From: Allokutzneria sp. A3M-2-11 16
GTDB lineage: Bacteria; Actinomycetota; Actinomycetes; Mycobacteriales; Pseudonocardiaceae
Assembly: GCF_024213555.1 (NCBI RefSeq)
Contig: NZ_JANAVO010000003.1
Span: 372,001-436,000 of the forward strand
Length of the DNA stretch: 64,000 nt
Reading direction: 5' to 3'
In this document: in pieces, positions 1 through 64,000 of the stretch
How the letters are laid out: each line of letters starts with the position of its first letter
How positions within the stretch are numbered: the first letter of the stretch is position 1
Notes under the pieces: model-generated
Databases searched by the model: none
The model's input: only the letters and a program-made list of their open reading frames with translations
What the model was told of the DNA's origin: nothing
Made by a program: the position numbers and the translations under genes

Positions 1-522
1 TACCACCCGGGCCAGCACGCCGACGCACAGGTAGATCGCGCCGCAGGTCAAGGTGTGCACGACGCCGAGGGTGCTGATCTGCGCGGCGAGCGGCCAGCTC
101 CCGGCGGGAGTGGTGAACTGGGGCAACAGCGCGAGGAAGAGCAGCAGCGCCTTCGGGTTGAGGCCGCTGATGCCCGCGCCCTTGAGCACCCGTGCTACCC
201 GGGATGTCCGCCCCGGGGCGTCCACATCGGCGCCCGGCACCGCGGCGGGACGGGCGAGCGTCGTCCCGCCGATCCACACCAGGTACAGCGCGCCCACCGA
301 GGTCAGCGCGGTGAGCACGAACGGGGTGCTCGCCACGACGGCGGCGACCCCGGCCGCGACCACGGCGGTGAGCCCGACGTAGCCGAGCAGCAGGCCGCCC
401 ACCGCGGGCACCACCGATCGGTCCTGGATGCCGGCGGAGATCGTGTACGCCCAGTCCGCCCCCGGGACGAGGACGAGCAGGACGGACACTGCCCAGAACG
501 CGGCGACGGAGCTGATAGCCAT
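1..522 (-). CDS. LysE/RhtB-family amino-acid exporter, 3' end cut by window
   Basis: The frame is open from an ATG at 522 down to base 1, so the C-terminus lies outside the window. The roughly 174 visible residues form several hydrophobic segments separated by short loops, with the early VLVPGADWAY stretch and the later SGLNPKALLLF stretch typical of the LysE/RhtB translocator family. These are inner-membrane exporters of amino acids or their derivatives. It is divergent from an Lrp/AsnC-type regulator 82 bp away, the usual pairing for this family, so regulation by that protein with an amino-acid effector is likely (inference). The substrate cannot be read from sequence. Confidence 0.85.
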   Translation of the reverse strand, partial: MAISSVAAFWAVSVLLVLVPGADWAYTISAGIQDRSVVPAVGGLLLGYVGLTAVVAAGVAAVVASTPFVLTALTSVGALYLVWIGGTTLARPAAVPGADVDAPGRTSRVARVLKGAGISGLNPKALLLFLALLPQFTTPAGSWPLAAQISTLGVVHTLTCGAIYLCVGVLARVV

Positions 523-603
523 GCAAGGAGATTAGGTCGGCATCGGCCAAAGATGTTTCTAAGTATTGTCGCTGATCAGCGCTCTAGTGGAAGAATCTTC
601 CCC

Positions 604-1056
604 ATGGACGACGTCGACAGGAAGATCCTTGCTGAGCTCCAGGACAACGGGCGGCTGACGGTGACGGAACTGGCCGCGCGGGTGCGGTTGAGCCTGTCGC
701 CGTGCCACCGCAGGCTCCGCGAGCTGGAGCGCGGCGGGGCGATCCGCGGGTACCGGGCGATCCTGGACGCCGGGGTGGTCGGGCTGGCGTTCCAGGCGCT
801 CGTCTTCGTCACCATGCGCCAGGAGGACCGCGACACCGTCGCCGCGTTCGAGCAGGCGCTCGTGGACATCCCGCACGTGTTGCAGGCGCAGCGCCTCTTC
901 GGCGACCCCGACTACCTCCTGCGCATCGCCACCGCGGACCTGGAGGCGTTCCAGCGGCTCTACGACGAGAAGCTGGCGACGCTGCCCGGAGTGCAACGGC
1001 TCAGCTCCACCCTGGTGATGAAGCACGTCGTGCACGAGCGCGCGCTGCCCCTGTAG
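604..1056 (+). CDS. Lrp/AsnC-family transcriptional regulator
   Basis: A 150-residue protein. Residues 1-60 form an AsnC-type winged helix-turn-helix (starting DDVDRKILAELQDNGR, recognition helix around LSLSPCHRRLREL), and residues about 65-145 form the RAM ligand-sensing domain. The length is standard for the family. The ATG at 604 is preferred over upstream in-frame starts because the domain begins immediately after it and the upstream stretch is antisense to the exporter gene. It probably controls the divergent LysE-type exporter through sites in the 81-bp intergenic region, which is notably AT-richer than its surroundings. Confidence 0.9.
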   Translation: MDDVDRKILAELQDNGRLTVTELAARVRLSLSPCHRRLRELERGGAIRGYRAILDAGVVGLAFQALVFVTMRQEDRDTVAAFEQALVDIPHVLQAQRLFGDPDYLLRIATADLEAFQRLYDEKLATLPGVQRLSSTLVMKHVVHERALPL

Positions 1057-1122
1057 CGTTCGCGTCCAGCTCATTGCAATGAGCAGTTTGATAGTTTTAG
1101 AAACGCAACGTAGCTTCGCGGT

Positions 1123-2100
1123 GTGAACGCGATCCAGGGAGTACTCGAACGCGCCGTGCCCGGCATCCTCGTCGAGGTCCAGGACGGCGACCGGCGCTGG
1201 TTCGGCGCGGCCGGGGTGGCCGACACCGCGACCGGCGCCCCGCGCCTGCCCGAGCACCGGTTCCGCATCGGCAGCACCACCAAGACCTTCGTCGCGACGG
1301 TGCTGCTGCAACTCGTCGCCGAGAACCGGCTCAGCCTCGACGACGCCGTCGAGCGGTGGGTGCCCGGCGTCGGCGGTGTCTCGGTGCGGCAGCTCCTCAA
1401 CCACACGAGCGGGATCTTCAGCTACACCAATGACCAGGAGGCGTTGAGCCAGCACGAGCACTACACGCCGGAGATGCTCGTCAAGATCGCGATGTCGTAC
1501 CCCGCGGACTTCGCGCCCGGCACGGGCTGGGGCTACTCCAACACGAACTACGTCCTCGCCGGGATGATCATCGAACGGGTCACCGGCGCGCGGCTCGACG
1601 AGGAGATCGGCGGGCGGATCGCCCTGCCCGGGACCTACCTGCCGTCCGACGAGAAGATCCGCGGACCGCACTCGCGGCACTACACGCGGCTGTACGACCC
1701 CGATCCGAACGCGCCGATCCACGACGTGACCGAGCTGGACGGCAGCCCGTTCTGGGCCGCTGGAGCCATGATCTCCACGGCGGGCGAGCTGAACCGGTTC
1801 TTCGGCGAGCTGCTCGGCGGACGGCTGCTCCCGCCGGAACTGATGCGGGAGATGACCACGACGGTGCCGACGAAGGACTGGATCGACAACACCGCTTACG
1901 GCCTCGGCCTGGTCGAGCTGCGGCTGTCGTCCGGGGTCGTGGTGTGGGGCATGGCGGGCTCGATCTTCGGGTCCTGGACCTACACCTTCGGCACGCGGGA
2001 CGGCCGCCATGTGCTCAGCGCCAACATGAACGGGGACTGGACGGACGCGATCGGCATCTTCACCGACCTGCTCGAAGCCGAGTTCAGTCCCACTCGTTGA
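1123..2100 (+). CDS. Serine hydrolase of the beta-lactamase / D-Ala-D-Ala carboxypeptidase family
   Basis: A 325-residue protein of the class C beta-lactamase / serine peptidase S12 fold. The active-site S-x-x-K motif is STTK near residue 51 (preceded by RFRIG), and the Tyr motif is YSNTN near residue 145. No obvious signal peptide follows the GTG start, so it may be cytoplasmic or the true start may differ. Family members include esterases, amidases and peptidoglycan-acting carboxypeptidases, so the substrate is unknown. Its 3' end overlaps the convergent gene on the other strand by 17 bp. Confidence 0.85.
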   Translation: MNAIQGVLERAVPGILVEVQDGDRRWFGAAGVADTATGAPRLPEHRFRIGSTTKTFVATVLLQLVAENRLSLDDAVERWVPGVGGVSVRQLLNHTSGIFSYTNDQEALSQHEHYTPEMLVKIAMSYPADFAPGTGWGYSNTNYVLAGMIIERVTGARLDEEIGGRIALPGTYLPSDEKIRGPHSRHYTRLYDPDPNAPIHDVTELDGSPFWAAGAMISTAGELNRFFGELLGGRLLPPELMREMTTTVPTKDWIDNTAYGLGLVELRLSSGVVVWGMAGSIFGSWTYTFGTRDGRHVLSANMNGDWTDAIGIFTDLLEAEFSPTR

Positions 2101-3052
2101 GCAGTCGCCGCGCCGATCCGCCGATCGGTCCGACAGCGTCGGCCAGCGTCGCCGCGTCGGGCAGGCGCGCGTCTCTCACGGCGGCCACGGCCTGGGCGGC
2201 GTCGCCGATCGTGGAGGAGCAGACCGCGCGCAGGTAGTCCGGCACGGTGAGGGCGGGGTCGGTGCAGCCCACGAGCGGCGTGCCGACCGCCGCGATCAAC
2301 GGGAACACCGTGCCGGGAATGCCGATCGCGGCCTCCGCCCTGGCCGACGCCGCGAGCGAGCTGACCGGGCTGATCTCGTACTTCTCCCACAGGCGGCGGT
2401 TTTCGCGGGGGTGCAGGCCGACCAGGACGCGCTTGCCCGCGGCGGCGAGCCGTTCCGCCGCGGCGAGCAGGAGCTCCGTTCCCGGCGCCGCGCTCCCCGT
2501 GCCGTCGGGATGGGTGACGCTGGTGAGGACCAGCACGAGGTCCTTCTCCGGAGCGCGCCGCGGGAGGTCGTCGGTCTGCGGCGAGCCGACGACCTCGACC
2601 CGCCTCTTCGTGCCGAGATAGGTGCCGAACGCACGAGCTTCGGCGGGGGAGGACGCGGTAATCACGCGCAGGCGGCGGCGGATCTCCCGGGCGCGTGGTG
2701 CTTCAACCGGCACCTGGTAGGCGAGCGCGCTCGCGGCCACCCGGGTCCGGCGGAACCGCGCCGCGCAGTCGGCGGGCCAGTCGCCGGCTCCGGTGACCAC
2801 GAGCAGGTCCGCGCGGGGAGCGTCCGCCGGAGTCGCCACCGGCACCGGGTCGCCTGGCGTGACCTTCGAGTAGTCCGGCACCAGTTGGGTCAGCCGCCAC
2901 CCGCGCCGCGCCGCCTCCGCGAGCAGGGGTTTGACGTGATACGTCGCCCAGGGCTCATTGGTAGCAACCAAAACCTCGCGACCACGCCCCACCCCGAGGG
3001 CAACGGCGAGCGCACCCCCAAGCACCCCACGCCGCGACAACAGGCTCTTCAT
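2084..3052 (-). CDS. Exported protein of unknown function with possible GT-B-like fold
   Basis: About 322 residues from the ATG at 3052 (MKSLLSRRGVLGG), which gives a twin-arginine-like signal followed by a hydrophobic stretch; an upstream ATG at 3094 would bury the signal and was rejected. The body contains repeated beta-alpha signatures (VLVATNEPWATYHVKPLL near the start, VVGSPQTDDLP mid-protein, VLVGLHPREN and GIPGTVFPLIAAVGTP later). These recall the nucleotide-sugar side of GT-B glycosyltransferase-like or CDP-glycerol transferase-like proteins, but no family is firmly recognised. It overlaps the convergent serine hydrolase by 17 bp at the 3' end. Confidence 0.6.
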   Translation of the reverse strand: MKSLLSRRGVLGGALAVALGVGRGREVLVATNEPWATYHVKPLLAEAARRGWRLTQLVPDYSKVTPGDPVPVATPADAPRADLLVVTGAGDWPADCAARFRRTRVAASALAYQVPVEAPRAREIRRRLRVITASSPAEARAFGTYLGTKRRVEVVGSPQTDDLPRRAPEKDLVLVLTSVTHPDGTGSAAPGTELLLAAAERLAAAGKRVLVGLHPRENRRLWEKYEISPVSSLAASARAEAAIGIPGTVFPLIAAVGTPLVGCTDPALTVPDYLRAVCSSTIGDAAQAVAAVRDARLPDAATLADAVGPIGGSARRLLNEWD

Positions 3053-3108
3053 GCCGCGCACGATAAGCGCCCATCCCCAACACAAGGTGAACACCCACCA
3101 CGCGCGTC

Positions 3109-3239
3109 GACTAAGCTACGACCCACCACTCCACCCCTAGATGCCCCCAACGTGGGCCGGGGTGGTCTAGAGAACCCCGTTTCGTACTCAATACCGTGGA
3201 TTAGAGCGCTCCAAAACCCGTTAAGAGTACGAAACGGGG
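3109..3239. repeat. Dispersed palindromic element family A, copy 1 (degenerate left part)
   Basis: The core spans 3175-3239: 15-bp perfect inverted repeats CCCCGTTTCGTACTC (3175-3189) and GAGTACGAAACGGGG (3225-3239) around an interior containing the palindrome GAGCGCTC. The same core recurs at 21916-21978 and 39968-40030. The preceding stretch, from about 3109 (TAAGCT at 3112-3117, then ACTCCACCCC, then GGTCTAGAGAACCCC), aligns with the promoter-plus-mini-ORF part of copy 2, but here the ATG is lost. It lies between the 5' end of the exported-protein gene and the 3' end of the tspO-like gene. Confidence 0.8.
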
Positions 3240-3251
3240 AAAAGCGGAACG

Positions 3252-3728
3252 TTAGTTGAGGATTACGACCGCGAGGTTGAGCGCCGCGGTGTAGACGAGC
3301 CACAGCAGGTAGATGCCCTGGAACAGCGCGGCGAGGCGCGAGCGGCGGAAGAACAGCCACGCGGTCACCAGCACCACCAGGTTCAGCGCCAGGATGTCCA
3401 ACAGCGCGTAGACCGCCATCCCCGCACCGAAGAACAGCGGGACCCACGCCGCGTTGAGGAGCAGGCCGAACCCGTAGACGGCCACCCCGGTCTTGGACCC
3501 GCCCGCTCGCCAGTACAGCCAGCCGGAGAGCGCCATCAGCGCGTATACGACCGTCCACATAGGACCGAAAAGCCAGGAGGGCGGGGCCCAGTCGGGCAGC
3601 CGCAGCGCCGCGTAGGTCTCCTTCGCGCCACCGCCGAAGGAGGCGCCGATCACCGCGACGATCCCGACGGCGCTGCCGAACCCGGCCAGGGCGAAGGGGA
3701 GGGACGGGGCTCGAATGGGGGTGGCCAT
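3252..3728 (-). CDS. tspO: TspO/MBR-family tryptophan-rich sensory protein
   Basis: A 158-residue integral membrane protein with five hydrophobic segments, matching the length and topology of TspO/MBR (translocator/peripheral benzodiazepine receptor) proteins. Family signatures include WAPPSWLFGPMWTVVYALM, LLLNAAWVPLFFG and WLVYTAALN, with the conserved Trp and Asn residues of the porphyrin-binding face. TspO homologues bind tetrapyrroles and act in stress or porphyrin handling. The ATG at 3728 was chosen because the family N-terminus starts there; the longer frame would add 48 residues of low-complexity sequence. Confidence 0.92.
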   Translation of the reverse strand: MATPIRAPSLPFALAGFGSAVGIVAVIGASFGGGAKETYAALRLPDWAPPSWLFGPMWTVVYALMALSGWLYWRAGGSKTGVAVYGFGLLLNAAWVPLFFGAGMAVYALLDILALNLVVLVTAWLFFRRSRLAALFQGIYLLWLVYTAALNLAVVILN

Positions 3729-3959
3729 TGCTCGCCTTCGTTCACTCGGTGGCTGAGTTGATCGATGGTAGAGCCTGCCACCAGGGGGCTCCTGCCTGGA
3801 GAAGACGGTTCCGGCCCAGCGGCAGGCGGGCCCTTCGGAGTAGCCCCTGCGTGCAGTTGCGCGCTGCTGCAAAAGGCCGTTGGCAGGGCCGAATCCGCGA
3901 CATACGTTCAGGTCAACCGGTTCCTGTCCCGGGGCCGGTCTGGGGAGAGGACGTCCACC

Positions 3960-5330
3960 ATGGCCGTGCGCCGCCGTGACCTTCTCGCGGGTGCCGTCGC
4001 GTTAGCCGGATTCGCCACCGTCGGGCTGCTACCCGGAACCGCCGCCGCGGTGACCCGGCAGCGCCCCGGGGCCCAGCTGCCGCCGTCCCTGGCGATCGGG
4101 GACCGCGCCGTCGTGGCCAGGGCCAGCGCCCGCCGCGCCATGGAACACCTCCAGGTGCTCAGCAACGAGATCGGCCCGCGGATCGGCGGCACCCCGTCCG
4201 AGCGGCGGGCCGCCGACTACATCGCGGGCGTGCTGCGCAGGCTCCGCTACGACGTGACGTTGCAGCCCTTCCCCGTCGCCGACAAGCACCTCGCCGACAT
4301 CTCCGTGGTCGGCGACCGCGGGCCGAAGTGGCAGACCGGCGCCGCGCCGCAGGGCAAGCTCGACGTGACGGTCTCCGGCGCGGTGGTCGACATCGGCAAG
4401 GCCACGCCCGAGGAGCTGGCGCACGTGCGCGGCCAGATCGCCTTCGTGCCCGACTCGCAGGTCAACAGCGCCGCGCCGCGGCTCGCGGTGGAGGCGGGCG
4501 CGATCGCCGTCCTGCTCTCCCGCAAGGGCACCCCGGAGCGCAAGCTCAGCGCGTTCACCCCGACGCTGCCCGCCGCCCTGCCCGTGCCCGTGCTGGGCCT
4601 GGCGCAGATCCAGGGGGAGCGGCTCACGCAGCGGCTGGCGGCGGGCCCCGTGCGGATGAGCCTCACCGCGACCCACCACAGGAACCTCACCTCCTACAAC
4701 GTGCTCGCCGAGCGTCCGGCCACGCTGCCGAACCCGGACGGCAAGGTCGTGATGATCAGCGCCCACTACGACAGCGTGCCCGGTTCGCCCGGCGCCAACG
4801 ACGACGGCAGCGGCACCGCGCTCTGCCTGGAGCTGGCCAGGGTGCTGCGGTACCTGCCCACGCAGCAGGCGGTCCGCTTCGCGCTGTGGGGCTCGGAGGA
4901 GCAGGGCCTGATCGGCTCGCGGCACTACGTCAAGCAGCTCTCCGACGTCGACGCCAAGCGCATTTCGGGCTGCTTCCAGAACGACATGGTCGCCACGAGC
5001 TGGGACCCGGCCGTCGTGTACTGGCTGCTGTCGGTCGACGGCGGCAACAACAACACCACCGGCGCGGTGGCTGCCGCTGCGCAGCGGCTCGGCTACCAGC
5101 CGCGGACGAAGGGCCCGGTGGCGCGCGGCTCCAGCGATCACGTGCCGTTCCACGAGCGCGGGATCGCCTCGGCGAACTTCAGCTGGCGCGGCGAGACCGG
5201 CCCGGCGCTGCTGGAGCCGACCTACCACACGCCCGAGGACACCATCGCCGCGAACATCAGCAGCGAACGCCTCCAGGTCTCCCTGGAACTGATCGGCTCC
5301 GCCGCCTACGAGGTGGCCCGCCACCGCTGA
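3960..5330 (+). CDS. Tat-exported M28-family metallopeptidase with PA-like insert
   Basis: A 456-residue protein. The N-terminus (MAVRRRDLLAGAVALAGF) is a clear twin-arginine signal, so export folded with metal bound is expected. After a linker comes the split M28 fold, with a protease-associated-like insert around residues 130-250. Zinc ligands are visible: His and Asp in SAHYDSVPG (about 269-271), the Asp in NDDGSGT, the Glu pair in GSEEQGL, an Asp in QNDMV and the His in SSDHVPF. This is a secreted aminopeptidase/carboxypeptidase-type enzyme; specificity is unknown. The ATG at 3960 is preceded by a GAGAGG ribosome-binding site, which favours it over an upstream in-frame start. Confidence 0.9.
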   Translation: MAVRRRDLLAGAVALAGFATVGLLPGTAAAVTRQRPGAQLPPSLAIGDRAVVARASARRAMEHLQVLSNEIGPRIGGTPSERRAADYIAGVLRRLRYDVTLQPFPVADKHLADISVVGDRGPKWQTGAAPQGKLDVTVSGAVVDIGKATPEELAHVRGQIAFVPDSQVNSAAPRLAVEAGAIAVLLSRKGTPERKLSAFTPTLPAALPVPVLGLAQIQGERLTQRLAAGPVRMSLTATHHRNLTSYNVLAERPATLPNPDGKVVMISAHYDSVPGSPGANDDGSGTALCLELARVLRYLPTQQAVRFALWGSEEQGLIGSRHYVKQLSDVDAKRISGCFQNDMVATSWDPAVVYWLLSVDGGNNNTTGAVAAAAQRLGYQPRTKGPVARGSSDHVPFHERGIASANFSWRGETGPALLEPTYHTPEDTIAANISSERLQVSLELIGSAAYEVARHR

Positions 5331-5343
5331 CCCGAATTGGCGC

Positions 5344-5475
5344 GTCTTCAAGACCCCCGCACCCCAGCGCCGCGCTTACGTACCCAATGTGGCACTCGTT
5401 ACGTCTGACGAAACAAATGCCACATTGGGTACGTAAGCGCGATGGTTGTGGTGGGGGTGCGTGGTACTTGAAGAC
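5344..5475. repeat. Palindromic element family B, copy 1 (nested inverted repeats)
   Basis: The outer ends are GTCTTCAAG (5344-5352) and CTTGAAGAC (5467-5475). Inside lies a 24-bp perfect inverted repeat, CGCGCTTACGTACCCAATGT plus GGCA (5371-5394) against 5418-5441, with a 23-nt loop. The outer ends and the adjacent C-rich/G-rich blocks match the element at 24512-24630, but the inner hairpin is unrelated. It occupies the gap between two convergent genes, so it could also act as a bidirectional transcription terminator. Confidence 0.75.
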
Positions 5476-5490
5476 CGGCGTACGTCGGCG

Positions 5491-6444
5491 CTAGCCGTGG
5501 AGGCGGCGGTAGACGGCGGCGGCTCCGGAGTGCAATGGGATGCCCGCGGTCGCGATCAGGGCGCGCACGTCGAGGAACTGCGCGCCGAGGGCTTCTCGCG
5601 GAACCAGGCGATCGGCGCGTTCGGCCAGCACGGTGGTGACCTCGGCGGCGATGTCGTCGGGCAGGTCGGGCAGGCACACGACGAGGTTCGCCACGCCGAC
5701 GGTGGGCAGCGACCGCACCCACTTGTAGCCGCCCGCGGGCACGGAAACCTGTTCGTAGACGGGTCCGTGAGCCTCGCGCAGCTTTGGGTACACGTCGTCC
5801 AGGGGCAGCAGCCGCACGCCCACCCGCTCGTCCAGCTCGGCGATCGCGGGTGTGGGCACTCCGCCGGACCAGACCAGGGCGTCGATCTCGCGGCGTTCCA
5901 ACGCGGTCACGGCGTCGGCCAGTCGCAGCTGCCGCGTCCGCAGGTCGGTCAGCTCCGCGACGGCGGCGAGCCGGGTCGCCAGCAGCGCGGCACCGGACCC
6001 CGGCGCGCCCATGGACACGTTGCGCCCCTTGAGGTCCGCGACCCGCTGCACGGGGGAGTCGGCGCGCACCACGACCTGGAGGTAGTTCTCGTAGATCCGG
6101 CCGAGCGCCCGCAGCTGGGTGGCGAAGCTGAACGGCGCCCGCCCGGTCGCCGCGGCCTCGGCGGCATCGGCGTGGGTCAGCGCGAGGTCGGTGCCGCGCG
6201 CCGCGAGCAGTGCCAGGTTGGCGACGCTGGCCTGGGTGGTCAGGGCTTCGGCGCGGAGCAGTGGTTGTGCTTCCCGGATCTGCCCGGCCAGCCGCTCGGC
6301 GAACGCCAGGTACGGCCCGCCCGGTTCACCCGCGGCGATCCGCAGATCCCTTGCCGCACCCCGGTATCCGGTATCGGTGCAGCCCACTCCGACCGCGCCG
6401 ACCAGCGCGCCGAGCAGTAGGCCGCGCCTGCTCACCCGCGTCAT
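5491..6444 (-). CDS. TAXI-family TRAP-type solute-binding lipoprotein
   Basis: A 317-residue protein. The N-terminus carries a Tat-like SRRGLLLG motif and a lipobox ending at Cys22 (VGVGC). The rest fits the TAXI (TRAP-associated extracytoplasmic immunogenic) binding-protein family: a GEPGGPYLAFAERLA ligand loop, GRNVSMGAPGSG and DALVWSGGVPTP. TAXI proteins bind small acids for TRAP transporters or serve as sensory partners. No TRAP membrane subunits are present here; the gene overlaps the histidine kinase by 4 bp, suggesting that it feeds ligand information to that kinase (inference). Confidence 0.85.
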   Translation of the reverse strand: MTRVSRRGLLLGALVGAVGVGCTDTGYRGAARDLRIAAGEPGGPYLAFAERLAGQIREAQPLLRAEALTTQASVANLALLAARGTDLALTHADAAEAAATGRAPFSFATQLRALGRIYENYLQVVVRADSPVQRVADLKGRNVSMGAPGSGAALLATRLAAVAELTDLRTRQLRLADAVTALERREIDALVWSGGVPTPAIAELDERVGVRLLPLDDVYPKLREAHGPVYEQVSVPAGGYKWVRSLPTVGVANLVVCLPDLPDDIAAEVTTVLAERADRLVPREALGAQFLDVRALIATAGIPLHSGAAAVYRRLHG

Positions 6445-7832
6445 TCCGCGACCCCCGGCAGCTCCAGGCGGACGCAGAGCCCGGACGGTGTGTTGCTCGT
6501 GATGGTCAGCTCGCCCTCGCGCGCGCGGGCGAGCTGGTCCGCGATCGCCAGGCCCAGGCCGCTGCCACGGCTGCCCTGGTGCTGAGTGGAACGCCAGAAT
6601 CGTTCTGTGGCAAGGGAAATCTCCTCCTCGGTCAACCCGGGCCCGTCATCGGAGACCTCCAGGTGGACCACGGAGCCGGACCTGGCGTGCCGCACGCTCA
6701 CGGTGCTGCCCTCGCCCGCGTACTTGATCGCGTTGTCCAGCAGCACGTCGAGCACCTGGGCCAGTTCGCCCTCCTCGCACCCCGCCAGCAGCGGGTGCTC
6801 CTCCGGTGCCGGGGCGAGCAGCCGGACCTCGGCGTGCTCGGCGGCGGCGTGCCAGGCGTCGAGCCGGTCGGCCACCACGAGCGCCACATCGCAGCTCGGT
6901 GCGTCCTCTGTGGACAGAGCGATGGTCGCGGCCTTGTTCTCCGCGCCCGCCAACGCGAGCAGACTGTCCAAAAGGGACTCCAAGCGCTCGACCTCGCCGA
7001 CGACCGAGTGGTAGGCGCGCTCGGCGCCCGGGTTCAGCGCGCCTTCGAGGCCGTCCACCCGCAACCGCAGCGCCGCCATCGGGTTGCGCAGCTGGTGGGA
7101 TGCCTCCGCCACCAGTCTGCGTTGCCGCTCAAGGGAATCGGTCACCGCGTCGGACATCCGGTTGAACGAGCCCGCCAGCGAACGCAACTCGGCGGGCCCG
7201 CGCACCTCCACGTGCGCCCTCGGCTCGCCGGAGGCGACCGCGTGCACTCCGCGCTCCAGCTCCCGCAACGGCCGCAGCACCCACCGCGCCAATCCCGAAG
7301 CCAGCGCGGCGAAAGCCACCGTCGCCGCCACCGCGCCCGCCAGGATGATCGCCCAGCGCTGGGCGACGTCGTCGGCGGCGGAGACGACCGAGGCGCGCAG
7401 CACCACGGCTCCGGTCACCCGCGTCCCGGTCCCCGCCGGACGCGCCAGCAGCAGCGGTTCACGGGACCACGGACGCAGATCGGGAGTTCCGCGCCACCGC
7501 TGGTTGCGTAGCGCCGCGTCCACCAACGCCCGAACTCCGTTGTCCTGCAAGGACATTCCCGCCTGCACGACGAGGCGGCCCCGGCCGTCGACCACGAGCA
7601 GGCCCTCGCCGTAGAGCTCGATGTAGCGGCCCGCCTCCGCCAGCAGCTGACCGGTGTCACCGGAGCCATCGGCCTGCTCGGTCAGCGTGGCGAACCGGTC
7701 CAGGTCGGCGGTGCGGTCGAACACCAGGCGCTGGGTGCGCTCAGCGGATGTGCTGAGCAGCAACGGGACCGCGAAGGCCGCCACAACGGCGACGGAGAAC
7801 CCTAGCAGCACCAACAGCAGGCGGGCGCGCAC
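6441..7832 (-). CDS. Sensor histidine kinase (HAMP-HisKA-HATPase)
   Basis: A 463-residue kinase starting at a GTG 3 bp after the response-regulator stop. It has an N-terminal membrane anchor, an extracytoplasmic region of about 130 residues, a second membrane segment near residues 160-185, and a HAMP linker (WVLRPLRELERGV). The H-box EASHQLRNPMAALRL has the phospho-acceptor His near residue 245; the N-box is LLDNAIKYAGEG, and the G-boxes are DDGPGL and GSRGSGLGLAIA. It phosphorylates the upstream response regulator. The operon order (regulator, kinase, TAXI protein, each overlapping or nearly so) suggests a periplasmic ligand-binding input. Confidence 0.93.
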   Translation of the reverse strand: MRARLLLVLLGFSVAVVAAFAVPLLLSTSAERTQRLVFDRTADLDRFATLTEQADGSGDTGQLLAEAGRYIELYGEGLLVVDGRGRLVVQAGMSLQDNGVRALVDAALRNQRWRGTPDLRPWSREPLLLARPAGTGTRVTGAVVLRASVVSAADDVAQRWAIILAGAVAATVAFAALASGLARWVLRPLRELERGVHAVASGEPRAHVEVRGPAELRSLAGSFNRMSDAVTDSLERQRRLVAEASHQLRNPMAALRLRVDGLEGALNPGAERAYHSVVGEVERLESLLDSLLALAGAENKAATIALSTEDAPSCDVALVVADRLDAWHAAAEHAEVRLLAPAPEEHPLLAGCEEGELAQVLDVLLDNAIKYAGEGSTVSVRHARSGSVVHLEVSDDGPGLTEEEISLATERFWRSTQHQGSRGSGLGLAIADQLARAREGELTITSNTPSGLCVRLELPGVAE

Positions 7833-7835
7833 CGG

Positions 7836-8498
7836 CTACGCCTCCAAGCGGTAGCCGAACCCGCGGATCGTGGTGAGCAGGCCGGGCCTGCCGAGCTTGG
7901 CGCGCAGCTGCGTCATGTGCACGTCCAGCGAGCGGGACACCGCGACGAACGCGTCACCCCAGACCTCGTCCATCAGCTGCTGGCGGCTGACCGCGGTGCC
8001 CGCGCGGGCGGCGAGCACGGCGAGCAGGTCGAACTCCTTGGCGGTCAAGGAAACCGGGTCCCCGCCCACGGTCACCGAGCGGGCCCGGACATCAATGTCC
8101 ACATCGGACACCCGCACCACGTCGTCCTGAGCGGTGCCGCGCGCGGCGGCGGCCCTCCGCGTCACCACGTCCATCCTGGCCAGCAGCTCCGCCAGCCGCA
8201 CCGGCTTGACCAGGTAGTCGTCCGCGCCCAGGCGCAGCCCGCGGACCACGGAGCGCTCGTCACCGCGCGCGGTGAGCACGACGACCGGGGTGTCGGCGAC
8301 CTGGCGCAGCTTGCGCAGCACGTCCATCCCGTCGCCGTCCGGCAACCCGAGGTCCAGCAGCACCACGTCGGCGCCGCGGTGCGCGATCAACGCGTCGGAG
8401 CCCCTGGCCACCCTGGTCGGGGTGTGGCCGTGCGCGCTCAGGACCTCGACCAGGGCCTCGGCGACCCCGTCGTCGTCCTCCACCAGCAGTACGCGCAC
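7836..8498 (-). CDS. OmpR-family DNA-binding response regulator
   Basis: A 220-residue protein with a receiver domain (residues 1-115; acidic pocket EDDD at 7-10, phospho-acceptor Asp49 in VVLLDLGLPDGD, Lys in DDYLVKPVRL) and a C-terminal winged-helix effector domain (KEFDLLAVLAARAG to TTIRGFGYRLEA). It is the cognate partner of the kinase encoded 3 bp downstream. It starts 15 bp after the DUF4333 gene stop and could be co-transcribed with the upstream leftward genes. Confidence 0.94.
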   Translation of the reverse strand: MRVLLVEDDDGVAEALVEVLSAHGHTPTRVARGSDALIAHRGADVVLLDLGLPDGDGMDVLRKLRQVADTPVVVLTARGDERSVVRGLRLGADDYLVKPVRLAELLARMDVVTRRAAAARGTAQDDVVRVSDVDIDVRARSVTVGGDPVSLTAKEFDLLAVLAARAGTAVSRQQLMDEVWGDAFVAVSRSLDVHMTQLRAKLGRPGLLTTIRGFGYRLEA

Positions 8499-8513
8499 GG
8501 CCCTCCCGCCTGA

Positions 8514-9083
8514 CTACTTGGGCTGTCCCACGGTGTAGAGGCCCTGGTCGTTGTCCACCTTGATGATCGACACCTTCTGCTTGCCGTCGATCGTCACCTT
8601 GCACTGGAAGGACGAGCCCGCGGCGATCTTGTTGCGGCTGCCGCAGTCGATCGCGCCGATCTTGGACTCGGCCACGCCGAAGTCCTTCGTCAGCACGCCC
8701 TTCACGCCCGTCTTCAGCGCGTTGTCGTCGAAGACGTTGGTGGTGAAGAAGCCCATGAAGTACAGCACCGCGGCGGCTGCGGCCAGCACGACGAAGACGC
8801 CGATGCCGATCAGCATGCCCTTCTTGCTCTTCTTCTCCTTGGCGGGCGCGGGCGCCTGGCCCGCACCGCCCCAACCACCGGGCTGGCCGGGGTGCTGCTG
8901 CTGCGGGAACTGGCCGGGCGGCGGGCCCTGCGGCGGGCGCGGGCCGCCGGGGCCGGGGCCTCCGGGACCGCCAGGACCGCCGGGGCCACCGGGACCGAAG
9001 CCGGGCTGCGGGCCGGTCGGGGGGCCCTGACGGGGGAACTGGCCGGGCTGCTGGGGCGGGTAGGGGCCCTGTGGAGTGGTCAT
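8514..9083 (-). CDS. DUF4333 membrane protein with Pro/Gly-rich N-terminus
   Basis: A 189-residue protein. Residues 1-80 are Pro/Gly/Gln-rich and low-complexity, with tandem GGPGGPGG units. A basic KEKKSKKG stretch precedes one transmembrane helix (about residues 90-113). The extracytoplasmic C-terminus matches DUF4333, including the cysteine pair in GAIDCGSRNK and SSFQCKVTIDG. Such proteins are common in actinomycetes and have no known biochemical role. It ends 15 bp before the two-component regulator, the last of several leftward genes for exported proteins. Confidence 0.8.
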   Translation of the reverse strand: MTTPQGPYPPQQPGQFPRQGPPTGPQPGFGPGGPGGPGGPGGPGPGGPRPPQGPPPGQFPQQQHPGQPGGWGGAGQAPAPAKEKKSKKGMLIGIGVFVVLAAAAAVLYFMGFFTTNVFDDNALKTGVKGVLTKDFGVAESKIGAIDCGSRNKIAAGSSFQCKVTIDGKQKVSIIKVDNDQGLYTVGQPK

Positions 9084-9144
9084 CGCTGCGCTACCTCGTC
9101 AACTCGGTGCTGCTGGTCTGCCGGACGGTGAGTGCTGGGGCGGG

Positions 9145-10050
9145 TCACTTGGCGGCGACCTTGTCCAGGAACTCCTTGCGCGCGGCCTCGGAACCGAGCG
9201 CGGTGACGTCGAAGTCGGAGATCGGCGGCGGGAAGTCCTTGGCCGCGCTCTTGCCCGTGATGTCGTAGGCGATGGCGATCTCCAGCTTCTTGCCCTCCTT
9301 CTCCAGGGTGCCGTTCATCGTGATCGACTTGAAGTCGCCGTTCGGCGCGGCGACGATCTTGGTCGGGATGAAGGAGTCCAGCATCGACTGCGGGAACTGC
9401 TTGCGGATGTCCTCGGGGATGAACATGACGCGGCCGTCGATGAAGGACTTCAGCGTCACCCCGGTCTCCAGCTGCGTGCCGCCGTCGGGCAGCTCCTTGT
9501 ACCGCTTGAAGACGTTCTGCGCGTTCTTCTGCGTCAGCTTGATCGCGTCCTGCATCGCGCACACCGTCTGGATGCCCGCCACCAGGCAGACGTTGAACCC
9601 CTTCTTCGGGGTGAACGTCGGGTAGGACACCCACGGTGTCGGCGCGAGGTCCTTGAACAGCGCGCCGAGCAGGGCGTAGTCCCGCTCGGAACCGCTGGGG
9701 TGGTAGACGTCGTAGTTGTCGCCGCGGTCCTTGCTGGTGCGGGACTTGGTGAAGATCGCGGGCGGTTCCGGCTTGCCCTTGTCCGCGCCCTGGTACCAGA
9801 CGATGTCGATCTCCTTGAGCGCCTTCTTGCCACCGAAGGCGGCCAGCGTGGAGATCGTGGACTTCTGGTCCCTCGGCTTGGTGAACTGCTCGTCGAGCTT
9901 CGCGTAGGCCTCGTCGAAGCGGGCCGTGTTGTACGCGGTGATCTCGGCGTCGTCGGCGCGGGCGGTCGGGGTGAGCTTCTGCCCGCAGCCCGCGAGCAGC
10001 AGTGCGGTGGCGCCGAGCACCACCAGTCCGGTCAAACGGTTGCTACGCAT
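9145..10050 (-). CDS. Lipoprotein of unknown function
   Basis: A 301-residue protein with a classical type II signal: basic N-terminus, hydrophobic core and lipobox LLAGC with Cys22. The mature part is soluble, lysine-rich and has two Cys close together (VCLVAGIQTVC) that could pair. No family is recognised. It begins 3 bp after the stop of the serine protease gene, so the two are almost certainly co-transcribed and may work together at the outer face of the membrane (inference). Confidence 0.75.
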   Translation of the reverse strand: MRSNRLTGLVVLGATALLLAGCGQKLTPTARADDAEITAYNTARFDEAYAKLDEQFTKPRDQKSTISTLAAFGGKKALKEIDIVWYQGADKGKPEPPAIFTKSRTSKDRGDNYDVYHPSGSERDYALLGALFKDLAPTPWVSYPTFTPKKGFNVCLVAGIQTVCAMQDAIKLTQKNAQNVFKRYKELPDGGTQLETGVTLKSFIDGRVMFIPEDIRKQFPQSMLDSFIPTKIVAAPNGDFKSITMNGTLEKEGKKLEIAIAYDITGKSAAKDFPPPISDFDVTALGSEAARKEFLDKVAAK

Positions 10051-10053
10051 CGG

Positions 10054-11094
10054 TCATGCCCCCGAATCAGCCTGCTTGTAGAGGTCGTAGGCGACCTTGC
10101 CCAGTGTCGGACCGTTGGACTGCCGCCCGTTGCCGGTGGAGTGCACCGAGATCAGGTAGCCGGCGCCCTTCTCGTCGTCGAAGCGGGTGAACCAGCCGCC
10201 GCCCGAGCACCCCGGGGTCATCGTGCACGGGATGCCGTAGGTGTTCCGGCTGCGCTCGGTGGTGTAGGTCGGCGAGGCGCACGAGCGCATCGTGGTGCCG
10301 TCGAAGGGCGGCGCCGTCGGGTAGCCGAGGGTGCGGATGCTCTCCGCCCTCGCGTCGAAGGCGATGCCCTGTCCGCCGAGCGCGTCCTTGATGTTGCGCC
10401 CGTTGAGCGGGCGCATCCGCAGGAACGCGAAGTCGTAGGCCCAGCCCGCGCCCTTCGTCGTGCCGGGGGCCGAGTCGGCCGAGTCGATGAACTGCTTCGG
10501 CGCGTACATCATCTCCGCGGTCCACCGGCCGTACGGCGCCTGCCGGTTGGTGTCGCCGGGGATGAAGAGCACGTCGCTGGCCCACGACTTCTTGCCCGGC
10601 GTGGTCTCCCAGACGCAGTGCGCCGCCGTCGCCACGAGCGTGCCGGAGGTGGAGTTCACCACCGACGCCGAGCACACGTAGGGATCTCCGTTGAAGGAGT
10701 AGTACAGCCGGCCCGCCGTCGAGGCGCTGAGCCCGGCCCGCGACCACGCCGCGCCGCTCGGGTCGGACGGCTGCGGCCTGGTCACCCCGACCGGTCCGCT
10801 GGTGGGCTGGACGACCACACCGGCGGGTTCGTCCTTGGGCACGTCGGTGCCCTGGCCCGGCTCCGGCTGGCGCGGCTTGGCGTTCTTCAGCCGGTCGCTG
10901 TTCCAGTAGTCGTTGACCTGCTGCGGGCTGCTGGTGAACACCTTGCGGAGATCGCTCTCCTTGGTGTTGCCCAGCTCCTCTTCGATGTTCCTGGTCGACG
11001 GACCGGCTTTCGGGGTCCCGGGCTTGGCCACCGTGCAGGCGCCCAGCGCGGCGATCGCCGCCAGTACCGCGACCGCGGTACGCAGGTGTCGCAT
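10054..11094 (-). CDS. Trypsin-like serine protease, predicted lipoprotein
   Basis: A 346-residue chymotrypsin-fold (S1-type) protease. The N-terminus has a signal ending in a lipobox-like LGAC (Cys20), followed by a linker of about 90 residues. The catalytic triad is visible: His in TAAHCVWE (with the Cys after the catalytic His), Asp in YDFAFLRM, and Ser in GCSGGGWF. Cysteines near the His and Ser suggest the usual disulfides. It heads a leftward group of genes for exported proteins (lipoprotein, DUF4333 protein). The 293 bp upstream to the next gene show no further coding signal and should hold its promoter. Confidence 0.88.
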   Translation of the reverse strand: MRHLRTAVAVLAAIAALGACTVAKPGTPKAGPSTRNIEEELGNTKESDLRKVFTSSPQQVNDYWNSDRLKNAKPRQPEPGQGTDVPKDEPAGVVVQPTSGPVGVTRPQPSDPSGAAWSRAGLSASTAGRLYYSFNGDPYVCSASVVNSTSGTLVATAAHCVWETTPGKKSWASDVLFIPGDTNRQAPYGRWTAEMMYAPKQFIDSADSAPGTTKGAGWAYDFAFLRMRPLNGRNIKDALGGQGIAFDARAESIRTLGYPTAPPFDGTTMRSCASPTYTTERSRNTYGIPCTMTPGCSGGGWFTRFDDEKGAGYLISVHSTGNGRQSNGPTLGKVAYDLYKQADSGA

Positions 11095-11387
11095 CTATCC
11101 CCCCAGATCGACTGACTGATGTCGTTGCTCACTGCGATGAGGCAGGTTAGCGCCCGGTCCGTACAGCTCACCGGGCGTGTCGCACTACCCCGCCCGCGGG
11201 CAGGCTAGTACCGCGTTCACCCGGACGGCGCACGGAGGCCCCGAACCTCACCCGAGAAGGGCACCGGCTCTGACGTCGCTCGGCGCCCCGCGGTTTCCCC
11301 GAACTCGGCAGTCGGCCACGTCGAGGCCGCCCGGCACCGTGACCAAGTCGTTAGTGTTGCCCGATCCTGAGACAGGAGTGGTGCCGA

Positions 11388-12323
11388 GTGCTGCGGAGAG
11401 ATCTCCGGGTGGAGTGGTTCGTGTCGTTCCTCGCCGTCGTGGACACGGGCGGGTTCAGCGCGGCGGCCGAGGTCCTGCACCGCTCGCAGTCCCGGGTCAG
11501 CACCTACGTGGCGGCGCTGGAGCGCGAGGTCGGCCTGCCGCTGTTCGACCGCAGCACGCGCCCGGTGCGGGTGACCGAGGCCGGGCAGGCGCTCGCCGCG
11601 CACGCGCGGGCCGTCCTGCGCGAGCTGGACCTGGCCGACGCCGCGATGGCGGCGCACCGCCACGGCGAGCGCGGCCTGGTGACGATCGGCAGTTTTCCCA
11701 GCCCCAGCGCGGCGTTCGTGCCCGCGCTGATCGAACGGATCTCCTCGGCCAGCCCCGGCATCGAGATCGTGCTGGTCGAGCGGTCCACCCTCGAGCTGGA
11801 CCAGGCGTTCGCCGCCGGGGAGCTCGACCTCTACCTGCGGTCGACGGTCCCGGCCCCGGAGCCGGTGCCCAGTGGCAGCCGGTTCCTGTGGAGCGAGCCG
11901 CTGGTCGTCGCGCACCCGCCGGAGCACCCGCTCGCGGCGCTGCCGGAGCCGCTGTCCGCGACCGCCGTCGCCGAGTACCCGGTGCTCGTCATCGGGCGCA
12001 AGGACACCAAGGAGTGCGGGGTCGAGGCGTCGGCGCTGTTCGCCGCGCACGGCCTCGACCTGACCCCGGTGCAGGCGGCGACGCAGCCGCAGACGCTGCT
12101 GGCGATGGTGCGCGCCGGGCTCGGGGTCGGGGTGCTCAACGCGCTCGCCGCGACCATCTGCAACACCGAGGGGCTGTCCGTGCGGACGCTGGACACCACG
12201 GAGCACCGGCGCCGCGTCGCCGTCTACTGGGACGCCGAGCGGCCGATGAGCCCGGCGGCGCGGACCGTGCTCGCCGCCGTCATCGCCGCGAAACCGCCGG
12301 AGGGCTGCGATCCGGCTCCGTGA
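11388..12323 (+). CDS. LysR-family transcriptional regulator
   Basis: A 311-residue LysR-type regulator. Residues 1-60 form the winged helix-turn-helix (FSAAAEVLHRSQSRVSTYVA, then LPLFDRSTRPVRVTEAG), followed by the linker helix and a periplasmic-binding-like effector domain. The GTG start was chosen because the DNA-binding domain begins about 9 residues later. The next gene, an AraC-type regulator, starts 22 bp downstream on the same strand, so the pair may be one transcript. The target is unknown. Confidence 0.88.
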   Translation: MLRRDLRVEWFVSFLAVVDTGGFSAAAEVLHRSQSRVSTYVAALEREVGLPLFDRSTRPVRVTEAGQALAAHARAVLRELDLADAAMAAHRHGERGLVTIGSFPSPSAAFVPALIERISSASPGIEIVLVERSTLELDQAFAAGELDLYLRSTVPAPEPVPSGSRFLWSEPLVVAHPPEHPLAALPEPLSATAVAEYPVLVIGRKDTKECGVEASALFAAHGLDLTPVQAATQPQTLLAMVRAGLGVGVLNALAATICNTEGLSVRTLDTTEHRRRVAVYWDAERPMSPAARTVLAAVIAAKPPEGCDPAP

Positions 12324-12344
12324 GTTCCGCATACGCTTCGTGGG

Positions 12345-13163
12345 ATGAGTGCGGTGTGGACGATCAGGTACGCGACGGTCGCGCCGGGCGACCCGTACCA
12401 CGCGCGGCTGATCGACATGCCCCGGCACCGGGTCGAGCGGCACACCCACCACGACTTCGTCGAGCTGATGTACGTGCTGGCAGACGGCGGCGTGCACGTG
12501 CTCGACGAGCAGCCGGAGCGGATGGTGCGCGACACCCTCTACCTGCTCCACCCCGGTGAGGCGCACTCCGTGCACACCGAGGACGAGCTGAGCTACGTCA
12601 ACATCGCCATCCCGGTCGCGACCTGGGGTTCGCTGCTGGACGTGTCCGGGCTGACCGGTTCGGTCGGCGCCAAGGTGCACGTCCGCTCGCCCGCCGTCGC
12701 CGAGGCGTTCGTCGGCCTCGTCCGCTCCGGTGAGCGCGATCCGGCCGGGCTCGACCTGCTGCGGTTCGCCTCGGTGGTGCTGCCGCTGTTCGCCGGGCAC
12801 CCCGCGACCGCGGTGCTGCCGGACTGGCTGCGCGAGGCGTGCTCCGGCTTCGACCGCAACCAGGACCGGTGGAGCGAGGGCGTCTCGCTGCTGCTCGGCC
12901 TCGCCGCCGTCAGCCACGGCCACCTCGACCGGAGCATGCGCAGGTTCCTCGGGCTCACCCCGTCGCAGTGGGTCGAAAGACGTCGCATGCGGCTGGCGAG
13001 GCAGTTGCTGGTCGGGACCGAGTCCTCGATCTCCGTCATCGCCCTGAAGTGCGGATACGGCACCGTCACGTACTTCTCGCGGCGCTTCGCGATGGTGCAC
13101 GGCGTCCCGCCGAGGGACTACCGGGACAGGGCAAGAAAAGTCGGATTTCCGCGCAGCTGGTGA
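12345..13163 (+). CDS. AraC-family transcriptional regulator with cupin sensor
   Basis: A 272-residue regulator. The N-terminal part (HTHHDFVELMYVLADGGVHV) is a cupin-type arabinose-binding-like sensor domain. The last 100 residues carry two helix-turn-helix motifs (MRRFLGLTPSQWVERRRMRLA and SVIALKCGYGTVTYFSRRF). It lies 36 bp upstream of a PhyH-type dioxygenase gene on the same strand and is its best candidate regulator (inference). Confidence 0.9.
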   Translation: MSAVWTIRYATVAPGDPYHARLIDMPRHRVERHTHHDFVELMYVLADGGVHVLDEQPERMVRDTLYLLHPGEAHSVHTEDELSYVNIAIPVATWGSLLDVSGLTGSVGAKVHVRSPAVAEAFVGLVRSGERDPAGLDLLRFASVVLPLFAGHPATAVLPDWLREACSGFDRNQDRWSEGVSLLLGLAAVSHGHLDRSMRRFLGLTPSQWVERRRMRLARQLLVGTESSISVIALKCGYGTVTYFSRRFAMVHGVPPRDYRDRARKVGFPRSW

Positions 13164-13199
13164 CACACGGCCGCGCCGGGATTCGCCAGCATCTTCGGC

Positions 13200-13955
13200 A
13201 TGCCGTTCACCGACCAGGTGCTGTCCTATGAGGACGAAGGGTACGCAGTTTTCCGGGACGTCCTCGACTCTTCACTCATGGCTGAAGTCCGCTCGCACGT
13301 CGAGTGGCTGCACCGCGAGCACCCCGACCGCCGCGGCGAGCAGCTCTCCCACGAACTGGTCGCCGCCGACCCGTTCTGGGTCCGCCTCGTCAGCGACGAC
13401 CGGCTGCTCGACATCGCTTCGGCGTTCCTCGGCGAGGACCTGGCCCTGTTCGCCTCGCACTACATCAGCAAACCGCCGTACTCCGGCCAGGCCGTGCTGT
13501 GGCACCAGGACGGCGCGTTCTGGCCGCTCGACCCGATGCGGGTGATCACGTTGTGGCTCGCCGTCGACGAGTCCACGCCGGAGAACGGCTGCCTGCGGGT
13601 GATCCCCGGTTCGCACCGCATGGACATCGGCACGATCCGGGAACGCGCCGACGTCGACAACGTGCTCGGCGCGGAGACGACGATCGACGTCGACGAGTCC
13701 CTCGCCGTGGACCTGGTGCTGCGGCCGGGCGACGTCGAGGTGCACCACCCGCACATCGTGCACGGCAGCAACGCCAACACGTCGGCCCGGCGCAGGTGCG
13801 GGCTGACGATCCGCTACATACCGACGTCGACGCGGATCACCAGTGACCAACAGCCGTTTCCCAGTGCGGTGCATCTTCGGGGGGAGCTCGGGGTGAACGT
13901 TTACCAGTCACGTCCAGTGGTACCGGCGCGGTGGGCCTGGGAGGGCGGGGCGTAG
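13200..13955 (+). CDS. Phytanoyl-CoA dioxygenase (PhyH) family Fe(II)/2-oxoglutarate oxygenase
   Basis: A 251-residue oxygenase. The iron-binding HxD motif is in LWHQDGAFWPL, the distal His is in HHPHIVHGSN, and the 2-oxoglutarate-binding Arg follows in SARRRCGLTIRY. Family members hydroxylate or halogenate diverse small molecules using Fe(II), O2 and 2-oxoglutarate. Together with the AraC regulator and the convergent MHS permease, it may process an imported organic acid or osmolyte (inference). Its 3' end carries the left arm of a convergent terminator-like hairpin. Confidence 0.87.
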   Translation: MPFTDQVLSYEDEGYAVFRDVLDSSLMAEVRSHVEWLHREHPDRRGEQLSHELVAADPFWVRLVSDDRLLDIASAFLGEDLALFASHYISKPPYSGQAVLWHQDGAFWPLDPMRVITLWLAVDESTPENGCLRVIPGSHRMDIGTIRERADVDNVLGAETTIDVDESLAVDLVLRPGDVEVHHPHIVHGSNANTSARRRCGLTIRYIPTSTRITSDQQPFPSAVHLRGELGVNVYQSRPVVPARWAWEGGA

Positions 13956-13985
13956 GGACGGCAGGCCCACCGCGCGGGCCCCTAC
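13926..13985. terminator. Convergent terminator-like hairpin
   Basis: A 14-bp perfect inverted repeat, GCGCGGTGGGCCTG (13926-13939) and CAGGCCCACCGCGC (13972-13985), with a 32-nt loop. It straddles the 3' ends of two convergent genes and overlaps both coding ends. There is no T-run, so a role as a bidirectional terminator or mRNA stabiliser is inferred from position and symmetry only. Confidence 0.5.
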
Positions 13986-15307
13986 TTCTCCAGCGGGGAG
14001 TCCTTCGAGGTCTCCCGCATGCTGCCGTACACGATCAACGACACCAGGATGCAGGCGGAGACGTAGTAGAAGTACGCCGACTCGTACCCGATGTCCTTGA
14101 GCCAGAACGCGATCAGCTCGGCGGTGCCGCCGAAGATCGCCACCGTCAGCGCGTACGGCAGACCGACGCCGAGCGCGCGGATGTTGGTGGGGAACAGCTC
14201 CGCCTTTACGATCGCGTTGATCGAGGTGTAGCCGGTGACGATGATCAGGCCGCCCAGCATCAGGAAGAACGCGCCGACCGGCGAGCTGGTGCCGCCGAGC
14301 ACGGTCATCAGCGGCACGGTGAACAGGGTGCCGGAGACGCCGAAGAACAGCAGCAGCGGGCGGCGGCCGACGCGGTCGGACAGCTTCCCGGCCAGCGGCT
14401 GGAGGATCACGAAGACCAGCAGGGCGAAGAAGTTGATCCACGCGGCGTCCGGCTTGGAGATGCCGCCGGTGTTGATCATGAACTTCTGGAGGTAGGTGGT
14501 GTAGGTGTAGAACGCCACGGTGCCGCCGAGGGTCAGGCCGACGACGAGCGCGACCTCCTTGGGGTGGGCCAGCAGCGCGCGCAGCGTGCCCCGCGAACCG
14601 GGCTCGCCCTTCTCCTCCTGCGCGGCCTTGGTGAAGCTCTCCGACTCCTCCATGCTGCGCCGCAGCCACATCACCACGATGGCGCCGGTCGCGCCGATGA
14701 CGAAGGCGATCCGCCAGCCCCACGAGGACATCTGCTGCTCGGTCAGCACCTGCTGCAGCACGATCTGCACGCCCAGCGCGAGCAGCTGGCCGGCGGTGAG
14801 GGTGACGTACTGGAAGCTGGAGTAGAACCCGCGCTTGCCGGGCGAGGCCACCTCGGACAGGTAGGTGGCCGACGTGGCGTACTCGCCGCCGACCGACAGG
14901 CCCTGCAACAGCCGTGCGGCGACGAGCAGGATCGGGGCGAACACGCCGATCGTCGCGTAGGACGGGGTCAGTGCGATCATCAGCGAGCCCGCGGCCATCA
15001 ACGTGACCGACAGCGTCAGCGCGGCGCGCCTGCCGTAGCGGTCGGCGTAGCGGCCGAGCATCCACCCGCCGAGCGGACGCATCAGGAAGCCGACCGCGAA
15101 GACGGCCGCGGTGTTCAGCAGCTCCGCGGTCGCGTTGCCCTTGGGGAAGAACGCGCCGGAGAAGTAGATCGCGAACGCTGTGTACGCGTACCAGTCGTAC
15201 CACTCGACGAGGTTCCCGATGGACCCCTTCATCACGTTGGCGACGACGCGGCGCTCACTGTGCCTCGGCTCGCCCGGCTGCGCCGACGGGCGGGTGTCAA
15301 CTGACAT
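13982..15307 (-). CDS. MHS-family MFS permease (alpha-ketoglutarate/proline-betaine type)
   Basis: A 441-residue, 12-helix major facilitator. The metabolite:H+ symporter subfamily is recognisable from GSIGNLVEWYDWYAYTAF in helix 1, RPLGGWMLGRYADRYGRRAA in the 2-3 loop, and QGLSVGGEYATSATYLSEVA in helix 4-5. Characterised members carry alpha-ketoglutarate, shikimate, citrate or proline/betaine. The substrate is not readable here; a link to the convergent 2-oxoglutarate-dependent oxygenase is possible but speculative. Confidence 0.9.
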   Translation of the reverse strand: MSVDTRPSAQPGEPRHSERRVVANVMKGSIGNLVEWYDWYAYTAFAIYFSGAFFPKGNATAELLNTAAVFAVGFLMRPLGGWMLGRYADRYGRRAALTLSVTLMAAGSLMIALTPSYATIGVFAPILLVAARLLQGLSVGGEYATSATYLSEVASPGKRGFYSSFQYVTLTAGQLLALGVQIVLQQVLTEQQMSSWGWRIAFVIGATGAIVVMWLRRSMEESESFTKAAQEEKGEPGSRGTLRALLAHPKEVALVVGLTLGGTVAFYTYTTYLQKFMINTGGISKPDAAWINFFALLVFVILQPLAGKLSDRVGRRPLLLFFGVSGTLFTVPLMTVLGGTSSPVGAFFLMLGGLIIVTGYTSINAIVKAELFPTNIRALGVGLPYALTVAIFGGTAELIAFWLKDIGYESAYFYYVSACILVSLIVYGSMRETSKDSPLEK

Positions 15308-15387
15308 CTGGCCTCCTCATGACTGCGATCACAGTCGGGGCGGAGGCCGGAATCCGGCAAGACGGCCGGGCCAGAGTTAACCGTCCC

Positions 15388-16152
15388 TTAGGACGATCGC
15401 GCGGCGTCGCAGTCCTCGCAGCCGGAGCCCTCGGCGCAGAGGAAACGCAGCGGATCAGCGGTCAGCCGGGGGACGACGAGCCGCACGAGGTCCCGCGCCG
15501 CGAACAGCCGGGCCTCGGCGTTGCCGACGCGGCCTTCGCGCTGCAACCCGCTTTCGCGCAGCCAGTCGTCGGCGACGGAGAAGCCCTGGCAGCAGTGGTC
15601 GGGCTCGGTGATGAACACTTCGCGCACCCTGTCGCCGTCGCGGACAAGGGCTCGGTCCTGTGCCTTGTAAGGAACCCCGGCCAAGTCCTCCGCGAGGTGC
15701 ATCGTGGTGTTCGCGTCATGGCCCACGCCCAGCAGCAACACCGACCCGCCCAGCTCGTACGCGCGGCCGACCGGGCTGTCCAGGCCGTGCGGCGGGGAGA
15801 GCGGTTGCGGCGCGACGATCTGTTCCGCGTGCGGTCCGACCGCGGCGAACGTCGACGTCGGGTGGTCGCCGCGGAGCACGCCCGGCAGCCGCCAGAACGT
15901 CTCCGCGACGACCCCCATGTTCCTGGTCGGGCTCTGCCGCGGGTCGTACGGCTCGACGTTCTCGCCGCCGGTCATCGACGGCATGACGAGCGTCCCGGAG
16001 TCGCCGAGCGCCGTGCGCAGCGCGGTGATCACGCCGAGCGGCCCATCGGCGACCGGGCGGACGGCGCGGAACGAGGAATGGACGACGAGCACGTCACCCG
16101 CGCGGACACCGAGTTCCCGCAACTGTCCGGTCAGGTGCTCCACAGAGCTCAC
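15388..16152 (-). CDS. AAC(3)-family aminoglycoside N-acetyltransferase-like protein
   Basis: A 254-residue protein of the antibiotic_NAT family. Conserved blocks include VLVVHSSFRAV, LVMPSMTGGE, RGDHPTSTFAAVGPHA, SPVGRAYELGGSVLLLGVGH and NTTMHLAEDLAG. The family transfers acetyl from acetyl-CoA to the 3-amino group of aminoglycosides, but many actinomycete members are chromosomal and have uncharacterised substrates. The C-terminus ends with a Cys-rich tail (LCAEGSGCEDC) that is unusual for the family. No aminoglycoside biosynthesis genes are nearby, so resistance cannot be assumed. Confidence 0.85.
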   Translation of the reverse strand: MSSVEHLTGQLRELGVRAGDVLVVHSSFRAVRPVADGPLGVITALRTALGDSGTLVMPSMTGGENVEPYDPRQSPTRNMGVVAETFWRLPGVLRGDHPTSTFAAVGPHAEQIVAPQPLSPPHGLDSPVGRAYELGGSVLLLGVGHDANTTMHLAEDLAGVPYKAQDRALVRDGDRVREVFITEPDHCCQGFSVADDWLRESGLQREGRVGNAEARLFAARDLVRLVVPRLTADPLRFLCAEGSGCEDCDAARSS

Positions 16153-16169
16153 CAGACCAGTGAAGCAGG

Positions 16170-16490
16170 TCAGGCACCGACCCGGAGCATGCCTTTTGTG
16201 TACTGCCCGGCGCCGCCGGTGTGCCAGTGGATGTGAACCACGCCGTGCAGCCCCTTGTAGGCCGATCCGGCGGAGATCGTTTGCTCTTTCCCCCGGCAGT
16301 TAGCGGCGAACTTGTTGCGCCCGCCCGCCGCTCCGACGACGTTGATCACCGTGGTCTTGTTGAGGACGCCTTCACAGCGGTAGGTGATCGTTCCCTTGTG
16401 CTGCCAGCTGCACGTGCGGGCGCCGGCCCGCGTGGGCGCGACGACGAAGGTCGCGGCGATGACGGTCAGTGCGAGAGGAACAAGGCGCAT
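16170..16490 (-). CDS. Small secreted protein of unknown function
   Basis: A 106-residue protein with a Sec-type signal peptide (MRLVPLALTVIAATFVVAP, cleavage probably before residue 25). The mature part is short and basic with three cysteines (ARTCSW, YRCEG, ANCRG) and a His/Gly-rich tail. No family is recognised. It sits 17 bp upstream of the AAC(3)-like gene on the same strand, so they could be co-transcribed. Confidence 0.6.
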   Translation of the reverse strand: MRLVPLALTVIAATFVVAPTRAGARTCSWQHKGTITYRCEGVLNKTTVINVVGAAGGRNKFAANCRGKEQTISAGSAYKGLHGVVHIHWHTGGAGQYTKGMLRVGA

Positions 16491-16521
16491 GCCGCTGACC
16501 AGAGCACGTGCCGAGACGCGC

Positions 16522-16561
16522 GAACACCGAGTTCGGCGCCGTCATGCCGAACTCGGTGTTC
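16522..16561. terminator. Strong hairpin downstream of the TAP-like hydrolase
   Basis: A 16-bp perfect inverted repeat, GAACACCGAGTTCGGC (16522-16537) and GCCGAACTCGGTGTTC (16546-16561), with an 8-nt loop. It lies 25 bp beyond the stop of the leftward hydrolase gene and upstream of the small secreted-protein gene, the position expected for a terminator. No T-run follows. Confidence 0.6.
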
Positions 16562-16586
16562 CGAACGCAGGTCGAAGGCGCCTCGA

Positions 16587-18107
16587 TCAGCCGGTCGGGC
16601 GATCCGGGATCTTGGTGATCAGCTCGGCGGGGCAGCGGAGACCGTCCTGGGGGAGCGGGCCGCCGAAGAGGTAGCGGTTGACGTGTTCCCGCAAGCACTT
16701 GTTGCCCGCCAGATAGGCCGCGTGGCCATCGCCGTGCCAGAACGCCCGAGCCCCGGGGAGCTGACTGGCCACGTGCGCGGCACCGAGGTTGTTGGTGTTC
16801 TGGTCCACCTCCCCGATCCCGACGAGCACCGGCGGCACGCCCTTGGCGCGCAACGGATGTGGCGGGTAGGTGACGGCTGGGTCGTCGGGGACGCCCAGGC
16901 ACCGCGAGACCTCGAACCGCCCTTCGAGCCAGCCCATGCGCGGCGCGACGGCCTTCAGACGCTCTTCGATGGCCAGGAACTCCTGGTAGGTGGGCTGTTT
17001 CGGCATGAAGTCGTGGCAGAGCAACACGCTCATCACGCCGCCACCTCCGTCGCCGCGGGACGGGAACGGCAGGAGCGTGAGGAAGTCGCCCGCGTCGCCC
17101 TTGCGCGCCTTGGCCATGCCCTCGGCGAGCATCGGCCACTTCGGCGGGGGCATCGAGCCCATCAAGCCGTTGTGCAGCTGTTGCAGGCTGACGGTCTTGC
17201 CGCCGCTCGCGGGCAGCGGTTTCTTGCTCGCCCGCGCGACCAGGTCGTCCCACACCTGCGCGACGTCGCTGCCGTACAGCGGGCAGCCCTTGCGGAGCAC
17301 GCACCAGTCGCGGAACCGGTCGAACTGCCGCTCCATGGCCACCGCGTAGTTGCGCAGCCAGTCCTCGAACACGGGCTGCGTGTGATCGGCGACGCCGTCC
17401 AGGTACATCCGATCGATGCGCTCCGGGAACAACTCCGCGTACGCCTGCCCGTACACAGTTCCGTAGGAGTTGCCGACGTAGCGCAGCTTCCGCTCGCCGA
17501 GCGCGGCCCGCAGCGCGTCGACGTCGTGGGCGATCTGCCAGGAGTTCAGCCCGGTGTAGGACGCACCGAGGGCTTCACGACAGCTCGCGTCGTAGGCGGC
17601 GTTGCGCTCGGCGTGCGCCCGCCACGCGGCCTCGTCGGTGGCGAAGAACAGCCCTCCGAGCGGAGCCGGGCCCTTGGGGCAGCGGAAGGACGTGGGGGTG
17701 TCCGGGCGGCCGAGGCCGCGCTGGTCGAACACGACCACGTCCGCGCGCTCGGTGAGCTTGTCGATCGTCGGCCTCAGCATCCCCGCTTCGGGAATGTCCT
17801 TTTCGAACAGGATGCTCGTGTTGTGCCCGGAGCCGATGTTGAGGACCACCGAGCCGATCCGCTGCTCCGGTTTGCGCGCGGGCACCTTCACCAGCTCCAC
17901 CGGCAGCGTCGGCCCGTCGGTCCTGCGCCAGTCCGCCGGGACGATGAGCCGCGCGCACTGCATCTTCGGGTCGCGATCGCACGGCTTCCAGTCCACTGTG
18001 GACCAGGCGTTCCGTTCTTCGGCGGCGCCGAGCTGTTGCGTGACGGTCATCGTCACCGCGACCACCGCCACCCCGAGCGCGGCGGCGATCAGTTTCGTTC
18101 GTGTCAT
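16587..18107 (-). CDS. Secreted alpha/beta hydrolase with TAP-like C-terminal domain
   Basis: About 506 residues with an N-terminal signal peptide or membrane anchor. The fold is alpha/beta hydrolase: FDQRGLGRPDTP (oxyanion region), nucleophile elbow GNSYGTVYG, acid Asp in GIGEVDQNT, and catalytic His in HGDGHAAYL. The C-terminal part matches the TAP-like domain of actinomycete secreted tripeptidyl aminopeptidases. Several cysteines suggest disulfides. The ATG at 18107 has a GGAGAA ribosome-binding site and places the signal peptide correctly; the longer frame was rejected. Confidence 0.88.
   Translation of the reverse strand: MTRTKLIAAALGVAVVAVTMTVTQQLGAAEERNAWSTVDWKPCDRDPKMQCARLIVPADWRRTDGPTLPVELVKVPARKPEQRIGSVVLNIGSGHNTSILFEKDIPEAGMLRPTIDKLTERADVVVFDQRGLGRPDTPTSFRCPKGPAPLGGLFFATDEAAWRAHAERNAAYDASCREALGASYTGLNSWQIAHDVDALRAALGERKLRYVGNSYGTVYGQAYAELFPERIDRMYLDGVADHTQPVFEDWLRNYAVAMERQFDRFRDWCVLRKGCPLYGSDVAQVWDDLVARASKKPLPASGGKTVSLQQLHNGLMGSMPPPKWPMLAEGMAKARKGDAGDFLTLLPFPSRGDGGGGVMSVLLCHDFMPKQPTYQEFLAIEERLKAVAPRMGWLEGRFEVSRCLGVPDDPAVTYPPHPLRAKGVPPVLVGIGEVDQNTNNLGAAHVASQLPGARAFWHGDGHAAYLAGNKCLREHVNRYLFGGPLPQDGLRCPAELITKIPDRPTG
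17991..18003. repeat. Iterated palindrome GTCCAC(A/T)GTGGAC (first of six sites)
   Basis: A 13-bp palindrome that recurs through the window: 17991-18003, 29759-29771, 32728-32740, 36696-36708 and 44466-44478 are perfect, and 23673-23685 matches 12 of 13 bases. Further one-mismatch versions occur at about 27855 and 39811. Most copies sit inside coding regions of unrelated genes, so they are not simple operators. The role is unknown; it behaves like a highly iterated palindrome. Confidence 0.7.
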
Positions 18108-18190
18108 CCGGTTCTCCTGAGATACGACTGTGACGCCACGGTCGCAGCGGAGCCGGATCGGCACATCTGTCGTTCGGCATACCCCCGTTC

Positions 18191-18526
18191 TCAGTCGCGG
18201 GGGATCGCGAGGATGCGGTCCATGTGTTCCTCGCCCCATTCCCCGAGCGGCATGAGGGCGGTGTTGAGCGACTGGCCGAACGCGGTGAGCGAGTACTCCA
18301 CCTTCGGCGGCACCTGCTCGTGGACCTCGCGGTGCACCAGGCCCGCGGCCTCCATCTCGCGCAGCTGCATGATCAGGATCTTCTCGCTGATGCCGGGGAC
18401 CTCGCGGCGCAGCGCGCCGAACCGCAGCGGGCCCTCGAACAGCGCCCACAGGATGAGCGCCTTCCACTTTCCGCCGACGACGTCCAACGCGGCGTCCATG
18501 CCGCAGGTGTAGGTCCGCTTCTTCAC
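18191..18526 (-). CDS. HxlR-family transcriptional regulator
   Basis: A 111-residue winged-helix protein with the HxlR signature: a Cys near the N-terminus (RTYTCGMDAALDVVGGKWKA), then LRFGALRREVPGISEKILIM and VEYSLTAFGQSLNTALMPLG. HxlR proteins often sense electrophiles or redox stress through that N-terminal Cys. The GTG at 18526 is preferred because a GAGG ribosome-binding site lies 6 nt upstream; a GTG at 18538 is the alternative. It is divergent from an imine-reductase-like gene, which it probably controls. Confidence 0.87.
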   Translation of the reverse strand: MKKRTYTCGMDAALDVVGGKWKALILWALFEGPLRFGALRREVPGISEKILIMQLREMEAAGLVHREVHEQVPPKVEYSLTAFGQSLNTALMPLGEWGEEHMDRILAIPRD

Positions 18527-18539
18527 CGGGAGCCTCACT

Positions 18540-18561
18540 GACAAAAAGGTAGGTACTTGTC
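18540..18561. promoter_or_regulatory. Candidate HxlR operator
   Basis: An imperfect dyad with matching ends GACAA (18540-18544) and TTGTC (18557-18561) in the short intergenic region between the divergent HxlR and oxidoreductase genes. This is the only AT-rich symmetric sequence there. Position supports an operator; the symmetry is only five base pairs per arm, so confidence is low. Confidence 0.35.
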
Positions 18562-18583
18562 GGGTTGTTCGTGCCGAGCAAGC

Positions 18584-19498
18584 ATGAGTCACATGTCGGA
18601 CAACAACAACCGCACGGACGTCACACTCGTCGGGCTCGGATCGATGGGAGCGGAGCTGGCGAGGGCGTTCATCAGGGCCGGGCACCACACGACGGTGTGG
18701 AACCGGACGAAGGAGAAGGGCGCGGCGCTGGCCGTGGAAGGGGCGGTGCACGAACTGTCCATTGAGGACGCTGTGGCGGCGAGCCCGCTCGTCATCACGT
18801 GCCTCACGACGTACGAAGCGACGCTGGAGGCGTTGGAGCCCGCAGTGCTCGAAGGCCGCACGCTGATCACGCTGAACTCGGGAACTCCCAGCGGCGCAAG
18901 GACAATGGCCGCGTGGGCGGCTTCGCGCGGTGCTGACTACCTTGATGGAGCGGTGAAGAACGTTCCGGACGCGGTCGGCAAGCCGGACACGTTGTTGTAC
19001 TACAGCGGTGACAAGGCGGTATTCGACCGCTACGCGGAGACACTTCGCGTGCTCGGCGGGCAGACCGTGCACCTCGGTGAGGAGGTCGACCTCGCGGCGC
19101 TCTACGAGTACGCGGTCGGCGGCACGCTGCTCCCCGCGCTGCTCGGGTTCTTCCAGGCCGCGGCGTTGGTCACAGGGCGAGGCTTGCCCGCGAGCTCGCT
19201 GGTGCCGTACACGGTGTCCTGGTTGGAGATGATCGGTTCGGTTCTGCCAAGCCTGGCAAGGGAAATCGACGCGGGGGACTACGGGCGACCCGCCTCGTCG
19301 CTCGGGTTGTTCCACGAGGGCATCGTGTATGACGAGGAGATGGGCAGGGAGGGCGGCATCGACGTCAGCTGGCACGCGCCCATGCACGACCTGCTCCGTC
19401 GCGCGGTCGCCGAGGGGCACGCCGGTGACAGCATCTCCGTGCTGACCGAGCTGCTCAGGAAGCCCGTCGCACCGCCTTCTCCAGCTCCGCTCGGCTGA
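18584..19498 (+). CDS. NAD(P)-dependent oxidoreductase, imine-reductase / beta-hydroxyacid dehydrogenase superfamily
   Basis: A 304-residue protein. The N-terminal Rossmann fold has GLGSMGAELARAFIRAGH and TVWNRT; the latter, with Arg after Asn, favours NADPH. The C-terminal all-helical domain is of the imine-reductase-like type that forms intertwined dimers (VGGTLLPALLGFFQAA). The catalytic Lys of classic 3-hydroxyisobutyrate dehydrogenases is not evident, which fits the IRED branch. The ATG at 18584 was chosen over an upstream TTG. Its last 44 bp overlap the convergent ku gene. Confidence 0.82.
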   Translation: MSHMSDNNNRTDVTLVGLGSMGAELARAFIRAGHHTTVWNRTKEKGAALAVEGAVHELSIEDAVAASPLVITCLTTYEATLEALEPAVLEGRTLITLNSGTPSGARTMAAWAASRGADYLDGAVKNVPDAVGKPDTLLYYSGDKAVFDRYAETLRVLGGQTVHLGEEVDLAALYEYAVGGTLLPALLGFFQAAALVTGRGLPASSLVPYTVSWLEMIGSVLPSLAREIDAGDYGRPASSLGLFHEGIVYDEEMGREGGIDVSWHAPMHDLLRRAVAEGHAGDSISVLTELLRKPVAPPSPAPLG

Positions 19499-20363
19499 GC
19501 TTGGACCTGCCCTTGATGTCCAGTTCCTTCGCCATGGCTTCGAGCTCGGTCTTGCGCAGACCGGACAGGTCCGGCTTTCCCTTGCCCTTGCGGGCTTTCT
19601 CGACACTGCGGCGCAGGGCCTCCATCAGGTCGACGACGCCGGTGGGCTCCGGCGGCTCGGACTCCGCGACGACCGCCTTGCCCTTCTTCTTGTCCCGCAC
19701 CAGTTTCTTCACCTTCGCGGTGTAGGTGTCGCGGTAGTCCTTCGGGTTCCACGCCCCGCTCATCGACTCGATGAGGCTGGTCGCCATGCTCAGCTCCTTG
19801 CCGCGCACGGTCGCCTTGCGCGGCAAGGACTCCAGCTCCCCGGGATCGCGGATCTCGTCGGCGAAGAACATCGTCTCCAGCACCAGACCGTGTTCGCCCG
19901 CCCGCACCGCGGTCAGGTACTCCTTGCCGTGCATGACGAACGTGGCGATGCCCGCCCGCTCCGTCTCGGCCATCGCCTGCCACAGCAACCGGTACACCCG
20001 GTCGTAGTCGGAGCTGGCCGGGGCGAGCCAGTAGGTCCGGTCGAAGTACATCGGGTCGATCTCGTCGAGCGAGACGAAGGTGGAGATCTCCAGCGTGCGC
20101 GAACGGCCGGGCGCGATCTCGGCCAGCTCCTCGGGTTCGACCACCACGTGCTGCCCGTCGTCGAGCTCGTAGCCCTTGACGATCTCGGAACGGTCGACCT
20201 CGTCGCCGGTGCGCTCGTTGACCCTGCGGTTCCGGATGCGGTCGGCCGTGCCGCGCTCCAGCTGGTGGAAGTGCACGGTGTGGTCGCTGGTCGCGCTGTA
20301 CAGGCCAACGGGGATGCTCACCAGCCCGAAGGTCACCGTGCCCGACCAGATCGCTCTCGGCAT
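19455..20363 (-). CDS. ku: Ku protein, non-homologous end joining
   Basis: A 302-residue bacterial Ku homologue. It begins with the family signature WSGTVTFGLVSIPVGLYSAT and continues through the DNA-encircling beta-barrel core (VHFHQLERGT, YWLAPASSDYDRVYRLL, MFFADEIRDP). After about residue 215 it has a Lys-rich linker and a C-terminal SAP/HeH-like motif (SGLRKTELEAMAKELDIKG), as in other actinomycete Kus. Ku binds double-strand DNA ends and recruits LigD; no ligD is in the window. The 3' end overlaps the convergent oxidoreductase gene by 44 bp. Confidence 0.96.
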   Translation of the reverse strand: MPRAIWSGTVTFGLVSIPVGLYSATSDHTVHFHQLERGTADRIRNRRVNERTGDEVDRSEIVKGYELDDGQHVVVEPEELAEIAPGRSRTLEISTFVSLDEIDPMYFDRTYWLAPASSDYDRVYRLLWQAMAETERAGIATFVMHGKEYLTAVRAGEHGLVLETMFFADEIRDPGELESLPRKATVRGKELSMATSLIESMSGAWNPKDYRDTYTAKVKKLVRDKKKGKAVVAESEPPEPTGVVDLMEALRRSVEKARKGKGKPDLSGLRKTELEAMAKELDIKGRSKLSRAELEKAVRRAS

Positions 20364-20397
20364 GACGTCCTCCTTCGCGTTCCCGCGTGGAGTACCC

Positions 20398-21075
20398 CTA
20401 TTCCGCGCGTTTCAGCCGCTCCACCTTCGCGCGCGCCTCGTCGAGGCGTTCCTCCGCGGCGGCCAACCGCTCCCGCGCCGCGTCCACTTCGCGCCGCGCG
20501 TCGGCGCATTCGGCCTCCGCGGCCCTGAACGCGCCCTCGGCCTCGGCCAGCTTCTTCTTGTCCGGCCTGGGTTTCTGCTTGGCCCGCTTCACCGGCAGCG
20601 CCGCGGTCACCTCCGGCCAGCTCGCCCGGTCGTCCAGCCGCAACGTCGTCGTCAGCCGCCCCGCCTCCAGCACCGCCGCCGCGTCCGGGTCGCTGAGCGC
20701 GGTCGTCAGGCTCTCCTCCAGCTCCCGCTCCACCGACGCGCTCAGCGAGTGCATCCCGGCCGCGAGCTTGATCAGCTCGCGCACCGTCCGATGCCGTCGC
20801 TGCCCCAGCTCCCGCAGCTTCGCCCCGTCGAGCGTGGTGTGCGCCGCGCGCAGGTCCACGCCCAGCTCCAGCAGCCCGTCCACCTCCTCGGAGTGCTCGC
20901 GGACGAGCCGGTTCACCAACCAAGCCGCTGTAGAAGGCTTGCGCTGCGCGGAAATCACCTCGGCCGCTTCGGCGTCCCCCTCCTGCTTCGCCTCCGCCAC
21001 CCTGCCGTTGCGCGCCGCCGTGAACTCGCGCGGCTCCAGGCCGTAGAGCTCGGTGATGATCGCCTCCGTGTCCAC
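20398..21075 (-). CDS. Coiled-coil protein of unknown function upstream of ku
   Basis: A 225-residue acidic/basic protein, almost all helical. It has an N-terminal region with EFTAARNGRVAEAKQEGD and a conserved-looking TAAWLVNRLVREHSEEV. The C-terminal 70 residues are a long charged coiled coil (FRAAEAECADARREVDAARE). It resembles a widespread uncharacterised actinobacterial protein. It ends 34 bp upstream of ku on the same strand, so co-transcription and a role linked to DNA repair are possible (inference). Confidence 0.7.
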   Translation of the reverse strand: MDTEAIITELYGLEPREFTAARNGRVAEAKQEGDAEAAEVISAQRKPSTAAWLVNRLVREHSEEVDGLLELGVDLRAAHTTLDGAKLRELGQRRHRTVRELIKLAAGMHSLSASVERELEESLTTALSDPDAAAVLEAGRLTTTLRLDDRASWPEVTAALPVKRAKQKPRPDKKKLAEAEGAFRAAEAECADARREVDAARERLAAAEERLDEARAKVERLKRAE

Positions 21076-21140
21076 ACCGACGATCGTGCAACAAACGCGC
21101 CGCCATCGCCCGCCCGCGGGGCACGGCCTAGAGTCTTGGT

Positions 21141-21809
21141 ATGGCTCAGCGGGTGAACGACGTGCCGAAGCGGATGCTCACCGAGCAGGTGTACACCGAC
21201 CTGCGTGACGCGATCATGCGCGGCGAGTTCACGCCGGGGCAGGCGTTGAAGCCGCAGGAGCTGGCGACGCGGCACGGGGTGAGCCTGGTCGTGGTGCGCG
21301 AGGCGCTGGTGCGAGCGGTGGGGGAGGGCATCGCGGATCGCCTGCCCAACCGGGGGTTCGCGGTTCCGGAGTTCTCCGACCAGCGGTGGCAGGAGATCGC
21401 CGAGGCCCGCAGGACGATCGAGCCCGCGGTGCTGCGGATGGCGATCGAACGCGGCGACCTCGACTGGGAGGCGCGGGTGCGGGCGGCGCACCACAGGCTG
21501 GCGCGGACGCCGATGCACGTGCCGGAGGAGGGCGAGTACTTCAGCGAAGCCTGGTCGCTGGCGCACCGGGACTTCCACCGGGCGTTGCTGGAGGGGTGCG
21601 GCAACGCGGTGCTGCTGGACACCTTCGACCGGATGTGGGTGGCGAGCGAGCTGGCCCGGCGGTGGTCGCTCAACCGGAACCCGCGACGGGATCTCGTCGC
21701 CGAGCACCGCTGCCTGGAGGAGCTGACCCTGGCGCGCGACGCGGACGGGGCGGGCCAGGCCCTCTGCGACCACCTGACCCTGACCGCCGCAGGGCTGACC
21801 GAGGCCTAG
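21141..21809 (+). CDS. GntR-family transcriptional regulator, FCD type
   Basis: A 222-residue regulator: an N-terminal GntR winged helix (LTEQVYTDLRDAIMRGEFTPG, then QELATRHGVSLVVVREALVR) and a C-terminal all-helical FCD effector domain containing the metal-binding His residues (AHHRLA, HRDFHRALLEGCG, EHRCLEEL). Members usually respond to organic acids or sugar acids. No obvious target operon adjoins it; a family A repeat element lies directly downstream. Confidence 0.9.
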   Translation: MAQRVNDVPKRMLTEQVYTDLRDAIMRGEFTPGQALKPQELATRHGVSLVVVREALVRAVGEGIADRLPNRGFAVPEFSDQRWQEIAEARRTIEPAVLRMAIERGDLDWEARVRAAHHRLARTPMHVPEEGEYFSEAWSLAHRDFHRALLEGCGNAVLLDTFDRMWVASELARRWSLNRNPRRDLVAEHRCLEELTLARDADGAGQALCDHLTLTAAGLTEA

Positions 21810-21840
21810 CCCCGCGTCCCGCAAGCCCCCGCCCGCACTC

Positions 21841-21978
21841 CGCACACCGAGTAAACTCAGCCCATGCACTCCACCCGCCCGCACACCCCATCCCCCGCGG
21901 GCGTGGTCTAGAGAACCCCGTTTCGTACTCATAACGGGAAAAAGAGCGCTCCAAAATCCCGATAAGAGTACGAAACGG
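21841..21978 (+). repeat. Dispersed palindromic element family A, copy 2 (with mini-ORF)
   Basis: The best-preserved copy. In order on the plus strand it has a -10-like TAAACT (21852-21857); 6 nt later an ATG (21864) opening a 15-codon ORF (starts MHSTRPHTP) that ends at TAG 21909-21911; then CTAGAGAACCCC; then the hairpin core with CCCCGTTTCGTACTC (21916-21930), a central GAGCGCTC, and GAGTACGAAACGG (21966-21978). The spacing from -10 to ATG is that of a leaderless transcript. Copy 3 keeps the same organisation and ORF length with a different peptide. Confidence 0.8.
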
Positions 21979-22046
21979 ATTTGGGCTGCGCTGGGGATGG
22001 TTCGCGGGGGTGTCACGATCGCGGGTGACTGCTCGCGGGACGCGGA

Positions 22047-22751
22047 CTAGCGCGCTCCGGTGGCGTAGGCGGACGCGGCTTCGAGGATCTGCCGAATGAC
22101 GTCGGCCTCCTCGACGGTGCGCGGCGAGTACACGAAGATGTACGCCAGCGGCATGTTCGGGTAGTCGCCCGCCAGGGGGTGCCGTTCTCCCCATCCCGCC
22201 TCCAGCACGGTGATCGCGTCGGTCGGGCTCAGGATCATGTGCATCGAGCCGTCGGTGGGGTGGATGTGCGCCACCTCGCCCTGGGTCACCTTGATGATCT
22301 CCGGCGCGCGGGCGAGGTCGACGACGGTGATCGCGTCGCTGTGCTTCTCGAAGAAGCTCATGCGGTACTCGATGAGGCCGGGCTCCCGCGCGGCGCGGGC
22401 GTCGAAGTGGTCGAGGACGGCGACGCGGCCGCGCAGCGAGCCGGGCTGGTCGGTCTGCCGGTGCGGCACCGGGTGCGCGCCGACGTTGGGCCGCGGGCCG
22501 TCGCGCTTCGGGATCGGCTTCAGCCACCGCCCGTCGCCCAGCTGCCCGACCAGCGGGCGGAACGGGGCGGGATCGGTGGTCTCGCTCTTCTGCAGTCGCA
22601 GCCAGTTGACCCGCACCCAGCCCGCGGGCGTGTTGGGGATGCCGCCCGGGCCGAGCGCGCGCCACTGCTCGTAGTCACAGCCCCCGGCGAGGCCGACGCC
22701 GAACGCGGCCCCGGCCAGCAGGGTCCGTCTGGCGATCTTCTTCCCGTCCAT
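22047..22751 (-). CDS. Tat-type lipoprotein with luciferase-like (DUF5519) domain
   Basis: A 234-residue protein. The N-terminus has a twin-arginine motif (IARRTLLAGAAFGVG) and a lipobox ending in Cys25 (AGGC). The C-terminal half matches the luciferase-domain/DUF5519 family: GEVAHIHPTDGSMHMILSP, GWGERHPLAG and YIFVYSPRTVEEADVIRQIL. Despite the name, these proteins have no demonstrated luciferase chemistry in bacteria; the His-rich HIHPTDGSMH block could bind metal. The ATG at 22751 gives the signal peptide; the longer frame was rejected. It is divergent from fabG. Confidence 0.75.
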   Translation of the reverse strand: MDGKKIARRTLLAGAAFGVGLAGGCDYEQWRALGPGGIPNTPAGWVRVNWLRLQKSETTDPAPFRPLVGQLGDGRWLKPIPKRDGPRPNVGAHPVPHRQTDQPGSLRGRVAVLDHFDARAAREPGLIEYRMSFFEKHSDAITVVDLARAPEIIKVTQGEVAHIHPTDGSMHMILSPTDAITVLEAGWGERHPLAGDYPNMPLAYIFVYSPRTVEEADVIRQILEAASAYATGAR

Positions 22752-22918
22752 GCACTTCTCCCCGGAAAATCGATTATTTGGCGGATAGTCTATTGGGAGG
22801 ATGTGAGGGTGATGTGAGGCGGTTTGTTCCTGGGTTGACCTCGGCTCCCGGCTGAGCGGAACGGTGCGGGGCTGCCGGGGGCGGGGTATTCGGGTTTGTC
22901 GCTGACCAGATAGCCTGA

Positions 22919-23656
<738 letters not shown>

Positions 23657-23694
23657 AATTCCGCGATCGACCGTCCACAGTGGAGGATGAACAG

Positions 23695-24498
23695 GTGTCA
23701 GGTCTGCTCGCCGGTAAACGACTGCTGATCACGGGTGTGATCACGGAGTCCTCGATCGCGTTCGACGTCGCGAAGATCGCACAGCAGCAGGGCGCCACGG
23801 TCGTGCTCACCGGCTTCGGCCGGATGAGCCTGGTGGAGCGCATCGCCAAGCGCCTGCCCGAGCCGCCGGTGGTGCTCGAACTGGACGTGACCAACCAGGA
23901 GCACCTGGACAGCCTCGCCGACCGCGTGCGCGAGCACGTCGACGGCCTGGACGGGGTGCTGCACTCCATCGGTTTCGCGCCCGCCTCCTGCCTGTCCGGG
24001 GAGTACCTGGACACGCCGTGGGAGGACGTCTCCACCGCGATGCACGTCTCCGCGTACTCCTACGCCGCGCTGACCAAGGCGTGCCTGCCGCTGATGGGCC
24101 GAGGTGGCTCGATCGTCGGCCTGGACTTCGACGCGCGGTTCGCGTGGCAGAACTACAACTGGATGGGCGCGGCCAAGGCTGCGCTGGAGTCGATCAACCG
24201 CTACCTCGCGCGGGAGATGGGCCGCCTGCACGGGATCAGGGTCAACCTGGTCGCGGCGGGCCCGATCCGCAGCACCGCGGCGCGGTCGATCCCGAACTTC
24301 GACTCCATGGAGGGCCAGTGGAACGCGCGCGCTCCGCTGGGCTGGGACCCGACCGACCGCGAGCCGACCGCGCGCACCTGCTGCGTGCTGCTCTCGGACT
24401 GGATGCCCGCGACCACCGGCACCATGGTGTGGGCCGACGGCGGTTTCTCCGCGATCGGTGACCGCGTCGACCCGTTCGAGGCCGAGCCGAAGACCTGA
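23695..24498 (+). CDS. inhA: NADH-dependent enoyl-[acyl-carrier-protein] reductase, InhA type
   Basis: A 267-residue enoyl-ACP reductase with strong resemblance to mycobacterial Inh[21 protein letters not shown] at the N-terminus, [26 protein letters not shown], the catalytic Tyr and Lys in [25 protein letters not shown], and [19 protein letters not shown]. It catalyses the last reductive step of fatty-acid elongation. The Ser of the SIGF motif, whose equivalent is altered in isoniazid-resistant mycobacteria, is present. The GTG at 23695 is chosen because a GGAGG ribosome-binding site (23682-23686) sits 8 nt upstream. Confidence 0.96.
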
Positions 24499-24511
24499 CC
24501 CAGCGCGGGTT

Positions 24512-24630
24512 CGCCGGTCTTCAAGTACCCCGCACCCCCGCCCCAGCTGTCCGCAACCGCCCCATACCTCCGTGGTATGGGGCGGTTTGCGATGTTCTGG
24601 GGCGGGGTCGGTAGGACTTGAAGACCGGCG
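24512..24630. repeat. Palindromic element family B, copy 2 (nested inverted repeats)
   Basis: The outer perfect 15-bp inverted repeats are CGCCGGTCTTCAAGT (24512-24526) and ACTTGAAGACCGGCG (24616-24630). The inner hairpin is built from CGCAACCGCCCCATACC (24552-24568) and GGTATGGGGCGGTTTGCG (24574-24591). The outer ends match copy 1 at 5344-5475, whereas the inner stem differs. It separates inhA from hemH, both on the plus strand, so it may terminate or attenuate transcription between them. Confidence 0.75.
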
Positions 24631-24676
24631 GACCCTGCGCGAGCGGGGTGGGGTGGTGAGGGGGAGGATGGGTGGT

Positions 24677-25729
24677 GTGAGTGGCTTCGACGCGGTGCTG
24701 GTGTTGTCCTTCGGCGGACCGGAGGGACCGGACGAGGTCCGGCCGTTCCTGGAGAACGTGGTGCGCGGCCGGGGTGTCCCGCCCGAGCGGCTGGACGCGG
24801 TCGAGGAGCACTACCAGCACTTCGGCGGCGTCTCGCCGATCAACCGGCTGAACCTGGCGATCATCGACGCGGTGCGCGCCGAGCTGGACCGCCGCGGCAT
24901 GGACCTGCCTGTCTACTTCGGCAACCGGAACTGGCACCCGATGGTGGAGGACACCGTCGCGAAGATGGCCGAGGACGGCGTCAAGCGCGCGCTCGTCTTC
25001 GCCACCAGCGCATACGGCGGCTACTCCGCGTGCCGCCAGTACGACGAGGACATCGAGCGCGCCCGCGCCGCGGTCGGCGAGTCAGCGCCGGAACTGGTGA
25101 AGCTGCGGCACTTCTACGATCACCCGCTGTTCATCGACGCGTGCACTGACGCGGTCCTCGCCGCGCGCGCGGAGCTGCCGGAGGCCCAGCGCGCCGCCGC
25201 CCGCCTCGTCTTCACCGCGCACTCCGTGCCGACGAGCGCCGATCGCGCGTCCGGTCCGCCCGCGGAGGGTGGTCACCGCTACTCGCGGCAGATCGCCGAG
25301 GCGTCGCGCCTGGTGTCGCTCGAAGCCGACATGCCGCACTACGACGTGGTCTGGCAGTCCCGGTCGGGGCCGCCGCAGGTGCCGTGGCTGGAGCCGGACA
25401 TCGTCGACCACCTCGACGCGCTCAACCGCGACAACGTCAGCGCGGTGGTGGCGTGCCCGATCGGCTTCGTCAGCGATCACCTCGAAGTCATCTGGGACCT
25501 GGACACCGAAGCCCGCGAGCACGCGGAGAAGCTGGGCATGGCGTGGGCGCGCGCCGGAACCGCCGGACCTGACCCGCGCTTCGCCGAGCTCGTCGTGGAA
25601 CTGATCCGCGAGCACACCGAAGGCGTTGCCCCGCGCAGGCTTTCCGCGCTGCCGCACGGGGGTTGCACGGTGAACGGAGCCCCGTGCGCGCCGTTGTGCT
25701 GCGAGCCGCAACGCCGCCCTACGAGGTGA
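24677..25729 (+). CDS. hemH: Ferrochelatase (coproporphyrin III type), with [2Fe-2S] cysteines
   Basis: About 350 residues. Ferrochelatase signatures are [73 protein letters not shown] and [17 protein letters not shown]. The C-terminal [15 protein letters not shown] keeps the cysteines that carry a [2Fe-2S] cluster in actinobacterial enzymes. In actinobacteria the enzyme inserts iron into coproporphyrin III (also called CpfC). The GTG at 24677 is favoured by a GGGGAGG site (24661-24667) at good spacing. The 3' end overlaps the convergent lanthipeptide transporter gene by 11 bp. Confidence 0.95.
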
Positions 25730-27518
25730 CCGGCTCGTCGAGGTAACCGGCGGCCTGGAGGCGGAAAAGGTTGGCGTAGACGCCATCCGTCGCCATCAGG
25801 TCGCCGTGCGTGCCCTCTTCGAGCACCCGGCCGTGGTCGATGACGACGATGTGGTCGGCGGCCCGGACGGTGGAGAAGCGGTGCGCGATCAGCAGCGTGG
25901 TCGCGCGCCCGGCGATCTCGCTCATCCGCGCGAAGATCTCCGCCTCGGCCGCGGCGTCGATGGCCGCGGTCGGTTCGTCGAGCACCACGATCGGCGCGTC
26001 CCGCAGGAAAGCCCTGGACAGCGCGACCTTCTGCCACTGGCCGCCGGAGAGCTGGCTGCCCCCGGCGAACCACCGGCCGAGCTGGGTGTCCAGCCCCTGC
26101 GGTAGATCCTCCACGAAGGACAGTGCGTCGGCCCGGCCGGCGGCACCGCGGATCGCGGCGGTGTCGTCGAGCTCGCTGGCCCGCCCGAACCCGATGTTCT
26201 CCCGCGCGCTCGCCTCGTACTGCACGAAGTCCTGGAAGATCACGCCGATGTTGGCGCGCAGGTCCGCAAGGTCGTACTCGGTCAGCGGCACGCCGTCGAT
26301 GAGGATCTGCCCGCCGGTCGGCTCGTAGAACCGGGCCAGCAGCTTGACCAGGGTGGTCTTGCCCGCGCCGTTCTGGCCGACGAGCGCGACGCACTTCCCG
26401 GCGGGCAGCACGAGGTTGAGGCCGGAGAGCACCGGGGTTTCGGTGCCGGGGTAGGTAAAGGAGACGTCGCGGAACTCGATGCCCCGGCTGAGCACGGGCG
26501 GGAACGGGCGCGTGCCGCAGGCCGGACCGCCCTCCTCGATGTCCAGGAAGCCGAACAGGTTGCCCAGGAACAGGTTGTGCTCGTAGAGCATGGCCATGCC
26601 GCCGAAGAGCGCCTGCACGGTGGACTGCACGAGGGTGATCGCGGACAGGTAACCGGCGAACTGCCCGACCTGCCCGGAGGCCATCGTGACCTGGAGCGCG
26701 TAGAGCGTCGCGCCGACCGCCGCGCAGACGCTGAGCAGGCCCAGTGCCCCGGACACCACGGCCTGCTTGCGTTCCAGGTCGCGGTCGACCCGGTAGAAGC
26801 GGTCGATGAGGTCGCGGTAGCGGCCGAGGAACAGCGGCCCGAGCCCGAAGAGGTGGGTCTCCTTGAACGAGCGGTCGTTGGTCACCAGGAACTGGAGGTA
26901 GGTCGCCCGGCGGCGGTCGGCCGACCGCTCGTTCTCGATCTTCCAGCCGACCCGGCTGTAGAACACCCTGCTGGCCATGGAAGGCAGCGGTGCCAACAGG
27001 ATCGCGATCGCCACGCCGACGTTCCAGGACAGCAGCACCACGCTGACCGCGATCAGCGACACCGCGCTGGAGACGGTGGTGATCAGGTGCGCGAAGATCT
27101 GGTAAGGCCGGTAGGCGGCCTCGCGGCTGGCCCGCTGGAGGCGGTCGTAGGTGGTGGAGTCCTCGAAGTGCTCCAGCCGCAACCGCGTCGCCTTGGCCAT
27201 GATCCGCTCGTTGACCGTGTTGGACATCCGCAGCTGGAGCAGGGTTTCCAGGTAGTTCCGGCCGATCGCCAGCACGTGCGTGAGCACCATCAGCCCGCAC
27301 AGCGCCACCCCGGCGGTGAACGCGCTGTCCACCGCGGCCGGCGCGCCCCGGCTGGCCACGGCGTCCGCGACGCCCTGCACGGCCAGCGTTGTCAGCTGCA
27401 CCGTGGCCGCGGGCAGCAGCGATGCCAGCGCCGCCACCGTGATCACGCCGCCGACGTGCCAGGGGCTGACCTCCCAGAGCAGCCTCAGCGCGCGGGCCCA
27501 GTTGCCCCGGTCCTTCAT
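25719..27518 (-). CDS. ABC exporter of the lanthipeptide locus (LanT-like, no peptidase domain)
   Basis: A 599-residue fused exporter. An N-terminal six-helix membrane domain (residues about 20-320) is followed by an ATPase domain with Walker [10 protein letters not shown] (about 383), signature [15 protein letters not shown] (about 488), Walker [10 protein letters not shown] (about 511) and the H-loop IAHRFS. There is no N-terminal C39 peptidase domain, so it exports without cutting the leader. Its ATG overlaps the LanB stop by 4 bp (ATGA), which ties it to the lanthipeptide operon. Likely role: export of the modified peptides or self-protection. Confidence 0.88.
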
Positions 27519-30500
27519 GCGGGCCGTCCCTTGATCAGGCGCAGGGCGAGCGACCACAGCTGGTAGCACTCGTTCTCCCGCTCGTTGTCGATGCCCAGCA
27601 ACCGGTTGGCCTGCATGTGCGCCAGGCTGCCGAGGACGCGGCCCTCCGTGCCCACCAGGCGACCGGCGGCGGCCAGCTCGCGGACGCGCTCCCCGGCCGC
27701 GCGCAGGCTTTCCCGTTGCCCGGCGAGGATGGTGGTCAGCGCGTCCAGGTGCTGCCGCGCCACTGGATCGGGGTGCGCGTCCCAGGGCTCCAGCAGGTCG
27801 CACAACAGCGTCCGGACTTCCTTGAACCGCGTGCGCATCGCATCCGGCACGGTGTCCACAGTAGACGGAGCGGCACCCCAGTCCCGGTACAGGGAGTGCT
27901 GGGCCATCGTGCACACCACGTCCGGCGAGAGGTCCGGGTTGGCGCGCAGGTACCGCACCAGGCCCGCGCAGACGGCGCTGTTGGCCTCGAAGGTGGCCTC
28001 CACCGCGTCGTACGCCTCCGGTCCGCCGTAGCGCTCCAGCTCGACGTCGTAGCTCGACAGCGCGATGTCGTTGGCCAGCCCGGCTTCCACGACCTGCTTC
28101 CCCCAGGCCAGCACGCGCGCCAGCACGCCGGGGACGGCGCCCGGATCGGGCACGTGGAGCCGGAACCGCAGGTGCGGGTAGGGATCGGCGTAGCGGATGA
28201 AGAACCACCGGTCCACCACGCCTTCCGCGCGCAGTGCCGCGGCCAGCTCGGGCATCGGTCCGCCGACGATGTCGTCGTGCTGGGTCAGCGCCGAGTACAG
28301 CTTCAGGTAGATCCACTCATCCCCGGCCAGTCGTCGCCGGGACGCCGCACCGTGCGCGGGCGGATCGAGCGCGACCGGCTTGCGCCGCACCGACTCCTCG
28401 GTCCTGGCCAGCATTGGCACCACGATCTCGGAGAAGTACCCGCGACCGTCCACATCGGACAACCACGCCTGGGAGAAGTCCGGGAGCAGCTCGTGCAGCA
28501 CGACCGGCCGCTTCTGGTCCGCTCGCCTGGCCCGCGCCAGCTCGGCGTGCAGCTCCGCCACGCAGAGCGGGTGCTCCAGGTCGAGGGCGAGCCGGTTGTC
28601 GAACACGGCGAGGAAAACGTGCCGCGGCACCCGCCACTCCGCGCGCCAGCGGCTCAGCGACTCTGCGAACTCGGCGCCGTCCTCGGGGAACTGGTGGGTG
28701 AACAGGTGCCAGCGCGCGGGGGAGAGCACGATCCGCCCGCGCCGCACGCGGGGCAGATGGGGGAAAGCGGTGGCCGCGCCCCAGTCGAAGTCGGCGAGCG
28801 GGGCGAACCCGTCCTCCGACAGCTCCAGCAGGAAACGGCAGACGTTCGGCGCGGTCGACGGGTTGAGCATGTGCCCCTGGGTGACGCGGAGTTCCTTGTC
28901 CAGCCGCCGCGAGCGCAGGTAGAAGCGGTCCACCGTCGCGCCGACCACGATGTCGGACAAGAGGATCTGATTCTCCTCCGGCACGGAGGGCGCGGTGTTC
29001 ACGCAGATCTCGTAGCTGCGCACCTGCGGGTGCACCGCCACGTTCCCGTTGCGGCCCCGTGGTGAGGCGTAGCTGAGGTCGGCGAAAACGAGATCGGGGC
29101 AGAGCGCTTCCTCCGCGCGGGCGAACTCGCGCAGCTCGGCCAGCGCGGACCCGTCGACCAGGTCGAAGAACCTGCCGAACGTGCGACCGCCGTCCGTCAT
29201 CGTGCCGGGGGCCACGACGAACCGGTAGTCACCGGAGTCCACCGCCTCGCGGGAGGACGCCGCGACCTGCGCGTACAGGTCCAGCGAGGGGCGGCACCGG
29301 GCCTGTTCCCCGGTCGGCCGCCACGTCGTGAGCCGCTCCAGCAGCTCATCGGTCAGCTCGATCTCGTCCTGACCGCTCCGCAACGCCTCGGCCAGTACCG
29401 GCATCAGGATCAGATCGCGAGAGTTGTCGCGCTCGTTCGCCATGCGCGGCAACGGGGTCGTGCGCGTCGGCATGGTGTAGGTCGCCGGGGCGTCCAGGCC
29501 GCGCTCCGGGCTGAGCAGGTCCAGCACCGGGACCTCCGCGCCGATCCCGTACCGCTCAAGGAAAGCGGTGTGGTACTCGACGAGGTGCGGTCGGCGCTTG
29601 GCCGAGGAACCCACTCGTAGCAACAGTTCCGCGGCCTCGGCCGCATCCGCGGCGACCCGGGACGACAGGTCCGCGTCGGTGATGGCCAGCGCGGTGTCGA
29701 GCTGGAAGGTGTCCTTGGTGTGCTCCGGCGCCATTGCCCGCTGCTGCCGGACCAGTTCGTCCACAGTGGACACGTCCGCGCGGCCCGCGCACTCGTCGAC
29801 GGCGGTGGCCAGCGCACGCGTCCGCTCCAGGCCGTCCCGCACCTCGCCCTGGTCGAGGCGCTTGAGGAGGTCCTGCTCCGGCAGGGCCACCGTCATCGCC
29901 GGGCGGAGGTCGCTGGTCAGCACGTGCAGGTCCCAGAGTTGCTTGACGAGGCCGCGGGCCTTCGCCCCGGTGGCGCCGGGAACCTCCTCGACGATGCGCC
30001 GCGCGATGTCGCCGACCGTGGTGCCCGGCCTGCCCGCCATGCGCACCGCGATCGCGGCGGGCGCGGTCAGCCGGAAGCCGATGTTGCGGTTGTCGGCCTG
30101 CCCGTGCACGTCGGCGTAGGGCAGCACGGCTCGGTCGCCGACCTGGTAGAGCATCGGGTGCACCGCGACGCGGGTTTCGTCGGGGAACGCCTCGTCCTCG
30201 TCGAGGCCCTTGATCACGGTCAGCAGCCAGCCGAGGTCCGCGCGCGTGCGGGTGCGCCCGACCGGATCGGCGGCCAGCGCGAGCGTGGTCCGCTCGGCGA
30301 ACCGGCCGACCCCGATGCCGGAGAACAGCCCGTACGGCGTCGGCCGGGTGGACATCCTGGCCAGGTAGCGGAGCAGGGAGGAGTACGCGCGCGCGGACTT
30401 CTTGGAGGAACCGCCGAGGTGGGCCAGACCCGCGGTCAGGCTCGGGCTCGCGACGTGCAAAGCCTGTCGCACCAACGGTTCTTCGGCCAGTTCGCGCAGT

Positions 30501-30613
30501 CGCCGTCGCGCGTCGTCGGCCGAGCCACCGGTGATCGACAGGAACTCGTCCGCGGGCAGGGTGGGCGTGCGCACCATGAAGAACCCCGCCGCGCGGTAGA
30601 CCGACTCGGTCAT
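27515..30613 (-). CDS. lanB: Class I lanthipeptide dehydratase LanB, full length
   Basis: A 1032-residue enzyme of the length usual for full LanB proteins. The N-terminal lantibiotic-dehydratase region (FFMVRTPTLPADEF, then YGLFSGIGVGRF) corresponds to the glutamylation domain that uses glutamyl-tRNA to activate Ser/Thr. From about residue 765 the SpaB-type elimination domain follows (EWIYLKLYSALTQHDDIVGG, RWFFIRYADPYPHLRFRLHV). The fused elimination domain differs from split-LanB systems. It modifies the FxLD-type precursors encoded upstream. A GGAG site precedes the ATG at 30613, and LanC ends 19 bp upstream. Confidence 0.93.
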   Translation of the reverse strand: MTESVYRAAGFFMVRTPTLPADEFLSITGGSADDARRRLRELAEEPLVRQALHVASPSLTAGLAHLGGSSKKSARAYSSLLRYLARMSTRPTPYGLFSGIGVGRFAERTTLALAADPVGRTRTRADLGWLLTVIKGLDEDEAFPDETRVAVHPMLYQVGDRAVLPYADVHGQADNRNIGFRLTAPAAIAVRMAGRPGTTVGDIARRIVEEVPGATGAKARGLVKQLWDLHVLTSDLRPAMTVALPEQDLLKRLDQGEVRDGLERTRALATAVDECAGRADVSTVDELVRQQRAMAPEHTKDTFQLDTALAITDADLSSRVAADAAEAAELLLRVGSSAKRRPHLVEYHTAFLERYGIGAEVPVLDLLSPERGLDAPATYTMPTRTTPLPRMANERDNSRDLILMPVLAEALRSGQDEIELTDELLERLTTWRPTGEQARCRPSLDLYAQVAASSREAVDSGDYRFVVAPGTMTDGGRTFGRFFDLVDGSALAELREFARAEEALCPDLVFADLSYASPRGRNGNVAVHPQVRSYEICVNTAPSVPEENQILLSDIVVGATVDRFYLRSRRLDKELRVTQGHMLNPSTAPNVCRFLLELSEDGFAPLADFDWGAATAFPHLPRVRRGRIVLSPARWHLFTHQFPEDGAEFAESLSRWRAEWRVPRHVFLAVFDNRLALDLEHPLCVAELHAELARARRADQKRPVVLHELLPDFSQAWLSDVDGRGYFSEIVVPMLARTEESVRRKPVALDPPAHGAASRRRLAGDEWIYLKLYSALTQHDDIVGGPMPELAAALRAEGVVDRWFFIRYADPYPHLRFRLHVPDPGAVPGVLARVLAWGKQVVEAGLANDIALSSYDVELERYGGPEAYDAVEATFEANSAVCAGLVRYLRANPDLSPDVVCTMAQHSLYRDWGAAPSTVDTVPDAMRTRFKEVRTLLCDLLEPWDAHPDPVARQHLDALTTILAGQRESLRAAGERVRELAAAGRLVGTEGRVLGSLAHMQANRLLGIDNERENECYQLWSLALRLIKGRPA

Positions 30614-30632
30614 GACCTTCTCCTTCGAACCG

Positions 30633-31877
30633 CTATGCCAGCAGCAGTGCGCGAGTCCACCGCTTGTCGATGTCCCCGGTCGCGGTGAGCAGCGCGAGCG
30701 CCACTCCCGCCGAGCCGGTGAGCAATGAGGGATCGTCCATGCCGTCGCCGCGCACGATCAGCGGCGCGTCCTCGTCGCAGTGCGAGAGCACGTGCTCGGC
30801 CAGTTCCCCGACGCTGTCCCGGGCCACCGCGCTGTGCTCGGAGAAGACGGCGCAGATGGGGATGAGCCCGGCGGCGCCGTGGCACAGCGGGACCTCGGGC
30901 AGGCCGTCGAAGCTCCGCAGCGCGGACTCGAACCCGTCCACCGCGACAGCGCGAACAGTGTTGTCCCGCAAGGAAACGGAGGCGTTCAGCAGCGCGGACG
31001 CCACACCGGGGGCGCCGTAGCACCACGCGAGCCTGCCCGGTTCGAGATGATCACGGTCCTCGGTGCCGGACTCGGTCAGCGGCACACCGGCGGGCCACTT
31101 GCACGGCAGGTCGACGAGGTAGTCGGCGGTGCGCCGAATCGCCTCCACGATTCCGCCCCGGTGATATCCGGCTTGGTGGGCGAGGGAAAGCGCGCTCAGC
31201 GGGCCGGGAATGCCATGTGCCAGGCCGGTGTTCACATAACCGTGGGGATATCTGTCCGAATAGGACTCAAGCGGGAACAGGCGTGGCGGGATGAACCAGC
31301 GCTCCGGCTCGCACAGCCACACCAGATCATCGATCAGCACGTCGATCGCTTGCCGCACAAGGGGCTGCGGATCGGTGACGGTGATGAGGTAACCGAGCGT
31401 CCCCGCGGCTCCGGAGATCGCGTCGTAGTCGCTGTCGCGCACGCCGTCGTCCGAGCGCCAGCTCGGTGAGTCGACCACCTGCTCGGCCAGCTGGACGTCG
31501 AGCTTGTCGAGCGTGCCGCCGTAGCGGGGCTCCTCGCGCAGGGAGTCCGCGAAGGCGAAGGCCAGCCCGGCGGTGCCCGCGGAGAGGCCGGGATGGCTCA
31601 GCGGTGCGGAGAAGCTGGCCTGTGCCGCGGCGACGAGGTGCTGGTGGGCCAGTCCGCGCCAGTGCGCGGCCTCGGCCGGGAACGCGCGGTGGGCGGCCTG
31701 GAAGGCCACGGCGCTGCCCGCGGGTCCGGTGAACAGTCCCGGTCCGCCCCAGCCGAAGGGGTGGGTCGCGCGCTGCCGGGAGGCCGCGACCGCGTCGGCG
31801 ACCGCCACGGGGTCGGCCAGCCGGGTCAGCATCAGCCTCGCGGTGTCCCGCGCACGCTCAGCCAGGGCCGGGTGCAC
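30633..31877 (-). CDS. lanC: Lanthionine synthetase C-like cyclase LanC
   Basis: About 414 residues forming the alpha/alpha toroid of LanC cyclases. Zinc ligands are visible: Cys in LAWCYGAPGVASA (about residue 285) and Cys-His in PLCHGAAGL (about 331-332). Other family motifs are HPGLSAGTAGLAFAF, GLAHGIPGPLSALSLA and DPSLLTGSAGVALALL. It adds cysteine thiols to dehydro residues to close thioether rings. The GTG at 31877 is chosen because AAGGAG (complement of 31886-31891) is 8 nt upstream; ATG 31883 is an alternative but only 2 nt from that site. Confidence 0.92.
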   Translation of the reverse strand: MHPALAERARDTARLMLTRLADPVAVADAVAASRQRATHPFGWGGPGLFTGPAGSAVAFQAAHRAFPAEAAHWRGLAHQHLVAAAQASFSAPLSHPGLSAGTAGLAFAFADSLREEPRYGGTLDKLDVQLAEQVVDSPSWRSDDGVRDSDYDAISGAAGTLGYLITVTDPQPLVRQAIDVLIDDLVWLCEPERWFIPPRLFPLESYSDRYPHGYVNTGLAHGIPGPLSALSLAHQAGYHRGGIVEAIRRTADYLVDLPCKWPAGVPLTESGTEDRDHLEPGRLAWCYGAPGVASALLNASVSLRDNTVRAVAVDGFESALRSFDGLPEVPLCHGAAGLIPICAVFSEHSAVARDSVGELAEHVLSHCDEDAPLIVRGDGMDDPSLLTGSAGVALALLTATGDIDKRWTRALLLA

Positions 31878-31923
31878 CCGCATCACTCCTTGCCCGATCG
31901 TTTGTGCGTCCCAGTGCGCAGGG

Positions 31924-31961
31924 CCGGGTGTCGCGGCGATCGGCGCGGCCGCGACACCCGG
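31924..31961 (-). terminator. Intra-operon hairpin between lanthipeptide precursor and lanC
   Basis: A 14-bp perfect inverted repeat (31924-31937 CCGGGTGTCGCGGC and 31948-31961 GCCGCGACACCCGG) with a 10-nt loop, starting 14 bp beyond the stop of precursor 1 and ending about 45 bp before lanC. No T-run follows. Hairpins at this place in lantibiotic operons act as partial terminators or mRNA stabilisers that keep precursor levels above enzyme levels; that role is inferred here. Confidence 0.6.
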
Positions 31962-31975
31962 GGCTCAGTACGTGG

Positions 31976-32113
31976 TCAGCAGAGGTAGATGGTGCACCGC
32001 AGGGAACACATGACCTGGGTGAAGGTCATGGCCTCGGCGTCGTGCTGCTCGCCGGGCGCGGTCACCCGGACGTCGAGGTCGAACTGGTCCAGCGCTGCCT
32101 GATCCGGATTCAT
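31976..32113 (-). CDS. FxLD-type lanthipeptide precursor 1
   Basis: A 45-residue peptide too short for usual ORF calls. The ATG at 32113 is preceded by GGAGAGG at good spacing. The leader contains DQFDLDVRV (FDLDV at residues 11-15), the recognition motif of FxLD-family class I precursors and related to the FNLD box. The C-terminal core region, from about residue 29, has Thr30, Thr32, Ser37 and Thr41 and three cysteines (Cys36, Cys40, Cys45; ending SLRCTIYLC), enough for three thioether rings. It is the closest precursor to lanC. The leader cleavage site is not evident, and no protease gene is in the locus. Confidence 0.85.
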   Translation of the reverse strand: MNPDQAALDQFDLDVRVTAPGEQHDAEAMTFTQVMCSLRCTIYLC

Positions 32114-32223
32114 GGGCACCTCTCCTTGTCGGACAACAACAAGGAGGGACGTTCCGGCCCGGGCACCGTCGCGGGCAATACACGATCGGAGCCCCGAATT
32201 TTAGGCTTCCGGCAGACCGGACA

Positions 32224-32253
32224 GCGGGACCCGGACTCCGGCCCGGGTCCCGC
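32224..32253 (-). terminator. Hairpin after lanthipeptide precursor 2
   Basis: An 11-bp perfect inverted repeat, GCGGGACCCGG (32224-32234) and CCGGGTCCCGC (32243-32253), with an 8-nt loop, located 7 bp past the stop of precursor 2 and before precursor 1. It may terminate or stabilise the precursor mRNA. No T-run is present, so function is inferred from position and symmetry. Confidence 0.5.
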
Positions 32254-32260
32254 CGCGTGA

Positions 32261-32419
32261 TCAGTTACCCGGCGCGGAGGTGGTGATGCCGCACTGCCCA
32301 CCGCCGCAGGTGAAGCACGACCGGAGGGTGGTGGTGCCACCGGTGGCGAAGCCGTCCGCCTGCTCGCGCGGCGTGGACACGCGCACGTCGAGGTCGAACT
32401 GGTCCAGGTCCGGGTTCAT
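32261..32419 (-). CDS. FxLD-type lanthipeptide precursor 2
   Basis: A 52-residue peptide starting at ATG 32419 behind a GAAAGG ribosome-binding site. The leader holds DQFDLDVRV (FDLDV at residues 8-12). The core is Gly/Thr-rich: GFATGGTTT at 23-31, then SCFTCGGGQCGITTS from residue 34 to 48. Cysteines are Cys35, Cys38 and Cys43; candidate dehydration sites include Thr26, Thr29-31, Ser34, Thr37, Thr46, Thr47 and Ser48. The leader is nearly identical to that of precursors 1 and 3, while the core is unrelated, as expected when one set of enzymes serves several peptides. Confidence 0.87.
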   Translation of the reverse strand: MNPDLDQFDLDVRVSTPREQADGFATGGTTTLRSCFTCGGGQCGITTSAPGN

Positions 32420-32466
32420 CGTGGTGCCTTTCGAAGTCTGCGATCAGGACCGGGCCGGAAGCGTGA

Positions 32467-32574
32467 TCAGCAGGGCCAGGTGGGGCACTGGAAGATCGCG
32501 GTCTTCGCGAGGGTCTCCGAGTCGCCGAACTCGCGCGGGGTGGTGACGTTGACGTCGAGGTCGAACTGGTCCAT
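32467..32574 (-). CDS. FxLD-type lanthipeptide precursor 3
   Basis: A 35-residue peptide, the shortest of the three and first in the predicted transcript. The ATG at 32574 has AAAGG 8 nt upstream; an in-frame ATG five codons earlier (32589) lacks a ribosome-binding site. The leader motif DQFDLDVNV starts at residue 2, so the leader is truncated relative to the others. The core carries Ser19, Thr21, Thr25 and Thr32 with Cys30 and Cys35 (ending FQCPTWPC), allowing at most two rings. It shares the TPRE motif after the FDLDV box with precursor 2. Confidence 0.8.
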   Translation of the reverse strand: MDQFDLDVNVTTPREFGDSETLAKTAIFQCPTWPC

Positions 32575-32670
32575 GGCCGTGCCTTTCATCGAGTGGAAAC
32601 TTCTCCACCACTGTGCCTGTTACCTCGTCGTGACTTGGCCCGGTCATCGAAGACGCTGAAGGCCGGACGA

Positions 32671-33645
32671 TCACCACTGTCCATTGTGGCTCGTCAGGGC
32701 CTGTGGGCGAACTTTTTTCGCGGACGAGTCCACAGTGGACGAATCGGCGGCCCCCGAATGGTGAAAATCGTTCTGGTGCAGCAGGTCGGTGAACGCGCTC
32801 AGCGCCGGGTTGGTGTTGCCCCGCGCCCAGCACAGCGCGAGCGTCCGCGGGAGGAGGCCGACGACCGGGCGGCTGACCAGGTCTGGGCGCTCGTAGTGCC
32901 GGGAGACGTGCTCGGCGACGAAGGCCACGCAGCCGCTCTGCGCGACCTGGGCCAGCAGCGTCTCCGGGTTGTCCACGCGGGGGCCGGGCACCGGGCTGCG
33001 GCCGTCCGGGCGCGGGTCGACGCGCCAGAAGTCCTGCCAGACCTGCGGAACCTCCGCGCGGTAGGTCGGCACCGGCACCTCGGCGAGATCGTCGAAGGTC
33101 AGGATGTCCTTGTGCGCCAACGGATGATCGACCGCGAGCATGGCCACGCGGTCCTCGACGGTCACCGGGACCACGTGCAGCCCCTCGGGCGGCGTCGGCA
33201 TGCACAGCAGCCCGATGTCGGCGCGGCCGTCCAGTACGAACGCGGGCTGGTCGTGGTAGTCGAAGCGCTGGAACTCCAGGGCGATCTTCGGCTCGGCGAG
33301 GCGGAACCGGCGCAGCAGCTCGGCGAACTCGGGGTAACCGGCGTCGTTGCACAGGAACCCGACGCGGATGCGGCCGCGCAACCCGTCGCGGTACTCCCGG
33401 GCCGCGCGGTCCACCTCCTCGGCCGCGGTGAGCACGGCGCGCGCCTTCACCAGCACCTCCCGCCCGGCCTCGGTCAGCTCGACCCGGCGCGAGTCCCTGG
33501 TCAGCAGTGCCACCCCGAGGCCGCGCTCCAGCCCCTTGACCGCGTGGCTCAGCGCGGGCTGGGACATCCGCAGCCGCTGGGCCGCCCTACCGAAGTGGAG
33601 TTCCTCGGCGACCACGACGAAGTACCGCAGCGTGCGCAGCTCCAT
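32671..33645 (-). CDS. LysR-family transcriptional regulator
   Basis: A 324-residue LysR-type regulator. The helix-turn-helix starts right at the N-terminus (MELRTLRYFVVVAEELHFGR, then LRMSQPALSHAVKGLE); the effector domain follows from about residue 90. The ATG at 33645 is the canonical family start, and GAGGT abuts it; an upstream ATG at 33663 is an alternative. It is divergent from the aldehyde oxidoreductase operon, its likeliest target, and lies upstream of the lanthipeptide operon on the same strand. The C-terminal 30 residues are a non-conserved polar tail containing one iterated palindrome. Confidence 0.88.
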   Translation of the reverse strand: MELRTLRYFVVVAEELHFGRAAQRLRMSQPALSHAVKGLERGLGVALLTRDSRRVELTEAGREVLVKARAVLTAAEEVDRAAREYRDGLRGRIRVGFLCNDAGYPEFAELLRRFRLAEPKIALEFQRFDYHDQPAFVLDGRADIGLLCMPTPPEGLHVVPVTVEDRVAMLAVDHPLAHKDILTFDDLAEVPVPTYRAEVPQVWQDFWRVDPRPDGRSPVPGPRVDNPETLLAQVAQSGCVAFVAEHVSRHYERPDLVSRPVVGLLPRTLALCWARGNTNPALSAFTDLLHQNDFHHSGAADSSTVDSSAKKVRPQALTSHNGQW

Positions 33646-33770
33646 ACCTCGGATGATAGCCATTCCGTATCGCTCGATTCGTTTCCTGTCTTGGACAACT
33701 TCAATTGCCGCCCATGAGACTGAACGCGTTCCCGGGCTTTTGGTCAGCATTGTGAAATGGGTGTGAAGAA

Positions 33771-34400
33771 ATGCGAGAAAAGGCTTCCACGTTTGCCGGA
33801 GAACCGGAACCGTCGGGACCCAACCGCCGCACCGTCCTCGTCGGCGCGGTCGGTGCGGGCGTCGCCGGGACCGCGCTCGCCGGGGTCGGTGTCGGGCTCG
33901 CCGCGCCCACCACGGCGCCGCCCGCCCCGCAGGAGACGCTGCCGGTGACGCTGACCGTCAACGGTGTCCGCAGGTCGGCGCCGGTCGATCCCCGGGCGAG
34001 CCTGCTGGACACGCTGCGTGACCAGTGGGGCCTGACCGGTCCCAAGAAGGGGTGCGACCAGGGCGCGTGCGGCGCGTGCACGATGCTGCTCGACGGCACC
34101 AGGGTGCTGTCGTGCATCAGCCTCGCGGTCCTGCACGACGGTCAGGAGATCACCACTGTGGAAGGTTTGGTGGCAAAGGGGGAAATGCATCCCGTGCAGC
34201 GCGCGTTCGCCGAACGCGACGGTTTCCAGTGCGGGTTCTGCACCTCCGGTCAGGTCACTTCGGCGGTGGGTCTGCTGAAGGAGAACCCCCGGCCGTCGCG
34301 AGCCGAGATCTCCGAGCTGATGAGCGGGAACCTGTGCCGCTGCGCGGCCTACTCCAACATCGTCGACGCGGTCGCCGACGCGGCGAGGGGTGAGCGCTGA
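33771..34400 (+). CDS. paoA: Aldehyde oxidoreductase iron-sulfur subunit (PaoA-like)
   Basis: A 209-residue subunit with two [2Fe-2S] clusters. The plant-ferredoxin-type cluster has CDQGACGACTM plus a later Cys (VLSCIS); the second is in the helical domain (QCGFCTSGQ and LCRCAAY). An N-terminal extension with NRRTVLVGAVGAGVAGTAL is a Tat-type signal, as in E. coli PaoA, suggesting a periplasmic/extracytoplasmic complex exported folded with cofactors. It is the first gene of a four-gene operon with overlapping stops and starts. Confidence 0.92.
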   Translation: MREKASTFAGEPEPSGPNRRTVLVGAVGAGVAGTALAGVGVGLAAPTTAPPAPQETLPVTLTVNGVRRSAPVDPRASLLDTLRDQWGLTGPKKGCDQGACGACTMLLDGTRVLSCISLAVLHDGQEITTVEGLVAKGEMHPVQRAFAERDGFQCGFCTSGQVTSAVGLLKENPRPSRAEISELMSGNLCRCAAYSNIVDAVADAARGER

Positions 34401-35368
34401 TGCGACCGTTCCACTACTCCCGCCCGGGTTCGGTCGGCGAGGCGGTGCGCGCGCTCGGGGCGGACCCGGGCGCCGAGGTGATCGCGGGCGGCACCGACCT
34501 GGTGACGTTGCTGCGGGACGGGGTCCGCGCGCCGAGCCAACTCGTCGACGTTAACCGGCTCGGCCTGGACCGCCTGTCCTGGCAGCCGAACGGCAGTGTC
34601 CACATTGGAGCGATGTGCCGCAACGCCGTTGACGACAGCCGGTTGCGCCGCGCGTACCCCGGGCTCGTCCAAGCCCTGCGCTCCGGGGCGTCGCCGCAGA
34701 TCCGCAACCGGGCCAGCTTCGGCGGGAACCTGTTGCAGCGCACCAGGTGCGCGTACTTCCGGCTGCCCGAGTTCGACTGCAACAAGCGCAACCCGGGCTC
34801 CGGCTGCGCCGCGCTGAACGGCGACGGCGCGCAGACCGCGTTGTTCGGGGCGAGCCCGTCCTGCGTCGCGGTGCACCCGTCGGACTGCGCGGTGGCGCTG
34901 GTGGCGCTCAACGCGGTCGTGCACGTCGAGGGACCCGCAGGAGCGCGCCGCATCCCGATCGAGGAGTTCCACGTGCTGCCGGGGGAGACCCCGCAGCGGG
35001 AGACCGCGCTGCGCCGGGACGAGCTGGTCGTCGCGATCGAACTGCCCCCGGCACCGCCCTCGCACTACCTGAAGTTCCGCGACCGGACCTCCTTCGCGTT
35101 CGCGCTGGTCTCGGCGGCCGTCGCGGTGGAGGTGAGCGGCGGAACCGTCCGCTCCGCACGGATCGCGCTCGGCGGCGTGGCGGCCAAGCCGTGGAGATGC
35201 CTTGCGGCGGAACGGGAACTGGTCGGCAAGCCGTTCACCGCGCCGTCCATCGCGAAGGCGGGTGACGCCGCAACCGAGGGCGCGAAACCCCGTCCTGGCA
35301 ACGAATACAAGGTCGAACTCGTCCGCAGGGTAGTCCGGCGGGCGCTGACGGAACTGGGGAACGCGTGA
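34400..35368 (+). CDS. paoB: Aldehyde oxidoreductase FAD-binding subunit (PaoB-like)
   Basis: A 322-residue FAD subunit of the xanthine dehydrogenase family. FAD-binding motifs are EVIAGGTDLVTLL and ASFGGNLLQRT. An insert with RCAYFRLPEFDCNKRNPGSG followed by another Cys, and a further Cys in SPSCVAV, matches the extra [4Fe-4S] cluster characteristic of PaoB rather than of ordinary xanthine dehydrogenases. Its ATG overlaps the paoA stop by one base (TGATG). Confidence 0.92.
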   Translation: MRPFHYSRPGSVGEAVRALGADPGAEVIAGGTDLVTLLRDGVRAPSQLVDVNRLGLDRLSWQPNGSVHIGAMCRNAVDDSRLRRAYPGLVQALRSGASPQIRNRASFGGNLLQRTRCAYFRLPEFDCNKRNPGSGCAALNGDGAQTALFGASPSCVAVHPSDCAVALVALNAVVHVEGPAGARRIPIEEFHVLPGETPQRETALRRDELVVAIELPPAPPSHYLKFRDRTSFAFALVSAAVAVEVSGGTVRSARIALGGVAAKPWRCLAAERELVGKPFTAPSIAKAGDAATEGAKPRPGNEYKVELVRRVVRRALTELGNA

Positions 35369-37569
35369 GCGAGCAGGGGATCGGCGCCGCCCTGACGAGG
35401 GTCGAGGCGAGGGACAAGGTGACCGGTGCGGCGCGCTACACCGCGGACGTGGTGCTGCCCGGGATGGCGTACGCGGCGCTCGTCAGCAGCCAGGTGTCAG
35501 CGGGCAGGCTGCGCTCGCTCGATGTGTCGGCGGCGAAGGCGGCACCGGGTGTGCTCGGTGTGTTCAGCCACCTCGACCGGCCGACGTGGCATCGCGTTCC
35601 CGCCATCCCGTACTTCGGCGAGACCCGCATGCCCTTCTCCGACGACCGGATCCACCACGCGGGCCAGCACATCGCCATCGTCGTCGCCTCCACCCGGCAG
35701 CAGGCCGCGCACGCGGCGGCGCTCGTCAAGGCGGAGTACGAGGCGGGCAAACCCGTGCCCACGCTGGAGAAGGCGCTGCCGTCGGCGTATGTGGCGGCGC
35801 AGGGCAACTACGTGAACTTCCCGCAGGAGACCGTCCGCGGTACCCCCGAGGAGGCGCTGGCCGGATCTCCGGTGCGCGTCAAGGCGGAGTACCGCACCGC
35901 GCTGATCAGCCACGCGCCGATCGAACCCTCGGTGACCACGGCGACCTGGGAGGGTGACGAGCTCACCCTCTATGACACCAGCCAGGCCGTCGTGGTGCAC
36001 CGCGGCCTGGTGGCCACGGCGTTCGGCCTGCCGGAGGACAAGGTCCGGCTGGTGTGCCCGCTGATCGGCGGGGCGTTCGGGGCGAAGACGCACGTCTGGG
36101 GGCACACCCTGCTCGTCGCGCTCGCGGCCCGGCGCCTCGGCAGACCGGTCCAGGTGGTGATCACCAGGAAGCAGATGTTCACCACCACCGGGCACCAGCC
36201 GCCGACCGTGCAGCGGATCGAGATCGGCGCCGAGCGCGACGGCAGGTTGCGGGTGATCACCCATGACAGCACCAACTCCACGTCCTTCGTCGCCGAGCGC
36301 CCGGAGAACACCGTCCTGTCCTCGGTCGCGACCTACGCGGTGCCGAACCTGCGCACCCGGGTGCGCCTGGCGCGGATGAACTTCGGCACGCCGACAGCGA
36401 TGCGCACGCCGGGCGACGGCCCCGGCAGCTTCGCGCTGGAGTGCGCGCTGGACGAGCTCGCGCACGAGCTGGGCGCCGACCCGGTGGAGCTGCGCCGCCG
36501 CAACCACGCCGATGTGCACCCGCAGAGCGGGAAACCGTGGAGCGGCAAGAACCTCCTGGAGTGCTACCGCATCGGCGCCGAGCGCTTCGGCTGGCACCGC
36601 AGGGATCGGCGTCCCGGCACGCGCCGCGAGGGCAACGACCTGATCGGCTACGGCATGGCCACCGCCCGCCGCGTGGAGCACCACCGCGCCGCGGAGTCCA
36701 CAGTGGACATCAGGACGGACGGTGGCGTCGTCGTCCGCACCGCCACGCAGGACATCGGCGGTGGCACGCTGACCACCATGATCCAGGTCGCGGCCGACGC
36801 GCTCGGCGTGGCGCCGGACAAGGTCACCATCACCGTGGGCGACACCGATCTGCCGCCGGGCGCACCGACCTTCGGCTCGATCACCTCCGGCAGCAACGGG
36901 AGCGCGGTGCGCCTGGCGGCCCAGGACGCCCGCGGCGCCGCGATCCGCCTCGCCGTGGGGGACAAGGGATCGCCGCTGCACGGGCTCGCGGAGGACGCCG
37001 TTGACGTCCGCGACGGGCGGCTGTTCGCCAAGGCCGACCCCCGGCGCGGGGAGACCTATGCCGTGCTGCTGACCAGGAATCGCGTGAACCCCTTGCGCGG
37101 CAACGGGAAGTACAGTCCTGCGGAAAGCCAGTACGAGACGTCCACGTTCGGCGCGCACTTCACCGAGGTCCGCATCGACCGCGACCTCCCGCGAGTCCGC
37201 GTGGTGCGCCACCTCGCGGTCATCGACTGCGGCATCGTGCTCAACACCAAGACGGCGCGGAACCAGGCGCAGGGCGGCATCATCGGGTCGATCGGCGTCG
37301 CGCTGATGGAGGAGCTCCGGCAGGACCCCGTGTCCGGTCGCGCGCTCGCCCCGGCGCTCACCGACTACCACGTGCCGGTGAACGCCGACATCGGCCAGAT
37401 CGACGTGCACTTCGTCAACAAGCCCGACCACAACTCCAATCCGTTGGGCGCCAAGGGGCTCGGCGAGATCTGCTCGATCGGTGTGTCCGCCGCGGTCGCC
37501 AACGCGGTCTTCAACGCCACCGGCAGGCGCATCCGGGACCTGCCGATCACCCCGCGGCGCCTCCTGTGA
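35365..37569 (+). CDS. paoC: Aldehyde oxidoreductase molybdenum-binding subunit (PaoC-like)
   Basis: A 734-residue molybdopterin subunit. It has an N-terminal domain (RVEARDKVTGAARYTADV), Mo-cofactor binding regions (LIGGAFGAKTHVWGHTLLVA, MRTPGDGPGSFALECALDE, ATQDIGGGTLTTMIQVAADA), and the C-terminal catalytic Glu in GAKGLGEICSIG. It oxidises aldehydes (broad, often aromatic in PaoABC) to acids. GTG overlaps the paoB stop by 4 bp. The cofactor is probably of the MCD type because an XdhC-like gene follows. Confidence 0.93.
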   Translation: MSEQGIGAALTRVEARDKVTGAARYTADVVLPGMAYAALVSSQVSAGRLRSLDVSAAKAAPGVLGVFSHLDRPTWHRVPAIPYFGETRMPFSDDRIHHAGQHIAIVVASTRQQAAHAAALVKAEYEAGKPVPTLEKALPSAYVAAQGNYVNFPQETVRGTPEEALAGSPVRVKAEYRTALISHAPIEPSVTTATWEGDELTLYDTSQAVVVHRGLVATAFGLPEDKVRLVCPLIGGAFGAKTHVWGHTLLVALAARRLGRPVQVVITRKQMFTTTGHQPPTVQRIEIGAERDGRLRVITHDSTNSTSFVAERPENTVLSSVATYAVPNLRTRVRLARMNFGTPTAMRTPGDGPGSFALECALDELAHELGADPVELRRRNHADVHPQSGKPWSGKNLLECYRIGAERFGWHRRDRRPGTRREGNDLIGYGMATARRVEHHRAAESTVDIRTDGGVVVRTATQDIGGGTLTTMIQVAADALGVAPDKVTITVGDTDLPPGAPTFGSITSGSNGSAVRLAAQDARGAAIRLAVGDKGSPLHGLAEDAVDVRDGRLFAKADPRRGETYAVLLTRNRVNPLRGNGKYSPAESQYETSTFGAHFTEVRIDRDLPRVRVVRHLAVIDCGIVLNTKTARNQAQGGIIGSIGVALMEELRQDPVSGRALAPALTDYHVPVNADIGQIDVHFVNKPDHNSNPLGAKGLGEICSIGVSAAVANAVFNATGRRIRDLPITPRRLL

Positions 37570-38444
37570 GGTCGATCTTCCCGGACCTCCTTGAACGCCA
37601 AGGGGAACCGGCCGCCATCGCCACCCTCGTCGACAAGACCGGCAGCGCCCCGCTGCCGGTCGGCTCGGCGATGGTGGTGTGGCGGGACGGCACCGTGCGC
37701 GGCTGGATCAGCGGCGGCTGCGTGGATTCCGACGTGGTCGCCGTCGCGGAACGAGTCCTTCTTGACGGGGTCGCCGAGATCCGCGAGTACGGCCCACCAT
37801 CCCTGATGGGCGTCGGCCTGACCTGCGGCGGTCAGCTGCGGGTGCTCGTCGAGCCCGTCTACCCCGAACTGCTGACCGCCGCCGCTGCCGTGGTGTCCGA
37901 TCGGGCGGTTACGCTGAGCACGGACCTTTCGACCGGGTCGCACAGCCTGTCGTGGTCCTCTGGTGAAGGCTTTTCTTTGCATGGCTCGACGTTCGTCGCC
38001 GGGTTCGCGCCCCGGCCGCTGCTCGTGATCGTTTCCGCGACCGCCGTGACGAACCCGTTGGCGCAGTTGGCTTCCTCATTCGGCTGGCGCGTGGTCGTCG
38101 TCGAGCACCGACCCGTTTTCGCGGCGCAGATCTCCTGCGACGTCGTGCCCCGACTGGATGGTCTGGTCCTGGATCGCCGCTCTGCCGTGGCTGTGCTGAG
38201 CCATGATCCGATGGTGGACGTTCCGGCGATCATGGCCGCTTTCGCGGCTTCCTGTGGCTACGTCGGGGCTATGGGGTCCGCTGTGACTCATGTGGATCGG
38301 GTACGGCGGTTGCGTGCGGCCGGGGCGTCGGATGGTGATCTGGCTCGGCTTCGGTCGCCTATCGGGAGTGCGGGGGTGGGTGGGCGCAGTCCGGTGGAGT
38401 TGGCTGTGGCTATCGGGGTTGAGCTTGGGGTTGCCGCGGTGTGA
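37566..38444 (+). CDS. XdhC/CoxI-family molybdenum cofactor chaperone (PaoD-like)
   Basis: A 292-residue protein. The N-terminal XdhC/CoxI domain has TLVDKTGSAPLPVGSAMVV and ISGGCVDSDVV; the C-terminal Rossmann-like domain has YVGAMGSAVTHVDRVRRLR. Such proteins bind the molybdenum cofactor, assist its sulfuration and insert it into the large subunit. The gene overlaps paoC by 4 bp and closes the operon. Codon use near its 3' end becomes less GC-biased, and the following 230 bp are non-coding. Confidence 0.88.
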   Translation: MRSIFPDLLERQGEPAAIATLVDKTGSAPLPVGSAMVVWRDGTVRGWISGGCVDSDVVAVAERVLLDGVAEIREYGPPSLMGVGLTCGGQLRVLVEPVYPELLTAAAAVVSDRAVTLSTDLSTGSHSLSWSSGEGFSLHGSTFVAGFAPRPLLVIVSATAVTNPLAQLASSFGWRVVVVEHRPVFAAQISCDVVPRLDGLVLDRRSAVAVLSHDPMVDVPAIMAAFAASCGYVGAMGSAVTHVDRVRRLRAAGASDGDLARLRSPIGSAGVGGRSPVELAVAIGVELGVAAV

Positions 38445-38678
38445 GCTTGTGGCTTTGGACTGGCCAGCCTGATTCGGTTGGGTTGATGGCTTGCGTTCGC
38501 TGAGGCCTGGCGCCGCCAGGCGTCTGGCTCAGCGTCGACGTGTTCGACCATGCCGTCCTCGTGCACTGCGTGCCGGAGAAGTTCCGCAACCACGCGAGAA
38601 TCGAGAATGTGTTGGGGCGCTTGGGAAATTCACTCCTTAGAGCCATGATCGACTATTTTCGCGCGATAAAATGTGGTT

Positions 38679-39800
38679 ATGCCCCATGGTGAATTGCTCG
38701 ATGCGATCAAGGCTGCCAGTCGCAAACTGAGCGCGGCGAAGGCCGATCTTGCTGTCGCGTGCCGGGACTACATGAATCAGGTCGAGGGTGGTGACTACAA
38801 CTACATGGGTTCGGAGGTCGGTCCTGAACTCGCGATCTCCCGTCGTAAGGCGGATGCGATGTTGTCGCGCGGGTACGAACTGACCGAGCGTCCGGCGATT
38901 TTGTTGGCGATGGCCGAAGGCCGGATCGACGAAAGCAAGGCGCTACTGATCCTGGACCAGATCAGCGTCCTCTCGGAGAGCCACAAGGTGATCGTCGAAG
39001 ACGACCTCCTGGAATACGCGGAAACTCGCACGTACACGTCGGTGCGCAGGCATGCTCAGACGGTGATCCACAAGCTCGACCCGGATGCCGCGCTGCGTCG
39101 GCACAAGAAGGCGACCAAGGAACGGGCGGTGGAGAAGCGCGATCTCGATGACGGCATGTCCTCGCTCCGCTTCGTGGTACCCGCGCTGGAGGGGGTGTTG
39201 ATCTATGACCGGATCGATCGGATCGCCCGAGCGTTGCCGAAGGATGACCGGACGTTGGACCAGAAGCGCGCCGACGTAGCCATGGATGTGTTGCTGGGCA
39301 AGGAAACCGGCGCTCCCCAGGGTGAGGTTCGGGTGTATCTGACCATGCCCGTCACCAGTGTCATCGGCATGAACGATGACCCGGCGATGCTGCACGGCTA
39401 CGGACCCCTGCCCGCCGAGATCGCCCGCGACGTCGCCGCTGGTGGGATCTGGAAGCGCATCCTCACCGACCCCGTCACCGGCATGGCCGAAGAAGTCAGC
39501 GATGTCTACCGGCCGACCGCCAAGCAGCGGGAACTCATCGCGGCCCGGTTCCCCAGGTGCACCGCGATCGGCTGCCAGCAGCCCGCACACCGCTGCGACC
39601 TGGACCATTGCTGCCGCTACGACGGGACCAACACCACGGTCAAGAACTTGCGGCCGAAGTGCAGGCACCACCACCGGATGAAGCACGAAACCAGCTGGCG
39701 CTGCGAGAACCTCGACGATGGACGGCACGTGTGGACCTCACCCAGGGGGAAGGTCTACGAAACCGAACTGGAGCCCATCGCCGAACCCGCACCCTTCTGA
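38679..39800 (+). CDS. DUF222-domain HNH endonuclease family protein (13E12-repeat type)
   Basis: About 373 residues. The N-terminal two thirds match DUF222 (13E12 family), with AISRRKADAMLSRGYELTE and ALLILDQISVLSE. The C-terminus has an HNH nuclease-like Zn motif: PRCTAIGCQQPAHRCDLDH, then LRPKCRHHHRMKHE. These genes are multicopy in actinomycetes, often near mobile or repeated DNA; function is unproven. The start is uncertain: ATG 38679 or GTG 38673, with no clear ribosome-binding site. Upstream DNA is less GC-rich, and a family A repeat lies directly downstream. Confidence 0.85.
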   Translation: MPHGELLDAIKAASRKLSAAKADLAVACRDYMNQVEGGDYNYMGSEVGPELAISRRKADAMLSRGYELTERPAILLAMAEGRIDESKALLILDQISVLSESHKVIVEDDLLEYAETRTYTSVRRHAQTVIHKLDPDAALRRHKKATKERAVEKRDLDDGMSSLRFVVPALEGVLIYDRIDRIARALPKDDRTLDQKRADVAMDVLLGKETGAPQGEVRVYLTMPVTSVIGMNDDPAMLHGYGPLPAEIARDVAAGGIWKRILTDPVTGMAEEVSDVYRPTAKQRELIAARFPRCTAIGCQQPAHRCDLDHCCRYDGTNTTVKNLRPKCRHHHRMKHETSWRCENLDDGRHVWTSPRGKVYETELEPIAEPAPF

Positions 39801-39893
39801 ACCGACGAGCGTCCATAGTGGACAATCGTGGTCGAGCGCAGTGCCGTTCAGCGGCGAGGTGTTGATCCCGTCAAGGGTGTCGTTGTGCACCCC

Positions 39894-40030
39894 GCACACC
39901 ACGTAAACTGTGCCCATGCGCCTCAACCGCCCTCGCACCCCACCCGCGGCGGCCGCAACCTAGGTAACCCCGTTTCGTACTCATAACGGGGAAGAGAGCG
40001 CTCCCAAATCCCGGCAAGAGTACGAAACGG
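39894..40030 (+). repeat. Dispersed palindromic element family A, copy 3 (with mini-ORF)
   Basis: It starts with CGCACACC, then the -10-like TAAACT (39904-39909) and, 6 nt later, an ATG (39916) opening a 15-codon ORF (starts MRLNRPRTP) that stops at TAG 39961-39963. The hairpin core follows: CCCCGTTTCGTACTC (39968-39982), interior GAGCGCTC, and GAGTACGAAACGG (40018-40030). The mini-ORF has the same length as in copy 2 but a partly different sequence, sharing N/T-R-P-x-T-P. The whole 302-bp gap between the HNH gene and the GntR gene contains nothing else recognisable. Confidence 0.8.
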
Positions 40031-40102
40031 AAGTTCTCTAGCGACCTCAGTGCAAGAAGAGGTGTGCGCGTGGGGTGGGGTGGACCCGTTGTTCCCGCCG
40101 GT

Positions 40103-40828
40103 CTACTCCCAGACGACGACGTTGCGACGGGTGGGAACCGAAGCGGAGTTGGACGCGAACAGCTCGGGGGAGCGCGCGCGGATGCGTTCGATGTCGGCGA
40201 AGACCGCCCGGAGGTGGACGCGCATCGCCCGGCGGGCCAGATCGGCGTCGCCGCGGCGGACGGAGCGGAAGATCTCCACGTGCTGGTCGGCGAACTCCGC
40301 CGGGGACTGCGCGTCGTACAGGCCGAGGCGGCGGGCGCGGTCGAGGTGACCCTTGGCGGCCACGACGGTCGCCCAGGCGCTGGCGTGACCGCTGAGGCGC
40401 AGCAAGCCGAGGTGGAAAGCCTCGTCGAGCGCGAAGAACTCCTCCAGGTCGATGCCGGGCCGCCGTTGCTGTTCGAGGTTGGCCTCAAGCTCGGCGACCA
40501 GGGCGGGGTCCAGCTCCTCGGGCAGGTCTTCGAGGGCGGCCAGCTCCACGGCCTCGCGGAGGAACTGGGCGTCGGCGACCTTCTCCGGGTCCACCCGCGA
40601 GACGAAAGACCCGATCTGCGGGAAGACCTGCACCAAACCCTCTTCGGACAACAGGATCAGGCTCTCCCGCACCGGTGTGCGGCTGACGCCCATCGCGGCG
40701 GCCAGCTCGTTCTCCGACAGCGCGGCGCCGGGCGGCAGCTCCATGGTCAGGACCTTGCGGCGGAGCGCCTCGTAGACCTCGCGGCGGTTGGACTTCTTCC
40801 CGGCTGAGCTGGCCACGGCGCCCATCAT
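40103..40828 (-). CDS. GntR-family regulator (FCD type) of the mannonate dehydratase-like gene
   Basis: A 241-residue regulator: GntR winged helix (REVYEALRRKVLTMELPPG, then LAAAMGVSRTPVRESLILL) and FCD effector domain (ALDEAFHLGLLRLSG, ADQHVEIFRSVRRGD). It is divergent from a ManD-like gene, and the 79-bp gap holds a perfect CTTGTATACAAG palindrome, so it almost certainly represses that gene until a hexuronate-derived ligand is present (inference from family members such as UxuR-type regulators). Confidence 0.9.
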   Translation of the reverse strand: MMGAVASSAGKKSNRREVYEALRRKVLTMELPPGAALSENELAAAMGVSRTPVRESLILLSEEGLVQVFPQIGSFVSRVDPEKVADAQFLREAVELAALEDLPEELDPALVAELEANLEQQRRPGIDLEEFFALDEAFHLGLLRLSGHASAWATVVAAKGHLDRARRLGLYDAQSPAEFADQHVEIFRSVRRGDADLARRAMRVHLRAVFADIERIRARSPELFASNSASVPTRRNVVVWE

Positions 40829-40866
40829 AGGGTCGCCGCGGCCTTGACAACGTCGATCGACCGGAT

Positions 40867-40878
40867 CTTGTATACAAG
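40867..40878. promoter_or_regulatory. Predicted GntR operator
   Basis: Perfect 12-bp palindrome CTTGTATACAAG between divergent GntR and ManD-like genes, 30 bp upstream of the latter's GTG. It fits the TNGTNNACNA-type consensus of FadR/UxuR-branch GntR operators, and its A/T content stands out in this GC-rich DNA. It could overlap the ManD promoter and so act as a repressor site. Confidence 0.7.
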
Positions 40879-40907
40879 TACTGGTTCATCAGAACGGAGG
40901 AGGGGTC

Positions 40908-42116
40908 GTGAGCACGATCGAGCGCGCTGAGGTCCTCGTCGCCTCGCCCGGCCGCAACTTCGTCACGCTCAGGATCACCACGTCGGACGGGGTGACCGGG
41001 CTCGGCGACGCCACGCTCAACGGTCGGGAGCTGGCGGTCGCGTCGTACCTGCGCGACCACCTCGTGCCCCTGCTCATCGGGCGCGACCCGGCCCGCATCG
41101 AGGACACCTGGCAGTACCTCTACCGGGGCGCGTACTGGCGGCGCGGGCCGGTGACGATGACCGCGATCGCGGCCGTCGACACCGCGCTGTGGGACATCAA
41201 GGGCAAGGTCGCGGGACTGCCGGTCTACCAGCTGCTGGGCGGGCGCTCGCGCGACGGCGTGATGGTCTACTCGCACGCGAGCGGCACCGATGTGGAGTCG
41301 TTGCTCGACGACGTCGCCCGCTTCCGAGAACTCGGCTATCTCGCGGTGCGCGCACAGGCCGCCGTGCCGGGAATCGGTGGCAGCTACGGCGTGCGCGCGG
41401 GCAAGGTCTACGAGCCCGCCGCCACGGCGCTGCCCGACGAACAACCGTGGAGCACCGAGGCGTACCTGGACTTCGCGCCGGGCTACCTGGCCGCGGTCCG
41501 CGACCGCTTCGGCTTCGATTTCCATCTGCTGCACGACATCCACCACCGGCTGACCCCGATCGAGGCGGCCCGGTTCGGCAAGTCGGTCGAGGACCTCCGG
41601 CTGTTCTGGATGGAGGACCCGACCCCGGCGGAGAACCAGGAGGCGTTCCGGCTGATCCGGCAGCACACCACCACGCCCATCGCCGTGGGGGAGAACCTCA
41701 GCTCGATCTGGGACGTGCAGCACCTGATCACCGAGCAGCTGATCGACTACGTCCGCACCACGGTCGTGCACGCCGGGGGCATCACCCACCTGCGGCGGAT
41801 CTTCGACCTCGCGGCGCTGTACCAGGTGCGCACCGGCTCGCACGGCGCGACGGACCTCTCCCCGGTCACCCTGGCCGCCGCGGTCCACCTCGACATCGCC
41901 GTGCCCAACTTCGGCATTCAGGAGTACATGGGCTTCGCGGACGAGGTCGACGAGGTGTTCCACAGCGGCGTCCGCTTCGAGAAGGGAATGCTGCTGCCCT
42001 CGGAGGAACCCGGGCTCGGCGTGAGCTACGACGACGAAGCCGCCGCGAAGTTCCCCTACGACCCCCGTTATCTCCCGGTGGCGCGCCGCCTCGACGGTTC
42101 GATGCACGACTGGTGA
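40908..42116 (+). CDS. manD: D-mannonate dehydratase-like enzyme, enolase superfamily
   Basis: A 402-residue member of the ManD/RspA subgroup of the enolase superfamily. Recognisable are [36 protein letters not shown], the metal ligands in [18 protein letters not shown] and AVGENLSS, and the catalytic His of [12 protein letters not shown]. ManD converts D-mannonate to 2-keto-3-deoxygluconate in hexuronate breakdown, although several subgroup members have little activity. The GTG start has a GGAGGAGG ribosome-binding site. Control by the divergent GntR gene is likely. Confidence 0.9.
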
Positions 42117-42491
42117 CCACTTTGGACTCGGAGCGTTTCACCGCGCGCACCAAGCGGTTTACGCCGAAGCCGCCGCGGCGCACGGGCGAGCCATGGGGGA
42201 TCGACGTCGCTGCGGCAAAGCGCGCGAGTGCGGCGCGAGTGATCGCCGCCGACGTGGCCGCTTCGCCGCTCGCGATCACCCGTGCGCTCGTCGACGAGAT
42301 CACCGACGCGGTCCGAGCCCTGGGCGACGGACTCGACCCGAGCCCGTTGATCGTGGCGGAGTTCGACCTGGAACGCGCCGCCGGACCCGGTGGCGGCAAG
42401 GTCCTGCTCCGCACCAGCGGTGGTCGGCGAAGGCGAGCCGGACGCCGAGGCCGACGAACAAGCCCGCCCACCGACAATCAGCCGCCGTTGA
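42113..42491 (+). pseudogene. Possible frameshifted small ORF downstream of manD
   Basis: A GTG overlapping the manD stop (GTGA) opens a frame with clearly GC3-biased codons for about 102 residues (starts [20 protein letters not shown]; later VRALGDGLDPSPLIVAEFDL). Near base 42419 the codon bias leaves this frame and continues in the next one (VVGEGEPDAEADEQARPP), ending at TGA 42489-42491. Read together this would be a protein of about 125 residues of unknown function, broken by a one-base shift. A sequencing error, a real frameshift or a non-coding stretch cannot be told apart. Confidence 0.4.
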
Positions 42492-43260
42492 TGTCCTGCG
42501 GTGAGTGCCTCAGCTGTCGAACCGCCTCCGCGATCGCGACACGGCGAGCCCCGCGAACGGCGTCGGACAACGGCTTGAGCGCTTCGGTTCGCGCCCGCGC
42601 CGCCGAAGCCGACACCGCGCCGCCCGCGTCGTCGCCGAGCGCGGCGCGGAGGATCGCCTCGACCTCGTTCGCCCGCTCCAGCACCCGCAGCGAGCGCGGC
42701 GGCATCGCGGGCGGCCACGCCAGCCGCGGCCGGGCCGAGATGAACTCGGCGATCTCCGCCCGGACGTTCGGCCGGTGCCGCGCGACGTCCAGGGACACCA
42801 GCGTCGCCGCGGCCTCGCGCACCGCGATCGTCATCCCGTGCTCCGCCTCCCCGATCGGGGTGTGGTCCGCCCCGGGGGAGCCGGGCAACGGGAACACCGT
42901 CCAGCGCAGCACTCCGTCGGCCACGTCGTCCGGGACCGCCGCGAGGCCCGCGCCCGCGAACACGACCGCCTCGCCGCGCTCCAGCGCCGGAGGCATCGCC
43001 GGGCCGGCTCCGCCGAGACCCCGGACATCGCCGGGAACCGGGAGCACGAGCGCCGCGCCGTCAGCGCCCGACCTGCGCAGGGCCGCCAGCCACAGCGCAG
43101 GTCCCGCCGCGCGCTCCCCGTCGACGGGCAGGCCCGTGCGAGTGGCGGTCTCGTGGTCGGCGGCGACGACCTCCTGAAGCTCGCCCCACACCGTCAGGGC
43201 GTCGAGAACGTCGTCGGCCGCGGCCGCGCCGTGCAGCCACGCGGAGGCCCACACGGCCAT
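42478..43260 (-). CDS. Conserved-looking hypothetical protein next to DUF3097
   Basis: A 260-residue soluble protein with no recognised family. It is Ala/Leu-rich with ASAWLHGAAAADDVLDALTV at the N-terminus, a segment with HETATRTGLPVDGERAAGPA, and ERANEVEAILRAALGDDAGG near the end. It has strong GC3 coding bias and no signal peptide. The ATG at 43260 is chosen; an upstream GTG is possible. It is divergent from the DUF3097 gene 51 bp away, and its 3' end overlaps the possible frameshifted ORF on the other strand. Confidence 0.65.
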   Translation of the reverse strand: MAVWASAWLHGAAAADDVLDALTVWGELQEVVAADHETATRTGLPVDGERAAGPALWLAALRRSGADGAALVLPVPGDVRGLGGAGPAMPPALERGEAVVFAGAGLAAVPDDVADGVLRWTVFPLPGSPGADHTPIGEAEHGMTIAVREAAATLVSLDVARHRPNVRAEIAEFISARPRLAWPPAMPPRSLRVLERANEVEAILRAALGDDAGGAVSASAARARTEALKPLSDAVRGARRVAIAEAVRQLRHSPQDINGG

Positions 43261-43311
43261 GGTGGCACTGGGAACAGACACGTTGGTCAAGGATACCGGT
43301 AGGTTCGCGTC

Positions 43312-44118
43312 GTGCGTTCCTTCAACTACGGCAAGGACATCCTGTCCACTCCGCGCGAACGGCGAGTCGTCCCCGAGGTGGCCGCCGAGGCGGGCGTCGT
43401 CGCCGAGGACCCCGACAGCGGTTTCTGCGGCGCGGTCGTGCGCGTCGAGTCCGGCTCGGTGCTGCTGGAGGACGCCGCGGGCCGACGACGGCTGTTCCCG
43501 ATGACCCCGGCCGCGTTCCTGATCGACGGCCAGCCGGTGACCCTCGTGCGCCCGGCGGCCGTGGCCGCTGCGCCCCGGGTCAGCGCGTCCGGCTCGGTGA
43601 AGGTGGACGGCCTGCGCGCTCGCACCGCCGCCGCGAGCCGGATCTGGGTCGAGGGCATCCACGACGCCGAGCTCGTCGAGCGCGTGTGGGGCCACGACCT
43701 GCGGGTCGAGGGCATCGTGGTGGAGCCGCTGCACGGCGTCGACGACCTCGCCGCGTTGGTCGCGGAGTTCGGCCCCGCGCCGACGCGGAGGCTCGGCGTG
43801 CTGGTGGACCACCTCGTCGACGGCAGCAAGGAGTCGCGGGTCGTCGCCGCCGTGGCCGACCCGAACGTGCTGGTCACCGGGCATCCGTACGTCGACGTCT
43901 GGCAGGCCGTGAAGCCTTCGGTGCTCGGCATCCCTTCGTGGCCGACCATCCCGAAGGGCACGCCGTGGAAGGAAGGCGTCTGCGCGCGCCTCGGTTGGGG
44001 CGAGCCCGCGGACGGCTGGCGCCGCGTGCTCTCCTCGGTGAGCGGCTTCCGCGACCTGGAGTCCCCGCTGCTCAGCGCCGTCGAACACCTCATCGACTTC
44101 GTCACGGTGCCGTCCTGA
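43312..44118 (+). CDS. DUF3097 protein
   Basis: A 268-residue protein matching the actinobacterial DUF3097 family, with GFCGAVVRVESGSVLLED, ASRIWVEGIHDAELVERVWG, RLGVLVDHLVDGSKESRVV and LVTGHPYVDVWQAVKPSVLG. The middle part resembles a Toprim-like fold (EGIHDAE, LVDHLVDGSKE), hinting at nucleic-acid or phosphotransfer chemistry, but no activity is known. GTG start. Confidence 0.88.
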   Translation: MRSFNYGKDILSTPRERRVVPEVAAEAGVVAEDPDSGFCGAVVRVESGSVLLEDAAGRRRLFPMTPAAFLIDGQPVTLVRPAAVAAAPRVSASGSVKVDGLRARTAAASRIWVEGIHDAELVERVWGHDLRVEGIVVEPLHGVDDLAALVAEFGPAPTRRLGVLVDHLVDGSKESRVVAAVADPNVLVTGHPYVDVWQAVKPSVLGIPSWPTIPKGTPWKEGVCARLGWGEPADGWRRVLSSVSGFRDLESPLLSAVEHLIDFVTVPS

Positions 44119-44190
44119 TCGAAGATCACGCGTGGGTCACGTGGGGCGTTGCGGAGGACAGCGGGGGCGCGGTTCTGCCACGATGAGGGC

Positions 44191-44622
44191 ATGGCCGCTC
44201 TTGTGTGGCTGATCGCCGGCGTGCTGCTGATCGCAGCCGAGGTGCTCTCCGGGGACTTCGTCCTGCTGATGATCGGCCTTGCCGCCCTCGCCGCCGCGGG
44301 TTCCTCCGCGCTGGGGGCCGCCCTGCTCGTCGACGCGATCGTGTTCGGGGTCGCCTCGGTCGCCCTGATCGCGCTCGCCCGCCCCGCCATCAAACGGCGG
44401 CTGCTCGCGGGCGACACCATGAAGATGCACACCGAGGCGCTCGTCGGGGCCAAGGCCGTTGTGCTGTCCACTGTGGACAGTCATGGGGGCCAGGTGAAGC
44501 TCGGCGGTGAGGTGTGGACCGCCCGCAGCTACGACGAGACCCAGGTGCTGGAACCCGGCAGCACCGTGACGGTGATGAGCATTTCCGGGGCTACGGCGAT
44601 CGTCTGGTCGGAGGAGATGTAG
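44191..44622 (+). CDS. nfeD: NfeD-family membrane protein
   Basis: A 143-residue protein with two or three N-terminal membrane helices (residues 1-70) and a C-terminal OB-fold domain with GAKAVVLSTVDSHGGQVKL and ARSYDETQVLEPGSTVTVM. This is the short NfeD1b-type form without the serine protease domain. It ends directly before the SPFH gene, the standard pairing in which NfeD and an SPFH/flotillin-like protein act together in membrane organisation. The ATG at 44191 was chosen because the first helix starts there. It contains one copy of the iterated palindrome (44466-44478). Confidence 0.9.
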   Translation: MAALVWLIAGVLLIAAEVLSGDFVLLMIGLAALAAAGSSALGAALLVDAIVFGVASVALIALARPAIKRRLLAGDTMKMHTEALVGAKAVVLSTVDSHGGQVKLGGEVWTARSYDETQVLEPGSTVTVMSISGATAIVWSEEM

Positions 44623-45816
44623 GTGGACGCAGCAACTGTCACGCTTGTCGTGGTGGCGGTCATCGTGCTGTTGGTACTGGTCACGGTCGCCAAGGCGGTC
44701 CTGGTCATCCCGCAGGCGCAGGCCGCCGTCATCGAACGGCTCGGCCGGTTCCGCGCGGTCGCCGCGCCCGGCCTGAACTTCCTGCTGCCGTTCCTGGACA
44801 AGGTGCGCGCGCGGATCGACCTGCGCGAACAGGTGGTGTCCTTCCCGCCGCAGCCGGTGATCACCCAGGACAACCTGACGGTCTCCATCGACACCGTCGT
44901 CTACTTCCAGGTCACCGACCCGCGCGCCGCGGTCTACGAGATCTCCAACTACATCATCGGCGTCGAGCAGCTGACCACGACGACGCTGCGCAACGTGGTC
45001 GGCGGGATGAGCCTTGAGGAGACGCTGACCTCGCGCGACTCCATCAACGGCCAGCTGCGCGGTGTGCTCGACGAGGCCACCGGCCGCTGGGGCATCCGCG
45101 TCTCCCGGGTGGAGCTCAAGGCGATCGACCCGCCGCCGTCCATCCAGGACTCGATGGAGAAGCAGATGCGCGCGGACCGGGAGAAGCGCGCCATGATCCT
45201 CACCGCCGAGGGCCAGCGGGAGGCGTCGATCAAGACCGCCGAGGGCCAGAAGCAGGCGTCGATCCTCTCCGCGGAGGGCCAGAAGCAGGCCGCGATCCTC
45301 TCCGCGGAGGGTGAGCGGCAGAGCCGCATCCTGCGCGCCCAGGGCGAGCGCGCCGCCCGCTACCTCCAGGCGCAGGGCCAGGCCAAGGCGATCGAGAAGG
45401 TCTTCGCCGCGGTGAAGGCGGGCAAGCCGACGCCGGAACTGCTCGCCTACCAGTACCTCCAGACGCTGCCGCAGATGGCGCAGGGCGACTCCAACACCGT
45501 GTGGATGGTGCCCAGCCAGTTCGGCGACGCGCTGCAGGGCTTCGCGAAGATGTTCGGCGACAAGGGCGACGACGGCGTGTTCCGCTACGAGCCTCCCGCC
45601 GACGACACGACCTCGCGCCCCGAGGCCGACGACGAGGAGACCGCGGGCTGGTTCGACACCGCGCCCGATCCCCACGTCGCCAAGGCCGTGCAGGAGGCGG
45701 AAGCCGTTGCGCGCAAGGAGGTTCCGGGTCCGCTGGGCACCGGCACCCCCGAGCTGGGCACCGGCGCCCCTCGGATCTCCTCCGGCTCGACGGAACTGGC
45801 GGACGGGGAGAAGTGA
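44623..45816 (+). CDS. qmcA: SPFH/band 7 (QmcA-type) membrane protein
   Basis: A 397-residue protein. One N-terminal helix (residues 5-25) is followed by the SPFH domain (QAAVIERLGRFRAVAAPGLN, VDTVVYFQVTDPRAAVYEIS, TLRNVVGGMSLEETL). A long helical part follows with five or six tandem 11-residue units of the AEGQKQASILS type (about residues 195-260), and an acidic, Pro/Gly-rich tail of about 90 residues. Band 7 proteins oligomerise at the membrane with NfeD partners. GTG start immediately after nfeD. Confidence 0.92.
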   Translation: MDAATVTLVVVAVIVLLVLVTVAKAVLVIPQAQAAVIERLGRFRAVAAPGLNFLLPFLDKVRARIDLREQVVSFPPQPVITQDNLTVSIDTVVYFQVTDPRAAVYEISNYIIGVEQLTTTTLRNVVGGMSLEETLTSRDSINGQLRGVLDEATGRWGIRVSRVELKAIDPPPSIQDSMEKQMRADREKRAMILTAEGQREASIKTAEGQKQASILSAEGQKQAAILSAEGERQSRILRAQGERAARYLQAQGQAKAIEKVFAAVKAGKPTPELLAYQYLQTLPQMAQGDSNTVWMVPSQFGDALQGFAKMFGDKGDDGVFRYEPPADDTTSRPEADDEETAGWFDTAPDPHVAKAVQEAEAVARKEVPGPLGTGTPELGTGAPRISSGSTELADGEK

Positions 45817-47058
45817 TCACTCGTCGGGCAGCTTGAGGAACAGCGTCAGCCCGGCACTGACCAGGTACAGGACGGCGAAGATCACCATCACGCCCTGCAC
45901 CCCGAACGGGCCGAGGAACAACCCCGCGATGGCGGGACCGGCCATCACACTGGCGCCCGCGCCGAGGTTCAGCGCGGCCATCGCCTGCCCCTTGTGCTCG
46001 GGCGCCAGTGACGGCATCAGCGCCGACAGCGGCACGTAGCCCGCGAGCGTCGCCCCGTAGGCCGCCGCGACCAGCAGCGCCAGCCAGTACTGCGGGCCCG
46101 CCGCGACCGGCACGTGGTAGAGCAACAGGATCGTCAGCGCCGACCCGACGCCGCCGCACCACGCCACAGTGCGGCGCCAGCCCAGCCGGTCGCCGACGAT
46201 CCCGAAGATCAGGTTGAACACGATGTTGGTGGCGAACATGACCGTCAGCAGCCGCAGCCACTGGCCGAGGGTGAAGCCGATCGTCTCGGTGAAGAACAGC
46301 GGCAGGAACACCAGGAACCCGAACTGCGGGGCGGTGTTGATCACCCGGACCAGGCAGCCGACGCCGATCCTGGGGTTGCGCCACAGGATGCTCACGCTGC
46401 CGAGCAGGGTCGCCAGCGGGCGCTCACCCGCCGGGGCGAGGCGGTGGAAGCCGGTGCGCTCCCGGACCAGCAGCAGCGCGATCAGCCCGCCGAGGACGAT
46501 CAGCGCCAGCGCCACCCACAGCGTCGCCAGCGGCCCGATGACCGGGATCAGCCCGCTGGCCACGAGGGAACCCAGCGTCGGCAGGCCGCCGGTGAAGGCG
46601 AACCAGAACCACCCCACCGCCGTGCCCAGCCGCTCGCGCGGGGTCGCCGCGGCCACCCAGACCAGGAACCCGAATGCGAACAACGGATAGCCGAACCCGC
46701 GCAGCCCGTATCCCAGCAGCAGCAAGGGGAAGTTCATCGTCGGCACCGCGACCACCAGGAACAGCACCTGGAACACGACCCAGACGACCAGGCCCAGCGC
46801 CATCACCCGGCGCGGGCCCCACAGGTCCGACAGCGCGCCGGAGAGCCACGCCGCGATGCCCGCGGTGACGCCGTACACGGTGAACAGCAGCGCCACCTGC
46901 TGGGTCGAGAGCCCTTGCGCCACCAGGTACGGCGAGAGGTAACCCGCCTCGACGCCGTCGCCGATCATGAAGATCAGCACGCCGAGGAAGCCCCACGCCA
47001 GGGGGCGCGGGATACCTGAGCGCTCCACCAGGGAAGGCCGCGTCACCGTCTCCGTCAT
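45817..47058 (-). CDS. MFS permease, RbtT/DalT/CsbX polyol-type
   Basis: A 413-residue, 12-helix major facilitator. The N-terminus (GIPRPLAWGFLGVLIFMIGD, then GVEAGYLSPYL) is characteristic of the polyol permease branch (ribitol, arabitol; CsbX). Other motifs are SGALSDLWGPRRVMALGL and RVINTAPQFGFLVFLPLFF. The ATG at 47058 was chosen because the longer frame adds about 100 residues unlike any permease. Its natural regulator may be the DeoR gene at 50549-51325, now separated from it by a toxin-immunity island (inference). Confidence 0.88.
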   Translation of the reverse strand: MTETVTRPSLVERSGIPRPLAWGFLGVLIFMIGDGVEAGYLSPYLVAQGLSTQQVALLFTVYGVTAGIAAWLSGALSDLWGPRRVMALGLVVWVVFQVLFLVVAVPTMNFPLLLLGYGLRGFGYPLFAFGFLVWVAAATPRERLGTAVGWFWFAFTGGLPTLGSLVASGLIPVIGPLATLWVALALIVLGGLIALLLVRERTGFHRLAPAGERPLATLLGSVSILWRNPRIGVGCLVRVINTAPQFGFLVFLPLFFTETIGFTLGQWLRLLTVMFATNIVFNLIFGIVGDRLGWRRTVAWCGGVGSALTILLLYHVPVAAGPQYWLALLVAAAYGATLAGYVPLSALMPSLAPEHKGQAMAALNLGAGASVMAGPAIAGLFLGPFGVQGVMVIFAVLYLVSAGLTLFLKLPDE

Positions 47059-47188
47059 GCGGAGGAGAAGACGGCAGTGCCCGTGGTCGGCGCAACACGC
47101 TGCGCCCAACACCACGTGAGGAACGCCCGCGTGCCGCGTGAAGTGCTCCACCCTGACCAGGCTGAGCGTCGGAGCACGTGTGAACTCA

Positions 47189-47207
47189 GTGTTATCTTCA
47201 CATTCGT
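47189..47207 (+). repeat. Left 19-bp direct repeat flanking the toxin-immunity island, with -10 box
   Basis: GTGTTATCTTCACATTCGT here and GTGTTATCTTCACATCCGT at 50532-50550 differ at one base and lie in the same orientation. The embedded TATCTT (47193-47198) is a plausible -10 hexamer, giving a start about 45 bp before the deaminase gene. The preceding TGTGAA (47179-47184) pairs with TTCACA (47197-47202) as a dyad, so this copy may also be part of an operator for the divergent MFS gene. Confidence 0.6.
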
Positions 47208-47248
47208 TGGGCATTGCCCCGCTCCTCTGGACGCGGCAGCCTGGAGGA

Positions 47249-47953
47249 ATGTCCATCCGGGCTGAGGTCGCCGCCACCGCGCGGGCCGCTGTGGCGGAGC
47301 TCCCGCTCGACCTGGTCGACGTTGCCGAGGATGCCCTCGACGAGACGGCCACGACGTGGGATCACGCAACAGAAGGAAGCCCTGACCTTGCCCGCGATGA
47401 GGTCCACGGCCTCCTGGAGACAGCCAAGGACAACCTTCGCGCGGTCCGGCGACGGCTACGCCAACTGCCCGCCCGGGTCGAGTCCTGGATCACCGGCCTC
47501 GGCGGAGCCTTGGCTGCGGTCGTGGAACCGCCGGGCGAACCGAGCATCGCCGAGCTGGTCGAGCGGGCCCGCGCGGACCTGCCGCCGCCGGTGCCCAAGC
47601 GACAGCCCAGCAAGACACAGAAGATCACCCACGGCCGCCTCCTCGACGAGCACGGCGTGATCGTCGGACGCCTGGTGTCCGGTACCGATACCGACAGCGC
47701 CGAGGCGGACCGGCTCATCACCGACGCCGGGTTTCGGCAGCAACTCGGCATCGCCTTGCATGTGGAGCTCAAGGCCCTAGTGCGGATGCGTGCCGGCGGA
47801 CAGCGACACACCACGCTTCTCATCAACAACGTGCCGTGTCCGGGCCCGTTCGGATGCGACAAGATGTTGCCGCGGCTGCTGCGCCCTGGCGAGTCCTTGA
47901 CCGTCTACGGCCCCGAGGGTTACCGCAGCACTTACAGGAGGACGGCCCCGTGA
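47249..47953 (+). CDS. SCP1.201/DddA-like deaminase toxin
   Basis: A 234-residue protein. Residues 1-110 are helical with no known domain (AEDALDETATTWDHATE, LRAVRRRLRQLPARVESW). From about residue 125 comes a SCP1.201-like deaminase domain: the zinc/proton-shuttle motif HVELK (His171, Glu173) and the second motif PCPGPFGC (Cys197, Cys203), followed by LPRLLRPGESLTVYG. This fold includes DddA, which deaminates cytosine in double-stranded DNA; the actual substrate is unknown. GGAGGA precedes the ATG. The overlapping Imm1 gene supports a toxin role. No secretion signal is visible. Confidence 0.85.
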   Translation: MSIRAEVAATARAAVAELPLDLVDVAEDALDETATTWDHATEGSPDLARDEVHGLLETAKDNLRAVRRRLRQLPARVESWITGLGGALAAVVEPPGEPSIAELVERARADLPPPVPKRQPSKTQKITHGRLLDEHGVIVGRLVSGTDTDSAEADRLITDAGFRQQLGIALHVELKALVRMRAGGQRHTTLLINNVPCPGPFGCDKMLPRLLRPGESLTVYGPEGYRSTYRRTAP

Positions 47954-48369
47954 CCACCATGCAGGCCTGGTACGACATCGACCAGGACCAGGAACTCGTG
48001 CTCGACGACGAGACCGCCGTCGACCAGCTTCTCGACCGGCTCGCCACCGGGCCCGAACCGCTCGTGGTGTCGCTGTTCCGCAGCGAGGACCTGGCAGGCG
48101 ACCAGCTGCCCGACATCGAGTTCTGGGTCGGTGTCGGCGCCGTGCCCGGCCGTGGCCTGATCCAGTGCAGCGACTCAGTGGGCCTGTGGGTCACCCGCAG
48201 CGACGACGCCACGCGCACTGACACCGTGTTCTACAACTACATGAACACCTCGCACACCTTTCCCGCGGGTTCCGAGATCCCCCTCGATCAGGTCCGCGCC
48301 GCGATCCGCGAGTTCTCCGCCACCGGCCGACGTCCCTCCGGCGTCGCGTGGCAGCGCGTCGACCGCTGA
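47950..48369 (+). CDS. Imm1-family immunity protein, partner of the deaminase
   Basis: A 139-residue protein with MQAWYDIDQDQELVLDDETA, VSLFRSEDLAGDQLPDIEFW, YMNTSHTFPAGSEIPLDQVR and REFSATGRRPSGVAWQ, matching the Imm1 family usually paired with SCP1.201-type deaminases. It is acidic, which suits binding to a nucleic-acid-acting toxin. The GTG overlaps the toxin stop by 4 bp (GTGA), indicating translational coupling. A paralogue lies at 50110-50526. A short terminator-like hairpin follows. Confidence 0.87.
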   Translation: MTTMQAWYDIDQDQELVLDDETAVDQLLDRLATGPEPLVVSLFRSEDLAGDQLPDIEFWVGVGAVPGRGLIQCSDSVGLWVTRSDDATRTDTVFYNYMNTSHTFPAGSEIPLDQVRAAIREFSATGRRPSGVAWQRVDR

Positions 48370-48376
48370 CCCTCAA

Positions 48377-48395
48377 CCTCGCCGCGAGGGTTTTT
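48377..48395 (+). terminator. Short Rho-independent-like terminator after the toxin-immunity pair
   Basis: Stem CCTCG (48377-48381) and CGAGG (48385-48389) with a CCG loop, followed by GTTTTT, 8 bp after the Imm1 stop. The T-run is rare in this GC-rich sequence, which supports a terminator despite the short stem. Confidence 0.55.
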
Positions 48396-48439
48396 CCTTT
48401 CCGGTCAACATCATTTCTTCCGTACTGTCCACAACAGAC

Positions 48440-48673
48440 TCAACGTCTTCCCAGTCGCTCGCCGCACCGCGCACACTTCGGCAGCCGAAACTGCTCATTG
48501 TCCAAAGCTTGCGGCGGCATCAACACCTCGCCCCCGCACGCTCTCGCAGCCAGCGCCCCAGGCCGGTGATCCCCGAGCACACCGCGCATCGCGTGCCGCT
48601 GCCCACCGACCGGCCACCAGTAGTGGTTGCCACCGGCTGCGACATCCTCTCGCTCCAATACCGGGCTAGCCAC
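48440..48673 (-). CDS. Small zinc-finger protein (zf-HC3-like)
   Basis: A 77-residue protein. It has HYWWPVGGQRHAM, then ACGGEV and, near the C-terminus, PKCARCGER, giving a His-Cys-Cys-Cys zinc-binding set typical of small actinomycete zinc-finger proteins encoded beside XRE regulators. The GTG at 48673 has GGAGAGGA 5 nt upstream, which supports the start. It lies 90 bp downstream of the XRE gene, separated by a perfect 23-bp palindrome that may be its operator. Function unknown; a regulatory partner is likely. Confidence 0.6.
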   Translation of the reverse strand: MASPVLEREDVAAGGNHYWWPVGGQRHAMRGVLGDHRPGALAARACGGEVLMPPQALDNEQFRLPKCARCGERLGRR

Positions 48674-48728
48674 AGCAGTCCTCTCCCTCTGTCAAGAGGT
48701 AGAGGACGCTATGAACCCCAGTCCTCAG

Positions 48729-48751
48729 ACTGTTGTCACCGTGACAACAGT
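48729..48751. promoter_or_regulatory. 23-bp perfect operator-like palindrome
   Basis: ACTGTTGTCAC (48729-48739), one central base, and GTGACAACAGT (48741-48751). It sits between the stop of the XRE gene and the start of the small zinc-finger gene on the same strand, followed in that direction by an AT-richer stretch. The symmetry and length fit a dimeric repressor site, most simply for the neighbouring XRE protein. Confidence 0.6.
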
Positions 48752-48763
48752 CCCTCGGAAGGG

Positions 48764-49948
48764 CTAGACGGGAAGCCCTGCGCGGTACGCCATGCCCCGG
48801 AGTTCTCTGCGGACGGCGTTCCCCTTGACCTTGGCGAGCAGTTCGCTGAGGACGGAGCGGATGAACGGATGCCTGTGGATGCGGGTGGGAGAGATCTTCT
48901 CGGCTTCTCGGAGCATCATCACAGCCGCATCGTGCTGTTTCGGAAGCCGAGCCAGCGCCCGACCGTATTCGCGCCAGTACGCCGCTTTCCGTGTGGGCGA
49001 GGACAACGCTTCGGGATTCACGGTCGGCGCGATCTTCGCGGCAGTCGCGTACTCGCCGGCCTCAAGGGCTACCGACATTCGCCAGACACCGACGTTGCTG
49101 GGACCGAAACCAAGCCACAGGGCGCTTCCCTCGCCGGAGCGCCTGGCGAGTTCGTCCGCGTACTCCAGTGCGGCCACACGCTCGCCCTGGTCCTTTTTCG
49201 CTGCGGCCACAAGGGAGGAGGCCAGGGCCAGCATCCCGGTGAGCTGCATGTGGTCCGACGTTCGTGTGCCCACGCCGGGGGCCGAGAGCGTTCGTGACGC
49301 GAGGTCGAAAGCGCCGGCGCCCATCAACCCGAAAGCTGTCCCGAAGGCACTGATGCCCAGCGCGAGCGGATCGTCAAGGCGTTCGGCGGCATCCCGCGCA
49401 AGTGTGGCGGCTTGCCAACCGAGGTCCATGTTCGCCCCGATGTCCGTGAGCCACGCCTGTGTGCCCTGGACGTGGATCACCGCCAGCAATCGCAGCACCT
49501 GCTGGACGTCGCGCCCCGCGTCCAGCGTCGTGTGAAGATCACGAAGTAGTGGAGGGAGCGCTCGGCCGACTTCGGCGTACTGACAGTCCCTCTGAGCATC
49601 GAGCAGCGATGCCGCTCGGACAGACAGCGTTTCGACAGGGAATACTTTCCCTTGTGGTTCACCCATGCTGATCGACTGCAGCGCAAGCCTGACGGGACCG
49701 AGCGCCTGGTCCTCGGCGAGATCGCCGGGTGTCACGACACCCGGACCGGTGATCTCCGACGGGGCGACTTCGAGCGCGTTCGCCAAGTCGACGATCAAGG
49801 ACCTTCGATCAAGGGCGCGGGTGCCGTTCTCCAGGTGAGAAAGGTGACCGGCGGAGATCCCCGCAAGTCCTGCGACAACACGCAGGGACTTGCCACGCGC
49901 CTGTCGAATCTCCCGAAGGCGCGCGCCGAAGTTCACGTTCGTGTCCAC
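48764..49948 (-). CDS. XRE-family regulator with long helical C-terminal domain
   Basis: About 394 residues. The N-terminal helix-turn-helix has ARLREIRQARGKSLRVVAGL and GISAGHLSHLENGTR. The rest (residues 90-390) is helical, TPR-like, as in actinomycete XRE regulators of development or secondary metabolism (WhiJ-like systems). The GTG at 49948 is chosen over one 12 bp upstream because GAGG lies at correct spacing. It sits inside the toxin-immunity island between the two Imm1 genes and is followed by a 23-bp palindrome and the zinc-finger gene. Confidence 0.85.
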   Translation of the reverse strand: MDTNVNFGARLREIRQARGKSLRVVAGLAGISAGHLSHLENGTRALDRRSLIVDLANALEVAPSEITGPGVVTPGDLAEDQALGPVRLALQSISMGEPQGKVFPVETLSVRAASLLDAQRDCQYAEVGRALPPLLRDLHTTLDAGRDVQQVLRLLAVIHVQGTQAWLTDIGANMDLGWQAATLARDAAERLDDPLALGISAFGTAFGLMGAGAFDLASRTLSAPGVGTRTSDHMQLTGMLALASSLVAAAKKDQGERVAALEYADELARRSGEGSALWLGFGPSNVGVWRMSVALEAGEYATAAKIAPTVNPEALSSPTRKAAYWREYGRALARLPKQHDAAVMMLREAEKISPTRIHRHPFIRSVLSELLAKVKGNAVRRELRGMAYRAGLPV

Positions 49949-50109
49949 GGGACACCTCACTTCGCCGAGTCTCCTCCGCCGGAACCCCGGGCTCGTCGGC
50001 CCGGGATGTTGCCCTCTCGGCGAAAGAGGTATCCATACGGTACGGCGTTCACGATCGAGCGGCCACGGTCAGCCCTCGGCGGACCGGCGATTCGTGAGCG
50101 TCCGCTGCC

Positions 50110-50526
50110 GTGACCGCCATGCAGGCCTGGTACGACCACACCCACGGCGACGAGGGTGTGCTGCTCGACGGCGCCGCCGAGGTCGACAAGCTGCTGACCA
50201 CTCTCGCGGCCGAGCCGGGCGCGTGTCTGGTCGCGTTGTTCCGGACGGCCGACCTGGCCGAGTTCTCGCCCCCGTGCGAGCTGCTGGTCGGAGTCGGGGG
50301 AGGCGAACCGATCGGAGTCATGCAGTTCAGTGACCGCGACGGCCGGTGGGTCAGTCAAGGGGAGCCGAGCGGATTCGACACGCTTGCCTACTACTACATG
50401 GGAACCCCGACCGAATATCCGACGGACGCTCCCATTCCGTTGCCGCGGCTGCTCGCCGCCGTGCACGAGTTCGCCGCCACCGGGGATCGGCCTGCGGGCA
50501 TCGTCTGGCAGGCCACCGACAGGTAG
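50110..50526 (+). CDS. Second, orphan Imm1-family immunity protein
   Basis: A 138-residue paralogue of the Imm1 protein at 47950: both begin with the same MQAWYD motif and share LVALFRTADLAEF-type, YYMGTPTEYPTDAPIPLPRL-type and EFAATGDRPAGIVWQ-type blocks. The GTG start is preceded by near-identical nucleotides in both genes. No toxin gene precedes this copy; the upstream DNA is the promoter region of the XRE gene. It probably protects against related deaminases made by other strains, or remains from a lost toxin gene. Confidence 0.85.
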   Translation: MTAMQAWYDHTHGDEGVLLDGAAEVDKLLTTLAAEPGACLVALFRTADLAEFSPPCELLVGVGGGEPIGVMQFSDRDGRWVSQGEPSGFDTLAYYYMGTPTEYPTDAPIPLPRLLAAVHEFAATGDRPAGIVWQATDR

Positions 50527-50531
50527 TCCCG

Positions 50532-50550
50532 GTGTTATCTTCACATCCGT
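50532..50550 (+). promoter_or_regulatory. Right 19-bp direct repeat and leaderless promoter of the deoR gene
   Basis: The sequence GTGTTATCTTCACATCCGT repeats the one at 47189-47207 with one mismatch. TATCTT (50536-50541) ends 7 nt before the deoR GTG (50549), the spacing of a leaderless transcript, so this repeat forms the deoR promoter. Together with the left copy it brackets the 3.3-kb toxin-immunity island. Confidence 0.6.
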
Positions 50551-51325
50551 GGGTGCCGACGAATCACAGGCCGAGCGGCGCCGCGTCATCCGGGAACGGG
50601 TCACCGCGGAGGGGTTCCTCCGCATCCAGGACCTGGCCGAGGAGTTCGGCGTCAGCGTGATGACCGTGCACCGCGACTTCGACGCCCTGCAAGGGCAAGG
50701 CTGGCTGCGCAAGGTGCGCGGCGGCGCGACCGCCATGCCCTCCACGGTGTTCCACGGCGACGTCCGCCAGCGCATGGCCGCCATGGCCGACACCAAACGC
50801 ATGCTCGCGCGCGCCGCCGTCGAACTCATCCCGCCGGGCAGTTCCGTCATGCTCGACGAGAGCACCACCTGCCTGCACCTCGCGCAGCTGCTGGCCGAAC
50901 GCGCCCCGCTCACCGTCATCACGTACTTCCAGCCCGTGATCGAGCTGTTGACGCGGCGGCCCGGCATCAACCTCATCGCGCTCGGCGGCGAGTATTTCCC
51001 TGCCTACGACGCGTTTCTGGGCCTGTACACGGCGGAAGGCGTTGGCAAGGTCCGCGCCGACACGCTGTTCATGTCCACCACGGCGATCTCCCACGGCCGC
51101 TGCTACCACCAGTCACAGGAGACCGTTCAGGTCAAGCGCGCGCTGCTGGCCGCTGCCTCCCGCCGAGTACTTATAGTCGATCACACCAAGTTCACGCGGC
51201 AGGGCCTGTACACGTTGGCTCCGTTGACCGATTTCGACCTCGTCCTCGTCGACGACCGCCTTCCGGCCGCCGAACAACGCCGCATCCGCGACGACGGCGT
51301 GGCGCTCACCGTCGTGCACCGATGA
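50549..51325 (+). CDS. DeoR-family transcriptional regulator
   Basis: A 258-residue regulator. The N-terminal DeoR helix-turn-helix (GFLRIQDLAEEFGVSVMTVH, then WLRKVRGGATA) is followed by a sugar-phosphate-sensing domain (MLDESTTCLHLAQLLA, IALGGEYFPAYDAFLG, VKRALLAAASRRVLIVDHTK). Members repress sugar or polyol genes. The GTG lies 7 nt after a TATCTT -10 box and has no ribosome-binding site, consistent with leaderless translation. It likely regulated the polyol-type permease at 45817 before insertion of the island between them. Its 3' end overlaps the convergent methyltransferase by 20 bp. Confidence 0.9.
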   Translation: MGADESQAERRRVIRERVTAEGFLRIQDLAEEFGVSVMTVHRDFDALQGQGWLRKVRGGATAMPSTVFHGDVRQRMAAMADTKRMLARAAVELIPPGSSVMLDESTTCLHLAQLLAERAPLTVITYFQPVIELLTRRPGINLIALGGEYFPAYDAFLGLYTAEGVGKVRADTLFMSTTAISHGRCYHQSQETVQVKRALLAAASRRVLIVDHTKFTRQGLYTLAPLTDFDLVLVDDRLPAAEQRRIRDDGVALTVVHR

Positions 51326-52448
51326 CCCAGCGGAGCGCGCCGTCCGGCGTGTCCAGCCAGGCCCACTGAGCGCCTTCCTCGACCGTGAGCCCGAAGCGTT
51401 CCCAACCCGGTTTGCCCAACTGGTGCCACAGATCCGTGGTCTCCTCGATGATCCGCCACAGCGAGACCGGACCGCCTTCCCGCACCTGTCGGACGCCGTT
51501 GTCGACCGTGGTCGAGACCTCGCACCACGATCCGTCCGAAGTGGACAGAAAGACCGCTCCCGGACCGCCGGTACCGGGATCCATGGCGTAGCCGAACCGC
51601 ACACCGGGCGGGAACCGGAAGTGCGCGAGGAACCACAGAGTGCTCTCCTCCCAAGGCCGCTCGGTCAGCAGTCCCGTCGTGCGTCGGCGCGCTTGAGCCA
51701 GGTCTCGCTGCGGGTGCCTGTGCGGCTCGGCGGTCCCGGGACGGCGTAGGTCCATGAAATCCACCCAGCCGGGGGCGAACCGACCTTGTGCCCGCTTTCC
51801 CTTGCGGCGCAACACAACCAGGTTCCCCGCGAAGACGTGGGGCTTGACGTCGGCGATGATCAGCCCGCCGTCGCCGGTCTGCTCGACCCACTCCCACGGG
51901 ATCATCGGCACCGCGCAGGTGGCGATGATCCGGTCGTACGGTGCGTGCTCGGGCAGGCCACCGGCACCGTTGTGCTCAGCGAGCACCGGGTGATACCCCA
52001 GCCCCGCCAGTCGCCGCCGTGCCGCCGACACCAGTTCGGGTTCCACTTCAACGGAGAACACGTTGGCGTCGCCGAGCCGATGTGCCAGCAAGGCCGCGTT
52101 GTAGCCGGTGCCAGTGCCGATTTCCAGCACGCGATCGCCGTCGCGCACATCGAGCGCTTCCAACATCCGCGTCATCAGGCCCGGCTCGCTGGAGGACGAG
52201 ATCGGCACCGCTTCTCCGAGCAGCGTGACCAGCGCGGTGTTGGAGTACACCAACTCCAGCCAACGATCCTGGGTCTGGTCCACGACCTCCCAAGCGCCCC
52301 CGCGCCGCTCGTGGAACACAGGAACGAACACGTGGCGCGGAACCGCGCGAACCGCGGCCTGCCATTCCGGGGAAGACACCTTGCCCTTGTCCACGAGCGT
52401 GCGAACCAATCGCTCAGCCCGTTCGGACCAGTCGTCGAACACGTTCAC
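51306..52448 (-). CDS. PIMT-like methyltransferase of the ATP-grasp RiPP locus
   Basis: A 380-residue SAM-dependent methyltransferase related to protein-L-isoaspartate O-methyltransferases. The N-terminal part has RAVPRHVFVPVFHERRGGAW and ISSSSEPGLMTRMLEALDV; SAM motif I is VLEIGTGTGYNAALLA. A C-terminal extension of about 140 residues (ERPWEESTLWFLAHFRFPPG, then LRWVIGARR) is typical of the ATP-grasp maturase-associated branch. In related graspetide systems this enzyme methylates an Asp that then closes to an aspartimide. The GTG overlaps the ATP-grasp stop by 4 bp and has GGGAGGGG upstream. Confidence 0.88.
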   Translation of the reverse strand: MNVFDDWSERAERLVRTLVDKGKVSSPEWQAAVRAVPRHVFVPVFHERRGGAWEVVDQTQDRWLELVYSNTALVTLLGEAVPISSSSEPGLMTRMLEALDVRDGDRVLEIGTGTGYNAALLAHRLGDANVFSVEVEPELVSAARRRLAGLGYHPVLAEHNGAGGLPEHAPYDRIIATCAVPMIPWEWVEQTGDGGLIIADVKPHVFAGNLVVLRRKGKRAQGRFAPGWVDFMDLRRPGTAEPHRHPQRDLAQARRRTTGLLTERPWEESTLWFLAHFRFPPGVRFGYAMDPGTGGPGAVFLSTSDGSWCEVSTTVDNGVRQVREGGPVSLWRIIEETTDLWHQLGKPGWERFGLTVEEGAQWAWLDTPDGALRWVIGARR

Positions 52449-53404
52449 GCCGCCCCTCCCGCCAGCGTCTCCGCCATCGCCGCGCTCATCCGTGCGCCGG
52501 TGGCGCTCTCCAGCCAGCCGAACTGTGGTCCGGTGTTGGCTTCGAGCATGACCCATCCGCCGTCCGGCCGGACGACGAAGTCGAATCCGGCATAGACCAG
52601 TTTCATGCGTCGCATGAACAGCCGCACGCCAGCCACCACCTCGTCGGGAATCGGTACGAACCCGTAGCTCAGCGCCGCGGGGTCGGCCCGCCAGTCAACG
52701 TGGGCTTCCTCGCTGGCTGCGTGAATGGAAATCGGGAACCACTCGTCGCCGATCACGGTCAGCCGAACTTCGAAAGCCTTGGGCACCCAGTGCTGCACGG
52801 TCGTGGCAGTCACCGCCACTCCGGACAGGTCAGTCAGATCGGCACGGGTCAGCCGCCGGGTGTAACCGATCAGCACTCGATCCTCGGCGACGATCCCCGC
52901 GCCACCAAGCGATTTCGTGATGACTCCGCGACGTGCGCGCCCGACGAATCTGAGGGCTGCCTCGGGCGAGTTGGTCACCTGAGTATCAGCCACGGCCAAT
53001 CCGCAGGAGACCGCGACAGCCCACTGGTACGGCTTGTATACGGCGTCAGCACAGCGGTTGGGGTGGTTCGCCCACAGCACGTCCAGTGCCGCGAGGACCC
53101 CACCGAGGCCGAGCACGGCTTCACGCCGGGCGTACGTTCGCTCAGCCAAGGGCATGGCGTCCGGAAAGGAGAAGGCCGAGGGATTGCGGTACCAGACGGA
53201 CCGCACCGACTCCAGCGCCACCGCGCGGTGGTCTGTCCACAAGTGTCCTTCCCACCGCCCATCCCGCAGTTCCGCCGCCATTCCGAGGCATTGCGGGAAG
53301 TCACCGAGGTCGGCGCGGAAGGTCGGGACTTGGCGCTCGGTCAGTTCACTCACCACGGCGTCGACCGTTGGATCGAACTCCCTCGCAAGGATCAGGACGG
53401 TCAT
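52445..53404 (-). CDS. ATP-grasp ribosomal-peptide maturase (graspetide ligase)
   Basis: A 319-residue ATP-grasp enzyme. Recognisable are the N-terminal LILAREFDPTVDAVVSEL, the WYRNPSAFSFPD and ERTYARREAVLGLGG segments, the ATP-binding GVITKSLGGAGIVAEDR, VQHWVPKAFEVRLTVIGDEW, and the metal-binding end VMLEANTGPQFGWLE. Enzymes of this family form side-chain ester or amide links between Ser/Thr/Lys and Asp/Glu of a precursor peptide. It overlaps both the precursor (4 bp) and the methyltransferase (4 bp), so the three genes are translationally coupled. Confidence 0.9.
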   Translation of the reverse strand: MTVLILAREFDPTVDAVVSELTERQVPTFRADLGDFPQCLGMAAELRDGRWEGHLWTDHRAVALESVRSVWYRNPSAFSFPDAMPLAERTYARREAVLGLGGVLAALDVLWANHPNRCADAVYKPYQWAVAVSCGLAVADTQVTNSPEAALRFVGRARRGVITKSLGGAGIVAEDRVLIGYTRRLTRADLTDLSGVAVTATTVQHWVPKAFEVRLTVIGDEWFPISIHAASEEAHVDWRADPAALSYGFVPIPDEVVAGVRLFMRRMKLVYAGFDFVVRPDGGWVMLEANTGPQFGWLESATGARMSAAMAETLAGGAA

Positions 53405-53724
53405 ACCTCTTCCCAGCCCCAGTCCTCGTTGCCATCGCAGTTCGGTCCGTCGCCATCCTTCTTGTAGGGGCTGGTCGTCCAGTCCTTGTCCAGTTGCGGC
53501 GCGAGCGGAGTGCCGTTCGGACTGACCGCTACCTGGAGTTCGGCGGAGTACCGGTAGTCGGGGATGGCGGGCCGCTGTGCCGGTCGCAGCCAGCGAAGCG
53601 CGAACGGCCGTGGTGTCGGCCCGGAAGGCGGCGCGGTGGCGGCAACGGCGTCATCGGTGAGTCGCATCGCGGTCGAGGACAGCGGGTTGTCCGCGGTCGC
53701 GCCGATCTTCATGGTGTTGATCAT
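53401..53724 (-). CDS. ATP-grasp-modified RiPP precursor (graspetide)
   Basis: A 107-residue precursor. The conserved leader part contains RPFALRWLRP (about 39-48), as in other precursors of this family, followed by YRYSAELQVAVSPNGTPLAP. The presumed core, from about residue 79, is rich in linkage-capable residues: donors Thr83, Thr84, Ser85, Lys88, Lys89 and acceptors Asp/Glu (DKDWTTSPYKKDGDG, then EDWGWEEV). Three Asp-Gly steps (90-91, 92-93, 97-98) are plausible aspartimide sites for the adjacent PIMT-like enzyme. GGGGGAA precedes the ATG at 53724. Confidence 0.87.
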   Translation of the reverse strand: MINTMKIGATADNPLSSTAMRLTDDAVAATAPPSGPTPRPFALRWLRPAQRPAIPDYRYSAELQVAVSPNGTPLAPQLDKDWTTSPYKKDGDGPNCDGNEDWGWEEV

Positions 53725-53970
53725 CGTGGTTCCCCCTTGACATGGATGGACCGGACGTCGGCGTCCTATGTCCGGATCGTGCTCAGCCGGGACGAGGATG
53801 GCCGGTCACCGGAGCGGTGGGGGAGATGTCAAGCCCATCGGCATCGCCGATGTCCAGGTGGCGTCCCATATCGGTCGAACCGATCGGCTTGACCGATCTC
53901 GGCACTCCGCGCACGTCGATCGTCGCTACCGTGGAGTTGATCGACAGCACTCCGATCGGAGGGAGGACCC

Positions 53971-55374
53971 TTGACCAACGTTCTCCCGTTCGACGACGCC
54001 CCGATCAACCCGGCGATCTGGGCCCGCCCGGCAACGCGTCACGCGCTGCGGACTAGGGACATCACCACGCTGTTTCAACACCTGCAGGCGGCTGGCGTCT
54101 ACCAGCGTCGGATAGCGCGACTGACCGGGATGAACCAGTCCGACGTCAGCGAGATCACCAACGGTCGTCAAGTGCAGGCGTACGACGTCCTCGCTCGCAT
54201 CGCCGACGGGCTCGGGATCGAGCGCGGACTCATGGGGCTGGCCTACAGCGACTCCACGCCGCAGTCGGCGCCGCCGGTCGGAGCGGCGTGTCACCCGCGC
54301 GATGATGAGGACGACGAGATGCAGCGCCGCAACTTCCTTGGGCTGATCAGCGCAGCGGTCTTCGCCGGTCAGCCGCAGCACTCTGTCGACTGGGACGGGC
54401 TCGCCGTTCGGTCGAGTCCCACGCCGGTGCCGAGCAAGGTCGGCGGAGACGACCTGCTGCAACTGGTGAAGCTCACGGGCGACCTGCGCCGCTCGGACGC
54501 CGAGCACGGCGGGGGTGGATGTCGCGACGCGGTCCTCACTCAGCTCGACCGCGCCGAGCTCCTCCTCAAGACTTCGGTTCCGGACGAACTCCGTCCAGAG
54601 TGGCTGTCGGCGGTCGCCGACCTCAACACCCTCGCTGGCTGGACTGCCCACGACCTCGGCAAGGGCAACGAGAACGAGGCGCGCCAGTACCTGCGCAACG
54701 CCGTGCTGCGCGCCACCGAAGCCGCCAATCCCATGCACACCGCCATAGCCCTGCACCATCTCGGCCGGGTGCCGCTGGACAACGGCAACCCCAAGGACGC
54801 CTTGGCCTACTTCCAACTTGGTCAGAAGGCCGCCGAGGACGCCGGATCCCTGCTCGCGCTGGCGATCATGCACGCTGACGCCGCGCTCGCCCACGCGCTG
54901 TCCGGCGACGCCCGCCGCGCGCTCGATTCGCTGGGGCGCGCTGAACACGAGTTCGCAGGCCACCTCGACCGCGACCACGAGCAGCCGACGTTCGCGTCCT
55001 TCTTCGACGCCGCCGCGCTCAACACCAACGCTGCCCGTGTCTACAGCGCGCTCGGACTCGTCGACGCCAAGCACCGCGCGGTTGCCATCGAGCGCCTACA
55101 GGCCGCGATACGCACGTCGGCACCGCATCGCGTGCGGCAGAACGTGTTCAACGAATCGCAGCTCGCGGCGTGTGAGATTGCCGCCGGAGATGCCAGCACC
55201 GGTATCGCGCGCGGTGTCCATGCCCTGGAAGCCGCGCAGCGCCTTCGGTCGCCGCGCGTGCTCCAGCACCTCGCACCCCTTCAGTACCAAGCAGGACGCC
55301 TCAGGTCGGAGGACGGCAGCGCACTCGCACGCGAGATCAAACGAGCGCGCATCGCAGTCGAACACCGTTTGTAG
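53971..55374 (+). CDS. XRE-family regulator with TPR-like domain, TTG start
   Basis: A 467-residue protein. The N-terminal helix-turn-helix is HLQAAGVYQRRIARLTGMNQ, then SDVSEITNGRQVQAYDVLAR. The remainder is helical with TPR-like repeats (LRNAVLRATEAANPMHTAIA, LHHLGRVPLDNGNPKDALAY). A TTG start is used: GGAGGGAGGA (53958-53967) sits directly upstream, and no better start exists. It is divergent from the graspetide operon, whose precursor begins 246 bp away, and is its best candidate regulator (inference). Confidence 0.85.
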   Translation: MTNVLPFDDAPINPAIWARPATRHALRTRDITTLFQHLQAAGVYQRRIARLTGMNQSDVSEITNGRQVQAYDVLARIADGLGIERGLMGLAYSDSTPQSAPPVGAACHPRDDEDDEMQRRNFLGLISAAVFAGQPQHSVDWDGLAVRSSPTPVPSKVGGDDLLQLVKLTGDLRRSDAEHGGGGCRDAVLTQLDRAELLLKTSVPDELRPEWLSAVADLNTLAGWTAHDLGKGNENEARQYLRNAVLRATEAANPMHTAIALHHLGRVPLDNGNPKDALAYFQLGQKAAEDAGSLLALAIMHADAALAHALSGDARRALDSLGRAEHEFAGHLDRDHEQPTFASFFDAAALNTNAARVYSALGLVDAKHRAVAIERLQAAIRTSAPHRVRQNVFNESQLAACEIAAGDASTGIARGVHALEAAQRLRSPRVLQHLAPLQYQAGRLRSEDGSALAREIKRARIAVEHRL

Positions 55375-55383
55375 ACTGCGGCA

Positions 55384-57319
<1,936 letters not shown>

Positions 57320-57326
57320 TCGAGCG

Positions 57327-57395
57327 CCCTGAACGGGTCGTTGAGGGCATCCAACGCCCCGAACGACCCGTTCAGGGAATCCAACGCCCCGAACG
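57327..57395. repeat. Hairpin and direct-repeat module after the aminopeptidase
   Basis: A 16-bp perfect inverted repeat, CCCTGAACGGGTCGTT (57327-57342) and AACGACCCGTTCAGGG (57362-57377), begins 8 bp after the stop codon. Overlapping it is the 17-bp direct repeat ATCCAACGCCCCGAACG at 57349-57365 and 57379-57395 (30-bp period). The hairpin can serve as a terminator; the repeated units suggest expansion of a short intergenic module. Confidence 0.6.
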
Positions 57396-57525
57396 CGGCA
57401 TTGGCGATGGGCCGGGTCACCGGCTGATCACCACTTGATCACCGTCCGGGTAGTGGCGCGGGAAGGGTTGCCGCCGTTCGGGCGCTTGGGCTGGTGCGTT
57501 CGGAGTCAACTCGGGCGCGGGACGG

Positions 57526-58812
57526 GTGGCGTGCGGTTTGATTCAGCAGGTGGGCGGCAATGGGGGCGATGAGCCTTACGGCGTGGCGGCTCTGCGGGGC
57601 CTGCGTGGCGGGCTGCCCCCGTTCGACGGGGAGCGCGAGGCGGAGCACTGGGTGCGCCTGCGCGAGGTGGTGCGCTCCCTCTGCGAGCAGTCCGAGGTCG
57701 GCCGACCGGACCAGGCCGTCGACTACGCCGAGCAGGTCGTCGAAGTGCTGTGCTCGGCGGCCCAGCAGGTCACCGGGAACGCGGGCGAGCTGCCGGAGCT
57801 GATGCAGCAGGCGCTGTCCGGGCACGCGCTGGCCTGCCGCAGGAGCAGACCCGATCCGCACCGCCTCGCCGGGTGGCTGGTGCGCCTGCAGCTGAACTAC
57901 CCGGACGGCCCCGAGGTCGCGCTGAGCGCGTACGCGGATGCGTTGGGGCCGGAGGGAATCACGGCCTATCGCAGGACCGCGCGCCGCGCCTGCCGGGAGC
58001 TGCCGACCGTGCCGTTCGGACGGACGCCGCGCTACGACCGCAGGCGGTGGGCGGTGGTCCGCCTGATGGAGGAACTGGCCCGCTTCACCGGCGACGTGGA
58101 CGTCGAGGTGCAGTGGCTGGCGACGGACCTGTCGACCCCGTGGCAGTACCTGCGGATCGCCACCGTGCTGGAGGACGCCGGTCGCACGGCGGAGGCGCTG
58201 GCGTGGGTGGAGCGCGGCCTGGTCGCGACGCAGGGCAGCCGCGCCGAGGTCCGGCTGGTCGACATGGCGGTGGACGCGTGCCTGCGGCTGGGCAAGACCA
58301 CGCGGGCGTTGCAGTTGGCGCGCAACGCTTTCCGGGACTGGCCGGGCCTGGACACCTACCTGAAGCTGCGCACCGTCGCCGACCGGGCCGATCGCTGGCC
58401 CGCGCAGCGGGAGTGGGCGCGGCGGTGGTTGCGCGCGCAGGGCGAGGACCCCGGGCGCAACTCGGTGCTCGTGCAGATCCTGTTGTGGGACTCCGAAATC
58501 GACACCGCGTGGACCGTCGCCGCCGAGCGCGGGTGCTCCGACCGGGTGTGGGCGTCGCTGGCCGCGGAGCGCGTGATGCAGCACCCCGAGCAGGTGCTGC
58601 CGGTCTACCGCCGCCTGGTGCGCAGGCGGATCGCGGTCGGCGGCCCGGACCATCCGGCCGAGGTGATCGAGCTGCTGGAATGCCTTGGTGTCGCGTGGGA
58701 AAAGGCGGCCGATGACGGGCGCGCGAAGTTCCACCGCTACCTGGAAGAGCTGAAGCGGGAGTGCGCGAGCAACCGCGCGCTCCTCACCGAGCTGGCCCGC
58801 CGAGGCATGTGA
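57526..58812 (+). CDS. Helical repeat protein of unknown function (SWIM-protein C-terminus-like)
   Basis: A 428-residue protein with no signal peptide. It is almost all helical, with repeated TPR-like units (LRIATVLEDAGRTAEALAWV, LVDMAVDACLRLGKTTRALQ, LAAERVMQHPEQVLPVYRRL). The overall pattern recalls the C-terminal part of actinomycete SWIM zinc-finger proteins, but no CxC...CxH finger is encoded here, and the region upstream contains in-frame stops, so it may be a stand-alone or N-terminally truncated relative. The GTG start lacks a good ribosome-binding site. Confidence 0.6.
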   Translation: MACGLIQQVGGNGGDEPYGVAALRGLRGGLPPFDGEREAEHWVRLREVVRSLCEQSEVGRPDQAVDYAEQVVEVLCSAAQQVTGNAGELPELMQQALSGHALACRRSRPDPHRLAGWLVRLQLNYPDGPEVALSAYADALGPEGITAYRRTARRACRELPTVPFGRTPRYDRRRWAVVRLMEELARFTGDVDVEVQWLATDLSTPWQYLRIATVLEDAGRTAEALAWVERGLVATQGSRAEVRLVDMAVDACLRLGKTTRALQLARNAFRDWPGLDTYLKLRTVADRADRWPAQREWARRWLRAQGEDPGRNSVLVQILLWDSEIDTAWTVAAERGCSDRVWASLAAERVMQHPEQVLPVYRRLVRRRIAVGGPDHPAEVIELLECLGVAWEKAADDGRAKFHRYLEELKRECASNRALLTELARRGM

Positions 58813-58831
58813 CCCCGGCGGACAGCTCGGT

Positions 58832-59860
58832 TCAGCCGACGGGGGGTACGTCGGAGAAACCCTTGGCGGCGTTGGTCACCGTGTTGTCGCGGTAGACCAG
58901 GTTGGGCTTGGACGCGCATTTCTTGTTGTGCGGGAACTGGAATCCGTATCCCGAAGCCTGCACGTCGGCGACGTTGCGGTGGAAGACGTTGCCGCAACCC
59001 CAACCCGCGAGCCGCTGGATCACCTTGAAGCCGTGCTCGTAGCTGCGCACGCCCTTGTTGTCGGAGATCTCGTAGTCGTTGCCCTTGGCGTTGACCCAGC
59101 TCTCCGAGGAGTTCTGGCCGGTCATGCCCGCGCCGTCGAAGGAGTTGCGCAGCACCTTGCCGCCGGTGGTGCCCTCCTTGATGTCCACGTGCTCGGCGGC
59201 CACGTTCGGCCCGAGCCGGTTGTCCAGCGCCTGGTTGCGGTCGCTGGTGTCCGGCGTGTTCTGGTCGCCCGGCCGGTCGCCGTACTTGCCCCAGTTCGCG
59301 CCCTTGGCCGAACCGAAGTACACGCCTTCCCCATACGCGGGCTGCGTGATGCCGACGTGGTGGACGGAGGAGTTGCGGACCACGTTGTCGTTGGAGTTGG
59401 CGCGGAAGTGCACGCCCTCGTCACCGATCCGGCTGACCTCGACGCCGTCGACCACGTTGTTGTCGGAGCCGTCGAGCACGATCCCCTTGGCGGAGTCCGC
59501 GACGCTGAAACCCTTGAGCACCCAGTGTTTGACGAGGTTGAGGTGCAGCCCGTAACCGCAGTAGCTCACGCCCTGGGCCTTGCGCTCGGGTGGCACGTTC
59601 GGGTCGCACGTCTTCTTGGTGTTCTTGAGGATCGCCGAGCGCGGCCCGGTCAGGGTGATGGGCGCGCTCGCGGTCCCGGACGCGGTGGCGAAGAACGCGC
59701 CGTCGTAGACGCCGGGCCGCAGCTCGATCGTGGTGCCGGGCTTGGCGGCGGCCAGGGCGGCGATCAGCTCCGCGGGGGTGCCGACGGGCGAGGGCCGGGC
59801 CTGCGCCGGGAGCGCGGTGAGCAGCAGCGCAGCGGTGATCACGGATGTGAAGCGGAACAT
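58832..59860 (-). CDS. Secreted right-handed beta-helix protein (pectate-lyase-like fold)
   Basis: A 342-residue protein with a Sec signal (ITAALLLTALPAQARP). The mature part begins with a GTPAELIAALAAAKPGTTIE region, then GVYDGAFFATASGTASAPIT, typical of the N-terminus of beta-helix polysaccharide lyases. It continues with repeated Asn/Val/Gly turns (GIVLDGSDNNVVDGVEVSRI, FRANSNDNVVRNSSVHHVGI). Several cysteines occur (TCDPN, YCGYG, WGCGN, KKCASK). Probable role: binding or cleaving a polysaccharide outside the cell; substrate unknown. Confidence 0.82.
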   Translation of the reverse strand: MFRFTSVITAALLLTALPAQARPSPVGTPAELIAALAAAKPGTTIELRPGVYDGAFFATASGTASAPITLTGPRSAILKNTKKTCDPNVPPERKAQGVSYCGYGLHLNLVKHWVLKGFSVADSAKGIVLDGSDNNVVDGVEVSRIGDEGVHFRANSNDNVVRNSSVHHVGITQPAYGEGVYFGSAKGANWGKYGDRPGDQNTPDTSDRNQALDNRLGPNVAAEHVDIKEGTTGGKVLRNSFDGAGMTGQNSSESWVNAKGNDYEISDNKGVRSYEHGFKVIQRLAGWGCGNVFHRNVADVQASGYGFQFPHNKKCASKPNLVYRDNTVTNAAKGFSDVPPVG

Positions 59861-59926
59861 CTTGTGTGCCTCCCAATCCGCGGCGGTCCCCCGACCGTGC
59901 CCGCCTTTCCTATTTCCGTCAACGAT

Positions 59927-60802
59927 TCACGTCGCTGAACGCAGCGCGTCGACGAGTGTGGCCACCGGTGGACGCGAGCGTGCGCGGGCCGCGACCACCA
60001 CGCCGATCCTGCGCGCGGGCCGGGGCCGGGCAACGGGGATCACTACCAGCGAAGGGGTTTTCCGAAGCGCCACAAGGGGGATGAGCGCGATCCCGACCCC
60101 GGCCTCGACCAGGGCCTGTGCGAAGAAGTAGTCGGTGGTGCTCGCCGAGACCCGCAACGAGAACCCGGCGTCCTCGGCGTAGCGGTGCAGGAAAGCCGCC
60201 GTTCTCGAGCAGCCGAATACCCAATGCTGGTCGGCGATGTCGTTGAGCGACAAGGACTTCTTGGAAGCCAGTGCGTGATCACGGCGCAGCACCACGGACA
60301 TCGGGTCGTCCATCACCGGGAGGAAGGTCAGGCGGTCCAGCGGCAGCGGCTTGTCGAACTCGTAGGCCAGCGCCAGGTCCGCCGCGCCGGAGCGCACCAA
60401 GGGCACGCTGTCCTCCGGTTCCCGCTCCAGCACGGTGATCTCGACGTTCGGGTGCTCCGCGGCGAGCCGCGCCAACGCACTGGGCAGCAGGTGCCGCCCG
60501 CCGGTGCTGAACGTGGCGATGGTCAGCGTGTCGACGCCGGTGGCCAACCGGGTGAGCGCGGCCTCGGTGTGCCGCAGCTCCGCCGAGATCGTCTCGCCCG
60601 CGTCGACCAGCAACCGCCCCGCGTCGGTGAGCGTGACGCCGCGCGCGCTCCGCAGCACCACCTCCGTGCCCACGGTCCGCTCCAGCGCGGCGATCTGCTG
60701 CGACACCGCGGACGGGGTGAACAGCAGCGCGGCGGCGGCCTTGCTGAAGCTGCCGTGCCGGGCGACCTCGGTCAGCACCCGCAGCCGCTGCACGTCGATC
60801 AT
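59927..60802 (-). CDS. LysR-family transcriptional regulator
   Basis: A 291-residue LysR-type regulator. The helix-turn-helix starts after MIDVQRLRVLTEVARHGSFS (then SAVSQQIAALERTVGTEVVL), with a periplasmic-binding-like effector domain after residue 90. The ATG at 60802 was chosen because the family start lies there; ten upstream codons are not conserved-looking. It is divergent from an NAD-dependent epimerase gene, and the 71-bp gap contains a T-N11-A dyad (60812-60824), so regulation of that gene is likely. Confidence 0.9.
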   Translation of the reverse strand: MIDVQRLRVLTEVARHGSFSKAAAALLFTPSAVSQQIAALERTVGTEVVLRSARGVTLTDAGRLLVDAGETISAELRHTEAALTRLATGVDTLTIATFSTGGRHLLPSALARLAAEHPNVEITVLEREPEDSVPLVRSGAADLALAYEFDKPLPLDRLTFLPVMDDPMSVVLRRDHALASKKSLSLNDIADQHWVFGCSRTAAFLHRYAEDAGFSLRVSASTTDYFFAQALVEAGVGIALIPLVALRKTPSLVVIPVARPRPARRIGVVVAARARSRPPVATLVDALRSAT

Positions 60803-60811
60803 CAGTTTTCC

Positions 60812-60824
60812 TAACAGCTCGTTA
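60812..60824. promoter_or_regulatory. LysR-type T-N11-A operator candidate
   Basis: TAACAGCTCGTTA, a T-N11-A box with TAAC/GTTA arms, 9 bp upstream of the divergent LysR gene start and 49 bp upstream of the epimerase ATG. It is the only clear dyad in the 71-bp intergenic region and fits the general LysR recognition pattern. Confidence 0.55.
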
Positions 60825-60873
60825 TGCAAGTGGTTACTTCCGCTGATGACTCTACGGGGCGAAGGTGGTCGCT

Positions 60874-61686
60874 ATGAAGACCGTGTGCGTCATCGGGGGC
60901 AGCCGTCACTTCGGCCGCGACCTGGTGCTCAACCTGCGGGAGGCGGGCGTCGGGGTCACCCTCGTCAACCGCGGCTCGACCGCCCCGCCACCCGGGGTCG
61001 ACCACCTCGTCACCGACCGCGCGGACCTCGGCGCGGTCCTGGGATCGCGGACGTTCGACGCGGTCGTCGACCAGGTCTGCTACACCCCGGCCGACGCGGA
61101 GGCGGCCGTGAAGACGTTCGCCGGACGCACCGGGCGCTACGTCATGACCTCCACGATCGAGGTCTACGAACACGTGCGGGCGGACGCGCCGCTGCTGGAG
61201 ACCGCGGTCGACCTGCACGCGAAGGCGCCGCAGGGCTACGGCGAGGACAAGCGCCGAGCCGAGGCCGTGTTCGAGACCAAGGCGCCGTTCGACTTCGTCG
61301 CGGTGCGCTCGGGGCACGTGCTGGGCGGGGACGACTTCACCGGCAGGCTCGCGCACTACCTCGATCGCGTGCGCGAAGGTCGTCCGATCGTGGTCCACCA
61401 GGAGAACCACCCGTCCTCGTTCATCCACTACCGCGAGATCGCCGAACTGCTGGGCTGGGCGGCGTTCGCCGACTTCACCGGCCCGGTCAACGCGCGTTCG
61501 CACGGCGAGCTGAGCGTGTTCGACCTGTGCGAGCACATCCCCGGCGAGCCGGTGTTCGAGGTGGGCGAGGACGCGTCGCCGTTCGCCTTCGGCCACTACT
61601 ACGGCATGGACAACAGCCGTGCCACCGAGCTCGGATTCTCCTTCTCGCACACCGAGAACTGGCTGCCGGAGGTGATCGGCGCGTGA
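60874..61686 (+). CDS. NAD-dependent epimerase/dehydratase family protein
   Basis: A 270-residue extended short-chain dehydrogenase-like protein. The N-terminal cofactor motif is CVIGGSRHFGRDLVLNLRE, then TLVNRGSTAPPP. The later YVMTSTIEVYEHV and YGEDKRRAEAVFE hold the Ser/Thr and Tyr-Lys positions expected for catalysis (YxxxK appears as YGEDK). It most resembles uncharacterised epimerase-like or isoflavone-reductase-like proteins. The ATG at 60874 has GAAGG upstream. The downstream aldo/keto reductase remnant overlaps its stop (GTGA). Confidence 0.82.
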   Translation: MKTVCVIGGSRHFGRDLVLNLREAGVGVTLVNRGSTAPPPGVDHLVTDRADLGAVLGSRTFDAVVDQVCYTPADAEAAVKTFAGRTGRYVMTSTIEVYEHVRADAPLLETAVDLHAKAPQGYGEDKRRAEAVFETKAPFDFVAVRSGHVLGGDDFTGRLAHYLDRVREGRPIVVHQENHPSSFIHYREIAELLGWAAFADFTGPVNARSHGELSVFDLCEHIPGEPVFEVGEDASPFAFGHYYGMDNSRATELGFSFSHTENWLPEVIGA

Positions 61687-62471
61687 TCACCCGCAAGATC
61701 GGCGACTTCGAGGTCGGGCACAACGAGGAGCTGGTCGCGGGCATCAAGGGTGTGCTCATCGCGACCAAGGGCGGGCGCGGCAGGCCGGGCGACGGGTCGT
61801 GGACGGTCGACGCTTCGCCGGAGCACCTCAAGCGCGCCTGCGAGGGCTCGCTGCGCCGCCTCAGGGTGGACGCGATCGACCTGTACCAACTGCACAAGCC
61901 GGACCCGGAGGTCCCGTTCGCGGACTCGCTCGGCGCGCTGGCGGAACTGCACGCCGAAGGCAAGATCCGCGCGATCGGTCTGTCCAATGTAGACATAGAG
62001 CAGATCCGTCAAGCTCGTGAACTGCTCGGTCCCGCTTTCGTTTCCGTCCAGAACGAATACTCGCCCCGAGTCCGCGCGTCGGAGCCGGAGCTGCGGCTCT
62101 GCGCGGAGCTGGGCCTTGCGTTCCTCCCGTGGAGCCCCCTCGGCGGCATCTCCCGCAGCTCCCTTGACGGCCCGTCCGCACTGCCCGAGGACCCAGCGCT
62201 CGCCGCTTTCCACCACACCGCCCGGGACCTCGGCGTCAGCCCGCAACGCGTCTGCCTCGCGTGGCTGTTCTCCCTTTCCCCCACGGTGATCCCCATTCCC
62301 GGAGCGACCCGGCCCGCCAGCATCCGCGACTCGACCGCTGCGGCCGATATAGGTTGGGGGAGTGGGTCTGACGAGGCGCGGTGTCCTGTGTGGACTGGTG
62401 GGAGCGACGATCGCGGGCTGCGGCACGCCGGCGAAGCCCGCCGCGGGGACGGGGACCGCCAAGCCCGGTGA
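61683..62471 (+). pseudogene. Aldo/keto reductase with internal deletion and fused tail
   Basis: It starts ITRKIGDFEV like a normal aldo/keto reductase and then jumps directly to GHNEELVAGIKGVLIATKGG, a block that normally lies about 50 residues further on. The missing part contains the first strands of the barrel and the catalytic Asp and Tyr (usual DTADVYG block). The Lys (ATKGG) and His (QLHKPDPEV) positions remain, as do SLGALAELHAEGKIRAIGLS and VIPIPGATRPASIRDS. The C-terminus then runs 110 bp into the Rieske gene in another frame. It is probably non-functional. Confidence 0.75.
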
Positions 62472-62763
62472 CCAGCTCGTCGGGCTCGCGGAGATCCCGA
62501 TGGGCAGCGGAAAGCTCGTCGATGTGCCGGGTGGCGGGCGGTTGCTGATCGTGCGGACCAAGGCGGGGGAGGTGCGCGCGTTCGACCCGCGCTGCCCGCA
62601 CACCGGCTCGATCGTCAGCCCGCCCGCGAAGGGGATCGTCGACTGCACCACGCACGGCAGCACCTTCGACGCCGAGACGGGCGACCTGCGCAAGGGTCCG
62701 GCGACCAAGGGGCTGACCGCCGTGCCCGTCCGCGCGGCCGGTGACCGGGTCGTCCTCGGGTGA
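62362..62763 (+). CDS. Rieske [2Fe-2S] protein, Tat-type lipoprotein
   Basis: A 133-residue protein. The N-terminus has TRRGVLCGLVGATIAGC, combining a twin-arginine motif and a lipobox (Cys20). The Rieske cluster ligands are in RCPHTGS (Cys-x-His) and DCTTHGSTF (Cys-x-x-His). Such small Rieske lipoproteins are common in actinomycetes; their electron partner is unknown. The GTG start follows TTGGGGGA closely. Its 5' end overlaps the out-of-frame tail of the aldo/keto reductase remnant. Confidence 0.87.
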   Translation: MGLTRRGVLCGLVGATIAGCGTPAKPAAGTGTAKPGDQLVGLAEIPMGSGKLVDVPGGGRLLIVRTKAGEVRAFDPRCPHTGSIVSPPAKGIVDCTTHGSTFDAETGDLRKGPATKGLTAVPVRAAGDRVVLG

Positions 62764-62778
62764 TGTCAGACCTGTCCG

Positions 62779-62784
62779 TAGGCT
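62779..62784 (+). promoter_or_regulatory. Predicted leaderless promoter of uvrC
   Basis: TAGGCT fits the TANNNT -10 consensus and ends 6 nt before the uvrC GTG at 62791, leaving no room for a ribosome-binding site; transcription would start at or next to the start codon. It lies in the 27-bp gap after the Rieske gene. Confidence 0.45.
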
Positions 62785-62790
62785 TATGAC

Positions 62791-64000
62791 GTGGCCGACC
62801 CGTCGACTTATCGCCCCGCCCCGGGAACCATTCCCGAGGCGCCAGGGGTGTACAAGTTCCGCGACTCCACCAAGCGCGTCATCTACGTCGGCAAGGCGAA
62901 GAGCCTGCGCAGCCGCCTCTCCTCGTACTTCGCCGACGTGGCGACGCTGCACGCGCGCACCCGGCAGATGGTCACCACCGCGAGCTCGGTGGAGTGGACC
63001 GTCGTCGGCACCGAGGTCGAGGCGTTGCAGCTGGAGTACTCCTGGATCAAGGAGTTCGACCCGCGCTTCAACGTCCGCTACCGCGATGACAAGTCCTACC
63101 CGGTGCTCGCGGTGACCCTGCACGAGGACTTCCCTCGGCTGCACGTCTACCGCGGTCCGCGCAAGCGCGGCGTCCGCTACTTCGGCCCTTACGCGCACGC
63201 GTGGGCGATCCGCGAGACGGTGGACCTGCTGCTCCGCGTCTTCCCCGCGCGCACGTGCTCCAACGGTGTCTTCAAGCGGCACTCGCAGATGGGGCGCCCC
63301 TGCCTGCTCGGCTACATCGACAAGTGCTCGGCGCCGTGCATCGGCCGCGTCACCGAGCAGGGGCACCGCGACATCGTCGAGGACTTCTGCGACTTCCTCT
63401 CGGGCCGTACCGACGCCATGGTGCGCAAGCTGGAGAAGGAGATGCAGGCCGCCTCCGACGAGCTGGAGTTCGAACGCGCCGCCCGGCTGCGCGACGACGT
63501 GGCCGCGCTGCGCAGGGCCATGGAGAAGCAGGCCGTGGTGCTCGGCGACGGCACCGACGCCGACGTGGTGGCCTTCGCCGAGGACGAGCTCGCCGCCGCC
63601 GTGCAGGTCTTCCACGTGCGCGGCGGGCGGGTGCGCGGTCAGCGTGGCTGGGTGATCGACAAGGTCGAGGAGGTCGACACCGCCGGGCTGGTCTCGCAGT
63701 TCATCACCCAGTTCTACGGGGAGCAGGCCGACCTCGCGGCGCAGGCGGACGCGGGTGGCAGCCCGGTGCCGCGCGAGGTCCTGGTGCCTGAGCTGCCCGA
63801 GGACGCCGACGCGGTCGCCGACTGGCTGTCGAAGCTGCGGGGGTCCCGTGTGGACCTTCGCGTGCCGCAGCGGGGCGACAAGCGCGCGCTCGCGGAGACG
63901 GTGGCGCGCAACGCCGCGGAGGCGTTCACCCAGCACAAGCTGCGCCGCGCCGGGGACTTGACCGCGCGGTCCGCGGCGCTCCAGGAACTCCAGGAGGCGC
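62791..64000 (+). CDS. uvrC: Excinuclease ABC subunit C, 3' end cut by window
   Basis: The frame is open to the right edge (about 403 residues visible of a usual 600-700). The N-terminal GIY-YIG nuclease domain has [20 protein letters not shown], then LRSRLSSYF. The Cys-containing [20 protein letters not shown] and [20 protein letters not shown] follow, then the UVR domain [20 protein letters not shown]. UvrC makes both incisions in nucleotide excision repair. In actinobacteria it usually precedes rapZ, whiA and gapA-region genes, which would lie beyond this window. Confidence 0.96.

What the first reader, a model, noticed from the sequence alone, without database searches (positions are those of the whole stretch)
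31976..32574. Three FxLD-type lanthipeptide precursors with near-identical leaders and unrelated cores served by one LanB/LanC
Hidden between lanC and the LysR gene are three ORFs of 45, 52 and 35 codons, each with DQFDLDV(R/N)V in the leader and good ribosome-binding sites. The cores differ in length, ring capacity (about three, three and two) and composition: one ends SLRCTIYLC, one holds SCFTCGGGQCGITTS, one ends FQCPTWPC. The enzyme set is a single full-length LanB with fused elimination domain plus LanC and an exporter. This suggests combinatorial output from one pathway; products from these cores would probably be new compounds.
Basis: partly seen in the sequence, partly recalled or inferred. 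Interest (0 to 1): 0.72.

Follow-up and report, generated by a model that had tools for sequence, protein, structure and literature searches.

The report
Three-precursor lanthipeptide array, one enzyme set
A soil actinobacterium carries three tiny genes for peptides that share one recognition tag but have different active parts, apparently all finished by a single set of ring-forming enzymes; the arrangement is real and conserved in its genus, but of a kind already known.

Summary
Three ORFs (45, 52, 35 codons) lie between lanC and a LysR gene; they are the only matches in the genome above the cut-off of NF038155, "FDLD family class I lanthipeptide". The generic FxLD motif fits, but the FxLD family TIGR04363 is not matched. 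LanB, LanC and an ABC exporter follow; catalytic residues are kept, and LanB keeps the five MadB residues reported to bond the LDDFDLD part of the leader. Both other genomes held for the genus have the locus in the same place with four precursors; the fourth was lost here. The cores evolve unevenly: C is identical in three species, A keeps its Ser/Thr-Cys pattern and an SLRCTI block, B is remodelled. Stable hairpins after B and before lanC are kept in three species. Of 58 LanB loci scanned in the family, 45 have one such precursor and four have three or more. Combinatorial output is plausible but small; rings, leader cleavage, expression and activity are untested. Five core words occur in no held paper. 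LysR is not a conserved part. New member of a known kind.

The parts
32467..32574 (-). precursor C (35 aa, MDQFDLDVNVTTPREFGDSETLAKTAIFQCPTWPC; leader/core boundary unknown)
   Evidence: NF038155 27.1 bits; identical protein in G001 (2 synonymous codon differences), three differences in G002, all before the last 16 residues
32261..32419 (-). precursor B (52 aa; core region ...TLRSCFTCGGGQCGITTSAPGN)
   Evidence: NF038155 26.9 bits; leader conserved, core remodelled with indels in G001 and G002
31976..32113 (-). precursor A (45 aa; core region ...TFTQVMCSLRCTIYLC)
   Evidence: NF038155 28 bits; Ser/Thr and Cys positions kept in G002 while six of the nine other residues of this stretch change
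30633..31886 (-). lanC cyclase (first in-frame start 31886; true start uncertain)
   Evidence: PF05147 E 9e-40; NisC/MadC homologue with zinc and active-site residues kept
27515..30613 (-). lanB dehydratase, 1032 aa, glutamylation plus fused elimination domain
   Evidence: PF04738 E 4e-162 and PF14028 E 1e-52; closest solved structure MadB 9g04, E 2e-100
25719..27518 (-). ABC exporter (599 aa), start overlaps lanB stop; no peptidase domain among its Pfam matches
   Evidence: PF00005 110 bits, PF00664 26.3 bits; 94% and 92% identical in G001 and G002
32217..32257 (-). hairpin H1 between precursors B and A
   Evidence: RNA fold -34.8 kcal/mol, z -4.2; counterparts in G001 and G002 z -5.8, -5.9 (fragments picked by eye)
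31918..31966 (-). hairpin H2 between the last precursor and lanC
   Evidence: RNA fold -32.5 kcal/mol, z -4.1; G001 z -5.2; G002 different sequence, same shape, z -5.7 (fragments picked by eye)
32106..32151 (-). stretch folding into a hairpin that takes in the ribosome-binding site of precursor A
   Evidence: z -3.9 here, z -2.5 in G001, no such hairpin in G002 (z +1.0)
32666..32760 (-). conserved block upstream of precursor C, probable promoter/operator region (runs under the LysR 3' end)
   Evidence: three-species alignment; coordinates of two sub-blocks
31967..31975 (-). place where precursor D of the sister species is missing (between the stop of A and H2)
   Evidence: alignment with G001 and G002; only three NF038155 places above cut-off in the genome

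Best explanation
This is a class I lanthipeptide gene cluster with a small array of FDLD-family precursors. The shared (L/M)DQFDLDV(R/N)V segment binds the RRE of one LanB dimer. LanB glutamylates core Ser/Thr using Glu-tRNA and eliminates glutamate; LanC adds Cys thiols to the dehydro residues; the ABC protein exports the peptides; an unlinked protease removes the leader. The array had four members (C, B, A, D) in the ancestor of the three species and lost D here, and the cores evolve at very different rates under one enzyme set. Hairpins after B and before lanC probably keep precursor transcripts in excess of enzyme transcripts and divide the array into C-B and A(-D). Shown by sequence: gene content, families, conservation, catalytic and leader-contact residues, predicted hairpins. 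Inferred: expression, ring pattern, leader removal, the role of the hairpins, and function as secreted antimicrobial-type peptides.
For: NF038155 matches for all three and, above the cut-off, only these three in the genome. Both LanB domains and LANC_like in LanC. In the printed alignments NisB R83, R87, T89, R464, R784, R786, E823, R826 and H961 and NisC D141, H212, R280, C284, Y285, C330, H331 have identical partners (motifs located; the roles of these positions are recalled; H961 lies in a separate short alignment piece of score -0.4). Of nine MadB residues that PMC12241602 lists as hydrogen-bonding the leader (passages), seven are identical here by the alignment, including all five that touch the LDDFDLD part (R161, R182, T184, K218, Q225). 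In that paper replacing the FDLD box by alanines abolished binding (section 10). Orthologous arrays at the same genomic place in G001 and G002. Synonymous-only change in C between G000 and G001, and conserved Ser/Thr-Cys spacing in A. Stable hairpins in three species.
Against: No expression or product data. No protease, decarboxylase or immunity gene among the cluster proteins scanned. B cores are too different to assign rings. H1 and H2 lack a U-tract, and the terminator scan did not report them. Only three species carry this array. The two MadB contacts not matched (E178, S180) fall in a three-residue gap, and of eight listed hydrophobic contacts two are identical, two conservative, three changed and one in the gap (my reading).
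Confidence: 0.85

Rival explanations
1. Only some of the precursors (C and A, whose cores are conserved) give active products; B is a relic or a free-running duplicate that is still tagged but no longer matters.
For: B core diverges fastest, with indels; D has been lost outright in this species, so array members are dispensable.
Against: B keeps its start, leader and several Cys residues (three, three and two in the three species) and, with G001, its CGITTSAPGN tail; the frame is open in three species.
Confidence: 0.25
2. The peptides act together as a multi-component lanthipeptide (as two-component lantibiotics do) rather than as independent products.
For: Operon-like layout, shared leader, C, B and A kept in three species.
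Against: D is lost in one species without loss of the rest; resemblance to known two-component cores was not tested.
Confidence: 0.2
3. The short ORFs are chance reading frames in GC-rich intergenic DNA.
For: Short ORFs are common in such DNA (one search lists 23 ORFs of at least 20 aa overlapping 1.5 kb).
Against: Three NF038155 matches, conserved in order and sequence in three species; reversed-sequence control 0 of 58.
Confidence: 0.01

Closest known systems
FDLD family class I lanthipeptides (NCBIfam NF038155) and the maddinglicin system MadA/MadB/MadC, whose leader carries an FDLD box
   Same: FDLD leader box, LanB closest to MadB among solved structures, residues touching the box kept, separate LanC
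   Different: three (ancestrally four) precursors here; actinobacterial; cores differ. MadA itself was not scored against NF038155 here
NAI-107/microbisporicin-type clusters of actinobacteria (name and features recalled; similar precursors seen in L083-L086, L093, L101)
   Same: FDLDL-type leader beside LanB; precursor A has adjacent five- and four-residue Ser/Thr-to-Cys spacings like the nisin A/B rings (recalled)
   Different: no SxxxCTPGC core; C-terminal Cys but no decarboxylase among the cluster proteins scanned; several precursors
Six-precursor FDLD array of G221 (L082)
   Same: same order: precursor array, lanC, lanB, ABC exporter; near-identical leaders within the array
   Different: LanB 38% identical; leaders LDDF(D/E)LDI(R)(I/V)GD; cores end in Cys-Cys; six members
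Prochlorosins and other class II multi-precursor systems
   Same: one enzyme set, shared leader type, unrelated cores
   Different: class II enzyme, 29 precursors reported for prochlorosins (PMC12328550, passages)
FxLD family (TIGR04363)
   Same: generic FxLD leader motif
   Different: model not matched by any of the three precursors, nor elsewhere above cut-off in the genome

Membership tests
FDLD family class I lanthipeptide (NF038155) | precursor scores above the curated cut-off of 20 bits over the whole 34-position model | tested here: met
   28, 26.9, 27.1 bits, model positions 1-34 in each
FDLD family class I lanthipeptide (NF038155) | FDLD box that binds the LanB RRE | tested here: inconclusive
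   box present in all three; MadB residues touching the LDDFDLD part (R161, R182, T184, K218, Q225) identical in this LanB; binding not measured
Class I lanthipeptide cluster | LanB with PF04738 and PF14028 | tested here: met
Class I lanthipeptide cluster | stand-alone LanC cyclase with zinc ligands and active-site residues | tested here: met
   (roles of the residues recalled)
Class I lanthipeptide cluster | (methyl)lanthionine rings in the product | not testable with these tools
   needs mass spectrometry
FxLD family (TIGR04363) | match above the cut-off of 30 bits | tested here: not met
   not among the matches up to E 10 of the three precursors; best match in the genome 16.6 bits, on another contig
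NAI-107/microbisporicin type | core with SxxxCTPGC and a Cys-rich end with CC (recalled) | tested here: not met
   core sequences
NAI-107/microbisporicin type | flavoprotein decarboxylase (AviCys) (recalled) | not tested
   none among the cluster proteins scanned; genome not searched for it
Combinatorial (prochlorosin-like) biosynthesis | one enzyme set shown to modify several unrelated cores | not testable with these tools
   gene layout fits; needs reconstitution

The most novel reading that the evidence does not exclude
A long-lived lanthipeptide cocktail in which one LanB/LanC pair serves cores under different selection: C frozen (its last 13 codons are identical in DNA in three species), A held in ring pattern and an SLRCTI block, B diversifying between species, with the dose of each set by conserved hairpins and, in two species, a sequestered ribosome-binding site. 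It would be a natural class I test bed for how leader-guided enzymes tolerate core change. Codon bias of a GC-rich genome may account for part of the DNA identity of C.
Probability: 0.3. Interest if true: 0.55.

Novelty: new member of a known kind. Interest (0 to 1): 0.4.

Why it matters
Class I systems with several unrelated cores under one enzyme set are, to my knowledge, less studied than class II systems such as the prochlorosins. Three species with the same array, one core frozen and one remodelled, give ready-made substrates to ask what a LanB/LanC pair tolerates. The products may be new antibacterial scaffolds. Interest is moderate because class I clusters with several precursors are already on record (PMC7268733, passages).

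Tried and rejected
Rejected: chance ORFs. Rejected: membership in FxLD family TIGR04363. Rejected: LysR as a conserved cluster regulator. Neither sister genome has a match at E <= 1e-60. In the fetched flanks residues 305-359 have a 78% counterpart in G001 and 324-359 a 61% counterpart in G002 (the conserved upstream DNA read in frame); the only other matches there are 28% hits, i.e. other LysR-type genes. Rejected: the GTCCACTGTGGAC palindrome in the upstream block as a dedicated operator, since it occurs 405 times in the genome. Rejected: the second PF04738 protein (contig 22) as a partner: 115 bits against 543 for the cluster LanB, and no NF038155 place above cut-off on that contig. Its neighbourhood was only skimmed.

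Led nowhere: promoter and terminator consensus scan (no promoter; one terminator-like site on the other strand, below the shuffle mean). Literature on Allokutzneria lanthipeptides (3 papers, listing only) and on class I arrays (20 of 68 listed, 15 of 105 listed). Class-wide sample for NF038155 (1 of 394, the window genome itself).

Limits of the census: 58 loci, chosen from the LanB matches listed, mostly full-length ones with E of about 7e-74 or better; matches lacking the C-terminal part, and weaker ones, were left out. G221 was included because its genome carried an NF038155 hit elsewhere (L081), which favours finding arrays. Some genomes give two loci and L091 is a 7.6-kb contig. Nine of 58 loci had no hit with the strict motif; a looser scan of 42 of the loci found a candidate in five of these nine and at most one per locus. 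In some searches only part of the first-look candidates was scored (150 of 205; 19 per genome), and one search did not report the G221 array, so the NF038155 counts are lower bounds.

Full report
What is there. On the minus strand, in order, lie a LysR gene (32671-33750), precursor C (32467-32574), B (32261-32419), A (31976-32113), lanC (30633-31886), lanB (27515-30613) and an ABC exporter (25719-27518, ATG overlapping the lanB stop). All three precursors score above the curated cut-off of NF038155, FDLD family class I lanthipeptide: 28, 26.9 and 27.1 bits against 20. The same model run over the 8.8-Mb genome gives these three above the cut-off and no other (150 of 205 candidates scored). LanB has PF04738 and PF14028, LanC is PF05147. 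Its family name needs correction: the separate FxLD model TIGR04363 is not met.

Enzymes. The closest solved structure to LanB is MadB (9g04, E 2e-100), then MibB and NisB. In the printed alignments the NisB glutamylation positions R83, R87, T89, R464 and elimination positions R784, R786, E823, R826 are identical in this LanB, and H961 in a separate short piece of score -0.4. NisC D141, H212, R280, C284, Y285, C330 and H331 have identical partners in LanC (the roles of these positions are recalled, and the solved NisC chain is numbered six lower). In the MadB-leader structure the segment LDDFDLDVKVKA is resolved, and the paper lists nine residues that hydrogen-bond it (PMC12241602, passages). 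Counting along the alignment, seven of the nine are identical here: R161, R182, T184, K218 and Q225, which touch the LDDFDLD part, and G177 and D785. E178 and S180, which touch the two lysines that follow, fall in a three-residue gap; the window leaders lack those lysines. Of eight hydrophobic contacts two are identical (I176, P186), two conservative (I181 to F, F222 to L), three changed (F187, I213, I219 to A, G, A) and one in the gap. Precursors A and B have LDQFDLDVRV and C has MDQFDLDVNV at the matching place. In the same paper an FDLD-to-AAAA leader showed no binding (section 10). Leader recognition by the cluster LanB is therefore the likeliest reading; it was not measured.

Relatives. 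The genus is Allokutzneria by a named 84% LanB match (L016, strain NRRL B-24872); the equal contig length of 76,635 bases suggests that G002 is that strain. Three genomes of the genus are held, the window's included, and all three have the cluster. It sits between hemH and the DUF3097-nfeD-SPFH genes in each (gene names are my own readings of the ORFs). LanB identities are 90.9% (G000-G001), 84.7% (G000-G002) and 85.3% (G001-G002), so G000 and G001 are closest. G001 and G002 each have four precursors: C, B, A and D. D (MNPDQN..DQFELDVRV..SPITSCKACPPGAR, its last 17 residues the same in both) lies between A and lanC. It is missing here, with the hairpin before lanC still in place. Given the identities, loss in this species is the simplest account.

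How the members evolve. Precursor C is identical in protein between G000 and G001 (33 identical codons, 2 synonymous, 0 other). Against G002 it differs at three positions, all before the last 16 residues; the last 13 codons are identical in DNA in all three species. GC-rich codon bias may explain part of that. Precursor A is nearly the same in G000 and G001 (4 amino-acid differences, none in the last 17 residues). Against G002, 18 codons differ in meaning, yet the Ser/Thr and Cys positions stay: T-F-T-Q-V-M-C-S-L-R-C-T-I-Y-L-C against S-L-S-V-F-A-C-S-L-R-C-T-I-V-G-C. Six of the nine other residues change; L, R and I stay. That spacing allows adjacent rings of 5, 4 and 5 residues; the first two match the recalled A/B ring spacing of nisin, which is a prediction only. 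Precursor B keeps its leader but its core changes length and many residues (12 of 48 aligned codons differ in meaning between G000 and G001, 20 of 49 between G000 and G002). LanC (82%, 70% identical) changes faster than LanB (91%, 84%) and the exporter (94%, 92%).

Regulatory anatomy. A hairpin (32217-32257) follows B and another (31918-31966) precedes lanC. I picked the fragments by eye. Both are far more stable than shuffles here and in both sisters (z -4.1 to -5.9), and the lanC hairpin of G002 has a different sequence with the same shape. Neither has a U-tract and the terminator scan did not report them. I read them as attenuators or processing hairpins that keep precursor above enzyme; this is inferred. 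The ribosome-binding site of A is taken up in a hairpin in G000 and G001 (z -3.9, -2.5) but not in G002 (z +1.0). The upstream block 32666-32760 is conserved in all three species and runs under the 3' end of LysR. LysR itself is not conserved: neither sister genome has it at E <= 1e-60, and in G001 only a C-terminal remnant remains at this place.

How unusual. NF038155 was found in 14 of 390 Pseudonocardiaceae genomes and in 1 of 394 sampled from the class, the window genome itself; both are lower bounds, since 19 candidates per genome were scored. In 58 LanB loci of the family a motif scan found no FDLD-type precursor in 9, one in 45, three in 1 (window), four in 2 (the sisters) and six in 1 (G221, L082); reversed sequences gave none in 58. 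The loci were chosen as told in Tried and rejected. The G221 locus has the order six precursors, lanC, lanB, exporter (genes read from the ORFs and the match). Arrays are uncommon in this sample. [quoted passage not shown]

Mechanism and limits. The best account is standard class I chemistry guided by one leader type on several cores. Leader removal would fall to an unlinked protease; class I clusters without one are on record (PMC8960859, passages). Rings, activity, co-expression and joint action are not shown. Five core words were found in no held paper; this is not a search of a RiPP database.

An incidental result may be of wider interest than the finding. The 13-base palindrome GTCCAC(A/T)GTGGAC, one copy of which lies in the conserved upstream block, occurs at 405 places in the genome, against none for the same pattern read backwards. 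Of 25 Pseudonocardiaceae genomes in a sample of relatives, 12 have 50 copies or more; two genomes of other families in the order have 237 and 74. In a phylum sample the other genomes have at most two sites each. It resembles the highly iterated palindromes of cyanobacteria; see Noticed in passing.

Noticed in passing
window 17991, 29759 (inside lanB), 32728, 36696, 44466 (13-base sites); genome-wide in G000: GTCCAC(A/T)GTGGAC is a highly iterated 13-base palindrome: 405 sites in 8.8 Mb against 0 for the backwards control. Of 41 genomes (window genome and relatives) 29 have it, 12 have none; 12 of the 25 in the family have 50 or more copies, up to 640 in one 6.6-Mb genome, and two of other families in the order have 237 and 74. 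In a phylum sample 14 of 296 have any, and apart from G000 at most 2 sites each, about the level of the control (up to 3). In 150 kb of Allokutzneria DNA TCCACnGTGGA is seen 15 times against 0.14 expected from base composition, the next palindrome of that form 18-fold over. By coordinate three of five window copies lie in genes (lanB, an oxidoreductase ORF, an nfeD-like ORF); the lanB copy is kept at the matching place in G001 and G002. It looks like a counterpart of cyanobacterial HIP1. PMC4390886 on HIPs does not contain Actinobacteria or GTCCAC; the rows shown of searches (20 of 37; 8 of 1,380) name no such report.
   Followed up: partly
L082 (G221), 3529-4902: Six FDLD-type precursors in a row with near-identical LDDF(D/E)LDI leaders and Cys-Cys ends, followed by lanC, lanB and an ABC exporter; not reported by NF038155 at E <= 0.001.
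   Followed up: partly
L083, L084, L085, L086, L093, L101: Single precursors in three genera closely resembling NAI-107/microbisporicin cores (S(I/V)S(L/Y)CTPGCTS.GGGS.CS.CC type; name recalled).
   Followed up: no
L071 4479-4655 and L072 3995-4171: Near LanBs 57% and 56% identical to the window's lies one FDLE-leader precursor with a long, very Cys-rich core, showing how different a core a related LanB may serve.
   Followed up: no
window 32671-33750: The LysR reading frame ends inside the conserved upstream block of the array; its last 33 residues lie beyond the Pfam LysR match (which ends at 326 of 359) and are probably promoter DNA read in frame.
   Followed up: partly
window 33771-42116: Oxidoreductase genes and neighbours between the array and DUF3097 (one subunit matches 4-hydroxybenzoyl-CoA reductase beta-type models; other names from ORF reading) had no counterpart above 35% identity in the fetched stretches of G001 and G002: a variable insert beside the cluster.
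   Followed up: partly
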